Below are positions 1-64,000 of a stretch of DNA of 64,000 nucleotides, piece by piece. This DNA is from Armigeres subalbatus (Eukaryota > Arthropoda > Insecta > Diptera > Culicidae): contig NC_085139.1 of assembly GCF_024139115.2 (NCBI RefSeq), forward strand, positions 71,901,203 to 71,965,202. Direction: 5' to 3'. The position numbers and the translations under genes were made by a program. The notes beneath the pieces were generated by a model, which saw only the letters and a list, made by a program, of their open reading frames with translations, searched no databases and was not told where the DNA came from. How positions within the stretch are numbered: position 1 is the first letter of the stretch; the number at the start of each line of letters is the position of its first letter.

Positions 1-1358
1 CCCGGGGCCCCCTTCCGGCTAAATCCGGCCCTGACCCGAAGAATGAAAATGATTACCGGAGAATTTGTTTGAGCAGCGTAGGTTACAAAATTTACGCCTC
101 ATGGATTCTGCAAGACCTTATTCAGTCATCATCTCCAATCGGTTTTCATCAAACTGCCTTCCTTCATGGGAGATCAACTATGGATCATCTATTTGTAGCT
201 AAACGAATTTTAGAAGAAAAGTGGAATGCAGGAGATGTTCTGATATTAATGTCTTTGATATTAGTAGAGCATTCGATAACATCTCTTTAAAAGGTCTTAC
301 AAAAATATTGCAGCAGAAGAATGCCCCTAATAGACTGATCAGCAGAATTGTTGAATGTGTTAGAGAAGAGTCTTTTCAGACTTTTTGGAATGGACAAAAA
401 TCAACAACAGAACGTCGTCGGAAGGGAATTGAACAAGGCTGTCCGTTGTCTCCCTACCTATTTGATTTAATAATGGAGGAGGTCTTGCGGAAGACAGAGA
501 ATGATCTTAGAGGGTTTCTTTGTTTTAGATCAGATACACAACATCCGGTATCCGATCATTTTAATATATGCCGACGATATCCTCATCATCGCTTGTAACA
601 AGGAACAGTTGGATAAACTACTACCGGTACTAAAAAAACACCTGGAGGAGGTAAACCTGAAATTGAATGCTGCCAAAACGAAGATTATTGTGAGGACACC
701 CACAGGTGAAGCTCCAGCTTCGATGTCTGTGGATGGATGCACATACGTAGTATCGAGGGAATTGGACTACTTGGGAGTGACAATAACAGATCGTCTATGC
801 CGTCGTAAAACATCGAAATCACGATGCATCAAAGCAATAAGATCTTCCAAAGCTGTCATCGCCTTCGCTAAAGAGAATCAACCTAGTGTGGAGATTGGAA
901 GTTTGTTATATAAATCAATTATCTCGCCAACAATGACGTATGGATCACAGGTGTCGATCATCACTAAGCATACGCGGAAATCCATGCGAAAATATGAGAG
1001 GCAAATCGTGGAAGAGCTGGCCAGTTGCTGCACGGAAAAGGACAATACGCCAACCGGTGAACAGATTTTAGGTGGAAAAACGGTCACCAAAAAGATCAGG
1101 GCTCTGCAAATGAGATATTGGGGGCATATAATTAGGATGGAGGATAACCATCTATTAAAATTAGCTGCAAAATACAAGAAAAGCTACAGGAAGAGAGGGA
1201 GACCGTCATTTACCTGGGTCGATATTATTCCGCAAAATGTAGATAGGTTCGGTGATCTAAGTTTGGGAGAATGGGAAGAGTTGGCAAGAGATAAGGAAAG
1301 GGTAACAAGGAAAATAGAAGAAATCTATGATAAACCTGAATCAACGGATTCTGACTAA
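1..1358 (+). pseudogene. RTE-like non-LTR retrotransposon reverse transcriptase, 3' half, frameshifted
   Basis: Encodes the reverse transcriptase and C-terminal region of a non-LTR retrotransposon that would copy its own RNA at the insertion site. Reading starts in frame 3 near base 30 (N-D-Y-R-R-I-C-L block, then GRSTMDH near 170), moves to frame 2 at about 225-245 (FDISRAFDNI, palm motif A; GIEQGCPLSPYLF, motif B), and returns to frame 3 at about 505-535 (YADDILII, catalytic motif C). The C-terminal part has the H-I-I-R-M and K-R-G-R-P-S-F-T-W-V-D blocks typical of RTE-class elements, and stops at 1356-1358. There are two frameshifts, so the copy is dead. The 5' part (endonuclease) lies outside the window or is missing. 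Class assignment rests on the GRST-DH and RGRP motifs; a related non-LTR clade is possible. Confidence 0.85.
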
Positions 1359-1408
1359 GTAACAGAAAACATGTAATTGATATACCTTCGTTTTATATGC
1401 TGCATAAG

Positions 1409-1414
1409 AATAAA
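1409..1414 (+). promoter_or_regulatory. Poly(A) signal AATAAA of the RTE-like element
   Basis: AATAAA lies 51 bases after the ORF stop, in the expected 3' untranslated region. It may equally be a chance match in AT-rich DNA. Confidence 0.35.
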
Positions 1415-1810
1415 TGTGAGTGTGAAAAAAGATATTCGTGAACTATTATTATCACTAATGCACAGAAAGGTAAGCCATTCTTTTCTTTGACACATCTCTT
1501 TTTTTTTTTAAATAAATATTATTGAAAAACACTCTATATTGTCGAATAGAGTTCCCTATTATTTACCTAATCAACTAACACAAATTTCCTTCCCGAGACA
1601 TCTATGAAGGTAGTATGGGTTCCCTGCATCTTCACTAGTAGATGTTGAACTAACATTCCTCCCTTTCCTTTCGTGATTGTAAGGACGTGGTCAGGTATAC
1701 AACTGCTACTGTATAGGAAAAGGTACTAATCCCAACTACCAATTTGCGACAATATACAGTAGATTGCTCAACTGAGCATTGTATAGCCACCCACGATGTG
1801 TACAATCACC

Positions 1811-1832
1811 TATGCTATGCTATGCTATGCTA
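1811..1832 (+). repeat. (TATGC)n short tandem tail, likely 3' end of the RTE-like element
   Basis: Four perfect TATGC units followed by TA. RTE-class elements commonly end in a short tandem repeat rather than poly(A). The position, about 470 bp after the ORF stop and followed by unrelated AT-rich sequence, fits the 3' terminus of the element. Confidence 0.5.
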
Positions 1833-4089
1833 AAAAGTTTAGTCACAATGAGTTGATGAAACAATGCACCATGTGTCTCCATATGCCTGTATGTTTTATT
1901 GCTTATATGGTGAGCAACATATTTAAAACTTGTTGACATAAAAATTTATAAATCTCCAAAAGTAATAAAATTACGAACTTGACGTCTTGGCTTCGCGCAT
2001 TAACGTACTGTTAAAATGTCTGGAAGACACCATTACATTAAGCATAATAATAGTATTATTTAAAAAAAAACGCGGTAAAAAACCATTTTAGGCACTGTGC
2101 ACTGATGCAATTCATTACAACTGTTGAGTAGAATTTGTCAAATAATTAGGTCAAAAAATATGAATTTTTAAAAAATACGTCTCACACTTCGGATTTTTTG
2201 CGACGAAATTGTAAATTCGGGGGGCAATAACAACATTTTAGAAAACTAACATGAAATTCCAGAACATTATTTTTATTAAGTATTTGAAACGGCTTCATGA
2301 TTAAGAATAATTTTGGTTTTGTTGAGAACTGATAGTCGTCGGACACGGCTATGACAATGAAAGGCTAATTGTCTGTATATTTCGACTTTTTAAATGATGA
2401 TCATCTGGTCCCTTATAATATTTCATCATTTCTCACTAGTCGCAGTCGCATTTACCCCCATTAGTAAAATTACTTCGAACGGGATAATCACCCGTCACAC
2501 CACCACCACCACCAGTCAGGCTCCAATTTTACAACAAGAATACATTAATTAGCAAAAGCTCCCATCCGAATGGCTTCCATCTCCATCGCATCATTAGCAT
2601 CTGCTTTATCATTTCAATAGAGGGGCAAACCACCATCAAAGGCGGACTACGCCAATCCATTCGTATTTACTCCAGAGGAATTCCAGATCCGAGGATTTGG
2701 ACGTCCGACTCCCGCACAGCCATTACCATTCTCATCATCATCATTATTATTATAAGGGTGGACGATCTCTGTCACCCCGGTCGTTCAAGTCTGTCAGAAA
2801 TGATAATTGATTGCCGAGAAATTTTGCGCCGCCGAAATGTGCGTCTTTTAAACCCAATAAAAATGATTATCCCGAAGACCCGAACGAAAACTGTCTCCCT
2901 CGTCGGAGAAAGCCAAAAAAAGAATCATCATTATGTTCGGTGGATGGCCAGGACTCCTCCGCAGAGCCGTCGAAGTTTATCCTGTTCCTTTATCGAAGTG
3001 CACCCACGCGCGTTAAATTTAGTTACTTTTGATGTATTGGGTGTGGGGCTGTTTTAAAGGTAAGCCCGTTGATCAACTTAAAAAGACTCCTTCCTGGATT
3101 GCCATGGACTCCCTCCCTCGATGGCTTCTTGAATTTGGGAGAGAGGCGACGTTTTTGGATGATGAACGGGAGGAGGGTTCTGAAATATGAATGGTACTCA
3201 CTCATCATGCTTCGTTTACGAAATGATGATGAATTTCAATTAGAGATATGAAAATTTTTGAGGCAGAGTTTTGGGCCGGAGTTTTTTTTTGTACACTTAT
3301 ATATTCTACGGAAAGCTTTTGTTTCATTTGATTCTGAGCTCAATCACCCGAGAGATGAACTTGTTTGTGTATACAGCCGCAATTCGGCTTGGCACGGAAC
3401 GAAAGCCACGAGTGCAGATGAAAAGTAACTTTTACTGGCTGAATTCATTTATGTTTTTGGCATTAATTAAAACTCAAACAGTTCCATTATTTGAGAAACG
3501 GCTGAATCCGATGGAGGGAAAGTTTGTCGCTTCTCAGCAGAGAAGTTGCCCGACCCGTGTTATAGGTTGAAGTATAATTGGATTTGATTAATTCATAAGC
3601 AATTTTGGAACCGAATTGCTGCAAATTTGCGCTGGGAAACGTCGAACAAAACCAAACGAGACCATTTTATGATTTCCATATGGGATGGCTAGTTGAGTGT
3701 GCCGAGTTAATTTTATTTAAACTGTTTTGTGAAATAGTTGGAATCTGCTTCTGAATGTGAATATTTTAGTAAAAATAGAAAAATGCGAAAGCCCACTTAC
3801 ATGGGATCCTGGGCACTTAGAAATGGTGCGAATAGTCGGCTTGAAAAGTCTCCGTCCTGGATAGTCCTACATTGGCCCTGACAAAATGGGGCTGGGTGAT
3901 GCTTTTCAATTTCACCCAGCAAGGGATATAGAACGTCAATTTGGAAATGCTTATTTAAACGTTAAAACACATTTTGGCCAAAAATAAGTTAGTGTTAATG
4001 ATATTGGCCGGTAGGGATATATCAGCTTCCACACTGATATTCTTCCCTCCCCCTTCATACGGAAGTTTGGCAGAAGAAAGGTTGTGAGA
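1833..4089. other. Intergenic, no gene recognised
   Basis: AT-rich DNA with short simple repeats only: (CAC)n at about 2498-2515 and (TCA/TTA)n at about 2731-2753. The small open frames here (for example 2758-3057 and 3271-3570) have no recognisable domain and look like chance. Confidence 0.6.
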
Positions 4090-4115
4090 TTTATACCATC
4101 ATAAATATTGCCCCC

Positions 4116-6285
4116 CGCTCAGCCTCTTGGAAGGAGGCTTCCGAGCCTCTTGGAAGGAGGCTTCCAAGCCTCTTGGAAGGAGGCTTCCGAGCCTCTTGGA
4201 AGGAGGCTTCCGAGCCTCTTGAAAGGAGGCTTCCGAGCCTCTTGAAAGGAGGCTTCCGAGCCTCTTGAAAGGAGGCTTCCGAGCCTCTTGAAAGGAGGCT
4301 TCCGAGCCTCTGAAAGGAGGCTTCCGAGCCTCTTGAAGGAGGCTTCCAGGCCTCTTGAAAGGAGGCTTCTGAGCCTCTTGAAAGGAGGCTTCCTGAGCCT
4401 CTTGAAAGGAGGCTTGAGCCTCTTGAAAGGAGGCTTCCGAGCCTCTTGAAAGGAGGCTTCTGAGCCTCTTGAAAGGAGGCTTCCGAGCCTCTTGAAAGGA
4501 GGCTCTGAGCCTCTTGGAGGAGGCTTCCGAGCCTCTTGAAAGGAGGCATCCGAGCCTCTTGGAAGGGGGCTTCCAAGCCTCTTGGAAGGAGGCTCCCGAG
4601 CCTCTTGGAAGCACGCTTACGAGCCTCCTGGAAGCACGCTTCCAGGCCTCTTGGAAGGAGGCTCTGAGCCTCTTGGAGGAGGCTTCCGAGCCTCTTGGAA
4701 GGAGGCTTGAGCCTCTTGGAAGGAGGCTTCCAGGCCTCTTGGAAGGAGGCTTCCGAGCCTCTTGGAAGGAGGCTTCCAGCCTCTTGGAGGAGGCTTCCGA
4801 GCCTCTTGGAGGAGGCTCTGAGCCTCTTGGAAGGGGCCTTCCGAGCCTTTTGGAAGGAGGTTTCCGAGCCTCTCTGTGAGAGGTTTTCGAGCCTCTTGGA
4901 AGGAGGCTTCCCAGCCTCTTGGAAGGAGGCTTCCGAGCCTCTTGGAAGGAGGCTTCCGAGCCTCTTGGAAGGAGGCTTCCGAGCCTCTTGGAAGGAGGCT
5001 TCCGAGCCTCTTGGAAGGAGGCTTCCGAGCCTCTTGGAGGAGGCTTCCAGGCCTCTTGGAGGAGGCTTCCGAGCCTCTTGGACGGAGGCTTCCAGGCCTC
5101 TTGGAAGGGGGCTTCCGAGCCTCTTGGAAGGAGGCTTCCGAGCCTCTTGGAAGGAGGCTTCCGAGCCTCTTGGAAGGAGGCTTCCGAGCCAGCCTCTTGG
5201 AAGGAGGCTTCCGAGCCAGCCTCTTGAAAGGAGGCTTCCGAGCCTCTTGGAAGGAAGCTTGCAAGCATCTTGGGGGAAGGCTTCCAAGCCTCATGGAAGG
5301 AGGCTTTCAAGCCTCTTGGGAGGAGAGTTCAGAGCCTCTTGGAAGGAGAGTTCCGAGCCTCTTGGAAGGAGGCTTCCGAGCCTCTTGGAAGGAGGCTTCC
5401 GAGCCTCTTGGAAGGAGGCTTCCGAGCCTCTTGGAAGAGGGGTCCGGAGCATCTTAGAAGGAGGCTTTCGAGCCTCTTGGAAGGAGGCTTCCGAGCCTCT
5501 TGGAAGGAGGCTTCCGAACCTCTTGGAAGGAGGCTCCCGAGCCTCTTGGAAGGAGGCTTCCGAGCCTCTTGGAAGGAGGCTTCCGAGCCTTTTGAAAGGA
5601 GGCTTCCGAGCCTCTTGAAGGAGGCTTCCGAGCCTCTTGGAGGAGGCTTCCGAGCCTCTTGGAGGAGGCTTCCGAGCCTCTTGGAAGGAGGCTTCCGAGC
5701 CTCTTGGAAGGAGGCTTCCGAGCCTCTTGGAAGGAGGCTTCCGAGCCTCTTGGAAGGAGGCTTCCGAGCCTCTTGGAGGGGGGCTCCGGAGCCTATTGGA
5801 GGGGGGTTCCCGGCCTCTTGGAAGGAGGCTTCCGAGCCTCTTGGAAGGAGGCTTCCGAGCCTCTTGGAAGGAGGCTTCCGAGCCTCTTGGAAGGAGGCTT
5901 CTGAGCCTCTTGGAAGGAGGCTTCTGAGCCTCTTGGAAGGAGGCTTCCGAGCCTCTTGGAAGGAGGCTTCCGAGCCTCTTGGAAGGAGGCTTCCGAGCCT
6001 CTTGGAGGAGGCTTCCGAGCCTCTTGGAAGGAGGCTTCCGAGCCTCTTGGAAGGAGGCTTCCGAGCCTCTTGGAAGGAGGCTTCCGAGCCTCTTGGAAGG
6101 AGGCTTCCGGGCCTCTTGGAAGGAGGCTTCCGAGCCTCTTGGAAGGAGGCTTCCGAGCCTCTTGGAAGGAGGCTTCCGAGCCTCTTGGAAGGAGGCTTCC
6201 GAGCCTCTTGGAAGGAGGCTTCCGAGCCTCTTGGAAGGAGGCTTCCGAGCCTCTTGGAAGGAGGCTTCCGAGCCTCTTGGAAGGA
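4116..6285. repeat. 23-bp minisatellite array (about 95 units)
   Basis: The unit is GCCTCTTGGAAG followed by GAGGCTTCCGA, repeated about 95 times with variants. A TTGAAAGG variant dominates at 4205-4520, shortened 19-22 bp units are scattered, and the most uniform stretch is 5820-6285. Each unit can form two competing hairpins: GCCTC with GAGGC, and GGAAG with CTTCC. Because 23 is not a multiple of three and the unit has no stop in any frame, every frame on both strands stays open with a 23-residue period. The ORFs of up to about 400 codons here are therefore by-products. The flanks match a dispersed repeat family, so the array grew inside one copy of it. Confidence 0.95.
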
Positions 6286-6286
6286 T

Positions 6287-6612
6287 ACCTCCATACGAGG
6301 GGAGCACTGGTTCTGATGATGCATTTCAACTTGTTCTACACAGCTGTGTGGTTCCCAACACAAAATGAGCATTTCAACTTGTTCTACACAGCTGTGTGGT
6401 TCCCAACACAAAATGAGCGAGAACAAAACGAAAATCATCACTTCTCTGTGGGGGCTGCATATCCGATTCTTTTTTTTTTTGCACTTGTACCTCTGCACTC
6501 GGAAGTTTGACAAATTTGTTATCGTGGCTTGTAATGGTTCGGAACAGTTTCTGCCTTTCTTTTATCGTTGTTCGTTATCTATTGAGAGCGATTTCTGCAA
6601 ACCCTGTACAGA
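6287..6612. repeat. Dispersed repeat family, copy A (right part)
   Basis: Closely matches 34060-34353 and, more loosely, 24381-24660. Shared landmarks are GGGGAGCACTGG, GATGCATTTCAACTTG, CTGTGGGGGCTGC and TTATCGTTGTTCGTTATC, in the same order. Its left part (TATACCATCATAAAT, 4093-4110) is separated from the right part by the 23-bp array. I cannot assign the family; no ORF or TIR is evident. Confidence 0.75.
6323..6418. repeat. Perfect 48-bp tandem duplication
   Basis: Bases 6323-6370 are repeated exactly at 6371-6418. The other copies of this dispersed family carry the segment once, so the duplication is specific to this copy and recent. Confidence 0.95.
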
Positions 6613-6856
6613 CATGATAAATGAGAGATTTTTTCATGCTCCTTTGGATTCAAACCCTGGTACCGGTATAGATGAGGGATGCTGCTGACAGCGTAGGGTG
6701 GAGAGAACTTTTACGTAGTGCACAAACTACTTTGACCTGATAATCTGATAATCAATGATTGATCTTTGATCGATTTCTGAAGATCAAGACGGTGCACTTC
6801 CATAGTCCAACCACTTTTTGTGATGGTCTTATTTCTCGGATAGGGATTTTATGCTA

Positions 6857-6860
<4 letters not shown>

Positions 6861-6891
<31 letters not shown>

Positions 6892-7171
6892 TTGGCATTA
6901 CATCCCCACACTGGGACAGAGCCGCCTCGCAGCTTAGTGTTCATTAAGCTTCCACTTCCACAGTTATTAACTGCGAGGTTTCTAAGCCAGGTTACCATTT
7001 TTGCATTTGTATATCATGAGGCTAACACGATGATACTTTTATGCCCAGGGAAGTCGAGTCAATTTCCAATCCGAAAATTGCCTAGACCGGCACCGGGAAT
7101 CGAACCCAGCCACCCTCAGCATGGTCTTGCTTTGTACCCGTGCGTCTTACCGCACGGCTAAAGAGGGCCCC
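6861..7171 (-). mobile_element. tRNA-derived SINE, Feilai type, full length
   Basis: Read on the minus strand, the element starts at about 7171 with a tRNA-like head. The A-box region is at 7143-7160 (TAGCCGTGCGGTAAGACG) and the B box GGTTCGATTCC is near 7096-7106. A tRNA-unrelated body follows and it ends in an (AAG)n tail, seen as (CTT)n at 6861-6891. A 10-bp target-site duplication ATGCTAACTT flanks it exactly (6851-6860 and 7172-7181). It would be transcribed by RNA polymerase III and mobilised in trans by a LINE. The head matches my memory of the Feilai family of Aedes; the duplication makes the SINE call secure and only the name is from recognition. Confidence 0.85.
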
Positions 7172-7181
7172 ATGCTAACTT

Positions 7182-8856
7182 ATGTAGGTCATAGAAGTTA
7201 CACTCATAACCAGCTCACACTCTGACAGATCAGATACCGTTCGATTCATATTTCAAGCATGATTCACATTGTAAGCCCTGGACCCTGGATCAATTATATT
7301 TCCCTTCCTTTTCAATTTTCAATAAAAGCCATTTGCGGTATTCTTTATTTCTGTAATGTGTGTTTACTGCTCATATTTAGTAAGTTAACAGTAACAAACA
7401 TACCACAATTCAAATCAACTGAATGCAACTGCCTGTACACTGACTGCACAGATATATAAATCATTATTAATCGAAGAATATGCGAAGCAAAACGTTTCTA
7501 CCAGTGTTTGATATCGGTTATTGTTCAAAGGGTCCATTATATAAACGGAGCCGATTATCAGCATACACTGCTTATGTCAACCAAATGCGTTAGGTTTGCG
7601 TTGCGGTTTGCTTTCAACCAGAACGTTGGTAACGTTTGCCTTAATTGTTCCAATACGGCTACAATAGGTATTTCCGTCCGGGGTCTGATTTTCACCATAG
7701 TTTTAAAAACCAACGTATGTACATTAGTTTGCCCGGGCTCCAACTTATAAAATAGTTTTCAACATGGGATGTTTTCTTTAAACTAAGCGTGGGTATTATT
7801 CTAATCTTTAATCAATTAGTGTTTTAAAGAACTATGCTATTAGAAAAGTTTTTCTATACCATAGTTGATATTACATTTGGCTCGATTGAAAATTCACATT
7901 TCACACTTTTTCACCGCCCTACCAATAATAATCGCACAAAATACGCAATTGCTTTCAAACCACCACAATGGGAAAATGAATGAACGATCAACAGATGGAA
8001 CAACGCCTTCCACGGCTGGAAAAAAAAACGGTTGGAACGCAGGAAGTTCATTTCTTGCAGCCGGCTTTTCCATCGCATTGAGCACATCATACTTCGTGTC
8101 GTTGGGTTGGTCTCTCTTCTCGTAGGCAGCTCGGTGCGTACGATATTCGCTCACCTGCGCGCGTACTTACTCTGCCGGCCGTTGTTGTTGCGGTATCAAC
8201 CGGGCTCACACATCAGTGCAAAAGTTTAATCAAAATCTAATTAAGCGATCCGCTTGGCGTTAACAAAAGGCAAAATTGTTCTTAACCCTCTCTCGCCCTG
8301 GCAACCGGGGACGACGCAACGTAGCCGCTGGGCAGCTCAGCTCTGAGGACAAACGTATACAGGGAGCAATATGCGGTTCATTCGAGCGAAAGGATCATGC
8401 TACAAATTAGAGGCGGCGAATCGTTGGATGCTGACGGGAAAACGCACGAACGAACGAACGAACGCTGCGAAAGCGAACGATACGGCAGTTGGGAACGTTA
8501 GTAGTAGGGGAGGATGGTCCAAAATTCCCAACTCTCTACGCAATATAAACTGAAAATAAAACAAGAATAAGTTTAACGTTTAGTCACAAAATTTACAACA
8601 CTATAGCTACACATCACAATAATCTCTGCCTCAAAATAACTGAGTTTTCGTTATCTTCTAACGTATATTTAAAATGTATTCAAATAATGGGCCTGGTGCA
8701 AAACGCAGAAAGGGTGGGGCATCGTTTGTATGACAAATATTTGGTGAACGCATGGTTGTTTTTGTTATCTTAGCGGATGAAATGAAAATCTCACGGATGA
8801 GTTTAAAGAATCACAAATTGAGGTATTGTGGTAGTATGAACTATGTTAGAAGATAT
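7182..8856. other. Intergenic, no gene recognised
   Basis: Mixed-composition DNA with a more GC-rich stretch at about 8030-8520 and a (CGAA)n run at about 8447-8464. Overlapping short ORFs on both strands show no domain. The GC-rich stretch could be an upstream gene region, but I see no coding exon. Confidence 0.5.
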
Positions 8857-8869
8857 ATTATTAGTTTGG

Positions 8870-9035
8870 GTCTCCAGTTAGTCTTGCGAGCAAAAGCGTA
8901 GGATTGCCATTCCGGAGGACACTTTAGTCGTAGTGTCACAGGATACTTACTTGTCACAGGACTTAGAAAAGCGTTCAATTAACAACAAAAGCAGACCAAG
9001 TTCCAGTCGGAATGTAGAGCCACAGAAGAAGAAGA
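8870..9035 (+). mobile_element. Short SINE with (AAG)n tail and 13-bp target duplication
   Basis: A 166-bp insertion is bounded by a perfect 13-bp direct repeat, ATTATTAGTTTGG, at 8857-8869 and 9036-9048. It has a tRNA-like head (AGCGTAGGATTGCCATTCC near 8895-8913), a degenerate B-box-like GTTCAATT near 8973, and ends in AGCCACAGAAGAAGAAGA. The direct repeat and the tail show that it arrived by retrotransposition. I do not assign the family. The head differs from the Feilai-type element, so this is a second SINE family. Confidence 0.8.
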
Positions 9036-9410
9036 ATTATTAGTTTGGCTATTTTGCCCCATGAGTGCAGTTTGCACAATTCCCCTGTAGAACAATGTTC
9101 TGTAGTATTCAGCAAAAGGTTTAGCAGAAGCCGTTCGACGAACGGTAAAACAGTAGCAAGTGGATCGGTTTAAATTCTATTATCGTACAAATCCCGCCAC
9201 AGCCAATATTGCAGACCAATAACAATATGTTCTCTAGTTTGAGCGAGACTAGAAGAGACTAAGCAGAACCTTGTGACAGTTGAATCCATCACAACTAAGG
9301 ATAATGTCGATGAGTTTATTGTGTTTTACATGTTGTTCAATGTTCAAGCTAGTGATGCAAAACTAATCGATAGGATTTCCCATCACAACAAAAAGTAAAT
9401 CAGCCATTAA

Positions 9411-10894
9411 GGCCCAAGTCAGTCGAGCATCTGCGGACCAACCGCAAATTTAAAATTTCTTGGATGAACATCACAAGAAATGAACTTGCTACCAACACAC
9501 AGGAACTATAGTATAATGAATCATTGAAAAGTATTGATATCCTGTATCAAAAAGGGTATTTATAATAAATCAAATTCATTGAAATACTAAATTTATATGA
9601 ATAGCATCTTTAGTAGAAACTCACGCGGTAAATTCTAAGGTAATTGTTTTATATAAAATATTCTATTCGATACGAACTAACAATCATAAATAGTAATTCC
9701 AGAACATCGATTCATATATAATTGTAGTGACAACATAAAGAGAACCAATTTTTCTTCAAATATTTGAGCTAGTTCTCCAATTCTTCATATCAAGATCCGA
9801 ATACCATCCAAACAAAAACATTGGAATGAAAAGGAAATTGATGCATACCATATACCGTCTTTTTATTGCTGACGAATACAAATGATAAAAAGAACTAACA
9901 AAATTTACTTAGGTATCCTGCTTGGGAGATAAGCGGCAATGGGAGCTTAGGATGAACAATGAAGCAGTTTGTCGTTATCTTGTTCCTCTTTTGGAATCAA
10001 CATCCAAATCACATGATTGCGCAGATCCACCCTAACCTTTGAACAAATGAACACTCTTGCCTTGATCACGTTTCCTTCCTTTTCTCGTTTGTATGTATAG
10101 GTGTGCTTGAAAAATATGATCTGGTTACACCTAGAATTACTCGATTTTCAATATAAAATATTCAATGTTTTATATACCAATAAAATCTCAAGAAAATAAA
10201 GGTTCTCATGGTAATCATAAAATTCAACAAAATATTTCATAGCATGCTTTTTGAATTTCCAAAACATGCGCCTATATTTCCGTGCTGCAAGTAGGGGAAA
10301 GGTGCGGTGGGGAAAGTAGAAATGGAAAAATTACATACAGCAGCAGCATGGGTTCATTTTACTACATTCTATGCACGTTGTGAGAATGGAAATTATTTGA
10401 ATAGTTTGTGATTTGCTGCAATCAAAGATCTTGAAACATGAAATATAGAAACCAGTATTGTATAATGTATTCTTTGAATATTCTTCTATTTTTTTAAACA
10501 GCTCTTGATTCTGGAAACATTTGGGAAGCATCAAGGATTCGTTCAGGATTATCAATCAAAGAATGCGCGGCAGAGTTTTGGAAATTCTAGCTACTAATAT
10601 TTTATGAAACTAAGAAATATTAGCACAATATTAGAAGTTCTTCGAATACTTCCAACAATATGAGAAACAACAAAGTATTGTTTATTCAAGATTTACTAAT
10701 CTAATATCTATAAGATAAAGTATAGCATAAAAGGTGCATTAGTAGACAAAGAGAGACTAAAGGTGCTCAATATAGAGTTGAAAATTTGTTTTCTTGTTTA
10801 CCAAATTATTTTTCGAAACATATATTCAATTAGCTGTTGAATACTCGAAGCTTTGCAACTATCAAAATACTAATATTTTATATAAGTAGCTCTA
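9411..10894. other. Left inverted arm of the TTAA element
   Basis: AT-rich, without coding signal. It corresponds in reverse complement to parts of 18743-21965. A shared landmark is GATCCACCCTAACCTTT at about 10026-10042, paired with its complement near 20729-20745. Others are TTTCATAGCAT near 10235 and CAGCAGCAGCATG near 10338. Confidence 0.7.
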
Positions 10895-13589
10895 GTATCT
10901 CTTCGGAAATTCGTCCAGGAGTTGCTCCAAAATTTCTACAGGAATTCCTTTAGAAATTTCTGTTTATTGTATGGATTTTTGAGTTACTTTCAGCTATTTC
11001 AGGAGATCCTCCGGAAGTTACTCCTGAAATTCCTTCTGAAAATTGTTCAAGATTTCTACCACAAGTTTGTTTAGGAGCTGTTTTGAAAGTTCGTTCATGA
11101 ATCTCTCCGGAAGCTCTTCCAGAAATGTCTCCGGAATTCTCTGCACGAAATCCTCCAGAGGATTCTCCAGGAGTTCGTTCGTAATTTTCTGTAAGAATTC
11201 CTGCGGTAGTTCCTCGCGGAATTCATCTGGAAGCTCCTCCAGAAATTCCTCTAAAAGTTCTTCAAGGAATTCCTTCGGAAATTCCTCTAGGAATTCCTTC
11301 GGAAATTTCTAAAGGAATTCCTGTGAAAACTCATAATGAGATTCCTTCGGAAACTCCTAATGGAATTCCTTTGAAAATTCCTCCAAGAATACCTTTGAAA
11401 ATTCTTCACGAAATTCCTCCGGATATTCCTCCAGGAATTGCTCCAAAATCCCTGCAGGAATTTATCCGGAAATTTCCGTCAGGATTTGCTTTGAATATTC
11501 CTCCAGAAATTCCTCCAAAAGTTCCTCCAGGAATTTCTCCGGATATTCCTCCAGGAATACCTCCGAATATTCCTCCATGAATTCATTCCGGATATTCCTC
11601 CAAGAATTCTACCGGATATTCCTCCAGGAATTCCTCCGGATATTCCTCCAAGAATTCCTCTGGATATTTCTCCAGGAATTCCTCCGGATATTTCTCAAGA
11701 AATTCCTCCGGATATACCTCAAAGAATTCCTCCGGATATTCCTCCAGGAATTCCTCCGGATATTCCTCCAGGAATTCCTCCGGATATTCCTCCAGAAATT
11801 CTTCCGGCCATTTCTCCAGAAACTCCTCCGGATATTTCTCCAGGAATTCCTCTGGATATTTCTCCAGGAATCCCTCCGGATATTTATCCAGGAATTCCTC
11901 CGGAAGTTCCTCCAGGAATTCCTCCGGAAGTTCCTCCAGGAATTCCTCCGGAAGTTCCTCCAGGAATTCCTCCGGAAGTTCCTCCGGGAATTCCTCCGGA
12001 AGTTCCTCCAGGAATTCCTCCGGAAGTTCCTCCAGGAATTCCTCCGGAAGTTCCTCCAGGAATTCCTCCGGAAGTTCCTCCAGGAATTCCTCCGGAAGTT
12101 CCTCCAGGAATTCCTCCGGAAGTTCCTCCAGGAATTCCTCCGGAAGTTCCTCCAGGAATTCCTCCGGAAGTTCCTCCAGGAATTCCTCCGGAAGTTCCTC
12201 CAGGAATTCCTCCGGAAGTTCCTCCAGGAATTCCTCCGGAAGTTCCTCCAGGAATTCCTCCGGAAGTTCCTCCAGGAATTCCTCCGGAAGTTCCTCCAGG
12301 AATTCCTCCGGAAGTTCCTCCAGGAATTCCTCCGGAAGTTCCTCCAGGAATTCCTCCGGAAGTTCCTCCAGGAATTCCTCCGGAAGTTCCTCCAGGAATT
12401 CCTCCGGAAGTTCCTCCAGGAATTCCTCCGGAAGTTCCTCCAGGAATTCCTCCGGAAGTTCCTCCAGGAATTCCTCCGGAAGTTCCTCCAGGAATTCCTC
12501 CGGAAGTTCCTCCAGGAATTCCTCCGGAAGTTCCTCCAGGAATTCCTCCGGAAGTTCCTCCAGGAATTCCTCCGGAAGTTCCTCCAGGAATTCCTCCGGA
12601 AGTTCCTCCAGGAATTCCTCCGGAAGTTCCTCCAGGAATTCCTCCGGATGTTCCTCCAGGAATTCCTCCGGAAGTTCCTCCAGGAATTCCTCCGGATGTT
12701 CCTCCAGGAATTCCTCCGGAAGTTCCTCCAGGAATTCCTCCGGAAGTTCCTCCAGGAATTCCTCCGGAAGTTCCTCCAGGAATTCCTCCGGAAGTTCCTC
12801 CAGGAATTCCTCCGGAAGTTCCTCCAGGAATTCCTCCGGAAGTTCCTCCAGGAATTCCTCCGGAAGTTCCTCCAGGAATTCCTCCGGAAGTTCCTCCAGG
12901 AATTCCTCCGGAAGTTCCTCCAGGAATTCCTCCGGAAGTTCCTCCAGAAATTCCTCCGGAAGTTCCTCCAGGAATTCCTCCGGAAGTTCCTCCAGGAATT
13001 CCTCCGGAAGTTCCTCCAGGAATTCCTCCGGAAGTTCCTCCAGGAATTCCTCCGGAAGTTCCTCCAGGAATTCCTCCGGAAGTTCCTCCAGGAATTCCTC
13101 CGGAAGTTCCTCCAGGAATTCCTCCGGAAGTTCCTCCAGGAATTCCTCCGGAAGTTCCTCCAGGAATTCCTCCGGAAGTTCCTCCAGGAATTCCTCCGGA
13201 AGTTCCTCCAGGAATTCCTCCGGAAGTTCCTCCAGGAATTCCTCCGGAAGTTCCTCCAGGAATTCCTCCGGAAGTTCCTCCAGGAATTCCTCCGGAAGTT
13301 CCTCCGGGAATTCCTCGGGAAGGTCCTCCAGGAATTCCTCCGGAAGTTCCTCCAGGAATTCCACCGGAAGTTCCTCCAGGAATTCCTCCGGAAGTTCCTC
13401 CAGGAATTCCTCCGGAAGTTCCTCCAGGAATTCCTCCGGAAGTTCCTCCAGGAATTCCTCCGGAAGTTCCTCCAGGAATTCCTCCGGAAGTTCCTCCAGG
13501 AATTCCTCCGGAAGTTCCTCCAGGAATTCCTCCGGAAGTTCCTGGAAAATTCCTCCGGAAGTTCCTCCAGGAGTTCCTCCAAAAGTTCT

Positions 13590-16500
13590 TCCGGATGTTC
13601 CACCAGGAATTCCCCCGAATATTCCTCCACGAATTCCTCCGGAAGTTTCATCAGAAGTTCCTCAAGAAGTTGCTTCAGGAATTCGTCCGAGAAATTCTCC
13701 AGGAATTACTTCGGAAGTTCCTCAGGAATTCCTCCGGAAGTTCCTTCAAGATTTTCCCCGGAAGTTCCTCTAGAAATTGCTCCAGAAATTCCTCCCGAAA
13801 AGTTCCCCCGGAAGTCCCTCTGGAAGTTCCTCCAAGAATTTTTCCGGATTTTTTTCCTAAGTTCCTCCAGGATTTCTTCCAGAAGTACCTCCAGAAGTTC
13901 CTTTAGAATGTCCTCCAGAAGTTCCTTCAGAAGTTCCTACAGGAATTCCTCCCGAAGTTCTTCCAGGAATTGCTCTGTAAGTTCCTCCAGGATTTTCTAC
14001 GGAAGTTCCTCCAGTAAATCCTCCCGAAGCTCCCCTGGAAGTTCCTCAAGAAGTTCCTCCAGGAATTTCTACGGAAGTTCCTCCAGGAATTTCTCCGGAG
14101 GTTGCACCAGGAATTCCTCCGGAATTTGCTCCAGGATTTTCTCCAGAAGTTCCTCCAGGATTTTCTACAGAAGTTCCTCCAGGATTTCCTGCGGAAGTTC
14201 TTCTGGAAGTTCCTCCGGTAGTTCTTTCAAAAGTTCCTTCCGAAGTTCAATTAGGAATTCCACCGGATGTTCCTTTGAGCAATTCTCCGTAAGTTCCTTT
14301 AGGAATTCCTCCGGATGTTCCTTCAGGAATTCCTCCGGAAGTTCCTTCAGGAATTTTTCCGGAAGTTCCTTCAGGAATTCCTTCGGAAGTTCCTTCAGGA
14401 TTTCCACCAGAAGTTCCTCCAGAAATTCCTCCCGAAGGTCCTCCAGAAGTTCCTCCGGAAGTTCCTCCAGGAATTTCTCCGGAAGTTGCTGCAGGAATTC
14501 CTCCGGAAGTTCCTCCAGGAATTCTTTCAGAAGTTGCTCCAGGAATTCCTCCGGAAAATGATCCAGCAATTCTTCCGAGGTTCCTTCAGGAATTCCTATC
14601 GAAGTTCTTCCAGGAATTCCTATCGAAGTTCCTCCAGGAATTCCTCCAAAAATTCATTTTAGGTTCCATCCAAAGTTCATCGGAAAGTTCCTGCAGGAAT
14701 TCCTTCTGGAAGTTCCTCCAGGAATTCGTCCGGAATTTCCTCCAGGTTTCTTTCGGAAGTTACTCCGGAAGTTTCTCAAGAAATTCCTCCGGAAGATCTT
14801 CTAGGAATTCATCCGGAAGTTGCTTCAGGCATTCCTCCGGAAGTTCCTCCAGGAAATTCTCTAGAAGCTCCTACAAGAATTTCTCTGAAAGTTTCTCCAA
14901 GAATTGCTCCGGAAGTTCCTCTAGGAATGCCTCCGGAAGTTGCTCCAGGAATTCTTCCGGAAGTTCCTCCACGAAATCCTTTGAAAGTTCCTCCAGTAAT
15001 TACACCGGGAGTTCCTTCAGGAATTCATTTGGAAGTTCCTCCAGGAATTTCTCCGGAAAATGGTCCAGGATTTCCTCCAGAATCTCCTGCGGAAGTTCCT
15101 CCAGGACTTCCTCCGGAAGTTCCTTCAGGAATTCTTCCGGAAGTTCCTTCAGGAATTCCTCCGGAAGTTCCACCAGGAATTCCTCTGGAAGTTCCACCAG
15201 GAATTCCTCAGGAAGTTCCACCAGGAATTCCTCCGGAAGTTCCACCAGAAATTCCTCCGGAAGTTCCACCAGGAATTCCTCCGGAAGTTCCACCAGGAAT
15301 TCCTCCGGAAGTTCCACCAAGAATCCCTCCGGGAGTTCCACCAGGAATCCCTCCGGGAGTTCCACCAGGAATCCCTCCGGGAGTTCCACCAGGAATCCCT
15401 CCGGGAGTTCCACCAGGAATCCCTACGGGAGTTCCACCAGGAATCCCTCCGGAAGTTCCACCAGGAATTTCTCCAGGAGTTTCACCAGGAATTCTTCCGG
15501 GAGTTCCACCAGGAATTCCTCCGGAAGTTCCACCAGGAATTCCTCCGGAATTTCCACCAGGAGTTCCTCTGGAAGTTCCTCCAGGAATTCCTCCGTAAGT
15601 TCCTCCAGGAGTTCCTCCGGAAGTTCCTCCATAAGCTCTTCCGGATGTTCCACCAGGAATTTCCCCGGATATTCCTCCACGAATTCCTCCGGAAGTTCCA
15701 TCAGAATTTCCTCAAGAAGTTGCTCCAGGAATTCGTCCGAAAGTTGCTCCAGGAATTCTTCCGGAAGTTCCCTCAGAAATTTCTCCGGTAGTTTCTCCAG
15801 GAATTCCTCCGGAAGTTCCTCAGGAATTCCTCCGGAAGTTCCTCAGGAATTCCTCCGGAAGTTCCTCCAGGATTTTCTCCGGAAGTTCCTCTATAATTGG
15901 CTCCAGAAATTCCTCCAGAATTCGTTCTGAAAGTACCCCCGGAAGTTCCTTTGGAAGTTCCTTCAAGAATTTTTCCGGATTTTTTTCCTAAGTTCCTCCA
16001 GGATTTCTTTCAGAAGTACCTCCAGAAGTTCCTTTAGATTGTCCTCCAGAAGTTCCTTCAGAAATTCCTCCAGAAGTTCCTCCAGGAATTCCTCCCGATG
16101 TTCTGCCAGGAATTCCTCTGTAAGTTCCTCCAGGATTTTCTACGGAAGTTCCTCCAGTAAATCCTCCCGAAGTTCCTCAAGAAGTTCCTCCAGAAATTTC
16201 TCCGAAAGTTCCTCCAGGAATTTCTCCGTAGGTTGCACCAGGAATTCCTCCGGAAGTTGCTCCAGGATTTTCTCCAGAAGTTCCTCCAGGATTTTCTCCA
16301 GAAGTTCCTCCAGGATTTCCTGCGGAAGTTCTTCTGGAAGTTCCTCCGGTAGTTCTTTCAAAAGTTCCTTCCGAAGTTCCATTAGGAATTCCACAAGGCA
16401 ATCCTCCGTAAGTTCCTTCAGGAATTTCTCCAGAAGTTCCTTCAGGAATTCCTCCGGAAGTTCCTTCAAGAATTTTTCCGGAAGTTCCTTCAGGAATTCC

Positions 16501-17000
16501 TCCGGAAGTTCCTTCAGGATTTCCTCCGGAAGTTCCTTCAGGATTTCCTCCGGAAGCTCCTCCAGAAATTCCTCTTGAAGTTCCTCCAGAAGTTCCTCCG
16601 GAAGTTCCTCCAGGAATTCTCCCGGATGTTCCTACAGGAATTTCTCCGGAAGTTGCTCCAGGAATTCCTCCAGGAATTCTTCCAGAAGTTGCTCCAGGAA
16701 TTCCTAGAAAAATTTATTTTAGGTTCCATCCAAAGTTCATTGGAAAGTTCCTGCAGGAATTCTTTCTGGAAGTTCCTCCAGGAATTCCTTCGGAATTTTC
16801 TTCTGGTTTCCTTCGGAAGTTACTCCGGAAGTTTCTCAAGAAATTCCTTCGGAAGATCTTCTAGGAATTCATCCGGAAGTTGCTTCAGGCATTCCTCCGG
16901 AAGTTCCTCCAGGAAATTCTCTAGAAGCTCCTACAAGAATTTCTCTGGAAGTTTCTCCAAGAATTGCTCCGGAAGTTCCTCTAGGAATGCCTCCGGAAGT
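13590..17000. repeat. Higher-order duplication of about 2.1 kb inside array 1
   Basis: Irregular segments recur in the same order at an offset of 2.05-2.13 kb. CGGATGTTCCACCAGG is at 13592 and again near 15643. TTTCCGGATTTTTTTCC is at 13841 and 15972. GTTGCACCAGGAATTCC is at 14101 and 16232. AGGTTCCATCCAAAGTTC is at 14661 and 16721. The diverged right half therefore contains one block duplicated in tandem, after which unit-level changes accumulated. Confidence 0.8.
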
Positions 17001-17400
17001 TCCTCCAGGAATTCCTTTGAAAGTTCCTCCAGTAATTGCACCGGAAGTTCCTTCAGGAATTCCTCCGGAAGTTCCTTCAGGAGTTCCTCTGGAAGCTCTT
17101 TCAGAAATTCTTTCGGATGTTCCTCCACGAACTACTCCGGAAGTTCCTCCAGGAATTCCTCCGGGAGCTCCTCCAGAAGTTCCTCCGGAAGTTCCACCAG
17201 AAGTTCCTCTAGGATTTCCTCCGGAAGTTCCTCCAGAAGTTCCTCCAGAAGTTCCTCCAGTAATTCCCCCGGAAGTTCCACCAGGAATTCCTTCAGAAGT
17301 TCCTCCAGGATTTGCTCCAGAAGTTCCACCACGAAGTCCTCCGGAAGTTTCACCAGGAATTCCTCCGGAAGTTCCACTGCGAATTCCTCCCGAAGTTTCT

Positions 17401-17920
17401 CCTTTCTTCCAGGAATTCCTCCAGGATTTCCTCCGGAAGTTCCACCATGAATGCCTCCGGAAGTTCCACCGCGAATTACTCCCGAAGTTCCTCCGGAAGT
17501 TCCTCCAGGATTTCCTCCGGAAGTTCCTCCAGAAGTTCCTCCAGGAATTCCTCCGGAAGTTCCACCGGGAAATCCTACGGAAGTTCCACCAGGAATTCCT
17601 CCGGAAGTTTTACCAGGAATTCCTCCGGAAGTTCCACCGCGAATTCCTCCCGAAGTTTCTCCTTTCTTCCAGGAATTCCTCCAGGATTTCCTCCGGAAGT
17701 TCCACCATGAATGCCTCCGGAAGTTCCACCGCGAATTACTCCCGAAGTTCCTCCGGAAGTTCCTCCAGGATTTCCTCCGGAAGTTCCTCCAGAAGTTCCT
17801 CCAGGAATTCCTCCGGAAGTTCCACCGGGAAATCCTACGGAAGTTCCACCAGGAATTCCTCCGGAAGTTTTACCAGGAATTCCTCCGGAAGTTCCACCAC
17901 GAATTCCTCCCGAAGCTCCT
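17401..17920. repeat. 260-bp tandem duplication inside array 1
   Basis: The segment starting CCTTTCTTCCAGG at 17401 recurs at 17661 almost unchanged, including irregular units such as CCACCATGAATGCCTCC. It is younger than the 2.1-kb duplication because its copies are nearly identical. Confidence 0.85.
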
Positions 17921-19261
17921 CCCGAGTTTTCTCCCAAAGTTCCTCTAGAAATTCCCCCAGTAGATATTCCAGAAGTTCCTCCAGAAATTCTTCTGAAAGT
18001 TCTTTCAAGAATTCATCCGGAAGTTCCTCCAGGAATTCCTCGGAAGTTACATTTGGAATTCCTTCGGAAGTTCCTTCAGGAATTCCTCCGGAAGTTCCTC
18101 CAGAAATTCCTCCCGAAGTTCCTCTAGAAGTTCCTCCGGAAGTTCCTCCAGGAATTCCTCCGGAAGTTGCTCCAGGTGTTCCTCCGGAAGTTCCTCCAGG
18201 AATTCTTCCAGAAGTTCCTCCAGGAATTCCTTTGGAAGTTCTTCCAGGAATTCCTATCGAAGTTACTCCAGGAATTCCTCCCGAAGTTCTTCCAGGAATT
18301 CCCCCCGAAGTTCCTCCAGGAATTCCTCCCGAAGTTCCTCCAGGAATTCCTCCGGAAGTTCCTCCAGGAATTCCTTTGAAAGTTTCTCCAGGAATTCCTT
18401 CGGAAGTTCGTCCGAAAAATCCTCCAGAAATTCTTCCAGAAGTTCCTCTGAAAGTTCCTCCAGAAGTTACTCTGGAAGTTCCTCCAAGAATTCCTCCGGA
18501 AGCTCCTCCAGGAATTCCTTTGGAAGGTCCTCCAGGAATTGCACCGTAATTTCCTCCAGGAATTCCTCCGGAAGTTGCTCCAGGAATTCATCCGGAAGTT
18601 GCTCCAGGAATTGCTCCGTAAGTTGCTCCAGGAATTCCTTCAGAAGTTGCTCCAGGAATTCTTCCGGCAGTTCCTCCAGGAATTCCTTTGGAAGTTCTTC
18701 CAGGAATTCCTTTCGAAGTTCCTCCAGGAATTCCTCCCACTTCCTTCAGTTTCTTGCTCTAATTCGAGCATCTGTCGATCGTTAATCGCTTTACGTTCTT
18801 CTACACTTTCTAATTTTGCACTTTCGAAAGATTCCGTACTCGAACATACGGATGTGTTTACAATTCATCTTTTTTAATTTTTTTGTGCCGCTTTATTTGA
18901 GAAACAGAGCTTCGTTTTTTTGAACACCATTATAAAACAAAGTTCACACTTTCCGGCCACTAAACGAACTGCACAAGGTTACGCTACTACATTATAGTAG
19001 CTAAGCGCATAAGCCACCTTTTGTTGTTCATTACTTCATTTTTTCAGGTACCAGTAAGGAACATTCCCGTTATGTCAGTAACTGATTTGTGTTGATCTGT
19101 TTCGTTGATACAATCCGTGATATAAATTATGTTTTGTGATACAAATTATGATGGCACATTCTTTCAAGAAATTCTTTAAAAAATAATCCGTAAAATCTTT
19201 CACAATGACTATTTTTTTGGAATTTCTTCTCGATTTCTTCTGAGAAATTCGTCAGGAATTA

Positions 19262-19477
19262 GGGGAACTGTTCCGATATCCATCTCACTGTACATGTATC
19301 CATCTCATTGCTAAACAAAGAAATACGACACCAAATTCGTCGCTTCTTTTTGTCAACATGCGTGCTCACTGCTGAAGAAAATCACAAAAATAATAAACAA
19401 ACCAAATTCCTCTCCATTGCTTTGTTTTTGATGGGATGGAAATAGGAGCTATGAGATGAAGTGGCGAACCGTTCCCC
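19262..19477. mobile_element. 216-bp MITE with TA target duplication
   Basis: It begins GGGGAACTGTTC and ends GAACCGTTCCCC, with TA on both sides (19260-19261 and 19478-19479). Similarity between the ends continues inward (ATCCATCTCA and its counterpart, then CTTTG on both sides). The TA duplication suggests Tc1/mariner mobilisation. There is no ORF of its own. Confidence 0.7.
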
Positions 19478-20487
19478 TACTTCAGAATTATTTTTTTTAA
19501 AGCTGAAGTTGTCAAATAAAATCAACTACGGCATCAGCAATCTTTTGCTGTTTATCCTGAATCCGATTTTTGAAAAGAAATATTTAGAACATTCAACTTG
19601 TTCTGCAAACAATCCGAATAACTCAAAGATTGTCAATCATTCTTTCAATGATAAAAAAAAATATTTGTAGCATATATTATTTCGTATCAAGAACCCTCAA
19701 CTAAATTGATTATTTTTACAATAATTTAAGAAAAAACTCTTTTTTTCTACCTCATCTAGGCTATTCTCAGTTACTTCATAGAATCGTCTAAAATGTAGCA
19801 AGTATCAAAAACGAGAAATAATGAGCAAAATGAATCACTGCCCTGCAATTAATTACAAAATATTTTCATAATATTCTACCACGCAACCTGAATGGTAGAG
19901 AAAACCTTAGTGTGTTGAAAAAAAATCTTATCATATTCAGCGATTCTATTCTCAGATATAATTTCCACAGATTCGTTAAAAAAAATTATAACTTGTCGAT
20001 CCTGAAACGATATTTCATGTTCTATTGCTGAAATTTTCAAGAAATCAATCTTTGGTTGGGAAAATATTTGAAAAAAAATCATAATGTTCAACAAAAGAAA
20101 GTAAAATATTAGTCCCAGTACTTCAATTTTTTCATCAAGAATTGCAAACGAACACAGAATATTTGAATAATTTCATCTCTCACAACATGCAGCAACCACG
20201 TGCAGGCATGTAGGAGGATGAACTCATGTTGCTTTTGCTGCTGCTGTACATCGTTATTTTTTGTTTCTGCTTTCCACAGCCAAATTGAACAAAAAAAAAT
20301 AAAATAGAAATAGAAATTGAAAAAGTATGCTATGAAACATTTTTAAGAATTGTAGAAAGGGTACCATCAAATTGCTTAGTTTATTACGATTGTTTTGATG
20401 TATAATACTTTGCATAATTCTAAATATGAAATAGAGTAATTCTGGGTTCAACAGAATTATATTCTCAAGCGCATCCATACATACATA

Positions 20488-20678
20488 CACCCAGGTTTTT
20501 TTTTACACGGTTTGGTTTTAGTCGTTTAAGACCTTCAGCATCAATGAAACAATGAGTTAACCCCACGAAAAAATTCACAAAAAATCAAAGAAAATTCAGG
20601 GGGTATTTAAAAAGCTGTAAAAAATCTGGTTACCCGAGAAATTAATGAATTCCAACCGTGTAAAAAAAAACCTGGGTG
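20488..20678. mobile_element. 191-bp MITE with near-perfect TIRs of about 25 bp, TA target
   Basis: It starts CACCCAGG, a T run, ACACGGTT and ends with the exact complement. TA lies on each side (20486-20487 and 20679-20680). The opposite arm of the host element lacks it and so preserves the empty-site arrangement, showing that it inserted after the arms formed. A degraded relative in reverse orientation lies at 36829-36991. TA target and short length fit a Tc1/mariner-type MITE. Confidence 0.85.
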
Positions 20679-21969
20679 TACGTATACCGCAGATCAAATG
20701 TGATCAATGCTGTTCATTTGTCCAAAGGTTAGGGTGGATCTTCGCATTTAGCCATATTCATTGTGCTTGTGGAGTGTATTTGTTGCTCAAAAATGCCAAA
20801 AAAGCAGCAAGTCTTTATCCTAACTGCAGAGGATGAGAAAAAAATTACGGACAGCAGAACAAAGGGAACCGAAGCGACAATCTTTATATAGTAACTAAAA
20901 TATCTTTTATTTCACTTCTAACCTCGTTTTGAAATGGATACATATCCAAAGACATTTTTCAATAATAGGTCATTGTTTATCTCAATATTTGTACATTTGA
21001 CCGATGTGACATGACAAACCTTGCCTCCCCCCAAACATCACATTTGAGTTGTGTTTCTTTTTGATTACTTTACGAGCCAGACGAGCTTTGATCAAATTAC
21101 AATTTAACTTACTTTGCTTATGCAAAGATATTATCCCAAATATATTATCATTTGAACATTTGATGATAGCCAGCGCAGTTTGGGTTTGTGCACGTTGCGA
21201 AGGTGTTGCTACAACAAAAGTTATGAAAAAATGTTTCTCCTAGATGCACATCGAACTTTGTTTACTGAGTGGATATATAACTGAGATCAATATCCCATGA
21301 TTTCATAAATATCTTTGCTCAGAAGATCAAATGATGGGATGGTTTGTAATGCCTGCGAATGGCATTCGTAAAATGGTGTTCGGCCAACTAAACCTAATCG
21401 GAACAAAGATTGTTTTATCAATTTCGAGAAAATTATTTCAGTTCTAAAATATTTTATATTTCTTCGGAATTCAGCCGTAAGCAACAACTAATTACACTAT
21501 ACTGTGGATGAGTCCTAGAATTCATCATGTTCATTTTGATAGTTCATGCATTTCCACTTTACAAAGATGGCTACTTTTATGATCTAAATGAGACAATATT
21601 AGTTTTACTAAAAAAAGTCATTTTCTAAAGTTTGCCTGAGTACTTTGGAAAATTTATGTCACCAATTTGTTCGTTTGGAAAATAGCTATCGATGGATGTG
21701 CTTCGATATTCGAAATATGGCCCTGAATGATCTCTAGGTCCTGTATAAAAAAGCCATGTGTTGAACTTTTATATTTTTTTTCACGGTAAAAAGTCATTTT
21801 ACCAAAAACTATAAGTTTTTTCAGTATCACTTCTTCACAAAAAATGATAATTACTTAATTTTGAAGGGACAAGTGTTTTTGGAATCCCGAAAATCTTGTT
21901 CAAATATGACATAATAATGATTTAATTTGATCAGGCGCGCCACGGATGCGCCACTGACTTGGGCCTTAA

Positions 21970-22440
21970 ACATTGATATAATGACTGCATTTGGACTCAC
22001 TGATTAGTTTTACATTATTTTGTTTACATTCTTAGGGTTTCCTGCGTATTCCGAGTGGTGCTACATGCTACTTGAAAGATCTTTATTCTGGACGATTGTC
22101 CACTATCGCCTTAACTTGCTGCCGAGTTATATTTTATTCGACTTCTTTCATATATTTATTAAGGCTCCGCCTCCTGCCGCTCCTACGGGAGATGTGGCCG
22201 ATTCAGGCCCACTTCCGTTCCTGAATTTCAGTTGCTTTCAGACTCTTGTGGCACTGACGATGGAGCTCGTTGTTTGAAATCCAATTCTAAGGCACAAGGC
22301 TTAATTAAAATGTTGTACCACAGGCATCGATTGATAAAAACCTTCAACGGTAGAGTATTCTCTACTGATACGTCTCATGTTTCTCTAGCGTTTTGCAGCC
22401 CATATTCCGAGTTTAGTTAACTCGCAAAAGTATTATTTGC
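21970..22440. other. Intergenic, no gene recognised
   Basis: Two overlapping short plus-strand ORFs (22020-22277 and 22232-22420) have no domain I recognise. Nothing repetitive is obvious. Confidence 0.5.
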
Positions 22441-22448
22441 TTCCTTAG

Positions 22449-22800
22449 ATGGCAAATTGTTCAGAAATTCCATGGGAAGTTCTTCAGCATTTCCAACGGA
22501 AACTCTTCAGAATATCCACAGAATACTCTTCAGAGTATCCGCGGAAAACTCTGGAACGCTCTGAAATTTTCACGAGAAACTCTTCGGTATATCAACGGAA
22601 AATTGATCGGAGTTTCCGCGAACAATGGTTAAAAATGAGGATTTCAACAAGAAATTGTTTAGAATTTGCAAGAAAAAATCCTCGAAAGATCCACAGAAAA
22701 CTCTTCGGAATTTTGTTCGGAATCAAAATGGAATTTGTTTCTGAATTTTCCACGGGAAACTCTTTGTATTTTCCATGAGATTTTTTACGGAAAGTCATTC
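22449..22800. repeat. Degenerate tandem repeat (ACTCTTCGGAATTTCCACGG type)
   Basis: Loosely periodic units of roughly 28-35 bp, each containing GGAAACTCTTC followed by a variable segment and TCCACGG. Similar sequence recurs at about 36515-36640 and 58265-58460, each time next to a GGCCGAA-type block. The 109-codon ORF is a by-product. Confidence 0.65.
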
Positions 22801-22805
22801 GGCGT

Positions 22806-23520
22806 AGAGCCATTTAGCCGAATAACACGCTAAGCTGAAAGTCATTTTGTTCATCCAAAATGTCATTTGGTTGGAAGTGACATACGGCTGAACTATTAAT
22901 TAGGCCAAAAAAACGTCTTTCCCTAGAAGGTTGCTGCAAAACAGAGCCGAAATGGTTGTTTGGCCGATTAGGTCATGTGGCCGAAATGGTCGTATGGCAG
23001 AAAGGGCCATGAAATGCATTTGATCGAACAGATCATACCACCGGGAATGTCATATGTGATGGGCTAAAATGGCCAACAATGTCGACTGGTTCGGTCAAAT
23101 GGCCCTTACTTCCAAACAATCACTTCGGTTAAATGACCTTTTCGATCAAACGAGTTTTTCGTATGTTTCGGCCAAATGAAATATTCAGCCAATGGGCCCT
23201 ATCGCCAAACGACTATTTTGGAGAAAAACGGGGGAGGGTTGTTTGGCCGTAAGGGTCATTTGGTCGAAAGGGTCATTTGACCGAATGGGTCATTTAGCCG
23301 AAAGGGTCTTTAGGGCGAAAGTGTCATTTGACCGAATGGATCATTTGGCCGAAAGGGTCTTTAAGCCGAAATGGTCACTCGGCCGAAAGGGTCATTTTGC
23401 CGGAACGGTTATTTGGCCGAAACGGTCATTCGGTCGAAAGGCTCGTTTGGCCGAAAGGGTCGTTTGGCCAAAAGGGTCATAAGGTCGAAAAGGTCGTTTG
23501 CCCGAAAGGGTTATTTGAAA
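22806..23520. repeat. Degenerate minisatellite, GGCCGAAAGGGTCATTT type, block 1
   Basis: A unit of about 17 bp, clearest at 23225-23515. It is the same family, in opposite orientation, as 33224-33540, and is also seen at 35505-36500, 53215-53672, 54185-55075 and 57611-57775. Units are well separated in sequence but keep GGCC-GAA and GTCATTT. No coding value. Confidence 0.85.
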
Positions 23521-23529
23521 AGTGAATAA

Positions 23530-23920
23530 TTATGAGTAAGAAGAGAGACGTTTCTATTCTCATTCCTCATTTCTCACTTCTCACTGTAAAAAAAATGAGG
23601 AATACGAAATGAGTAGTGAGACGTCTCAGAAGCGCGAAGTGAGTAGTGAATCGTCTCACTACTTACTTCGCTTTTCTCACTTTTACAGCGAGAAGTGATA
23701 AATGAAGAGTGAGAAATGAGACTTCTCACTTTTCACTTCTCATTTTTCTCTTTTCACTTTTAACAGTGAGAAGTGAGAAATGAGAAGTGAGGAGTAAGAC
23801 GTCTCACTCCTCACTTCTCATTTCTCACTTCTCGCTGTCAAAGTCTCACTTCTCACTCGTCTTTTCTCACTTCTCGCTGTTAAAAGTGAAAAGAGAAAAA
23901 TTAGAAGTGAAAAGTGAGAC
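23530..23920. repeat. GAGAAGTGAG simple-repeat block with internal inverted copies
   Basis: Runs of GAGAAGTGAGAAATGAG alternate with their complements (CTCATTTCTCACTTCTC), so the block folds on itself several times. GAGACGTCTC-like junctions occur near 23619 and 23798. A shorter relative is at 33130-33230. Confidence 0.8.
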
Positions 23921-23923
23921 GTA

Positions 23924-23984
23924 CAGATCGGGCTCGATTATCCGGAGTATAGATTTTTTCTTCACTCCGGATAATCGAATCATC
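23924..23984. repeat. Hairpin of pogo/Tigger-like terminal motif
   Basis: TCGATTATCCGGAG (23934-23947) pairs perfectly with CTCCGGATAATCGA across a 17-base loop, preceded by TACAGATCGGGC. The core resembles termini of pogo/Tigger-type transposons. Three direct copies of the complementary motif lie at 33063-33127. The family name is inference. Confidence 0.5.
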
Positions 23985-24380
23985 AGAAAAAATCAAATCT
24001 GCAATCAAATAACGAGAAACTTATGTTTTATTTTACTTGCAGTGGTGTAGTAAGAAGTTATTTAGGAAAAACCCTGAATAATCCACCTAACGGTATTGGT
24101 GACTTTCTGGTGTATAATGGAAAAATAGTGTTTTTGCCATAATTTTTTAGTCAATAGTCCAATTCAGCCAATTTTCAACATGAAATGATAAGACAGGATT
24201 CCCATTTAAATGCAACTTGTTGGTTGAGAATATATGCCTAAAAATGGCAAGACTATTAACGCGCTTTTTGCGCAAAAAATAGACTTCTGGTCATTATTTC
24301 TGAACCCAGAGTTCGATCTAATCAATACGTTACGATTTTTGCGCTGCGAAATTAATGGAATATATCTTAAAGAGGGATAT

Positions 24381-24660
24381 TCTGCAAGATAAATTCCTTA
24401 AGAAAACCTCCAATTGTAACGACATCGGTGCTAATGACGCATTTCGACTTGTTTTATACATGGTCCTCAATGGAAATCGTACTAGAACGAAACGTTTTAT
24501 CACTACGTCGGTGAGAGGAATATTTCCCTGCTTTTTTACGCATTTTTATCAGGTAACGGACATTTTTTCTTGTCTTGTTATGATCGAAAAAGCCTTTTGC
24601 TTCTCGTCTATCGTCGTTAATTATCAATTGAGAGTGAAATCCGCAATTCTTGTTATGCAC
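24381..24660. repeat. Dispersed repeat family, copy B (diverged)
   Basis: Follows the same order of landmarks as copies A and C (GATAAATT, AACCTCC, GCTAATGACGCATTTCGACTTG, then CTATCGTCGTTAATTATC and GTGAAATCCGCAATTC), with many substitutions. This is the oldest of the three copies. The rest of 23990-24926 is AT-rich with nothing recognised. Confidence 0.6.
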
Positions 24661-24930
24661 CCAAACACATCGTTCTATGGTGGCGAGGTTACGTTTTCAT
24701 CTGTCGAATGAGCGACTGCTTTATCAGTTTTACAACCACAATGGATTGATATAAATGGAAAATTTATGGAAAATTTATCTCAAATGCAACAGCTGTATAG
24801 ACAAACTATCAAGTAATTGCATGGAAGAAAAAGAGGGCAAACGGACTACCATGGGAAAGTTCTTGAAGCGAGAAGTTTGTAGACATGTTCTAGAAAAACA
24901 ATTCATTCGTGGAATTTAGATTGAATATAT

Positions 24931-25261
24931 AAAAACAGTCGGAGGACCGGGTGTGAGTAAAAAAAAACAATTTATTTACTCATTACTTAAATTAAGATAC
25001 AATTAATTCACGAACTAAGTCACTGATTAACTATCTAGAATGGGAACTGAATACTAACTGACTGAATTCGATTGATTGGGCCCTACTTAATAGCTAAAAC
25101 TTGATGATACTGCAATTCGGAGGCCAATGGTCTCTGCATGGCACGATGGTCGACGTCCGGTGCAAAGGTGCTGATGTGCTTATTCCTGATGTGGGTCGGT
25201 GTGGTTGTTGCTAAGGGAATTCTGCTGATCGTTCGGTTATTCTTGGGTGTGCAACATAATT
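24931..25261 (-). repeat. 3' LTR of the errantivirus
   Basis: 331 bp, matching 32399-32729 except at four positions. On the coding strand it begins AATTATGTTGC and ends GACTGTTTTT. The env frame runs a few codons into it. The sequence before it on the coding strand (CCCCCCGGAGG) offers only a short purine stretch as polypurine tract. Confidence 0.95.
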
Positions 25262-27012
25262 CCTCCGGGGGGTAAAGAAAGGACGTCCTCGTCCTTGTTT
25301 TGATCCTTTGTAGGGTGTTCAAGATTCTTGGAGATACCAGTTTGTCCTGCTGCATTTTGTCTAAGACGTGGGCTTTTAATTTTGACTACTATTTTCTTCC
25401 TGTGGAGACAGACAAAGATCGTTATTCCGAAAATAATTACCGTTGTGGTTGACAATCCTCCTATTAGGCTGAATATCCAGGTTTGATGGGAAAACTGCTC
25501 TAGTTTGATATTCTCGATGTGCTTTCTGTTGATGATGTGAATTTTTAAGCTTGGAAATGCTCCTTGCAATTCCTTGGTGGGGCTGATTATCTCTGTAGCC
25601 ATAAAGGTTTTGTTGGCTACATTGATGCTGCAGTTGCTGAATGTGATGAGAATATTGCCCGATAGGTTCCTATCGTCTGGTCCACAGCTTGATGATAATT
25701 TGGTTTGATCTGCATTTTGGACTAAAAGTTTATTCTCCGAAATTAGAGTGATTTGCATTTCCAATGATTGTTGTGCATTACAATGGCTTGCTAGACCCAT
25801 GACTTTTGGGTAGGTGCAATTGTCTTTCAATGACTTTAAGCCTGAGTATCGCTGAACGAATTTGTCTGGATTAACAGTTGTGAAGATTTGATCCTTCGAC
25901 TTGACAATGAATCTCGGTAAGTCGATTATTATTTTTCCGTTTACTGTGAGAGGGAAAATATCGATAATTTCAGAAGATCTTTTCTCTATCTCAGGAATTT
26001 CTAGTATGTATAATAATAGATCATGTTTTGTGACTATCTTTGGTATGGCGAAATTGATCGCTTCTTGTGGAAATTCTAGTTTGACTCCTTGATCCTGCAA
26101 TAGTGAATCCATGAAAACTATCTCTTTCAGTGTAAGAAGCTTACTGCTTCACAGATAGAAAAATCCACTGAAACTTACGCCAAAAAGCATGCACATAAAT
26201 GGAACACCATTATTGGCGTAATTCCACACGGGAGTCAGCCTAAATGTATACAATTTTTGACGTGAATCGTCAATATTGCACACAAGTTGTAAGCAATCTT
26301 GTTAGGAAGAGGACCATTTCAGCGAAGAATAGCGTAAATTTTCGCATGTCAAGTTTTACACGCTGTTTATTTTTCATTATTTTTTTCTGTGTTGCTAAAG
26401 AAATTTTCGCCCTTATTACTGTATCTTGGATTTCCTCAAGTACATCGTTGATGGTGTCAATGTACAATATTAGAGTTAAAGCGTCAATTTCCTCTAATAT
26501 AAGTTTATTGGTAATTGACTGTTGTTTGATTAAATTATTGATGGTGTATGACATCTCTTGAATCCTGTTGTTAATAACGTCGTTCACCCTAATTTGATGA
26601 TTGTTTTCGTTTATAAGCTCATTCAAAGTTCTGTTAATAAGCCTCAAATCGTCCGCGTCGGGGCTGCCTGCCATCCATTTCCACGTTTGACCAATTTTGT
26701 CCCAGCGTTTGTGTCGTCTATTACTAATAGGTTTCAATTGGTAAAAGTTGTTGACTAATGCCCTACTTGAAATAATAATTTTGACATTGGTAGTTTATTA
26801 TCTGTTCGTTTGGCTATTTCGCTAAAAAGAAGTACGTTAATCTCTATATTAGTCAAATTAATTGGATGAATGATTTTTGTTACGCCTGTTTGGATTTTAC
26901 ATTCTCTAAGTTTAAATAAAAGTACAGGGTCAGAATAAAGATTTCGCATTTCTAAATGTTGTGAATTAATCAATGTTGAAATTAGGTTAAAAAATATGAG
27001 AGACAATAACAT
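25237..27012 (-). pseudogene. env: Errantivirus env, broken into three frames
   Basis: Envelope-like glycoprotein remnant, which in errantiviruses is made from a spliced RNA and sits in membranes. Three open segments lie in order. 27012-26755 begins with a hydrophobic signal-like stretch. 26737-26270 begins with a basic furin-like site (R-H-K-R near residues 8-11) and a helical region. About 26149-25237 contains cysteines, N-linked sites and a transmembrane helix near residues 212-236 of the 291-residue frame, with a short basic tail. The frame changes near 26740-26760 and again between about 26290 and 26150. The C-terminus overlaps the 3' LTR. The signal, cleavage site and membrane anchor support the call; the breaks make this copy non-functional as read. 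Confidence 0.8.
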
Positions 27013-27146
27013 GTTTAAGCTTGAGTTGATTTAATTCTTTTAATTTTATTCTTGTGTCGTTTAATGTTTCTACTGTTTTTAAAAGTTCTATCAGTGACTT
27101 CTTGTGCAATAGTTCGTCTAGCTCTAGGCTCTAGTTTTTTCTGATA

Positions 27147-30100
27147 TTAGGTTTGATGAAAACCCTTTTGTTGATCATTAAAAATAGGGGGCTCTTCTTT
27201 ATATTTAATCTGCTTGCTTTGTCTATCTGCCGCCCTGTCTAAATTTGATTTTACCTTAATGAAAAGTTCTCGTGCCGATTCGTCAATTTCTTGCCGGATG
27301 ACAACGTTCTCCTGATTGAACAAAACCTCGTTTGGAGTAAATCCCGTCGAAGAGTGGACACTGGAATTATAGAAAGAAACTGTTAAGTGGATAAGGGCAA
27401 CTGTATTTAAATTCGGGAATTTGTGTTTATTTGCGTTTAGCGTCTCAATTATCGTTGAGTGGGTTTTCTCAACCTGGCCGTTGCTTTCAGACGATGATGC
27501 GTATTTTAGGCAGGTTCCAATGCTGTCCAGATAGCTCCTTAGTTGAACGGACCTGAAAGTAGTCTCATGATCGGTGATTATTTCTCTGGGTGTACCAAAT
27601 GTAGCAAAATATTGCGCTAAAGCGTTTTTAACATCTATAAGATTTTTAGTATCCATTGGTAACAGTTGTGTGTGTTTAGAAAATGAATCCACAAGTGATA
27701 AAAAGTTGAGTCTGTCTATCGAAAATATGTCCATATGGACTCTGTCCATAGGTTTATCGGTTGTGGGTCTGGGAGAAATTTTGATATTGTAATGTTTCCT
27801 GTCATATTTATGGGTATTGCAAATAGTGCAAGTGTTCACTAAACTTTTTATTTTCGCATGCATTCCGGGGAAAAAGTAACTACGTTTGGGTTGATTCTCA
27901 TTTTCATTGATTCCTCTATGTGCGTGCACGTTCATGTTCTTTTGATATTAATGCGTTTTGTCTATGTTCGTTACCTACGTCTTCGACTCTGAATTGTGTT
28001 AATACAAAATGACCTGATTTATTAAAATGTTTCTTGTATACCTCTTGTATAAGGACCATTATGCTGTCGGGAGCCATAATAGCAGATTGTCTATTATTGT
28101 GGAATCTTTTTAGAACATCTAAAATGGACTGTTCGTCAAACTGTTTCATGCAAATTGTTACTCTATGGTAGTGGGGAAAGGGTGATTCTTTAATTTCTGT
28201 TTCGATACGAGAAATTTTAAAAATTATTTGATTTCTAAAGTAATTTATCGGTCGTTCCGTACAGTGAATGTAATCGTCATCAGAAGGGTTTGCTGAGTGT
28301 ATTGTGTCTGCGTCTGTCGTTTCGTTTTCATCATTCGTTTCCGAAGGTGGACTGGTTTGGTGGGAAAAATTATCAATACTCTCAGAAGTTTCAGAATTAT
28401 TTATTATTGGACTAGTCTCAGTTTCAGTTTTTCGGCTCAGGGCATCTGCAACGACATTTGCTTTGCCCTCCTTATATTGTACATCATAATCAAAACTTTC
28501 TAACTCGAGTCTCCATCTTAAAATTTTCTGATTTTTAACTGAAGTTTTGATGAAGGTTAATGGCTTATGATCCGTAATCAATGTGAATTTGTTTCCGTAT
28601 AAATAAGAACGATATTTTTCGACGGCCCAAATGATTGCCAGAGCTTCTTTCTCCGTTGTGGAGTAATTTTCCCCGCTCCATTTAGTGTCCTGCTTCCAAA
28701 TGCTATTGGTATTTCTTTGTTATCTTGAATTTGTGAAAGAACCGCTCCTAATGCATAATTACTAGCATCAGTAGTAAGTATGAATGGTAAATCATAATCA
28801 GGGTATGATAATATCTGATCAGAAGTCAAAATGAGTTTTAATTTTTCAAATCCTTTTTTATATTCTTTATCGTTTGTATCCACAAAGATGTCCTTTTTCA
28901 AATATTTGGTAAGCGGTTTAGCAAGTTTCGCGTAATCTTTTATAAACCGTCTATAATAGCCTGTTAAACCAAGAAATTGCTTAATTTCTTTCTGCGAAGC
29001 GGGTGATTTCCAGTCGAGTATTTTAATAATTTTCGAGGGATCTGGTTTTACTCCTTCTGGGGTAATAACATGTCCTAGAAATTCAGTCTCTTTCTTCAAG
29101 AACTCACATTTGTCTAATTGAATCTTGAGATTGAAATCTGATAGTCTTTTCAAAACTTTTGCGATATTTTCCAAATGGTTCTTCAGATTGAATCCGATGA
29201 TTATTATGTCATCCAAATAAACATAACAAATCGTTCCAATATAGTCGGCTAAAATGTAATTCACTGCACGCTGAAATGTAGCAAGTGCATTTTTGAGGCC
29301 AAAAGGCATCCGAACAAATTCGAAATGACCCTGCGCCGTAGAAAAGGCTGTCTTTGCTTGATGATTCGGATCCATTTGAATCTGGTGGAAACCAGATTTC
29401 AGGTCAAGGGTGGTAAAATATTTCCCTAGACTATCTAAAATATCTTCGATCTGAGGAATGGGAAATTTATCATTTACCGTTTTTTCATTTAATTTACGGT
29501 AATCAATCACAACTCTGACTTTTCGTTTTCCCGAAGCGTCAGTTTTCTTGGGTACAACCCAAATTGGTGAAGAGTAGGGACTGGTAGAATGGCGGATAAT
29601 TCCATTTTCCAACATGTCTCTAACTTGTTCTTCAACATCTGCCTTAAAATGATGAGGGTAGCGATAAGATTTAGTGTATACCGGTTCATCATCCTTAGTA
29701 ATAATTTTGTGTTTGATAGCCATAGTGGCTGTCAATTTCTCATCTTTTTTCAATAAAACTTGCTGGTGTTGTAGTATTACTGATAAAAGTTCATGTTTCT
29801 CTAATTTCGAAAGATGCTGAGTACGGATAAGCTCATTGATTGCATCTAACTCGAGATTGTTCTCCGAACTAATTGGAATAGGAGTAATGGTTTCGAAATT
29901 GTTTACTCTTAATCCAATTTTTGGTAGATTTTCCTTGAATTCTTTACATGTAGTCATAACATGAATAGTAGATTTACTATTGCATGAATTATATAGGCCT
30001 GGTTAAATTATAATTTGTTTGCTTAACTTTTGAGGTGTTGGGACAAACCAGTCTCCATCAGTTGTTGTATCGATGGTGATGGTGTGGTGAAAAAGTTTAG

Positions 30101-30600
30101 CCGTGGGATAAAATTTCTGAAAACCAATTTTAATCCCGTTTATTGTGACGGTACAATTGTTAAAATCGATGGTTGATTTAGTTTTGGCTAGGAATTCGGA
30201 ACCAATAATTCCGTCAAAAAAATTATGAAATTTCATTTCGTAGTATGTTTGTTTTGGAAGATTATGTCCTAACAAATTAATTTTCCCTTTTCGATTAATT
30301 GAGTATGTGCCTGAAATAGTAGTTTTAAGTGTGTTTTGTGTCTTTGGAATTATGCCTGGTCTCAAAACATTTTTGTTCGCTCCGGTGTCTAAGAGTAATT
30401 TCAATTCTTCATCAGTTTTTGAATTTTTGCAGCTTATATAAGGTAAAAAATTCATGTTATCGGGGTTCTCGAAGCTGTTTGCCAAAAATTTATGGAGAGC
30501 TCCGTTTCATCTTCTGAAGCACTAACGTTATCTTCATCTATTGGGGGTTCCTCTAATTCATTATTATTTATCTGTCTCCTATTGAGGGTAGTTTACTATT
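27147..30600 (-). pseudogene. pol: Errantivirus pol (PR-RT-RNaseH-IN) with one stop and two frameshifts
   Basis: Pol overlaps the end of gag in the -1 frame, as usual for errantiviruses; I could not identify a clear slippery heptamer. Protease: D-T-G-A at residues 33-36 of the frame ending at 30003. An in-frame TAA at 30003-30005 separates it from RT (29957-28578), which has T-L-D-L (residue 185) and Y-L-D-D (247-250). RNase H begins with T-D-A-S (D397), then the frame shifts at about 28665-28680 and continues in 28581-27916. A second shift near 27920 leads into integrase (27935-27147). Integrase has zinc ligands H-x-H and C-x2-C, and catalytic D69, D122 and E156. Spacing D122 to E156 leaves 33 residues, slightly under the usual 35. 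All domains are recognisable and fresh-looking. Confidence 0.9.
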
Positions 30601-31563
30601 TGTAGATTGTGTATCCATAGGATGAACTTTTTGGAAAGTATGTTTATGCGTATTGTTATCAGTACTCTGGCTAGAGGGAAGTGGTGGATTTACTGGCTTG
30701 AACGAATTTGGTTTTTCATGTTTCAACTGTAGATTATTATTCTTATAAAATTTCGGATTATGCTTATCGGTCATGTTTTGAGCGGTGATTTCCTGGGATC
30801 TAAATTTACATAAGAAGGCGTAAGCGTCTTCCAAGTCACTTGGACGTGCTGCCTGGGCATATCCAAAATACGGTTCCTTTAATCCAGCTATAAAAGCTGC
30901 TAATGCGTCAGCGTCTATAAAGTCGCATATTGCATCCCAATTATCTCGATACTTTTGATTTTGTTTAGCAATAATTTTAATATTTTGGACTATTTCTTTT
31001 GTCTTTTGGTAGTATCGTTGGATACTAACCCCTTCAATCATTTTATTCTGCCAAAGTTGGCATTTGTATGTGGACAATTCTTGTCTGTCACCAAGGGTGG
31101 CAACGAGAATGTCTTTAATTTCTGAAAAAAACTGAGGATTGCCTGCAAGACATACTATGTCTTTTGCTCGGCCCTCAATTTTGTTTATTATAGCCATGGT
31201 GTACATTTCAAATTGTTGGTCTGATACTAGCGGTTTAAATGCGTTAACAGTTTTTTCTGTAGTTTGTATCCAATTAGAGAGTTGTTTTCTATTGCCAACG
31301 AAAGACTGAATCGCTTTGATGGGATCGGGAATTCTAAATAAGTCGTTAAACGTTTGACGGGAATCAGGTTGCATTGCACTATTCTCCGTCGGACTAATGT
31401 TTCCTGAAGTACCGTTCTGCTGAGTTAGCGCATTCAGGGTTTGTTGTTGTTCGTTCTGAGTTTGTTGAATGATATGCAGTGTTTGAGCTAGGGTGCTAAG
31501 CTCGGTAGCGATATCTTTAACTAAGTTTTCCATATTAGATTCGTCTATCGACAAAGAGCACAA
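30568..31563 (-). CDS. gag: Errantivirus Gag, 331 residues, intact
   Basis: Structural capsid-like protein of the retrotransposon, which would assemble the particle that packages its RNA. The frame is open from the ATG at 31563 to the stop at 30568 and is the only intact gene of the element. The N-terminal third is glutamine/asparagine rich with a helical start. The central part has the D-P-I-K-A-I-Q-S-F-V-G-N and W-Q-N-K-M-I-E-G-V-S blocks typical of errantivirus capsid regions. No CCHC zinc knuckle is present, as in several members of this group. A downstream ATG in the same frame (near 31533) could also serve. Pol follows by -1 overlap. Confidence 0.85.
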   Translation of the reverse strand: MCSLSIDESNMENLVKDIATELSTLAQTLHIIQQTQNEQQQTLNALTQQNGTSGNISPTENSAMQPDSRQTFNDLFRIPDPIKAIQSFVGNRKQLSNWIQTTEKTVNAFKPLVSDQQFEMYTMAIINKIEGRAKDIVCLAGNPQFFSEIKDILVATLGDRQELSTYKCQLWQNKMIEGVSIQRYYQKTKEIVQNIKIIAKQNQKYRDNWDAICDFIDADALAAFIAGLKEPYFGYAQAARPSDLEDAYAFLCKFRSQEITAQNMTDKHNPKFYKNNNLQLKHEKPNSFKPVNPPLPSSQSTDNNTHKHTFQKVHPMDTQSTNSKLPSIGDR

Positions 31564-31631
31564 TAATGGAATATCGGTTTTTAAGGGTACGTGTGAGTAT
31601 TCCTCTGAATGATCCGATTGGGTATCCTCTG

Positions 31632-31877
31632 ATTCCGAATCGTTGGAATTAGAATGAATGAAAAGTTGCCTAGCTCTGTGTAGGGCAGACTTATTCTTAT
31701 TAACTAATTAATTATTCTTATTATTCTTAATTATTCTTAATTATTTTCCGATTAATTATTCCGAATCGTTGGAATTAGAATGAATGAAAAGTTGCCTAGC
31801 TCTGTGTAGGGCAGACTTATTCTTATTAACTAATTAATTATTCTTATTATTCTTAATTATTCTTAATTATTCTTGGT
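31632..31877. repeat. 126-bp tandem duplication in the leader of the errantivirus
   Basis: The segment starting ATTCCGAATCGTTGG at 31632 is repeated from 31758. Both copies end in AT-rich TTCTTAATTA runs. It lies just upstream of the gag start on the coding strand. Confidence 0.9.
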
Positions 31878-31982
31878 TGCAGCAACTCCAATGTGACTGG
31901 ATTTGGTCGCATATGAGTTGCAGTGACTTATATATGACAAGTGTGCTACTCGGGTTAGGCATTCAATATGGGATCGTGGGCT

Positions 31983-32301
31983 CTATCTTGTAGTTTTCCA
32001 CACGAAAAGGTAGAATATACACCTATCTTGTAGTATGCACTATTCAAATTTAGCACTAAATTCTTCAAGAAACACCTATCTTGTAGTATGACTCTGTTCA
32101 AATAAAGCACTGTCTGGGAGGTCTATCTTGTAGTGCCTCTCCAGAATGGAAGTATCACTTTTACACTTTTAATAAAAAGGAAAAGATTCACTTACCTGAT
32201 GGTTCGGTCGTTGAGTGTTGGTAAAGTTGGCGGCGGTGACCTCGAGTCGTCTTCGCTTTAACAATCACAAAGAGATGGATGCGGCTGCTCTATCTTGTAG
32301 T
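31983..32301 (-). promoter_or_regulatory. Five copies of a 12-bp motif in the errantivirus leader
   Basis: CTATCTTGTAGT occurs identically at 31983-31994, 32023-32034, 32076-32087, 32123-32134 and 32290-32301 (ACTACAAGATAG on the coding strand). In gypsy the same part of the element carries an array of Su(Hw) sites that acts as an insulator. The motif here differs, so only the position is comparable. A protein-binding array is inference. Confidence 0.6.
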
Positions 32302-32384
32302 GGCTGCTTCTCCGGATCACACTTGGTGGGAAATTGTTAGTATAACCACCAGCACTGTTATTACAACTTCACTTTACTTAACGC

Positions 32385-32399
32385 CGTACGGCTGCGCCA
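32385..32399 (-). promoter_or_regulatory. Primer binding site, tRNA-Ser type
   Basis: Directly after the 5' LTR the coding strand reads TGGCGCAGCCG, sharing the T with the LTR end. TGGCGCAG complements the 3' end of tRNA-Ser, the primer used by 17.6, 297 and ZAM type elements. Confidence 0.7.
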
Positions 32400-32729
32400 A
32401 AAACAGTCGGAGGACCGGGTGTGAGTAAAAAAAAACAATTTATTTACTCATTACTTAAATTAAGATACAATTAATTCACGAACTAAGTCACTGATTAACT
32501 ATCTAGAATGGGAACTGAATACTAACTTACTGAACTCGATTGATTGGGCCCTACTTAATAGCTAAAACTTGATGATACTGCAATTCGGGGGCCAATGGTC
32601 TCTGCATGGCACGATGGTCGACGTCCGGTGCAAAGGTGCTGATGTGCTTATTCCTGATGTGGGTCGGTGTGGTTGTTGTTAAGGGAATTCTGCTGATCGT
32701 TCGGTTATTCTTGGGTGTGCAACATAATT
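32399..32729 (-). repeat. 5' LTR of the errantivirus
   Basis: 331 bp, the partner of 24931-25261 with four differences (about 1.2 percent), indicating a recent insertion. ATAT follows at 32730-32733. Confidence 0.95.
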
Positions 32730-32964
32730 ATATAGAACACCTCTACTTTAGTCCCTCTCATTTCAGATACGTTCCTGTTTCTTCAAATAATCATATTTTG
32801 TATGAATATAATAGTAAAATGTTCATGTGAACTCATGAATTTGATATACAAGCCTAAATTCAAATATCAATATACAAAACAACCGCTTTTTCAACCCCTC
32901 CCACACCCTAGTACATCCCATATTTTTAAAATAATCGTATTGTATATTATAATATTGAAATGCG

Positions 32965-33015
32965 GTGTTGAACTTAATCTGTAGATTAAAAAACACTTTA
33001 ATAAAGTTAAAAAAA
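32965..33015 (+). mobile_element. 3' tail of a non-LTR retroposon
   Basis: GTGTTGAACTTAAT through CACTTTAATAAAG followed by an A run matches, in the other orientation, the insertion at 60036-60113. It ends in AATAAAG plus A-rich sequence, as expected for a severely 5'-truncated poly(A) retroposon. No target duplication could be fixed here because the flanks are A-rich. Confidence 0.55.
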
Positions 33016-33062
33016 ACTATTGAAATAAAAAAATTTAAATTAAAAAAAAATCGAAGAAAAAA

Positions 33063-33127
33063 AATACTCCGAATAATCGAGTCTAAAATTCCGGATAATC
33101 GAACCTCGGATAATCGAGTCCGACTAG
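33063..33127. repeat. Three copies of TCCGGATAATCGA-type motif
   Basis: Direct copies near 33067, 33090 and 33105, the last continuing GAGTCCGACTAG. This is the inverted counterpart of the hairpin at 23924-23984; the shared core CTCGATTATCCG plus TCGG matches 16 of 17. Confidence 0.6.
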
Positions 33128-33129
33128 TG

Positions 33130-33540
33130 CGCTACTCATTTCGCGCTTCTCACTTTCTACAATGAGAAGAGAAAAATGAAGAGCGAGAAGTGAGACGTAT
33201 CTCTTCTCATTCCTAATGTCTCACTTTTCAAATGACCTATTCGACCAAACGACCCTTTCGGCCTAATGACTCTTTCGGCCAAATGACCCTTTCAGTTAAA
33301 TGACCCTTTCGGGCAAATGACCCTATCGCCCTGAGGACCCTTTCGGCCAAATGACTCTTTCGGCCAAATGACCCTTTCGGCCAAATGACCCTTTCGGCCA
33401 AATGACCCTTTCGGCCAAACGACCCTTTCGGCCAAATGACCCTTTCGGCCAGATGGTTTTCGGCCTAATGGTTTGTTCGGCCTAGTGGCATTTGGCCAAA
33501 TGGCTTTCGGCTGAATGGATTTCGGCCAAACAACCCTTCC
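33130..33540. repeat. GAGAAGTGAG remnant and GGCCGAA-type block 2 (inverted)
   Basis: 33130-33230 carries CTTCTCACTTTCTAC and AGCGAGAAGTGAG. 33224-33540 carries about 18 units of AATGACCCTTTCGGCC. The order is the mirror image of 22806-23920. Confidence 0.85.
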
Positions 33541-33734
33541 CCCACAAAATGTAATCTATAGTCGTCTGTCCAAATCTTGATAATGAAGGGACCATCGAGA
33601 TAGGGAGAGATTGAGGAATGGAAGGACAATTGGAATGGAGTACTAGATCTAAAAAAGCTCGTTGCTATGAAAAATGACAACAAAGTAAATGTCATATAAG
33701 TCGAGTCAAGTACGAGACACTGAAGACGGCCTTA

Positions 33735-33832
33735 CATTTGAGGTCGAAATACGTATCTGTCAAGATACAATTAAGTGGTGGAATTCAATGGGATTGTATT
33801 AACTCGTCTTATGACAAGTGAGTCATATCTTG
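33735..33832. repeat. Dispersed repeat shared with 46297-46375
   Basis: GAAATACGTATCTGTC through GTGGTGGAATT to CTTATGACAAGTG recurs at 46297-46375 with moderate divergence. It is possibly the 3' end of a non-LTR element; no ORF is included. Confidence 0.6.
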
Positions 33833-34059
33833 TCTGTGAACCGTTTGTTATTGTCCAAAGATGATCTGGTAGCCTAGAAATTTAAATATATCGACATAGG
33901 GAGAGATAATCCTCAACAAAATATGATCAGAACCAGGGATTGAATCCTAATGAGAAAGAACAAGTCTCTCACTCATCATCTGTGTATACATATACGATAT
34001 GTAGCATACCGCGAGAGACTTTTTTCGCAAGCTGTCATGATAGAGAACTGGTTCGGGAT

Positions 34060-34353
34060 GCTATACCCCATGATAAATTTATTTTAGAAAGCTCCAAATG
34101 CGGGGAGCACTGGCTCTGATGATGCATTTCAACTTGTTCTACACAGCTGTGCAGTAACCAACATGAAAGGAGCGAAAACAAAGCGAGAATCACTATTTTT
34201 CTGTGGGGGCTGCCTATCCGATTCTGTTTTTTCGCACTTGTATACAAGTTTGATAAATTTATTATCATGGCTTGTTATGATTCGGAACAGTTTTTGCCTT
34301 TCTTTTATCGTTGTTCGTTATCTATTGAGAGCAATTTCTGCAAACCCTGAACA
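34060..34353. repeat. Dispersed repeat family, copy C
   Basis: An uninterrupted version of the family: TATACCCCATGATAAATT leads through GAAAGCTCC directly into GGGGAGCACTGG. Copy A has the 23-bp array between those two points. ATCGAGATAG-type short repeats follow at 34356-34400. Confidence 0.75.
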
Positions 34354-34399
34354 GAACACATCGAGATAGAGAGATATCGAGATAGGAATGTTATCGAGA

Positions 34400-35500
34400 T
34401 GTAGAAAGCCCAAATATATGTAGATTGTATATTTCGTCTTCTTCTATCTTCTATCTTCTAAAGTTCTATAAATAAATCTAAAGTTGAAAAAATTGCTGAG
34501 ATCCCGGTAAAAAAACAAGTTTGTAAGAAGACAATTATAGTGATGGTGGGAGGGTCATTGGAAGAGAGAAAGAGGATGTGTTGGGAGGGGTATAGATTAG
34601 TTTTTGATCAACTCAAAGCAACTTGAAAATATATGGGGCTTTTATGCCAGTTTGAGGAAGGTGTTTTATGACCAATTCAAGTTGGCTTTTTCCCCTCATC
34701 AAACTTCATTAAGACTATAAGTCAGATGGAGGTAACAATTAAATAAATAAACCCAATGTAACTCCTGAACCCCTTGACTGAATTCAACCAAATTTGGAAC
34801 AAATATTTTTTGTCTAAGGAAGGCCATAATAGACTGGGTGGGGGTATCACAGGGAACTGAGAGGGAGGGCATTTTTATGAAATGGGGAGATTTCAAACAA
34901 ATCTGGAACATGTATTCTCCACCCAACGGAAACAATTATAGAGACATTGGAAGGGGCTTTTGTTCTACGGAAAGTTATTGAGGCTGGGTATTATTTAGAA
35001 TATGAACATTCCTCATTCTTTCGTCTATCCGAGGTTTTTCAAAATTGAACAATTATCCTAAAACTAAATGCCCGAATTCCTCAAAATAGCAAATCCTCGA
35101 CAATAATATTTTCCCGAAAATAACATTTCTCCAAAAATTACTTTTCAACGAAAATTACAAGTTCCCATAAATGACAATCTGCAGAATATGACATTTCCTT
35201 GTAATTGACATACCCCTAAAGGGTGCAGGCCATTGTCATAAAGCCATAGCCATTGCTTGGAATAAGGAGATTGGAACTGATCCCTTCTTTCATGAAGGGC
35301 ATTTTCCCAGAATAAGGCAATGGTGGTTGTGGTTCTTTCGATGATGATGGGTTTGATCCCTTCCTAAAAAATCATTAAATGTTTTCAGAAGTGCATGCCT
35401 GTCAAGTCAGATGAAGAAATATGAACAACAAAATACATTTACCCTGTTGACCAATTGGTTTTAAGATTTTCCGATTGTAAAGAAAAAACCCTGAATCAAA
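34400..35500. other. Intergenic, no gene recognised
   Basis: Mixed AT-rich DNA. A short minus-strand ORF at 34699-34935 has no domain. Nothing repetitive stands out apart from (TTCTATC)n at about 34438-34458. Confidence 0.5.
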
Positions 35501-35995
35501 ATCCGAGCAAGGCCGGGTACATGGTCTTGTGGTCTTCTGTCAAATGGTTTTCGGCCAAATGACTTTCGGCCAAACAGCCTTTCGCGTTGTTTGACCAACA
35601 GTCACTCGACGGAAAGGCATTTGTTTGATCTGCCGAATGTATTGTTTGGTTGAAACGAATATTAGATCGAATGGTTTGGCCGAAAAAGTCATTAGAATGG
35701 AACATACGATTGATTTAGTAATTTTGTTGGAAAATTCGTTCGCCCTATCCGGTCATTTGATTGACAATGTCACTTGACCGAACAGGCCGAACATTTGGTC
35801 GACAAAATCGTATGGCCGAAAAGATTATTTGGTGAACGGGTCACATGGTAAAAAATGTCGGCCCATTTGACCAAATAGCACTTTCTGCTAAACGACTATT
35901 TTGACCAAAAGGCATTTTCGGTCAAATTACCTACTCTACACAAACAACTTTTCCCGTAAAATGACCAGTTCGGTCAACGATAGTATCGGCTATAT

Positions 35996-36324
35996 AGTTA
36001 CAGTCAGGATTCCCCTGACGCATGCATCTACACACTCAGCTGACCCAGTTCCCAACGTGTGACCGGATGCAAGGACAGCATTTCCACCCGCCCGACAACA
36101 GTGACATCAACAGCAGCGTATCGGTTGATCAGCATTTTTAGGCTATTTGCTAGATCAGTGAATATCATTATAAAATAAAACCAGACAGAGCCTCAGGCAG
36201 TCAGTAATTGATTATCGGTCGGTGAACGTAGTTAGTTCTTAATTAATGTAATTATCAAGTGCAATCGAATGTACTTAGTGAATAAATGTTTTTTTTATTG
36301 AACTGAAGGACAAGAGTGATTATT
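35996..36324 (+). mobile_element. Probable solo LTR, gypsy type, 329 bp
   Basis: It begins AGTTACAG and ends GATTATT, with ATAT on both sides (35992-35995 and 36325-36328). Inside, a TATA box, an arthropod initiator TCAGT and an AATAAA occur in promoter-to-terminator order. It interrupts a continuous GGCCGAA-type block, which shows that it is an insertion. No second LTR or internal region is present in the window, so it likely arose by recombination between two LTRs. It is not similar to the LTR at 24931. Confidence 0.65.
36169..36205 (+). promoter_or_regulatory. TATA box and initiator in the solo LTR
   Basis: TATAAAA at 36169-36175 and TCAGT at 36201-36205; the spacing of about 34 bp suits a core promoter. 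AATAAA at 36281-36286 would end the transcript within the LTR. Confidence 0.6.
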
Positions 36325-36514
36325 ATATGTCAAATGACTTTTTTGGCCAAATGATTTGTTCAGCCGAACAACATTTTCGGTCGCATATATATTTCGGTCT
36401 GATGGCTTGTCAAATGAATTTCTGTCTAATTATTTGTTCGGTCAAATGACATATTCGGCCAAACAAGATTTGGCCTTAGGCCAAATAACTTTCGGCGAAA
36501 CATTTTCAAACATG

Positions 36515-36640
36515 TTCAAAGGTTGATTACAACGAGAATTTCTGGCCAACAGGAAATCCTTGGGAGTTTCCAATTTCAACGGAAAACTTTTGGGAGCTAC
36601 AACGGAAAACTCTTCGGAATTTCCATCAGGAGCATTGGAG
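36515..36640. repeat. Degenerate AACTCTTCGGAATTTCC repeat
   Basis: A few units (GGAAAACTTTTGGGAG, GGAAAACTCTTCGG) related to 22449-22800, directly right of a GGCCGAA-type block. Confidence 0.55.
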
Positions 36641-36828
36641 TCCAATGGATTTCAGCACTCTGCTCGCCACGAAAATTGTTTGGAATTCGTAACACTAGTG
36701 TAGAACATACTGGCTCAGGATCAGCACCGTAGCGTGTGGTTGGCCAGGTTGGCCCCCGCCAAGGGCGCTAGGTCTTAGGAGGGCGCCGAAATCCAGAATT
36801 GAACTATAGGAAATGATGACATAAATCT

Positions 36829-36991
36829 CATCAAGGTTTTTTACGCGGTTGGATGGATACCACTAGAGGCCTCTAGAACCACTTGAATTTTCTCCGATTT
36901 TTTTGTGATTTTTTGTGGTGAGGTTAATTCCTTGTTTTATTGATGCTGAGGGTCTCAATCGGCTAAAATCAAACCGTGTTAAAAGCCTTGG
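36829..36991. mobile_element. Degraded MITE, relative of 20488-20678 in reverse orientation
   Basis: ATCAAGGTTTTTTACGCGG at the left and AAACCGTGTTAAAAGCCTTG at the right, with TTTGTTTTATTGATGCTGA-like interior matching the complement of the 20.5-kb copy. TA follows on the right. It is more diverged than the other copy. Confidence 0.65.
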
Positions 36992-37916
36992 TATATTCTC
37001 AAATTTATCGGTTCAAAGTGTTTTAGATTCAAGCTTTTAATAGGCGTTTCCCTTGGGGACTTCATCTTCAATCTACCGTTTGACTAATTTTACTGATACA
37101 GGTAACAGAACGTAGGCTCAAGAAGCATCTTCACTGTCTATTTTTTAACATTTACCTGATGAAGAAGCAAGTGAAAATAGAAAGGAACAGGAAATATAAA
37201 TGAAAAGAAGATTGGAACAAGTTTCTTCAAGGAAGCCCTTGAAGACTTAAACATGCCAAAGGCAAAACACAGAGTAGACTGTAAAAAACGCGTATAATTT
37301 TTGTTCGTGAATAATAAATCAAAGCCGTTTCCAAATAACAGATGTAGTGATAGGGAGTTTGTTTTAATTTAGGAAAACATCGGACCATAACGGTCGCATT
37401 TGATCCTGTGAAATTTTCGATTCCTTTAAACCAGACAATTGTATAAGGGTGAAAAAACATACAAAGGCGTAATATATCGTTTTCTTCTGAAATATAAACC
37501 ATATTTTAGGAAATAAAAGGCATTGTATGAGCAATGTTTAGCTGGTGTATTAAAAAAAGTTTTAATTTTCGAGACATCATGCATGAAAGTCTTAAATTCC
37601 GCTATCTCTTACATAGGACATCTTCAAATATGTGTTTTATATAAGAAAACTTTAATATTATATACATTATCGAAAAAGCTGCTGTAGTTTTATCCTCGAC
37701 TTAAGTTTAGCATCATTTTACACATCGGATTTGATAGCTATTGCAGGCACTAATCTATAAGATTTGGACACAGTTGAGAGATGGATTTTATTGGCCTAGT
37801 CAGATCCACTAGTGCGTGAATTCACAAGGAAGTCTGGATTTTGTGTCAGTAACACACGCACTACTGGATCTAGTTTTTTTTATTTGGGATTTTTAGAAAT
37901 GTTCTGGCCTTTTTTT
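36992..37916. other. Left part of the hAT-like element without a partner in the right arm
   Basis: AT-rich. A minus-strand ORF of 91 codons at 37227-37502 has no domain and shows no hAT transposase motif. Confidence 0.5.
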
Positions 37917-38490
37917 TAAATCCTTCATTCATAAAGCAAACATTTCTCGCTTAACTTTTCAAAAGGACCTAAGTAACATTCATGAATTAATTTGAGTACT
38001 GCAATCAAAAGCTTTCATGTTGTTCTGTTGATTGCGCTATTCAAATTAACCTTTACGGTACCAGCAGACGAAAACGACTAAAAAATATTTTTCAATTTGT
38101 TCTCATTTCGTCAATGATCACCCGATTTTAACGAAACTGGCATGATTGGATCGAAAATTTAATATATTTTCAGGAAATGGCTTGAGGACGTGAATTTTCG
38201 TAATGGTTCCGGATTGAGGCCAAAACCCCGTGGGGTACCTATGGTAACCCAAAATGTAATTTTTCCAAGAAACTCACGAAATTATCAATCACGATTTTAT
38301 TCATAACAAATCTATGTATGGTGAATCTAAATGCAATCATATGTTATATTTGCGTGACCTGGAACCCTGAATCGTTCCAGTTTATGACCCTCATTTTTGT
38401 CCTCATTTTAAAAATCAAGCTCATGGGTGCTAGAGCTGTGCGCATATTGAAATGTTATCGGCAGCGACGTGATAGACCATTTTCAGTCAG
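37917..38490. other. Left inverted arm of the hAT-like element
   Basis: The reverse complement matches 44385-44525 and 45375-45740. Landmarks are CTCGCTTAACTTTTCAAAAG, CCCCGTGGGGTACC, GTGCGCATATTGAAATG and GACGTGATAGACCATTTTC. Confidence 0.85.
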
Positions 38491-38507
38491 CGACGGCGGC
38501 GTGGCGA

Positions 38508-41500
38508 AGTTCCTCAAGGAATTTCTCCGGAAGTTCCTCAAGGAATTCCTCCGGAAGTTCCTCAAGGAATTCCTCCGGAAGTTCCTCCAGGACTTCCTCC
38601 GGAAGTTCCTCCAGGAATTCCTCCGGCAGTTCCTCCAGGAATTCCTCCGGAAGTTCCTCCAGGAATTCCTCCGGAAGTTCCTCCAGGAATTCCTCCGGAA
38701 GTTCCTCCAGGAATTCCTCCGGAAGTTCCTCCAGGAATTCCTCCGGAAGTTCCTCCAGGAATTCCTCCGGAAGTTCCTCAGGAATTCCTCGGAAGTTCCT
38801 CCAGGAATTCCTCCGGAAGTTCCTCCAGGAATTCCTCCGGAAGTTCCTCCAGGAATTCCTCCGGAAGTTCCTCCAGGAATTCCTCCGGAAGTTCCTCCAG
38901 GAATTCCTCGGAAGTTCCTCCAGGAATTCCTCCGGAAGTTCCTCCAGGAATTCCTCCGGAAGTTCCTCCAGGAATTCCTCCGGAAGTTCCTCCAGGAATT
39001 CCTCCGGAAGTTCCTCCAGGAATTCCTCCGGAAGTTCCTCCAGGAATTCCTCCGGAAGTTCCTCCAGGAATTCCTCCGGAAGTTCCTCCAGGAATTCCTC
39101 CGGAAGTTCCTCCAGGAATTCCTCCGGAAGTTCCTCAAGGAATTCCTCCGGAAGTTCCTCAGGAATTCCTCCGGAAGTTTCTCCAGGAATTCCTCCGGAA
39201 GTTCCTCCAGGAATTCCTCCGGAAGTTCCTCCAGGAATTCCTCCGGAAGTTCCTCCAGAAATTCCTCCGGAAGTTCCTCCAGGAATTCCTCCGGAAGTTC
39301 CTCCAGGAATTCCTCCGGATGTTCCTCCTGGAATTCCTCCGGATGTACCTCCAGGAATTCCTCCGGATGTTCCTACAGGAATTCCTCCGGAAGTTCCTCC
39401 AGGAATTCCTCCGGAAGTTCCTCCAGGAATTCCTCCGGACGATCCTTTAGGAATTTCTCCAGGTTCCTCCGGAAGACCCTCCAGGAACTCCTTCGGAAGT
39501 TCTTCCAGGAATTCCTCCGGAAGCTCCTCCAGGAATTTCTGCGGAAGTTCCTCCTGGAATTCCTCCGGAAGTTCCTCCAGGAATTCCTCCGGAAGTTCCT
39601 CCAGGAATTCCTCCGGAAGTTCCTCAGGAATTCCTCCGGAAGTTCCTCCAGGAATTCCTCCGGAAGTTCCTCAGGAATTCCTCCGGAAGTTCCTCCAGGA
39701 ATTCCTCCGGAAGTTCCTCCAGGAATTCCTCCGGAAGTTCCTCCAGGAATTCCTCCGGAAGTTCCTCAGGAATTCCTCGGAAGTTCCTCCAGGAATTCCT
39801 CGAGTTCCTCAGGAATTCCTCGGAAGTTCCTCCAGGAATTCCTCCGGAAGTTCCTCCAGGAATTCCTCGGAAGTTCCTCCAGGAATTCCTCCGGAAGTTC
39901 CTCCAGGAATTCCTCCGGAAGTTCCTCCAGGAATTCCTCCGGAAGTTCCACCAGGAATTCCTCCGGAAGTTCCTCCAGGAATTCCTCCAGATGTTACTCC
40001 AGGAATTCCCCCGGAAGTTCCTCCAGGAATTCCCCCGGAAGTTCCTCCAGGAATTCCTCCGGAAGTTCCTCCAGGAATTCCTCCGGAAGTTCCTCCAGGA
40101 ATTCCTCCGGAAGTTCCTCCAGGAATTCCTCCGGAAGTTCCTCCAGGAATTCCTCCGGCAGTTCCTCCAAGAATTCCTCCGGAAGTTCCTCCAGGAATTT
40201 CTCCAAGAATTCCTCCGGAAGTTCCTCCAGGAGGAGGAACTTCTGGAGGAGTTCCTGGAGGAACTTCTGGAGGAGTTCCTGGAGGAACTTCTGGAGGAGT
40301 TCCTGGAGGAACTTCTGGAGGAGTTCCTGGAGGAACTTCTGGAGGAGTTCCTGGAGGAACTTCTGGAGGAGTTCCTGGAGGAACTTCTGGAGGAGATCCT
40401 GGAGGAACTTCCGGAGGAGTTCTTGGAGGAATTTCTGAAGGAGTTCCTGGAGGAACTTCTGGAGGAGTTCCTGGAGGAACTTCTGGAGGAGTTTCTGAAG
40501 GAGTTCCTGGAGGAACTTCTGGAGGAGTTCCTGGAGGAACTTCTGGAGGAGTTCCTGGAGGAACTTCTGGAGGAGTTCCTGGAGGAACTTCTGGAGGAAC
40601 TTCTGGAGGAGTTCCTGGAGGAACTTCCGGAGGAGGTCTTGAAGGAACTTCTGGAGGAGTTCCTGGAGGAACTTCTGGAGAAGTTCCTGGAGGAATTCCT
40701 GGAGGAACTTCCGGAGGAATTCCCGGAGGAACATCCGGAGGAATTCCTGGAGGAACTTCCGGAGGAATTCCTGGAGGAACTTCCGGAGGAATTCCTGGAG
40801 GAACTTCGGGAGCAATTCCTGGAGGAACTTCTGGAGGAATTCCTGGAGGAACTTCCGGAGGAATTCCTGGAGGAACTTCCGGAGGAATTCCTGGAGGAAC
40901 TTCCGGAGGAATTCCTGGAGGAACTTCCGGAGGAATTCCTGGAGGAACTTCCGGAGGAATTCCTGGAGGAACTTCCGGAGGAATTCCTGGAGGAACTTCC
41001 GGAGGAATTCCTGGAGGAACTTCGGAGGAATTCCTGGAGGAACTTCCGGAGGAATTCCTGGAGGAACTTCCGGAGGAATTCCTGGAGGAACTTCCGGAGG
41101 AATTCCTGGAGGAACTTCCGAGGAATTCCTGGAGGAACTTCCGGAGGAATTCCTGGAGGAACTTCCGGAGGAATTCCTGGAGGAACTTCCGAGGAATTCC
41201 TGGAGGAACTTCCGGAGGAATTCCTGGAGGAACTTCCGGAGGAATTCCTGGAGGAACTTCCGGAGGAATTCCTGGAGGAACTTCCGGAGGAATTCCTGGA
41301 GGAACTTCCGGAGGAATTCCTGGAGGAACTTCCGGAGGAATTCCTGGAGGAACTTCCGAGGAATTCCTGGAGGAACTTCCGGAGGAATTCCTGGAGGAAC
41401 TTCCGGAGGAATTCCTGGAGGAACTTCGGAGGAATTCCTGGAGGAACTTCCGGAGGAATTCCTGGAGGAACTTCCGGAGGAATTCCTGGAGGAACTTCCG

Positions 41501-44375
41501 GAGGAATTCCTGGAGGAACTTCGGAGGAATTCCTGGAGGAACTTCCGGAGGAATTCCTGGAGGAACTTCGGAGGAATTCCTGGAGGAACTTCCGGAGGAA
41601 TTCCTGGAGGAACTTCCGGAGGAATTCCTGGAGGAACTTCCGGAGGAATTCCTGGAGGAACTTCCGGAGGAATTCCTGGAGGAACTTCCGGAGGAATTCC
41701 TGGAGGAACTTCCGAGGAATTCCTGGAGGAACTTCCGGAGGAATTCCTGGAGGAACTTCCGGAGGAATTCCTGGAGGAACTTCCGGAGGAATTCCTGGAG
41801 GAACTTCCGGAGGAATTCCTGGAGGAACTTCCGGAGGAATTCCTGGAGGAACTTCCGGAGGAATTCCTGGAGGAACTTCCGGAGGAATTCCTGGAGGAAC
41901 TTCCGGAGGAATTCCTGGAGGAACTTCGGAGGAATTCCTGGAGGAACTTCCGGAGGAATTCCTGGAGGAACTTCGGAGGAATTCCTGGAGGAACTTCCGG
42001 AGGAATTCCTGGAGGAACTTCGGAGGAATTCCTGGAGGAACTTCCGGAGGAATTCCTGGAGGAACTTCCGGAGGAATTCCTGGAGGAACTTCCGGAGGAA
42101 TTCCTGGAGGAACTTCCGGAGGAATTCCTGGAGGAACTTCGGAGGAATTCCTGGAGGAACTTCCGGAGGAATTCCTGGAGGAACTTCCGGAGGAATTCCT
42201 GGAGGAACTTCCGGAGGAATTCCTGGAGGAACTTCCGGAGGAATTCCTGGAGGAACTTCCGGAGGAATTCCTGGAGGAACTTCCGGAGGAATTCCTGGAG
42301 GAACTTCCGGAGGAATTCCTGGAGGAACTTCCGGAGGAATTCCTGGAGGAACTTCCGGAGGAATTCCTGGAGGAACTTCCGGAGGAATTCCTGGAGGAAC
42401 TTCCGGAGGAATTCCTGGAGGAACTTCGGAGGAATTCCTGGAGGAACTTCCGGAGGAATTCCTGGAGGAACTTCCGGAGGAATTCCTGGAGGAACTTCCG
42501 GAGGAATTCCTGGAGGAACTTCCGGAGGAATTCCTGGAGGAACTTCCGGAGGAATTCCTGGAGGAACTTCCGGAGGAATTCCTGGAGGAACTTCCGGAGG
42601 AATTCCTGGAGGAACTTCCGGAGGAATTCCTGGAGGAACTTCCGGAGGAATTCCTGGAGGAACTTCGGAGGAATTCCTGGAGGAACTTCCGGAGGAATTC
42701 CTGGAGGAACTTCCGGAGGAATTCCTGGAGGAACTTCCGAGGAATTCCTGGAGGAACTTCCGGAGGAATTCCTGGAGGAACTTCCGGAGGAATTCCTGGA
42801 GGAACTTCCGGAGGAATTCCTGGAGGAACTTCGGAGGAATTCCTGGAGGAACTTCCGGAGGAATTCCTGGAGGAACTTCCGGAGGAATTCCTGGAGGAAC
42901 TTCGGAGGAATTCCTGGAGGAACTTCCGGAGGAATTCCTGGAGGAACTTCCGGAGGAATTCCTGGAGGAACTTCCGGAGGAATTCCTGAAGGAACTTCCG
43001 GAGGAATTCCTGAAGGAACTTCCGGAGGAATTCCTGAAGGAACTTCCGGAGGAATTCCTGAAGGAACTTCCGGAGGAATTCCTGAAGGAACTTCCGGAGG
43101 AATTCCTAAAGGAACTTCCGGATGGATTCCTAAAGGAACTTCGGAGGAATTTCTAAAGGAACTTCCGGAGGAATTCCTGACGGAACTTCCGGAGGAATTC
43201 CTGGAGGAACTTCCGGAGGAATTCCTGGAGGAACTTCCGGAGGAATTCCTGGAGGAACTTCCGGAGGAATTCCTGGAGGAACTTCCTGGAGGAACTTCCG
43301 GAGGAATTCCTGGAGGAACTTCCGGAGGAATTCTTGGAGGAACTTCCGGAGGAATTCCTGGAGGAACTTCCGGAGGAATTCCTGGAGGAACTTCCGGAGG
43401 AATTCCTGGAGGAACTTCCGGAGGAATTCCTGGAGGAACTTCCGGAGGAATTCCTGGAGGAACTTGCGGAGGAATTCCTGGAGGAACTTCCGGAGGAATT
43501 GCTGGAGGAGCTATAGGAGGAATTCCGGGAGGACCTTCCGGAGGAATTCCTGGAGGAACTTCCGGAGGAATTCCTGGAGGAACTTCCGGAGGAATTCCTG
43601 GAGGAACTTCCGGAGGAATTCCTGGAGGAACTTCCGGAGGAATTCCTGGAGGAACTTCCGAGGAATTCCTGGAGGAACTTCGGAGGAATTCCTGGAGGAA
43701 CTTCCGGAGGAATTCCTGGAGGAACTTCCGGAGGAATTCCTGGAGGAACTTCCGGAGGAATTCCTGGAGGAACTTCCGGAGGAATTCCTGGAGGAACTTC
43801 CGGAGGAATTCCTGGAGGAACTTCCGGAGGAATTCCTGGAGGAACTTCGGAGGAATTCCTGGAGGAACTTCCGGAGGAATTCCTGGAGGAACTTCGGAGG
43901 AATTCCTGGAGGAACTTCCGCAGGAATTCCTGGAGGAACTTCCGGAGGAATTCCTGGAGGAACTTCCGGAGGAATTCCTGGAGGAACTTCCGGAGGAATT
44001 CCTTGAGGAACTTCCGGAGGAATTCCTGGAGGAACTTCCGGAGGAATTCCTGGAGGAACTTCTGGAGGAATTCCTGGAGGAACTTCCGGATGAATTCCTG
44101 GAGGAACTTCCGGAGGAATTCCTGGAGGAACTTCCGGAGGAATTCCTGGAGGAACTTCCGGAGGAATTCCTGGAGGAACTTCCGGAGGAATTCCTGGAGG
44201 AACTTCCGGAGGAATTCCTGGAGGAACTTCCGGAGGAATTCCTGGAGGAACTTCCGGAGGAATTCCTGGAGGAACTTCCGGAGTAATTCCTGGAGGAACT
44301 TCCGGAGGAATTCCTGGAGGAACTTCCGGAGGAATTCCTGGAGGAACTTCCGGAGGAACTTCGCCACGCCGTTGT
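38508..44375. repeat. 24-bp minisatellite array 2, head-to-head palindrome of 5.9 kb
   Basis: From 38508 to 40230 the units read GGAAGTTCCTCC then AGGAATTCCTCC, as in array 1. From 40231 to 44375 they read as the complement. The junction is GTTCCTCC, AGGA, GGAGGAAC at about 40221-40240. Beside it, 40231-40690 is a sub-block with GGAGTTCC in place of GGAATTCC. Many units have lost one base, so frames hop along the array. Since no frame holds a stop, ORFs of 1,431, 1,506 and 1,591 codons appear on both strands; they are not genes. Each unit again has CCGGAAGT. Confidence 0.95.
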
Positions 44376-44384
44376 CGCTGACTG

Positions 44385-45740
44385 AAAATGGTCTATCACG
44401 TCGTCGCCGATAACATTTCAATATGCGCACAGCTCTAGCACACATAAGCTCGATTTTTAAAATGTCCTCATTGGGTCATCAACTGGAACGATTCAAGGTT
44501 CCAGGTCATGAAAAACAAACGCACTGAATAAGTTCCAGTCCCTTATTCATGAGAAATCACGAATTTTAAGCTGACGAACGGCACCAATATGTTCAATTCC
44601 GTAAATTTCCTCTTAGGTTTCTACCGGAACCGGCTCCAAGTTGGCCAACTGATTGTGACCAAACTCACTTTGAAGTACTCATTTGGTTCCCACCGGAATC
44701 GGCTCCAGGTTGGCCATCTCAGGGTGACCAAACTCACTTGGAAATATTCGGCATGAGTTCCAATCGCGTATTCGAGTAAAATCCCGAATTTTAAGCCGTC
44801 GAACGACACCAATATGATCAAATCCGTAAATGTCCTCTATGGGTTCCCACCGGAACCTACTCCAGGTTGGCCACCTGAAGGTGACCAAAATAATTTGGAA
44901 GTACTCAGCATGAGTTCCATTTGCCTTTGTGTGGAAAATCCCAAATTTCAAGCCGTAGAACTGCACCAATATGCTCAATTCGGAATGTCCTCTTTGGGCT
45001 CCCACCGGAACCGGCTCCAGGTTGGCCACCTAAAGGTTACCAAACTCCCCTGGAAGTACTCGGCATGAGTTCTAGTCGCTTGTTTGAGGAAAATCCCGAA
45101 TTTTAAGCCGTCGAACGGCACCAATATGATCAAATCCGTAAATGTCCTCATTGGGTTCCCACCGGAACCGGCTCCAGGTTGGCCACCTGAAGGTGGTCAA
45201 ACACATTTTAAAGTATAATGCATGAGCTCCTTTTGCTTTTGTGAGTGAATTCAAGTCATTTGGGTATTCAAACGGTTCCAATATATCCATTTCGGAAGTG
45301 TCCACTTTAGGTCCCTACCGGAACCGATATCAAGCAGCCATGTACCCGGAACCAATTGCTAGGTCCTTGAAATCTCAAATATAACATATGATTGCATTTA
45401 GATTCACCATACATAGATTTGTTATGAATAAAATCATTTTTTCGTGAGTTTCTTGGAAAAATTACATTTTGGGTTACTATAGGTACCCCACGGGGTTTTG
45501 GCCTCAATCCGGAACCATTACGAAAATTCACGTCCTCAAGCCATTTCCTGGAAATATATTAATTTTTCGATCCAACCATGCCTGTTTCGTTAAAATCGGG
45601 TGATCATTGACGAAATGAGAGCAAAATGAAAAATAATTTTTAGTCGTTTTCGTCTGCTGGTATCGTAAAGGTTAATTCATGAAAAAAATGTTACTTGGGT
45701 CCTTTTGAAAAGTTAAGCGAGATTTATTAAATCCACCACC
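44385..45740. other. Right inverted arm of the hAT-like element
   Basis: Pairs with the left arm at its inner (44385-44525) and outer (45375-45740) thirds; the middle holds the 156-bp tandem repeat absent from the left arm. Confidence 0.85.
44621..45360. repeat. 156-bp tandem repeat (about four and a half copies)
   Basis: CACCGGAACCGGCTCCAGG-type starts occur at 44621, 44691, 44848, 45003, 45160 and 45315, giving periods of 157, 155, 157 and 155 bp after a shortened first copy. Copies share GTTGGCCACCTGAAGGTGAC and CCCGAATTTTAAGCCGTCG. The small ORFs over it are by-products. Confidence 0.9.
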
Positions 45741-45901
45741 CGCAAAAATGTTGATTTTGAAAAAAAAAACCAGCTCTTATCATGTCATTTGCACATGCAT
45801 GAAAGTAAGGGGCGCCCAATAACGATTTCGCTAAGGGCGCTGGGAGTCCACGCTACGGCTCTGCTCAGGATACAAAACGTCGTCAATCAATCTCTGAAAA
45901 C

Positions 45902-46240
45902 TTAATTTGTTGTTGCAAAAGCTGGCACATTTGATTTCAAGTTTATTGCACCTACAATGGCCAGCCAGCAACAATGGCCTTCACTGATGTATATGGTTAC
46001 TTGGAGTCTTGGTTTCCGCTTGAATTTCCTGGAGAGTGTCGAAAGCTTGTGTTCTTTCTTCAGCAACTTGTTATCTTTGTACCGCTTGCAGAGAATGTCA
46101 TAAGCAATCTGGTAATTCGCACTGGTTATCTTCGAAAAGTCTCCCAGACCCGTTGGCTCTCCCTGAGGACACTCCATCGGATAATGAAACTTCTCCACCT
46201 CTGGCAAGTCATTTCTCCAATAAATCAGTGGAGTGAACAA
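45902..46240 (-). pseudogene. BEL/Pao-type Gag fragment (DUF1759-like)
   Basis: A minus-strand frame whose first 65 residues hold V-E-K-F-H-Y, S-A-N-Y-Q-I-A-Y-D-I-L-C-K-R-Y and K-D-N-K-L-L-K-K-E-H. These are the conserved blocks of the Gag domain of BEL/Pao retrotransposons, which packages element RNA. The domain is cut short and its downstream residues are not typical, so this is a remnant. The coiled-coil remnant at 47056-47642 lies on the same strand at the expected N-terminal side. It starts 31 bp outside the hAT-like element. Confidence 0.7.
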
Positions 46241-46296
46241 ATCCCAGAATAAAATTAATAAGCTCTTTTAGTGGAATGTCTCCACCTGTCATAAGA

Positions 46297-46375
46297 CGAA
46301 ATCCGCATCTGTAAAAATTACAACGTGGTGGAATTAAACGGAATAGTACTGAGCTCGTCTCATGACAAGTGAAGT
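46297..46375. repeat. Dispersed repeat shared with 33735-33832
   Basis: Shares CGCATCTGT, ACGTGGTGGAATTAAA and GCTCGTCTCATGACAAGTG with the copy at 33.7 kb, in the same orientation. Confidence 0.6.
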
Positions 46376-46650
46376 TCCGGAAGCTTATCTACTCATAAAT
46401 TTCTAAAAGCGAAGATGAATATCCCTATTGCTGGTCCGATGAGGATTTGGAAAGGTTTTGATTGAGTTGACCCTGATCCAAGGCAATTAACCTAACGTAG
46501 CTGAAATCAGGCAGAAATCTGAAGCCAAGGTTGGAGTGGCCTGTGAAGTATATGAAAGTCTTCTCTCTTCTGCTCGATCGATGGCTGTACGTTGCCAACC
46601 ACACAGTCTACGGAGGGTCTGTAAATCGTCCTTCACCTGATAGATCCACC

Positions 46651-46773
46651 TTACACTTATATCAAACAACGAAATACTATCGGAATGTTTGGGTCCGCCT
46701 CTCGTATTCACGCATATCTCTGTGGACTTGTCTAGCCTAACATTCCAAACGGTCCTATTAGGATACCACATCC
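46651..46773. repeat. Dispersed repeat shared with 48817-48945
   Basis: About 120 bp (TTACACTTATATCAAACAAC to TATTAGGATACCACA) recurs 2.2 kb away in the same orientation with roughly 90 percent identity by eye. The minus-strand frames V-W-Y-P-N-R and W-N-V-R-L-D are preserved in both, suggesting descent from coding sequence, but I cannot name it. Confidence 0.75.
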
Positions 46774-47055
46774 TCCCTTTACGGAAAATGTTGACATGCC
46801 TTTCTTACTGTCATTTGCTAGTTTGTATCTTATCGATCTTTTGTCTAGTTTGTATCTTATCTGATCTCCCATCCTAGCTATCGGCGTCTGAACATGCTTT
46901 TACAATATTGTAATATTGATATAATATATATAATTGTAATATTTATTCGTATCTTGATTTGCTTCAATTTGTGCAAATTTGAAACCACTTACTGGAGCCG
47001 CTTGTGGATGACTACTCAAGGCTGAGCCTTGTGGGGTTGATTGAGGACAGTGTTT

Positions 47056-47642
47056 CTACTGTTCTTCCATCGACTGCTGCCCGCAGTTAAATCGCAGTGA
47101 CTCGTCAACTGCTGCCCGCAGCTGCGCAGTCAGATTCCACTCCTTCGCCAAGAAACTTTGGCTCTCCTCGTCTCGCTTCACCTGCTCTTCGCCATACTTT
47201 CGTTCGAAAACCTTCAGTCGGTTGACCAGGTCGAGTTCGCGTTTCCTCCTTACGTCGTTTTCCTTCTGAGAGTATTTCCCATTAGCTTGGGGAAGATCTT
47301 CAGGGTCGTGCCTTCGCAGTGAGAGCGACCTCAGCATTTTTCGCATCAGCTTCGTCTTGTTGGCGAAGAAGCCCAGTACTGCAAGTACTACTTTTCTCGC
47401 TCAAGCTTCTCGTTCATCGTCTTCTCGACGAACGATTTCTTTATTCGCAGCCTTTCTGCTTCAAACTTTTCCCGTGAGCACCTTTTATCTTCCAGTTTTT
47501 GGAGTTCCCGGGCAATCTTGGCTCGCCGAGCGCTTAAAGTACTGGAATCAACAATCACAAAGCTACCAGGAGGCACCCGCGGACTGTGGTTTGGTCCACA
47601 CTCGCGTACGATAAATGAAACTAAATCTTGCAGCTTCCGCAT
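47056..47642 (-). pseudogene. Coiled-coil region, probable BEL/Pao Gag N-terminus, frameshifted
   Basis: Two minus-strand open segments (47642-47388 and 47346-47056) in different frames. Both are rich in K, R and E with heptad-like spacing (for example R-E-K-F-E-A-E-R-L-R and R-L-K-V-F-E-R-K-Y-G). This composition is usual for the N-terminal coiled coil of insect BEL/Pao Gag proteins. The link to the Gag domain at 45902-46240 rests on strand and order. Other coiled-coil proteins are possible. Confidence 0.35.
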
Positions 47643-48029
47643 TGGACCAACTACAGTTCAGCTTTGTTGGGACGCCTACATAACCACACAATCGACATTA
47701 TCTCCGTGCTCGAGATCAATATACAAAGGCTTAAAGTCACCCTACTCCTCTTACTGTGGTACCACAGTCGTCGCTTGAGTGCCACTACTAAGGCGGGAGC
47801 TGGATCCAGCCGTATCCTGAGCTGCTCGGGTTTCGGACAGAGTCTGCCGAACGAAAGATCTCCGCATCTTGGTAACGATTCTTTGAGAATGTTACGGGGT
47901 TGAACTTTTCGGAGTTCGTTGAAGCAAATATACACCTTTGTTCCCGATGTGATTAGCTCAAAGAATCGGTCTCGTTACTAAAGGTTTACTTATTTTGCAT
48001 TGGGATTCAACATCTCAACTGAAATCAAT

Positions 48030-48510
48030 GCTTGGCAATGAGCTTATTAAACTCTACGCAAGCTGCATATAAGTTTACAAAAAATATATTGGCTATGAGC
48101 TTTACTCAGCGCAATACATGGACTGGAATTGGGCTTTTTCTGTCTCTCCCGCTTGGTAATGAGCTAAAACTCTACGCAAGCATTTTGTTTTTCTCGAAAT
48201 TTCGCAGTGGCCATGAGCTTTACTCGGCGCAATGCTTCTACGTCTTATTCTGCCCCTTCGACACAATGCATATACCGATTTGTCCCGATTTACTGCTTGG
48301 CAATGAGCTGGAACTCTACGCAAGCATTTATTTTTCCAAAATTTTGCTTTGGCCATGAGCTTCACTCGACGCAATGCATATATTGGCTTGATCCGTTATA
48401 CTGCTTGGCAATGGGCTAAAACCCTATGCAAGCTAGATTTCTGTCTACATTGTATTGGCCATGAGCTTTACTCGACGCAATACGGTTCCTATTTTCTCCA
48501 ACATTAACCA
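48030..48510. repeat. Tandem repeat, four copies of 108-144 bp
   Basis: GCTTGGCAATGAGCT-type starts at 48032, 48151, 48295 and 48403. Each is followed by CTCTACGCAAGC and then GGCCATGAGCTTTACTCG. Copy length varies through internal gaps. The ORFs across it are by-products. Confidence 0.85.
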
Positions 48511-48816
48511 TGGACTTCATCCGGTGTAATGTGAAATTTTGCACGCAACTAATTTTTGTTTACATTTCTGGCTATTCACACATTCTCGCGCATTCTGTCC
48601 ACTTTCTTACCTTTATATTCATGCACATTGCTTACGACTCTCATCGCGTTATCTTTCCGTGTCACACGTTTTGTGAAAACCTCATACTTTTGTCAACTCT
48701 CGAATCCAACCTGCATTCCTTCTTAAAATATTGATACTTACAAGACATTCATCTTCATCTTCACAATTACACAATGAACATCATCATGGCAGGATCGCCA
48801 ATGTGACATCCTGACA

Positions 48817-48945
48817 CTTACACTTATATCAAACAACGAAACACTACCGAAATGTTTGGGTCCGCTTCTCGTATTCACGCATATCTGACATCTCCGTGGA
48901 CTGTCTAGTCTAACATTCCAAACGCTCCTATTAGGATACCACACC
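48817..48945. repeat. Dispersed repeat, second copy of 46651-46773
   Basis: Matches the copy at 46.7 kb with one small insertion (CTGACATCTC near 48884) and scattered substitutions. Confidence 0.75.
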
Positions 48946-49129
48946 ACCTTGCTCGCTGCGCACCTCGCCTTTTTGTGCCGTGCTTGTACGGTCCTAACAG
49001 TTGATGTCTTCATCGACATACGTGATTGAGTACGCATTTGCAGGCGATCATACTCAATCCTACCGAGGTGGCCCAACGGACGACGGCAAATAAAAGTGCG
49101 TCCAGGTGTGTCTCCGAAGACGACCAATA

Positions 49130-49201
49130 GGATCGAACCCAGCCACCTTCAGCATGCTCTTGCTTTGAAGCCGCGCATCTTACCGCACAACTAGGGAGGA
49201 T
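49130..49201 (-). mobile_element. SINE fragment (tRNA-like head of the Feilai type)
   Basis: AGGATCGAACCCAGCCACC through TTGCTTTGAAGCCGCGC and CTTACCGCACAACTAGGGAG matches the tRNA head of the element at 6861-7171. Only the head is present, inside the reverse transcriptase remnant. Confidence 0.75.
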
Positions 49202-49496
49202 CTCGTTCATAATGACCAAAAATAAAGTGACCACCAAAACCGACCTTTGGGGAACGCTAGCTTCCTCCTGGTAGATTTCGGAAGACTGTTGTACGATGAC
49301 AACTTTAAATGGTCGCCCAAGAAAATTCCAGTATGTTGCATGAGAATCCCCATTCACTGTGTTGCTTCAAAACTTGCGGTGTCCAGGATCGATTGAACGC
49401 CTCTGAGATGTCAATGGATACCAAATAAGCGAGTTCACCCTTCTCAAAGGCATTCTATAGGACGTCTCTTAGCCCGGTAAAGCATTGCTCTTCCAG

Positions 49497-49705
49497 AGAA
49501 AACTTTCCACTTTCCGGCTCAATTTATAAACTACCGCAGCTGTCACTTAGTACCTTTTCTTTGCTGTTTTGCATGGCATTCTACGATGACAACATCAAAA
49601 ATCGGGTTTTTGTTTCAGTTTTTCGAATATTTTCAGGTTTGCGGTAGAACTTTGACAGCTGCGGTAAAACTTTGCGGAATCCGCAAAGTGGAAAACTTTG
49701 AAAAG
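49497..49705. mobile_element. MITE inside the reverse transcriptase remnant
   Basis: Left AAACTTTCCACTTTCCGG and right GCGGAATCCGCAAAGTGG are inverted relatives. ACCGCAGCTGTCA occurs near both ends in inverted orientation (49533 and complement near 49650). The target duplication is unresolved. Confidence 0.6.
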
Positions 49706-50479
49706 ATCCGCAATAAATCCTGGTTCCGTACGTAAGACGGTAGGATTGGTTTTGGAAGCCGAATCTTCCGCCGGCCTCCAGTTCCTCGCGTAGACGACTA
49801 GCCTCTCGATAACCTTAGAGACGCAGGAGGTGAGCGTAATAGGCTTGGTTTGGTATGACGTGGCTGAGCCGCCATTCGTCTGGAAAGATTTGGTCCCACC
49901 AAGCTTGGTTGACCAAATCCAGGAATAAGGCTATTCGGGAAGGGGAAGGTTTTTGATAATCAAGTACCCTATTCCATCTGAACCAGAGGACTTCCCGATA
50001 CTCCTGACGAGGGCAAATGACAGCTCAGTGACAGAGAAAGACTAGTTGAATGAGGAATTCGACAAGTCCGGTGGGACTAGGACGTTCTCGAAGGAACAGG
50101 ATCTGACGGTTCGTCTCTGGAGCTCGGTTGTGTACCCACTTCCCATGACGAGGCAAAATACTCCCCAAGCGCGATGACAATACTCCCCAGGTGCGATCTT
50201 CAACCTCAAGGTGAGTGGGGAATAAACTGAGCTTGCCACTGGGAGCGTTTACTTTCCCCAAGTTAGACAGCGGGTTAGACCGAGTTGACGGAGTCGACAA
50301 AGTCCTTCCATTGCTTTCTCTTGGCTTCTTGGATGACGGCACGGCACTCGTAATGTTTTTCTCTGCATATACGCATTAACATTTCATGGATAACATATGG
50401 CGGAAAGTCTCCTAAGGAATCTGAGAACCGAGCCGTTTGTTTAGTCCGTCCAACTATCGCTAGATTCATTTCTTATTGG

Positions 50480-52750
50480 ATGTTTTTTCAAGCCTTGTTT
50501 CCATAATTTTCGCGTTGAATCAACCTAAGAGAAGCAGAAAACATCCCTCATCGATTCCCAAAGTAAAAATAAAAACTTAACCGATACAGTGGAAAGTGGA
50601 AATAATCAAATTTAACTCGGTCCAGTGTTCCAGCGATTTGATTTATCTTTTCATTTTTTTTAGAAATATGATACTGCTCTAATTTGCTGCTGACGGGAAT
50701 GAGTATTTTGATGACTTCATACGCACTAATGAAACTCAAATGTTGTCAAAACTTGCTAGTTTATGCTCTTATTTCCAGACACTCGAACTCCAAAGAAAAT
50801 CGATCGACAGAACGTTATTACTGCTCTTAGGGCCAATACGATGCCATTCGTGTGAACTAGTCCCCGTAGTCTCGTGTCGGTTATTCGCCATTCTTGTTTA
50901 TACATGCTTATGCACATTAGCTCATGTCGAACATTCCTCCGCACTCTTATCCCGGGCAAGTTCGCATTTGCACCAGTACTCGAAGTGGCTATGTTGTATA
51001 CCCTTAATAGCCTCATTTTATGGTACGCTTCTTAATGGGCATGTCTCGCTATGTCCCTACAAATCGACATGTTTGTTCGCATCTGTATGTCGAGTCGAAA
51101 TGTTTGCAGATGAGCATTCCCCCATTCTCCAAGATTTCTTCCACGTCTTCCCCAGAACGAGTATTAAAGTTAGTCATTGACGCAACGATGTCCCTTTGTG
51201 TACTTCAATTGGTTTGATGTTACGCTTGATAGTCTCATTTGGAGTAATCTTTTACGACCTTTTCTGTCGCAGACGCTGGAAGTTGGGTACATATCGTAGA
51301 ATAGAATAGCAAAGGATAGCCAACAGCTAATATAGTATTCATTTGGGCTGATGACCCCAAGATTAGTTGCAATTGTAGTTAAGATTTGTTACGATTTGGT
51401 AGATATAAGAACGGTGTACGTTTTATGATAACTCAGCTAGTAACACAACTTTTACTCTTATTGTACACAATACAAGTATTTCTAACGCAATGTGATGTAG
51501 CCATATAAGGATTGTTTGTTATTGTATTATTGTATGATACGCACATTTGAAAAAGTTTTTGGGACTGCAATATGTTTGATTTTTGATTCCATTTCGAAAA
51601 ATTTAGCAAGGGTAAACATCAGAAACAAAAATTTAGAAAGGTAAACCACCAACCACATCTATAGCCTCGTACGGTTGTCAGTAAATTGAAAGCTTCAAAC
51701 GAGTCAGATTACCACCTTGCTCTGAATTTAGTGCTTCTTAGAAAATTTATCTCCGGAAAAGAAGTTGAAAAGCATTTCCACCAAACAAATCCAACAATAA
51801 ATCTTCCAAAACAACAGTCCCGATTCCCTGAACTGTTGCGACCGAACGCCACGCGAAACACACCATTCGAGCATTCACGCTCAGACTTGTAGCGTCAACA
51901 GCTGGGGGGTAGACGGTAGAAAGCACACATCACCAGCACAGTAAATGGTCACTTTTGCAGATTCATTTGCAGTAAAATTAATATTAATAGAACCATTTTA
52001 GCGTATGGAAGCTTCGGGCCATCATCGCAAATAAATAAAGCAGCATCGCACTCGTTTACCCAAGACCAGGTGCTCCTCAAACATACTTCAGTTCCGGGCT
52101 CCGAAATAAATTTCGCTTGCGTGAATGTGCAGTACGCAATACGCATGCAGGTTGGTATGTCGATTCATCTGGTGGCGCGTTGATGCATAACTTGATACAG
52201 ATTTAATTTTTCATTCTCCATTACACCAAATGATGGTGCACCCTGGATTCTGTTACTTTTCTTCTCACTGGTTGGGAAAAGCATTGCAATTGCAGATATT
52301 CTTTACATTTACCAATAATATAGTTTTAATAAAAGATAACTTTAGTACTGAGTGTCAAATCAGAATCCAAAAATGGGGACTGTCATGAAATCATGTAAGA
52401 TTTTGAACGTCAATAGAGCCTTTTCCTATCGAAGGATTTTGGAGATTTTTATATAAATCGACTCGGAAACTCTCCAGCAAATTGTCAATTTCATTGAAAC
52501 TTTTGATTATTTACGATAAACTATTGAAAATTTTAATTTTTGTCGTACCCAGTAAAAATATTAGAATCAACCAATCCCGGTCAAGCATTCCCAACACAGA
52601 CATCAGAATGATGTAAGTTACGGGCCTTTTGGCCAACCGTTACATTTTCTTTGGGTATAGAAAGACCCGTGCTCCACGCGTCGTGCAGGGAAGAATGACC
52701 ATCTGTTGATGTTGACCGTGCAGTTTCTTTTCCTACCTACCGCTCCCCGA
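50480..52750. other. Intergenic, no gene recognised
   Basis: AT-rich in parts. The 146-codon plus-strand ORF at 50740-51180 and the others show no domain or consistent coding character. I see no repeat structure. Confidence 0.5.
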
Positions 52751-52756
52751 CCAGCT

Positions 52757-53189
52757 TGGGTTGAGATTGCCAGGTTTGTGCGACAATTAGATGCCGATGT
52801 ATCTTTAATGGAAATGGTGTACAAATCCTCGATAGATCTTTCGCTGTGTGTGAAGTTTGTTTCGATGCACCCAATGTAAGAGTCACTGGAGAAAAACATG
52901 GAACCACGAAAAATTCAGTACAGCAGCGGGATGTCAGTGGAAGTAAAGATGACGATTGCCGGTAGCAATGTTCGATACGTCCGAGTATTTGACTTGCCGC
53001 CGGGGTTGCCCAGCTGAAACAGTGTCTTCTGGAATACGGGAAAGTGGATCGTGTGATTCGGGAAAAATTCCCGCCAAATTTAGGTCTGGATCACATGTAC
53101 ACCGCGTGAGAGGCGTGTATATCGATGTGGAAAAGGAGATTCCAGATTCCATTCTAGAATGCGTCATGTTGCAGTTATCGAACGACTAG
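52757..53189 (+). pseudogene. Non-LTR retrotransposon ORF1 (Gag-like) fragment, broken
   Basis: One frame from 52757 reads W-V-E-I-A-R-F-V, then E-M-V-Y-K-S-S-I-D-L-S-L, an internal TAA near 52876-52878, M-T-I-A-G-S-N-V-R-Y-V-R-V-F-D-L-P-P-G and a stop near 53015. The next frame gives Y-G-K-V-D-R-V-I-R-E-K-F-P-P-N-L-G-L-D-H-M. A third gives V-R-G-V-Y-I-D-V-E-K-E-I-P. These blocks belong to the RNA-binding ORF1 protein of mosquito non-LTR elements, whose role is to coat element RNA. There are at least two frameshifts and one stop. The zinc-knuckle part is missing here; a matching C-terminal piece occurs at 58655-59144. Confidence 0.65.
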
Positions 53190-53214
53190 TGTATTGTCCG
53201 TAAGAAATTCTTGG

Positions 53215-53672
53215 GAAATTCCATTGGCTGAAAGCCGCATGTCCGAACTGGTAATTTGGCTGAAAAAGTCGTTTCTCTAACAGGTCGTTTGGCCGTTTGG
53301 TCCAAAAATGCCGTTTGGCCGATATGGTCGTTTGACAGAATGGGTCATTTCGACACCAACATTTCAAAACTGCTTTTATAAACAATAGCTTCTCACATCG
53401 CTGGTGGACTGATTTGTACCCACCCACGCAATCCAGAGCAATTGAATGAAAGAAGAGGATTCGCTGCTTCCCTCGGTGATGTTGGATTGCATGGGTGAGC
53501 TCAAATTAGCCCACCAGCGACATGAGAAGCTTTTGTTTACAAACGCAGTTTCGCCCTTATGAAATGTTGGTGCCGATTTGTCCGAAAATATCCTTTAGAC
53601 CAACAAGTCATACGGCCAAATGTCAACAACTGAATGGGTAATTTAGTCCAAAATATCCATCCGTTTGGCCTA
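53215..53672. repeat. GGCCGAA-type block 4, split by a foldback MITE
   Basis: Degenerate units at 53215-53350 and 53580-53672 (CGTTTGGCCGATATGGTC and similar), interrupted by the MITE at 53351-53575 and ended by the hAT MITE at 53681. Confidence 0.7.
53351..53575. mobile_element. 225-bp foldback MITE with arms of about 85 bp
   Basis: It opens CGACACCAACATTTC and closes with the complement of CGGCACCAACATTTC. The arms share TTGTAAACAA-like, AGCTTCTCA, TCGCTGGTGG and GCAATCCA blocks in inverted order. ATTT flanks both sides (53347-53350 and 53576-53579). No ORF of its own. Confidence 0.8.
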
Positions 53673-53680
53673 ATGACATT

Positions 53681-54073
53681 CAGTGTTGGGAAAAACTCAA
53701 AATCTCAAAACTCAAGAACGATTCAAATCACGCGTGAGTTGAAACGCACCCAACTCAGCACATAAAAATCATGGATGAGTTGAATCATCCATTTGAATCA
53801 TCGTAGGTTTTCTTTAGTTCTACTTCGTAAAATAACAGTAAATTAACGTTCAACACATAGCACAATGGATAATCTTGCGTGTGTAAACAATAAATTTCCC
53901 CCAAATTGATTATAAACACTTTTAAGAACGAAATGATTTTTTGGGAAATGAGTGAAATGATCCGTTTTAGCATGAAAAACTCAGGCGTGATGCATTATTT
54001 TAAAATCTCAAACGAGTTAGTTCGCGCAGGAGTGCTCAATGATTGAGTTTTATGAATGATTTTACCAACACTG
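53681..54073. mobile_element. 393-bp hAT MITE with 8-bp target duplication
   Basis: It begins CAGTGTTGGGAAAA and ends TTTTACCAACACTG. ATGACATT flanks it exactly (53673-53680 and 54074-54081), the 8-bp duplication of hAT transposons. Subterminal ACTCAA and TTGAGT words recur in both orientations. The interior is AT-rich with no transposase. It inserted into a GGCCGAA-type unit. Confidence 0.88.
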
Positions 54074-54184
54074 ATGACATTTACGATGCCTTTTGTCAAA
54101 CGACTGTTGAATAAAATTTCGTAACCTCTCAACTTTCAAGTCAATACTGACATTCAAGCCAAAAGCCAGCTAACCAAATCCCAT

Positions 54185-55075
54185 TAAGCCGAATTGAACG
54201 TTTTTCCGAAACTGTTATCAGGGCAAAAATGGTTTGACCAAAAGTGTATTTTTACCGAAAACGACATACAGCCGAAATCGACATTCAGCCGAACTGGTAT
54301 TTTGGCCGAAAAAATCGTTTAACCGAATAGCATTTGACCGAAAATGACGTTTGGTAGGAATGGTAATTTGGCCCGAAAATGTCCTTTCTGCAAAAAACCC
54401 CTTCTGGCCGAACGACATTTTCTGTCAAATGACCTATTCGGATAAACGTCTTTTTGGTAAAATTATCAATTCAGCCGAACGACACTTTTCAAGGAAGGTT
54501 GCAAAAAGGACCTTTAAGGGCCAAATGGCTCTTTCTGCCAAATGCATTTTTTTTACCAAACGTCATTTTTGGTATGATGATGATGTGTATTCGATCAAAC
54601 GACTTTTTCACCCGAACGGCATTTTCAGCCAAATGACCTGTTAGGGTAAACAACTTTTTGTAAGTCCGTCCAAATTTTCCTTTTGGCTGTACCTACACTG
54701 TAACACCTACACTGTACCTTTGGCTGTAACCTACATTTTTGTTTAAACCAGTTTTGATCTGATAACAGTTTCCGTGAATCGTTTTGCTAAATCGTACCTG
54801 GCTAGATGTCTTTTAGCCTAAAGTCCAGTATCGACTTAAAAATACAGAGGCCACGGAATTTTGTTCAATGGTCAATAGACAAAAATACCATTTCGCCAAA
54901 CAAGTGGCCATTTCTGACCATATTACCCGTTCAGTACGAAGGTTCAGTCATTGAAATTTGGCCGTATGACCCCGTTAGACCAAATGACATTTTTGGCCAA
55001 ATGGCCCATTCTATCAAAAATTATTTCTGCTAAATTGGCATTTTTAGCAACGGCTTTTTCGGCCAAATTACCAGC
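54185..55075. repeat. GGCCGAA-type block 5
   Basis: Highly diverged units (GGCCGAAAAAATCG, CATTTGACCGAAAATGAC, TTTGGCCAAATGACC) in mixed orientation, densest at 54290-54660 and again near 54960-55090. The small ORFs are by-products. Confidence 0.65.
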
Positions 55076-57392
55076 TTGGCCGTCTGTCTTATTGGAATGG
55101 GATGGAACTTCGAACCAATCGAAATAGAAAGAATTTTCTGAAGAAATCCAAAAACAATCCTCAAAAATTCCGAGCATTTTTCCGATGTTTTAAAGTTGGC
55201 TATTGTAACAAGTACGTTTTCTTATTTAATTGAATCCCATGGAAAACCTAAAATAGAATTTCATAAGTTAGAAACTATTGCATGAATGTTCGTTTTGCTG
55301 AATAAGATCCCTAAAGTTAGTCTCCACACAATCGCACACCTCACGCCTTCGAAATGGTTGCATCTGGCATACAAGCTAATCAAGTGAGTTCCCATTACCA
55401 GTTACACACGCTAAACATGAGACCCAAGCCAACCGCGCGTCATTTCGCTATGCAAATTAGCTTGAATAGAGGGACAACGACCCGCAAATGCGCCATTCAA
55501 AATACATTGACCTTCCTTATTCGACTTTGGACTCTACTTCCAAGATCGGAGAGGATTTGACTGGATGTTTGAAAGCCGTCAGAAAGAGATGTCGCGATGC
55601 CCGCTAAATCTTTTATGTCCAATTGCGAGAATTAGCGTTCGTGATATTATCTTCGGGTAATATCACGGCAACCGGGGATTATTTTACAGATTCGCAGTTA
55701 ATCTGAGGCAATTTCCAACTCTAATCGATCACTTCGATTCGATCAGTGGAAGAGGCAAAAGTGGTCCGTATTTGTTTCGCGTCGTGGTGTAATTTAAAAT
55801 GTTAGTTTGTGACATGGTAGCTTTTTGTATGATGTGTTAACTTTTCCCCCTTTGTTCCCCTAGTTGATCGTCAATCAGTGATTTGTTCGATCTAAGTTGC
55901 GGCAGTGCGTGTTACTAGTTTAGAAAAGGTAAAAGTGCGATATAATTGCAACCTAGTTAGGTCCCCAACCAAAAGTGCGTGTGCGTTTCTTTTAATTAGG
56001 TGCGAGGCAGCGAAGCCATTTGCCGTTACACCACCATCCCATTAGAGACCGCTTTTGACCCCACTCGTCGGCGTCGAGGTAATCCCGGGGCACACGTGGC
56101 CGGAAGAGGGCCGCGTCACGTTCCTTTACGCGCCCTAGACAGGCAGGCTCATCCAACCCATCAGCGTCCAACCGACAGCAGCGAGAACTATTGTTCGACG
56201 AACGGACGCATGTGCCGCGTTCAAGCGTAAGACCACGCGCCAGGTGAGAGAGTCATCAACGATCGACACGTAAAGCCGTCGACATCGGGCCGGAGTAGTG
56301 CGTAAGCAGCTCTGTGTGCTCAGCCGCCGACTCATCACCATCCAACCATCCACGTAAAACCTAGGTAGTGAGTATTTGCATGCATTTTGTACTGTGAACG
56401 TCCATGCGCATGAGGCAATAAATTTCAAGTACTTAATTGCCTCCGTTAAATGATTGGTACATGATCAGCGAGTGAATGAACGGGTAACGCACAAACAACA
56501 CGCACGATACATTGTAGGTTGATGGGGATTAGATAGTATGCGATAGTGTAGCAATATGTTAAAAGGGGAAGAAGAAAGGCCTAGGCAAAGGAATAAACGA
56601 GATGTAATAAAGCTCTTTGTTTGACTGTATTAAAGCTTCGTTTGTTATACTTGGTGTGTGAATGTAGAAATTATAGCGTACAGCATACTGCTATTCGTCT
56701 CGAACTTGATGAAGTAGATTCCCGTAAATGTAGACAAACAGTCAGTCATCTGAGAGGGGCTCCCATGTCTTTTCGCGGACGAATCATCAATTTCAATTTG
56801 TAGTCGTGATAACTTTTCATTCTAAAGCGTGATTTATTCGTTTGATTGTGGAGAGCTGGGCCAGTGATGAAAACTTATTGTGAACGGTTAATTGTCTTTG
56901 GAGCGGTTCTGGTAGTTGCACGTACGTGATTTAGAGTCTTGCGGCGTCGATACGCTCACGCTAAGTACGACGGTTTTGACACAACCAGTCACTTCCCTCC
57001 CCGATTTCGGGAAACATTGACCCTATCCTCTGGATAGTCTCAGGCCGGGCAAACCTTAAACTGGTGGGTGGTCTCCTTCACGGAGTGGCGCTTAAGCCAT
57101 CCATTTAACCGGGGAACGTGACGGGTTGGCGGGTTATACTATGCCAAACTAGCCGTTTAATGATGAACTGCGAAAAAAAATCACTCTAATGAAGGATAAA
57201 AAACTAACCGTCTTGATTAATTTAGATTGGGGAAGTCAACGTTAAAGCATCTCTTTCACTAGTCATAATTTGTTGTGTGAATTTTAAAGAATACTCAAAA
57301 TAGACTCAATAGGAACTTTCCGTGAATATTTCGAATATTTTCCTGTAGAAATTTGGAACAACTTCCCGTAAAAACTCTGTTGAGATTCTCAT
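55076..57392. other. Non-repetitive region, possible untranslated exons, no protein gene recognised
   Basis: The least repetitive part of the window. At 55864-56230 the sequence has exon-like composition. A polypyrimidine tract and AG end near 55863, a GTAAAA donor lies at 55929, and a TTTCTTTTAATTAG acceptor ends at 55999, giving a 71-bp intron of the size common in mosquitoes. No ORF crosses it, so it would be a non-coding RNA or 5' untranslated region. Poly(A)-like AATAAA words occur near 56418 and 56591. All of this is weak evidence. Confidence 0.25.
55641..55705. other. Two adjacent perfect hairpins
   Basis: GTGATATTA (55641-55649) pairs with TAATATCAC (55658-55666) across TCTTCGGG. CAGATT (55687-55692) pairs with AATCTG (55700-55705) across seven bases. 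A further palindromic stretch (ATCGATC and GATTCGATC) follows to 55742. Function unknown. Confidence 0.5.
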
Positions 57393-57590
57393 TATCTGCA
57401 AGGTTTCTAAGCCAGGTTACCATTGTTGCATTCGTATTATCAGGAGGCTTGCACGATGATATTTTTATGCCCACAGAAGTCGAGACAATTTCCAATCCGA
57501 AAATTGCCTAGACCGGCATCGGAAATCGAATCCAGCCACCCTCAGCATGGTCTTGCTTTGTAGTCGCGCGTCTTACCGCACGGCTAAGGA
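57393..57590 (-). mobile_element. Feilai-type SINE, 3'-truncated
   Basis: Matches 6960-7160 of the full copy, with the tRNA head at its right end (TAGCCGTGCGGTAAGACGCG on the minus strand) and the B box in slightly mutated form. The distal body and AAG tail are absent. Confidence 0.8.
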
Positions 57591-57610
57591 TTCTCCCGTT
57601 ATTGTCGTGA

Positions 57611-57775
57611 AAATATTCAAAATGAACAATTCAGCCGAACGACACTTTCGACCGAATGTCCTTTTGATTAAATTGTCCATTCGACCAAACAACTATTTCG
57701 GCCGAAGGACGAGTTCACGATTTTTTCAGCCAAAGTAACTGTTCGACCAAATGACATTCTCGGCCAAATATCTGT
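57611..57775. repeat. GGCCGAA-type block 6
   Basis: A handful of units (TTCAGCCGAACGACAC, TTTCGGCCGAAGGACG, CTCGGCCAAATATC), immediately right of the SINE. Trailing traces continue at 58155-58215. Confidence 0.6.
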
Positions 57776-58264
57776 AGGCTTGATATCCTACCCAAGTCTG
57801 AAAACATAATAAGAGCATATAGAATATTTTGATTTTGACTTGATTCATAATTGTTTTCAAATATGTATAAATCATCATGATTGATTACAAATTTTGATCT
57901 ATAAATTACTAGATTGAATGATATGACATCACACTGTGTGCTTATTTTGCTATCGGAAACCAATATCAAATTTAGTTTTCGATTTGCTCTCATCGACAGC
58001 AGAAATAGTTTTTGATTTTATGTCACAGTACGATAGTAAGATGAACCGTTTAAACAATCGAAAAGATATCAAATTAAGTAAACATAATCGATGATTTCAC
58101 AACATTAAAACAAGTTATCGATTTGCTCTTAAGCTTTGCTCGGGTAGGCTACTACCAAATAGTCTTTTCGGTTAAACGATTCGGCCTAACAACTTTCAAC
58201 CTTGTGACTTTCTGCCCAACAACACTTTTCTGCTCAAAAATTAAATTTCAAACAGATTTTTTTT

Positions 58265-58460
58265 TATTTCAACTGGAACTCCTTCGCAATTTTTACGCTC
58301 AGCTTTTACGGAGAGCTCTTCGAAATTTTAACAAGATGTTGTATGGATTTTCCATGGAAATAATTGTTATCTTCACGAAAAATTCTCTGGAGTTTCAACG
58401 TAATGTTGTAGAGATCAATCAGGAAATTATACAGAAAATCCAATGAATCTTAGGAGTTTC
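58265..58460. repeat. Degenerate GCTCTTCGAAATTTT repeat
   Basis: Loose relatives of 22449-22800 (GGAGAGCTCTTCG, TTTCCATGGAAAT, GGAGTTTCCAC). Low periodicity. Confidence 0.4.
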
Positions 58461-58477
58461 CACTAAAAATTTTTAAC

Positions 58478-58597
58478 GGCGTGGAAAATTATAGATCAGC
58501 GGCGTGACATATTTTAAACGGCGGCGCGCCGATTCAAAAATGTCGGCGGCGGCGGCGTGCCAAAAACTGTCGGCGGCGGCGGCGTGGCGCGGCGCGC
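58478..58597. repeat. GC-rich CGG-trinucleotide block, possible hAT terminus
   Basis: Two GTCGGCGGCGGCGGCGTG-like runs around CCAAAAACT, then GGCGCGGCGCGCACACCTCT. Read in reverse, AGAGGTGTGCGCGCC is a type of end seen in hAT-like mosquito elements. No partner end was found. Confidence 0.4.
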
Positions 58598-58654
58598 ACA
58601 CCTCTAATTCCAGCACCGCTATCGTTATCAAATTGGAAGGGAAAGGTGTTTTAT

Positions 58655-59144
58655 AAATATTTGCGAAATAAATGCTTTTTGTGTCGAGCGGAAGGTCTTC
58701 GGAAGGATGCGTGTCCACAAGGGAAAGCTGGAAAGAAGGAATCGAACATGCAAGAAGAACAACGGAAAACACACTCCGGTGTGGTAATTGGATTCGGAGC
58801 AGCAACGAAGAGCGAGGTAATTTAAGTGGACGAAGAAGATGTGGTTGTACTGGACGCCGCTTCAACTGAACGATCGGAGACATTTGAGATTCCCAATTCG
58901 ATGATGGAACGTGAGAAAGTGACCGAAACAATGGAATTTAAAAACAATACAGATCGAATCTGGTTTGTGGAAAAGAGGGTAATCGACTATACGGATTGCT
59001 ATAGAAAAATGAGATAGGAAGAAGAAAAAAGCAGCACGCGTAGTCGAAGAGTCAGCGACGGGACTGTTTAGTTACGGATCGATAAATCGATCTCCACCAA
59101 AGAAGACCTCCCGCAGAAATGCGTCTGATACTTCTTCAGAATAA
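58655..59144 (+). pseudogene. Non-LTR retrotransposon ORF1 C-terminal part with altered zinc knuckle
   Basis: The frame from 58655 starts K-Y-L-R-N-K-C-F-L-C and carries a zinc-knuckle pattern C-x2-C-x4-L-x4-C in which the usual histidine is leucine. It continues past an internal TAA (58823-58825) through V-D-E-E-D-V-V-V-L-D to about 59017. A shift there gives a basic, serine-rich tail (R-S-P-P-K-K-T-S-R-R-N) ending at the TAA at 59142-59144. This matches the C-terminus of a Gag-like ORF1 that binds element RNA. It may be the same family as 52757-53189. It is dead through one stop, one frameshift and loss of the knuckle histidine. No ORF2 follows; a tandem repeat starts 8 bp later. Confidence 0.6.
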
Positions 59145-59151
59145 TTTATTT

Positions 59152-59700
59152 AAAATGGTCCATTGACGGCTCTGACCGCTTCCTGGATCAACGGATTGGC
59201 CCCGAAGCGAAGTATGAATATAAAATGGTCCATTGACGACTCTGAACGCTTCCTGGACCTACGGATTTCCCCCGAGGCACCTGTGGAAGGGGACATTTTA
59301 GTTTCACGCACCAACATGAATATAACATGGACCATTGATGGCACTGACCGCTTCCAGGACCTACGGATTGGCCCCGGGAAACCTGTGGAAGGGACATTTT
59401 AGTTTCAGCACCAAACCCAGTCATTCAACAGCTTTTTTTTCGTGATTTCTGATCAGAAAGCGAAGTATGAGTATAATATGGACCATTGATAGATCTGACC
59501 ACTTCCAGGACCTACGGATTCCCCCCGAGAAACTGTAGACGGGGACATTTTAGTTTTAGCACCAAAACCAGTCATTTTACAGCTCTTCTTTCATGGTTTT
59601 CAATCAGGAAGCGATGTATGAATAAAAAAGGACCATTGACAGCATTGACTGCTCTCAGGAGCTACTGATTGCCCCGGGGCTACCTGTGGTAATTATCGTT
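59152..59700. repeat. Tandem repeat with units of 70-149 bp (five copies)
   Basis: Copies start AAAATGGTCCATTGAC or a variant at about 59152, 59222, 59334, 59475 and 59624, each continuing CTTCCTGGACCTACGGATT. Unit length rises from left to right as successive copies keep more of a tail containing GGGACATTTTAGTTT. The ORFs across it are by-products. Confidence 0.85.
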
Positions 59701-59879
59701 TTTCGATCAGGAAACGAGGTATGGATATAAAATGCCAGGATCATTTTAAAAATAGTTCTCGAATCATTTTGTTTCAGTTTCAGTATTGCCAGATGATACT
59801 AAGACCTTCAACCTGAAAGCAATCAGAATTATCAAGAGTCTATTTTATAATCATGATAAAACCGTGAACTGAAAGCCGT

Positions 59880-60175
59880 AGAGTGACTAATTTTGGTGCT
59901 AAAACTAGCATGATCCTTTCAACAAGTTAGGCTAAGGCAATTCAAAAGTCCTGCAAGCGGTCAAAGACGTCAATGGCCCTTTTTATAAGCATATTTCGCT
60001 TGCTGATCCAAAGCCATGGAAAAAGAGCAGTAGATCGTTTTTTTTTTTTTTTTTTTTTTTTAATTCTTTATTAAAGTGTTTTTTTAATTTTAAAATTAAG
60101 TTCAACACTATCAAGTAGATTGACTGGTTTTGGTGCTTAAACTAAAATATCCCCTTCCCCAGTTCCCTGGGGGAA
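59880..60175. repeat. Inverted copy of the 59.2-59.7 kb repeat unit
   Basis: The complement of the tandem unit is recognisable: GGTGCTAAAACTA, GTCAATGGCCCTTTTTAT, CTGATCCAAAGCCATGG, then TGACTGGTTTTGGTGC leading into the start of array 3 at CTGGGGGAACC. A short retroposon at 60036-60113 splits it. Confidence 0.75.
60036..60113 (-). mobile_element. Tiny 5'-truncated retroposon with poly(A) and target duplication
   Basis: The T run at 60038-60061 is a poly(A) tail on the minus strand, preceded there by ACACTTTAATAAAGAATT. AGTAGAT flanks both sides (60029-60035 and 60114-60120). The 78-bp body matches the sequence at 32965-33015. This is a terminal scrap of a non-LTR element. Confidence 0.75.
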
Positions 60176-60177
60176 CC

Positions 60178-62335
60178 TCCTCCGGAAGTTCCTCCAGAAA
60201 CTCCTCCGGAAGTTCCTCCAGGAACTACTCCGGAAGTTCCCCCAGAAACTACTCCGGAAGTTCCTCCAGGGACTCCTCCGGAAGTTCCTCCAGGAACTCC
60301 TCCGGAAGTTCCTCCAGGAACTCCTCCGGAAGTTCCTCCAGGAACTCCTCCGGAAGTTCCTCCAGGAACTCCTCCGGAAGTTCCTCCAGGAACTCCTCCG
60401 GAAGTTCCTCCAGGAACTCCTCCGGAAGTTCCTCCAGGAACTCCTCCGGAAGTTCCTCCAGGAACTCCTCCGGAAGTTCCTCCAGGAACTCCTCCGGAAG
60501 TTCCTCCAGGAACTCCTCCGGAAGTTCCTCCAGGAACTCCTCCGGAAGTTCCTCCAGGAACTCCTTCGGAAGTTCCTCCAGGAACTCCTCCGGAAGTTCC
60601 TCCAGGAACTCCTCCGGAAGTTCCTCCAGGAACTCCTCCGGAAGTTCCTCCAGGAACTCCTCCGAAGTTCCTCCAGGAACTCCTCCGGAAGTTCCTCCAG
60701 GAACTCCTCCGGAAGTTCCTCCAGGAACTCCTCCGGAAGTTCCTCCAGGAACTCCTCCGGAAGTTCCTCCAGGAACTCCTCCGGAAGTTCCTCCAGGAAC
60801 TCCTCCGGAAGTTCCTCCAGGAACTCCTCCGGAAGTTCCTCCAGGAACTCCGCCGACAGTTCCACCAGGAACCCCTCCGGAAGTGCCTCCAGGAACTCCT
60901 CCGGAAGTTCCTCCAGGAACTCCTCCGGAAGTTCCTCCAGGAACTCCTCCGGAAGTTCCTCCAGGAACTCCTCCGGAAGTTCCTCCAGGAACTCCTCCGG
61001 AAGTTCCTCCAGGAACTCCTCCGGAAGTTCCTCCAGGAACTCCTCCGGAAGTTCCTCCAGGAACTCCTCCGGAAGTTCCTCCACGAACTCCTCCGGAAGT
61101 TCCTCCAGGAACTCCTCCGGAAGTTCCTCCAGGAACTCCTCCGGAAGTTCCTCCAGGAACTCCTCCGGAAGTTCCTCCAGGAACTCCTCCGGAAGTTCCT
61201 CCAGGAACTCCTCCGGAAGTTCCTCCAGGAACTCCTCCGGAAGTTCCTCCAGGAACTCCTCCGAAGTTCCTCCAGGAACTCCTCCGGAAGTTCCTCCAGG
61301 AACTCCTCCGGAAGTTCCTCCAGGAACTCCTCCGGAAGTTCCTCCAGGAACTCCTCCGGAAGTTCCTCCAGGAACTCCTCCGGAAGTTCCTCCAGGAACT
61401 CCTCCGGAAGTTCCTCCAGGAACTCCTCCGGAAGTTCCTCCAGGAACTCCTCCGGAAGTTCCTCCAGGAACTCCTCCGGAAGTTCCTCAAGGAACTCCTC
61501 CGGGAGTTCCTCAAGGAACTCCTCCGGGAGTTCCTCAAGGAACTCCTCCGGGAGTTCCTCCAGGAACTCCTCCGGAAGTTCCTCCAGGAACTCTTCCGGA
61601 AGTTCCTCCAGGAACTCCTCCGGAAGTTCCTCCAGGAACTCCTCCGGAAGTTCCTCCAGGAACTCCTCCGGAAGTTCCTCCAGGAACTCCTCCGGAAGTT
61701 CCTCCAGGAACTCCTCCGGAAGTTCCTCCAGGAACTCCTCCGGAAGTTCCTCCAGGAACTCCTCCGGAAGTTCCTCCAGGAACTCCTCCGGAAGTTCCTC
61801 CAGGAACTCCTCCAGAAGTTCCTCCAGGAACTCCTCCAGAAGTTCCTCCAGGAACTCCTCCGGAATTTCTTCCAGGAACTCCTCCGGAAGTTCCTCCAGG
61901 AACTCCTCCGGAAGTTCCTCCAGGAACTCCTCCGGAAGTTCCTCCAGGAACTCCTCCGGAAGTTCCTCCAGGAACTCCTCCGGAAGTTCCTCCAGGAACT
62001 CCTCCGAAAGTTCCTCCAGGAACTCCTCCGGAAGTTCCTCCAGGAACTCCTCCGGAAGTTCCTCCAGGAACTTCTCCTAAAGTTCCTCCGGAAGTTTCTT
62101 CTGAAGTTCCTTCAGAAATTCCTCCGGCAGTTCCCCCAGGAATTCCTCTGGAAGTTCCTACAAGAAGAGCCACTAGGATTTCATCCGGAGGCTTCTCCAG
62201 GAATTCCTCCGGAAAATCTTACAGAAATTCCTCCAGAAGCTCCTCCAAGAATTCCTCCGGAAGTTCCTCCAGGAATTCCTCCGGAAGTTCCTCCAGGAAT
62301 ACCTCCGGAGATTCCTCGAGGATGCCAAAACTCTG
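60178..62335. repeat. 24-bp minisatellite array 3 (about 90 units)
   Basis: The unit is GGAAGTTCCTCC followed by AGGAACTCCTCC, the same family as arrays 1 and 2 but with GGAACTCC in place of GGAATTCC in nearly all units, removing the EcoRI palindrome. CCGGAAGT is kept. The left end reads out of an inverted repeat unit; the right end degrades into irregular units at 62080-62335 that carry GGAATTCC again. Open frames of 739 codons (plus) and 429 codons (minus) are by-products. Confidence 0.95.
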
Positions 62336-62634
62336 TCGTAACAGTTTAAAATTTGAATAATTCTTAGCTTATAGCTGCATCACAAAATCTGTTGATGGTA
62401 GAACTTGTTGACCCATTGGCTAAAGGTTATAAGACTCTATTTTTGTGTGGCCCCGGAACCGCTCAGTTCCTGAAGGGAACTGGCCTAAACCCCTAGCTGC
62501 TGGTCTAGTCACGGCAACCGTCTAGGGTGGACTCAAAAGGCCTCTTTTGTTCCTGGTCTCAGGGTCACTGGTGTGGGGAAGTTATCGGGAGCGTGAAGGA
62601 CCTAAGCGTGTAATTGAATAATCTAGGGGATAAG

Positions 62635-62807
62635 ACGGCTTTGGCAGGTTTCGTTCTATTATTGGCAGGGGGGTTTTTGTCGACCAAATTTTATGAAATT
62701 TGGCCACAATATTCTTTGATATGCAAAGAATGCTTAGGCCAAATTTGAGCCTAGTCAGTCATAAAAAACCTCCCTGCCAATAATAGAACAAAACCTGCCA
62801 AAGCCGT
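62635..62807. mobile_element. 173-bp MITE with TIRs of about 44 bp
   Basis: ACGGCTTTGGCAGGTTT at the left continues through CTATTATTGGCAGGG and is repeated inverted at the right with only two or three differences. The centre has CCAAATTT paired with AAATTTGG. The target duplication is not clear (possibly TA or TAA). The very high TIR identity suggests recent movement. Confidence 0.85.
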
Positions 62808-63488
62808 AATTCCCCCTACTTAGAGGTTGTTAATACCAAAACAAACTTACAGGCGGTTGGTAATGATGAGGTGGTCGGGTGGTCAAGCGAGGAAGTAGCC
62901 GACACGAAGGCTGACGGTTACGTAGCCGGTGGTCTGCCGATCGAAATTTCAGCCAGAGGAAATTCGGGCAACGATGCAGCCGACGAAATGAAAAAACGAG
63001 TAAGAAAACAAGTGGTGGCACGGTGCAACAGACGACGGGTTGTTGCGGAAGGATATCGTAGTGGGCCGAACAACCAATAGCGTTCTGCTGCCGGTCGGTG
63101 GTATAGCAAATGAGCTACGATGCGGGTAGGTAGTTGGTCGGAAGCTGGACGATTCCGCGGTTAATGACGGCTGAACGAAGGGGTGGCCGATGGCTGGCCG
63201 GTTGATTATACAGCCTACGGGCTGCGACGGTGATATGGCTGAGGAACGGCCGGACGGAGAATTGGCCAGCAAGTGGCCGGGCGATAATAGGGCCAACAGC
63301 GGCTTGGACGCAGAGGATGTCGGTGGGTTGTAATGCCGGTAGCAAACGACCGCTCGTTGAATCGTACGGCGGGAATCCGACTTTGTGCCGGACGATAATA
63401 CGAATGCGGCACTCGATTCTAGCCAGGCGACGAAGTGCCCAACCAATAATTCGGGGCTTGGAAATTTACCACCTCGTTATTTAGGACA
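62808..63488. other. GC-richer spacer, no gene recognised
   Basis: GGCCGG and TGGCCG words are frequent at 63180-63320. Several overlapping ORFs on both strands show no domain. It is possibly remnant sequence upstream of the RTE fragment. Confidence 0.4.
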
Positions 63489-63998
63489 ATGCCAATCACT
63501 TTCTATTTAACGACTTTACAAGAAAAAAACACCTCTCTTCCCATCAAATCCAGAAGTCACGACCACATCTGCATCAGCCGAAAATGGAAACGGAGCCTTC
63601 TTGATGTACGGAATAAACGTAGTGCCGATATCGCGTCTGATCATCACCTCCTCATCGGCGAAATACGCCTGCGCATTGCGCGGATTCGTCGGCAGGAGGA
63701 AAGAGTTGGACGACGATTCAACACACGCCGACTGGAAGATGCCACGGTGAAACGGTCCTTCGTTGAAGAACTGGAGACGCGTGCTGCAGATATTCCGGAA
63801 GGTGGCAGCGTGGAAGACCAATGGACCGCCATCAAGAATGCCTTCATCGCCACCAGCGAGAACAATCTGGGCGAACTACGCATCCAGAGAAAACAATGGA
63901 TCACCGATGAGACCTGGAGGAAGATAGAGGAGCGAAGAGAAGCCAAAGCCGCGATAGAGCGATCAAAAACCAGAGGAGCCAAAGTTCTAGCCCGCTAA
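63489..63998 (+). pseudogene. RTE-class retrotransposon endonuclease/linker fragment, 5'-truncated
   Basis: From about residue 24 (D-H-I-C-I-S-R-K-W) the frame matches the end of an apurinic-type endonuclease, with the S-D-H-H-L motif at residues 50-54. That domain nicks target DNA for reverse transcription. The linker toward the reverse transcriptase follows (E-E-L-E-T, S-E-N-N-L-G-E-L, R-K-Q-W-I-T-D-E-T-W-R-K-I-E-E-R-R-E-A-K-A-A-I-E-R-S). The first 22 residues are unlike the domain, so the element is 5'-truncated near 63550. An in-frame TAA at 63996-63998 closes it two bases before the window edge. It is a different copy from the one at 1-1358 and in a better state. Confidence 0.8.
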
Positions 63999-64000
63999 CG

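Follow-up and report, generated by a model that had tools for sequence, protein, structure and literature searches.

Three nested mobile elements at one locus

The stretch of DNA analysed here (the window) is a 64-kb piece of the Armigeres subalbatus genome, C1:71901203-71965202, and genome searches covered 1.3357 Gb, including the three very large contigs C1, C2 and C3 (318.6, 465.0 and 430.1 Mb). Within the window, an exact 8-bp duplication, CTCAGGAT, at 36714-36721 and 45864-45871 frames a structure whose outer termini, CAGCACCGTAGCGTG and CAGAGCCGTAGCGTG, match at 13 of 15 positions. Scanning the window for exact 8-bp duplications with CAG/CTG ends and at least 11/15 terminal matches, no more than 15 kb apart, returned two structures, both at 13/15 (36722-45863 and 53681-54073). 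In 200 dinucleotide shuffles of the non-satellite DNA, such structures arose at a rate of 0.015 per shuffle at 11/15 and never at 12/15 or above; chance does not account for the outer duplication and termini. Inside this frame lie three pairs of inverted arms (38044-38352 versus 45677-45376, 94.5% identity; 38349-38505 versus 44514-44363, 86%; 37945-37980 versus 45722-45687, 97%) and a 24-bp satellite, 38506-44362, that changes strand at about 40232. The original prediction had described each of these features correctly, namely the terminal inverted repeat (TIR) starting with CAG, the exact duplication outside both ends, the inverted arms and the orientation-flipping minisatellite, and had read them as one element. 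The 9-kb structure is, rather than one hAT-like foldback, three mobile elements nested inside each other, which we number from the outside inwards as layers 1 to 3. Their features, in window positions, are as follows.

36714..36721, + strand: layer 1 target duplication, left, CTCAGGAT
36722..37941, + strand: layer 1 left part, hAT-like non-autonomous element, terminus CAGCACCGTAGCGTG; genome matches from query base 1, both-ended relatives
37942..37945, + strand: layer 2 target duplication, left, ATTT; one copy in each of 11 relatives' empty sites, while a twelfth reads ATTG
37946..38045, + strand: layer 2 left part of the small palindromic MITE, with terminus CTCGCTTAACTTTTCAAAAGGACC; L027 and L028 contain standalone copies
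38046..38049, + strand: layer 3 target duplication, left, TTAA
38050..38352, + strand: layer 3 left terminal arm, 303 bp, begins CCTTTACGGTACCAGC
38353..38505, + strand: layer 3 left inner arm, adjoining the satellite, without the 157-bp tandem block found in other copies' arms
38506..40232, + strand: layer 3 24-bp satellite, CCTCC strand, 1727 bp
40233..44362, - strand: layer 3 24-bp satellite, GGAGG strand, 4130 bp
44363..44514, - strand: layer 3 right inner arm; satellite/arm junction identical in L036, L069 and L075
44528..45326, - strand: layer 3 right-arm tandem block, about 157-bp
45376..45671, - strand: layer 3 right terminal arm
45672..45675, + strand: layer 3 target duplication, right, TTAA
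45676..45721, + strand: layer 2 right part of the MITE
45722..45725, + strand: layer 2 target duplication, right, ATTT
45726..45863, + strand: layer 1 right part, hAT-like element, ends CCACGCTACGGCTCTG
45864..45871, + strand: layer 1 target duplication, right, CTCAGGAT

The inverted arms stop short of the CAG termini, a point missed in the original prediction, and leave 1.22 kb (left) and 0.14 kb (right) outside them. These two outer segments have no significant similarity to each other past the 15-bp terminus.

The outer hAT-like element

Members of the hAT family have a short TIR that begins with CAG, as does layer 1, whose window copy measures 1362 bp once the inserts are subtracted. With the left 179 bp as genome query, the best 40 of 1399 candidates all begin at the element's first base. 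We fetched 10-kb stretches at 20 of the 39 other places, chosen by highest score, with one place on a small contig left out. Paired hAT-like termini elsewhere in the genome, a check raised alongside the original prediction, were recovered: a right end that reads CAGAGCCGTAGCGTGG or nearly so is present in 18 of the 20 relatives at a distance of 1.4 to 5.9 kb, and the other two have no right end in reach. The 8-bp target duplication, exact in the window, is exact in 13 of the 20 relatives, carries one mismatch in two, and has two or more mismatches or is shifted in three. The site that holds the insert in the window is uninterrupted in 12 relatives, with a single ATTT in 11 and ATTG in one; it is not clearly visible in the remaining eight. 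Because relatives run across the insert site, the satellite is not part of layer 1. The predicted hAT-like non-autonomous element exists, together with its 8-bp duplication, but the satellite is not its payload.

That a single 9.1-kb hAT-like foldback carries the satellite, as first proposed, would agree with the outer TIR and exact 8-bp duplication, which enclose the whole structure. We nevertheless regard this as extremely improbable, given that the 12 uninterrupted relatives are continuous over the inner site and lack the insert, that a layer-3 arm match was found in none of the 20 (10-kb stretches, E 1e-5), and that the inverted arms end at the inner target duplications, ATTT and TTAA.

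The region 36835-36990, considered as a nested MITE, was rejected as such and assigned to layer 1 because many relatives hold it within a continuous match. Long open reading frames (ORFs) in six scanned layer-1 relatives resemble, by eye, nested Tc1/mariner and LINE elements.

A palindromic MITE between the outer element and the foldback

The layer-2 MITE starts with CTCGCTTAAC (37946), ends with GTTAAGCGAG (45721), has ATTT on either side and accounts for 150 bp of the window. Two standalone copies were seen, of 155 bp (L027, flanked by ATTT) and 154 bp (L028, flanked by AAAT), and both are unbroken at the TTAA that layer 3 occupies in the window. Judged from these two copies, layer 2 is a separate insertion. 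A 60-bp stretch of the left arm, at about 37987-38049, was considered as a tiny insert of its own and rejected, as it is the centre of this MITE. The ATon elements of Ae. aegypti insert at AT according to the available text of PMC3422177.

A dispersed family of TTAA-flanked foldbacks

Layer 3 is a 7622-bp foldback and the only satellite-bearing layer of the nest. The foldback with a satellite-palindrome payload is thus real and dispersed, not as the hAT-like element but as a separate TTAA-flanked unit two levels deep, and the limits of 36722-45863 originally given for the satellite-carrying unit are corrected to 38050-45671. It starts and ends with CCTTTACG[G/A]TACCAGCAGAC (short form: CCTTTACGATACCAGC; TTAACCTTTACG...). 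Whole copy A displays the long inverted arms with internal tandem repeats of a foldback, and the family plan comprises a 303-bp terminal arm, a tandem block of about 157 bp, an inner arm, and satellite running to the centre and back reversed.

An arm query from which TTAA was excluded gave 42 matches, with the best 40 of 301 candidates scored, and 36 of the 42 begin at the first base after TTAA. They include ten convergent pairs: the window element, copies A-H (5.4 to 10.6 kb) and a 369-bp copy (L117, C3:362885551-362885919). TTAA stands at both ends in nine of these ten pairs, the exception being the right end of D. Eight further arm-query ends that lack a nearby partner among those matches were inspected; TTAA adjoins seven of them, and one belongs to C3:95529757 as its right end. 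The exact 24-bp terminus with its TTAA occurs 54 times genome-wide (29 forward, 25 reverse), and the reversed-pattern control returned 0. Exact termini neighbouring each other within 15 kb are arranged '+-' in ten cases and '--' in one, with no '-+' and no '++'. Both searches combined give 14 paired copies: the 369-bp one and 13 others that measure 3.9 to 10.6 kb. TTAA flanks both sides in 12 of the 14 (the right-end TTAA is missing in D and C3:227419688), a count in which the TTAA of C3:88762378 and C3:95529757 is built in, since these were paired through the TTAA-containing pattern. CCTT is found at both ends of the window element and of 11 of the 12 other pairs inspected (the CC is missing from D's right end), and also at C3:95529757.

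When arms were compared over 700 bp, the closest arm was the element's own partner in A, B and C, within E's set and for F's right arm, and was not the own partner in D, G and H, for F's left arm or for the window's right arm. Because these latter arms are closest to arms of other elements, arm-to-arm copying is not general. An IMG/VR scan with a piece of the layer-3 arm gave no match.

More than half of the exact termini (29 of 54) have no partner in the arm and terminus searches. Sampling 20 of these 1.7 kb inward revealed clean satellite in three and not in 17. Nine unpaired ends were fetched at greater length, and satellite-like DNA was present in three (L108, L109 and L113). Ends L108-L111, L114 and L115 run on into the 157-bp block, the arm match of L112 extends as far as base 415, and L116 is cut short at 212 bp. 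In L113, an arm segment of 94 bp is followed by satellite-like DNA and an inverted arm. None of the listed ORFs in these nine pieces, judged by eye, was recognisable as a transposase. These samples indicate that older, shortened layer-3 members exist and that satellite does not lie behind every terminus.

The satellite palindrome recurs with a single polarity

Satellite orientation could be judged in 12 of the 14 paired copies. It flips in 11 (the window, A-H, C3:88762378 and C3:95529757), and in all 11 the CCTCC strand comes first and the GGAGG strand second. The flips in D and F are visible only with closer samples, two samples each having looked unflipped. The twelfth, L076, seen as a whole copy, contains one satellite orientation that passes directly into the 157-bp block. 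The 369-bp L117 lacks the satellite motif, and C3:227419688 stands outside the flip count, one of its two samples having fallen in the arm. Since L076 has a single orientation and L117 has no satellite, the palindrome is not obligatory.

An inverted satellite could also be an artefact produced when a long tandem array is misassembled; such arrays and palindromes are hard to assemble, and all the evidence here comes from the assembly. Against this, one and the same anatomy and polarity recur at 11 loci whose flanks differ, ten of them with TTAA at both ends, and the unflipped L076 shows that the assembly imposes no flip. We therefore judge an artefact very improbable.

Copy A is nearly symmetric along its whole length, with arm, 157-bp block, 1.30 kb of satellite, the flip, 1.25 kb of satellite, inner arm, 157-bp block and arm; the exact inner-arm mark was found only on the right, and the left half contains a single stray motif in reverse orientation. 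In the window copy the two sides are unequal: the 157-bp block is missing from the left arm, and the satellite halves measure 1727 versus 4130 bp. The dominant satellite variant (CAAGG or CCAGG) is the same in both halves in eight of nine elements (250-bp samples for seven) and varies from copy to copy. The window and C have the same variant right of the flip, and the window, A, B and the partial element beside E (L075) share the satellite/inner-arm junction.

These comparisons bear on whether the satellite moved with the element at all, or whether an old TTAA foldback acquired a palindrome that grew and flipped at each locus after insertion. The wide length range of the satellite-bearing pairs (3.9 to 10.6 kb), the inconstant dominant variant, and the existence of one copy without satellite and one without a flip all fit growth after insertion. 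We consider it quite unlikely, however, in view of the junction that is identical in four elements, the single polarity of all the flipped copies and the variant common to the window and C.

Proposed history and mobilising enzyme

The TTAA target and CCTT ends of layer 3 resemble those of piggyBac elements. In the available text of PMC2872659, the hallmarks of piggyBac/TTAA elements are a TTAA target duplication and a CC[C/T]T terminal motif, and piggyBac TIRs are generally 12-19 bp long. Layer 3 has the duplication (nine of the ten pairs from the TTAA-free query) and the motif, but its inverted identity spans the 303-bp terminal arm and beyond. Because the arms are too long for a usual TIR, we class layer 3 as a TTAA foldback with piggyBac-like ends and not as a proven piggyBac element. 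A TTAA-targeting enzyme outside the piggyBac superfamily would suit terminal arms that so greatly exceed the TIR length stated in that text (PMC2872659), yet it leaves the joint presence of TTAA duplication and CC[C/T]T motif to be accounted for, and we think it unlikely.

We propose three independent insertions: a hAT-like non-autonomous element inserted first, duplicating CTCAGGAT; the small palindromic MITE later entered it, duplicating ATTT; and the 7.6-kb foldback entered the MITE at TTAA last. A TTAA-specific piggyBac-type transposase acting in trans could move the whole layer-3 unit through its CCTTTACGATACCAGC ends. The satellite inside layer 3 may have expanded by unequal exchange or slippage, and inverted duplication or gene conversion may, in some of the copies, have transferred sequence from one half to the other. 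Established at the level of assembled sequence are the nest with its successive insertions, the empty sites, the dispersal of paired termini and the recurrence of the satellite palindrome. Taken as a whole, it is very likely that the locus records three nested insertions, the innermost from a dispersed TTAA foldback family carrying a satellite palindrome, with piggyBac-type mobilisation as the presumed route.

Comparison with known elements

Galileo and FB of Drosophila share with layer 3 long inverted arms with internal tandem repeats; FB belongs to Mutator, and the target duplications of both differ from that of layer 3. Mutator-type foldbacks (FB, Tetris) generate 8-10-bp duplications, and layer 3 duplicates TTAA instead. 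Galileo is placed in the P superfamily in the available text of PMC4079207, which describes Tetris of Drosophila virilis as having 8-10-bp duplications and a repeat of about 220 bp and suggests the Mutator superfamily for it. As portrayed there, Tetris is the closest known system to layer 3 (PMC4079207). Both are non-autonomous foldbacks with a flanking domain and a tandem-repeat block in each arm, have no conserved ORF, and possess an internal repeat whose expansion gives rise to satellite arrays (PMC4079207). Layer 3 differs from Tetris in its TTAA target, its CCTT ends, its 157-bp block and the kilobase-scale palindrome of 24-bp satellite that fills most of the window's element.

The TCAST elements of Tribolium castaneum likewise hold inverted satellite within TIRs and are dispersed, non-autonomous DNA elements with a target duplication (PMC3411249). 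In the portion of that source available, they reach at most 1181 bp, consist of an almost complete monomer and an inverted monomer segment, duplicate 3 bp (ACT) and, unlike layer 3, have no kilobase satellite palindrome (PMC3411249). CMITEs, which are piggyBac/TTAA elements, share the TTAA duplication and CC[C/T]T motif with layer 3; as described in the available text, they are about 100 bp long, lack foldback arms and satellite palindrome, and are reported in tandem arrays (PMC2872659). Foldbacks with satellite-feeding tandem repeats (Tetris, PMC4079207) and satellite-bearing inverted elements (TCAST, PMC3411249) are thus already known, as far as the available portions of these sources go. 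In the open-licence literature, a scope outside which the mosquito transposon databases lie, we found no description of a TTAA foldback with a kilobase satellite-palindrome body and no match to the 24-bp satellite sequence.

Transposons as possible vehicles of minisatellite DNA

The layer-3 family provides dispersed minisatellite DNA with a vehicle and helps explain how a single tandem repeat could spread in an insect genome. Because satellite can form most of a layer-3 element, a single insertion would add an inverted tandem repeat several kilobases long at a TTAA not occupied before. Long palindromes are expected to be fragile and a source of rearrangements. For Aedes aegypti chromosome 1, minisatellites have been proposed to play a larger part than transposable elements in rapid evolution, in the available text of PMC4021624. 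An element that is both minisatellite and transposon blurs this contrast, in a way that is testable locus by locus.

We tentatively entertain, as possible though doubtful, a broader reading in which several unrelated transposon types (the TTAA foldback, the element in L009 and perhaps the flipless structure at 9407-21969) carry the 24-bp satellite, repeatedly as a palindrome, and are the main cause of its spread through the genome, the dispersed arrays being transposon remnants. The hAT-like copy L009 is interrupted near base 163, a different position from the insert site in the window, by an insertion of 2.28 kb whose TIR, TGTCGAATTCGTTTTTAAA, is 19 bp long and whose target duplication is probably the 3-bp TTA. 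Both orientations of the 24-bp satellite are present in this insertion, which has ends TGTCGAATTCG; they cover 384 bp and 579 bp at 74% matches, and the low match suggests that its satellite is probably older. It is unrelated to the TTAA foldback, so one satellite may ride several transposon types. In the window itself, a 7.65-kb array at 11087-18737 runs without a flip between inverted arms at 10018-10259 and 20313-20746, and TTAAGGCCCAAGTCAGT at 9407 with its mirror at 21969 marks the outer ends of a 12.5-kb inverted structure.

Further arrays and transposons in the window

The 24-bp satellite recurs in the window outside the nested hAT-like element, together with a second minisatellite and two other transposons:
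4121-6285, 23-bp minisatellite with CCTCTTG/CAAGAGG-type units
11087-18737, the 24-bp satellite in an array of 7.65 kb, with no flip in orientation
24931-32729, LTR retrotransposon with 331-bp LTRs that are 98.8% alike
53681-54073, 393-bp hAT-like MITE with termini CAGTGTTGG
60172-62166, third array, a variant of the 24-bp satellite in a single orientation

The array at 11087-18737 is flanked by inverted arms. TTAAGGCCCAAGTCAGT lies at 9407 with a mirror copy at 21969, and the two are possibly the ends of a 12.5-kb element. Near this array, the stretch of the hAT-like element at 36878-36984 is repeated at 20500-20604 with 83% identity, in what looks like an element unrelated to the hAT-like one. 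Comparison of the left (4 kb) and right (1.8 kb) flanks of the third array revealed no inverted arms. The 23-bp minisatellite is also found at 6027-10000 of L018, a 10-kb genomic stretch holding a relative of the hAT-like element.

The MITE is bounded by an exact 8-bp duplication, ATGACATT, and the LTR retrotransposon carries several long minus-strand ORFs that look gypsy-like by eye.

Elements nested in relatives of the hAT-like element

In a second such stretch, L009, the hAT-like copy contains an element distinct from the TTAA-flanked foldback family (~460-2760; C1:256735032 region), within which the 24-bp satellite is present in two opposite orientations. Its TIR is TGTCGAATTCGTTTTTAAA, and it is probably flanked by a TTA duplication. 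An end of the same kind adjoins F, a paired copy of the foldback family in L049. Further elements are nested in the hAT-like copies of L017 and L013; judged by eye, a 358-aa ORF among them resembles a Tc1/mariner transposase, and further ORFs appear LINE-like.
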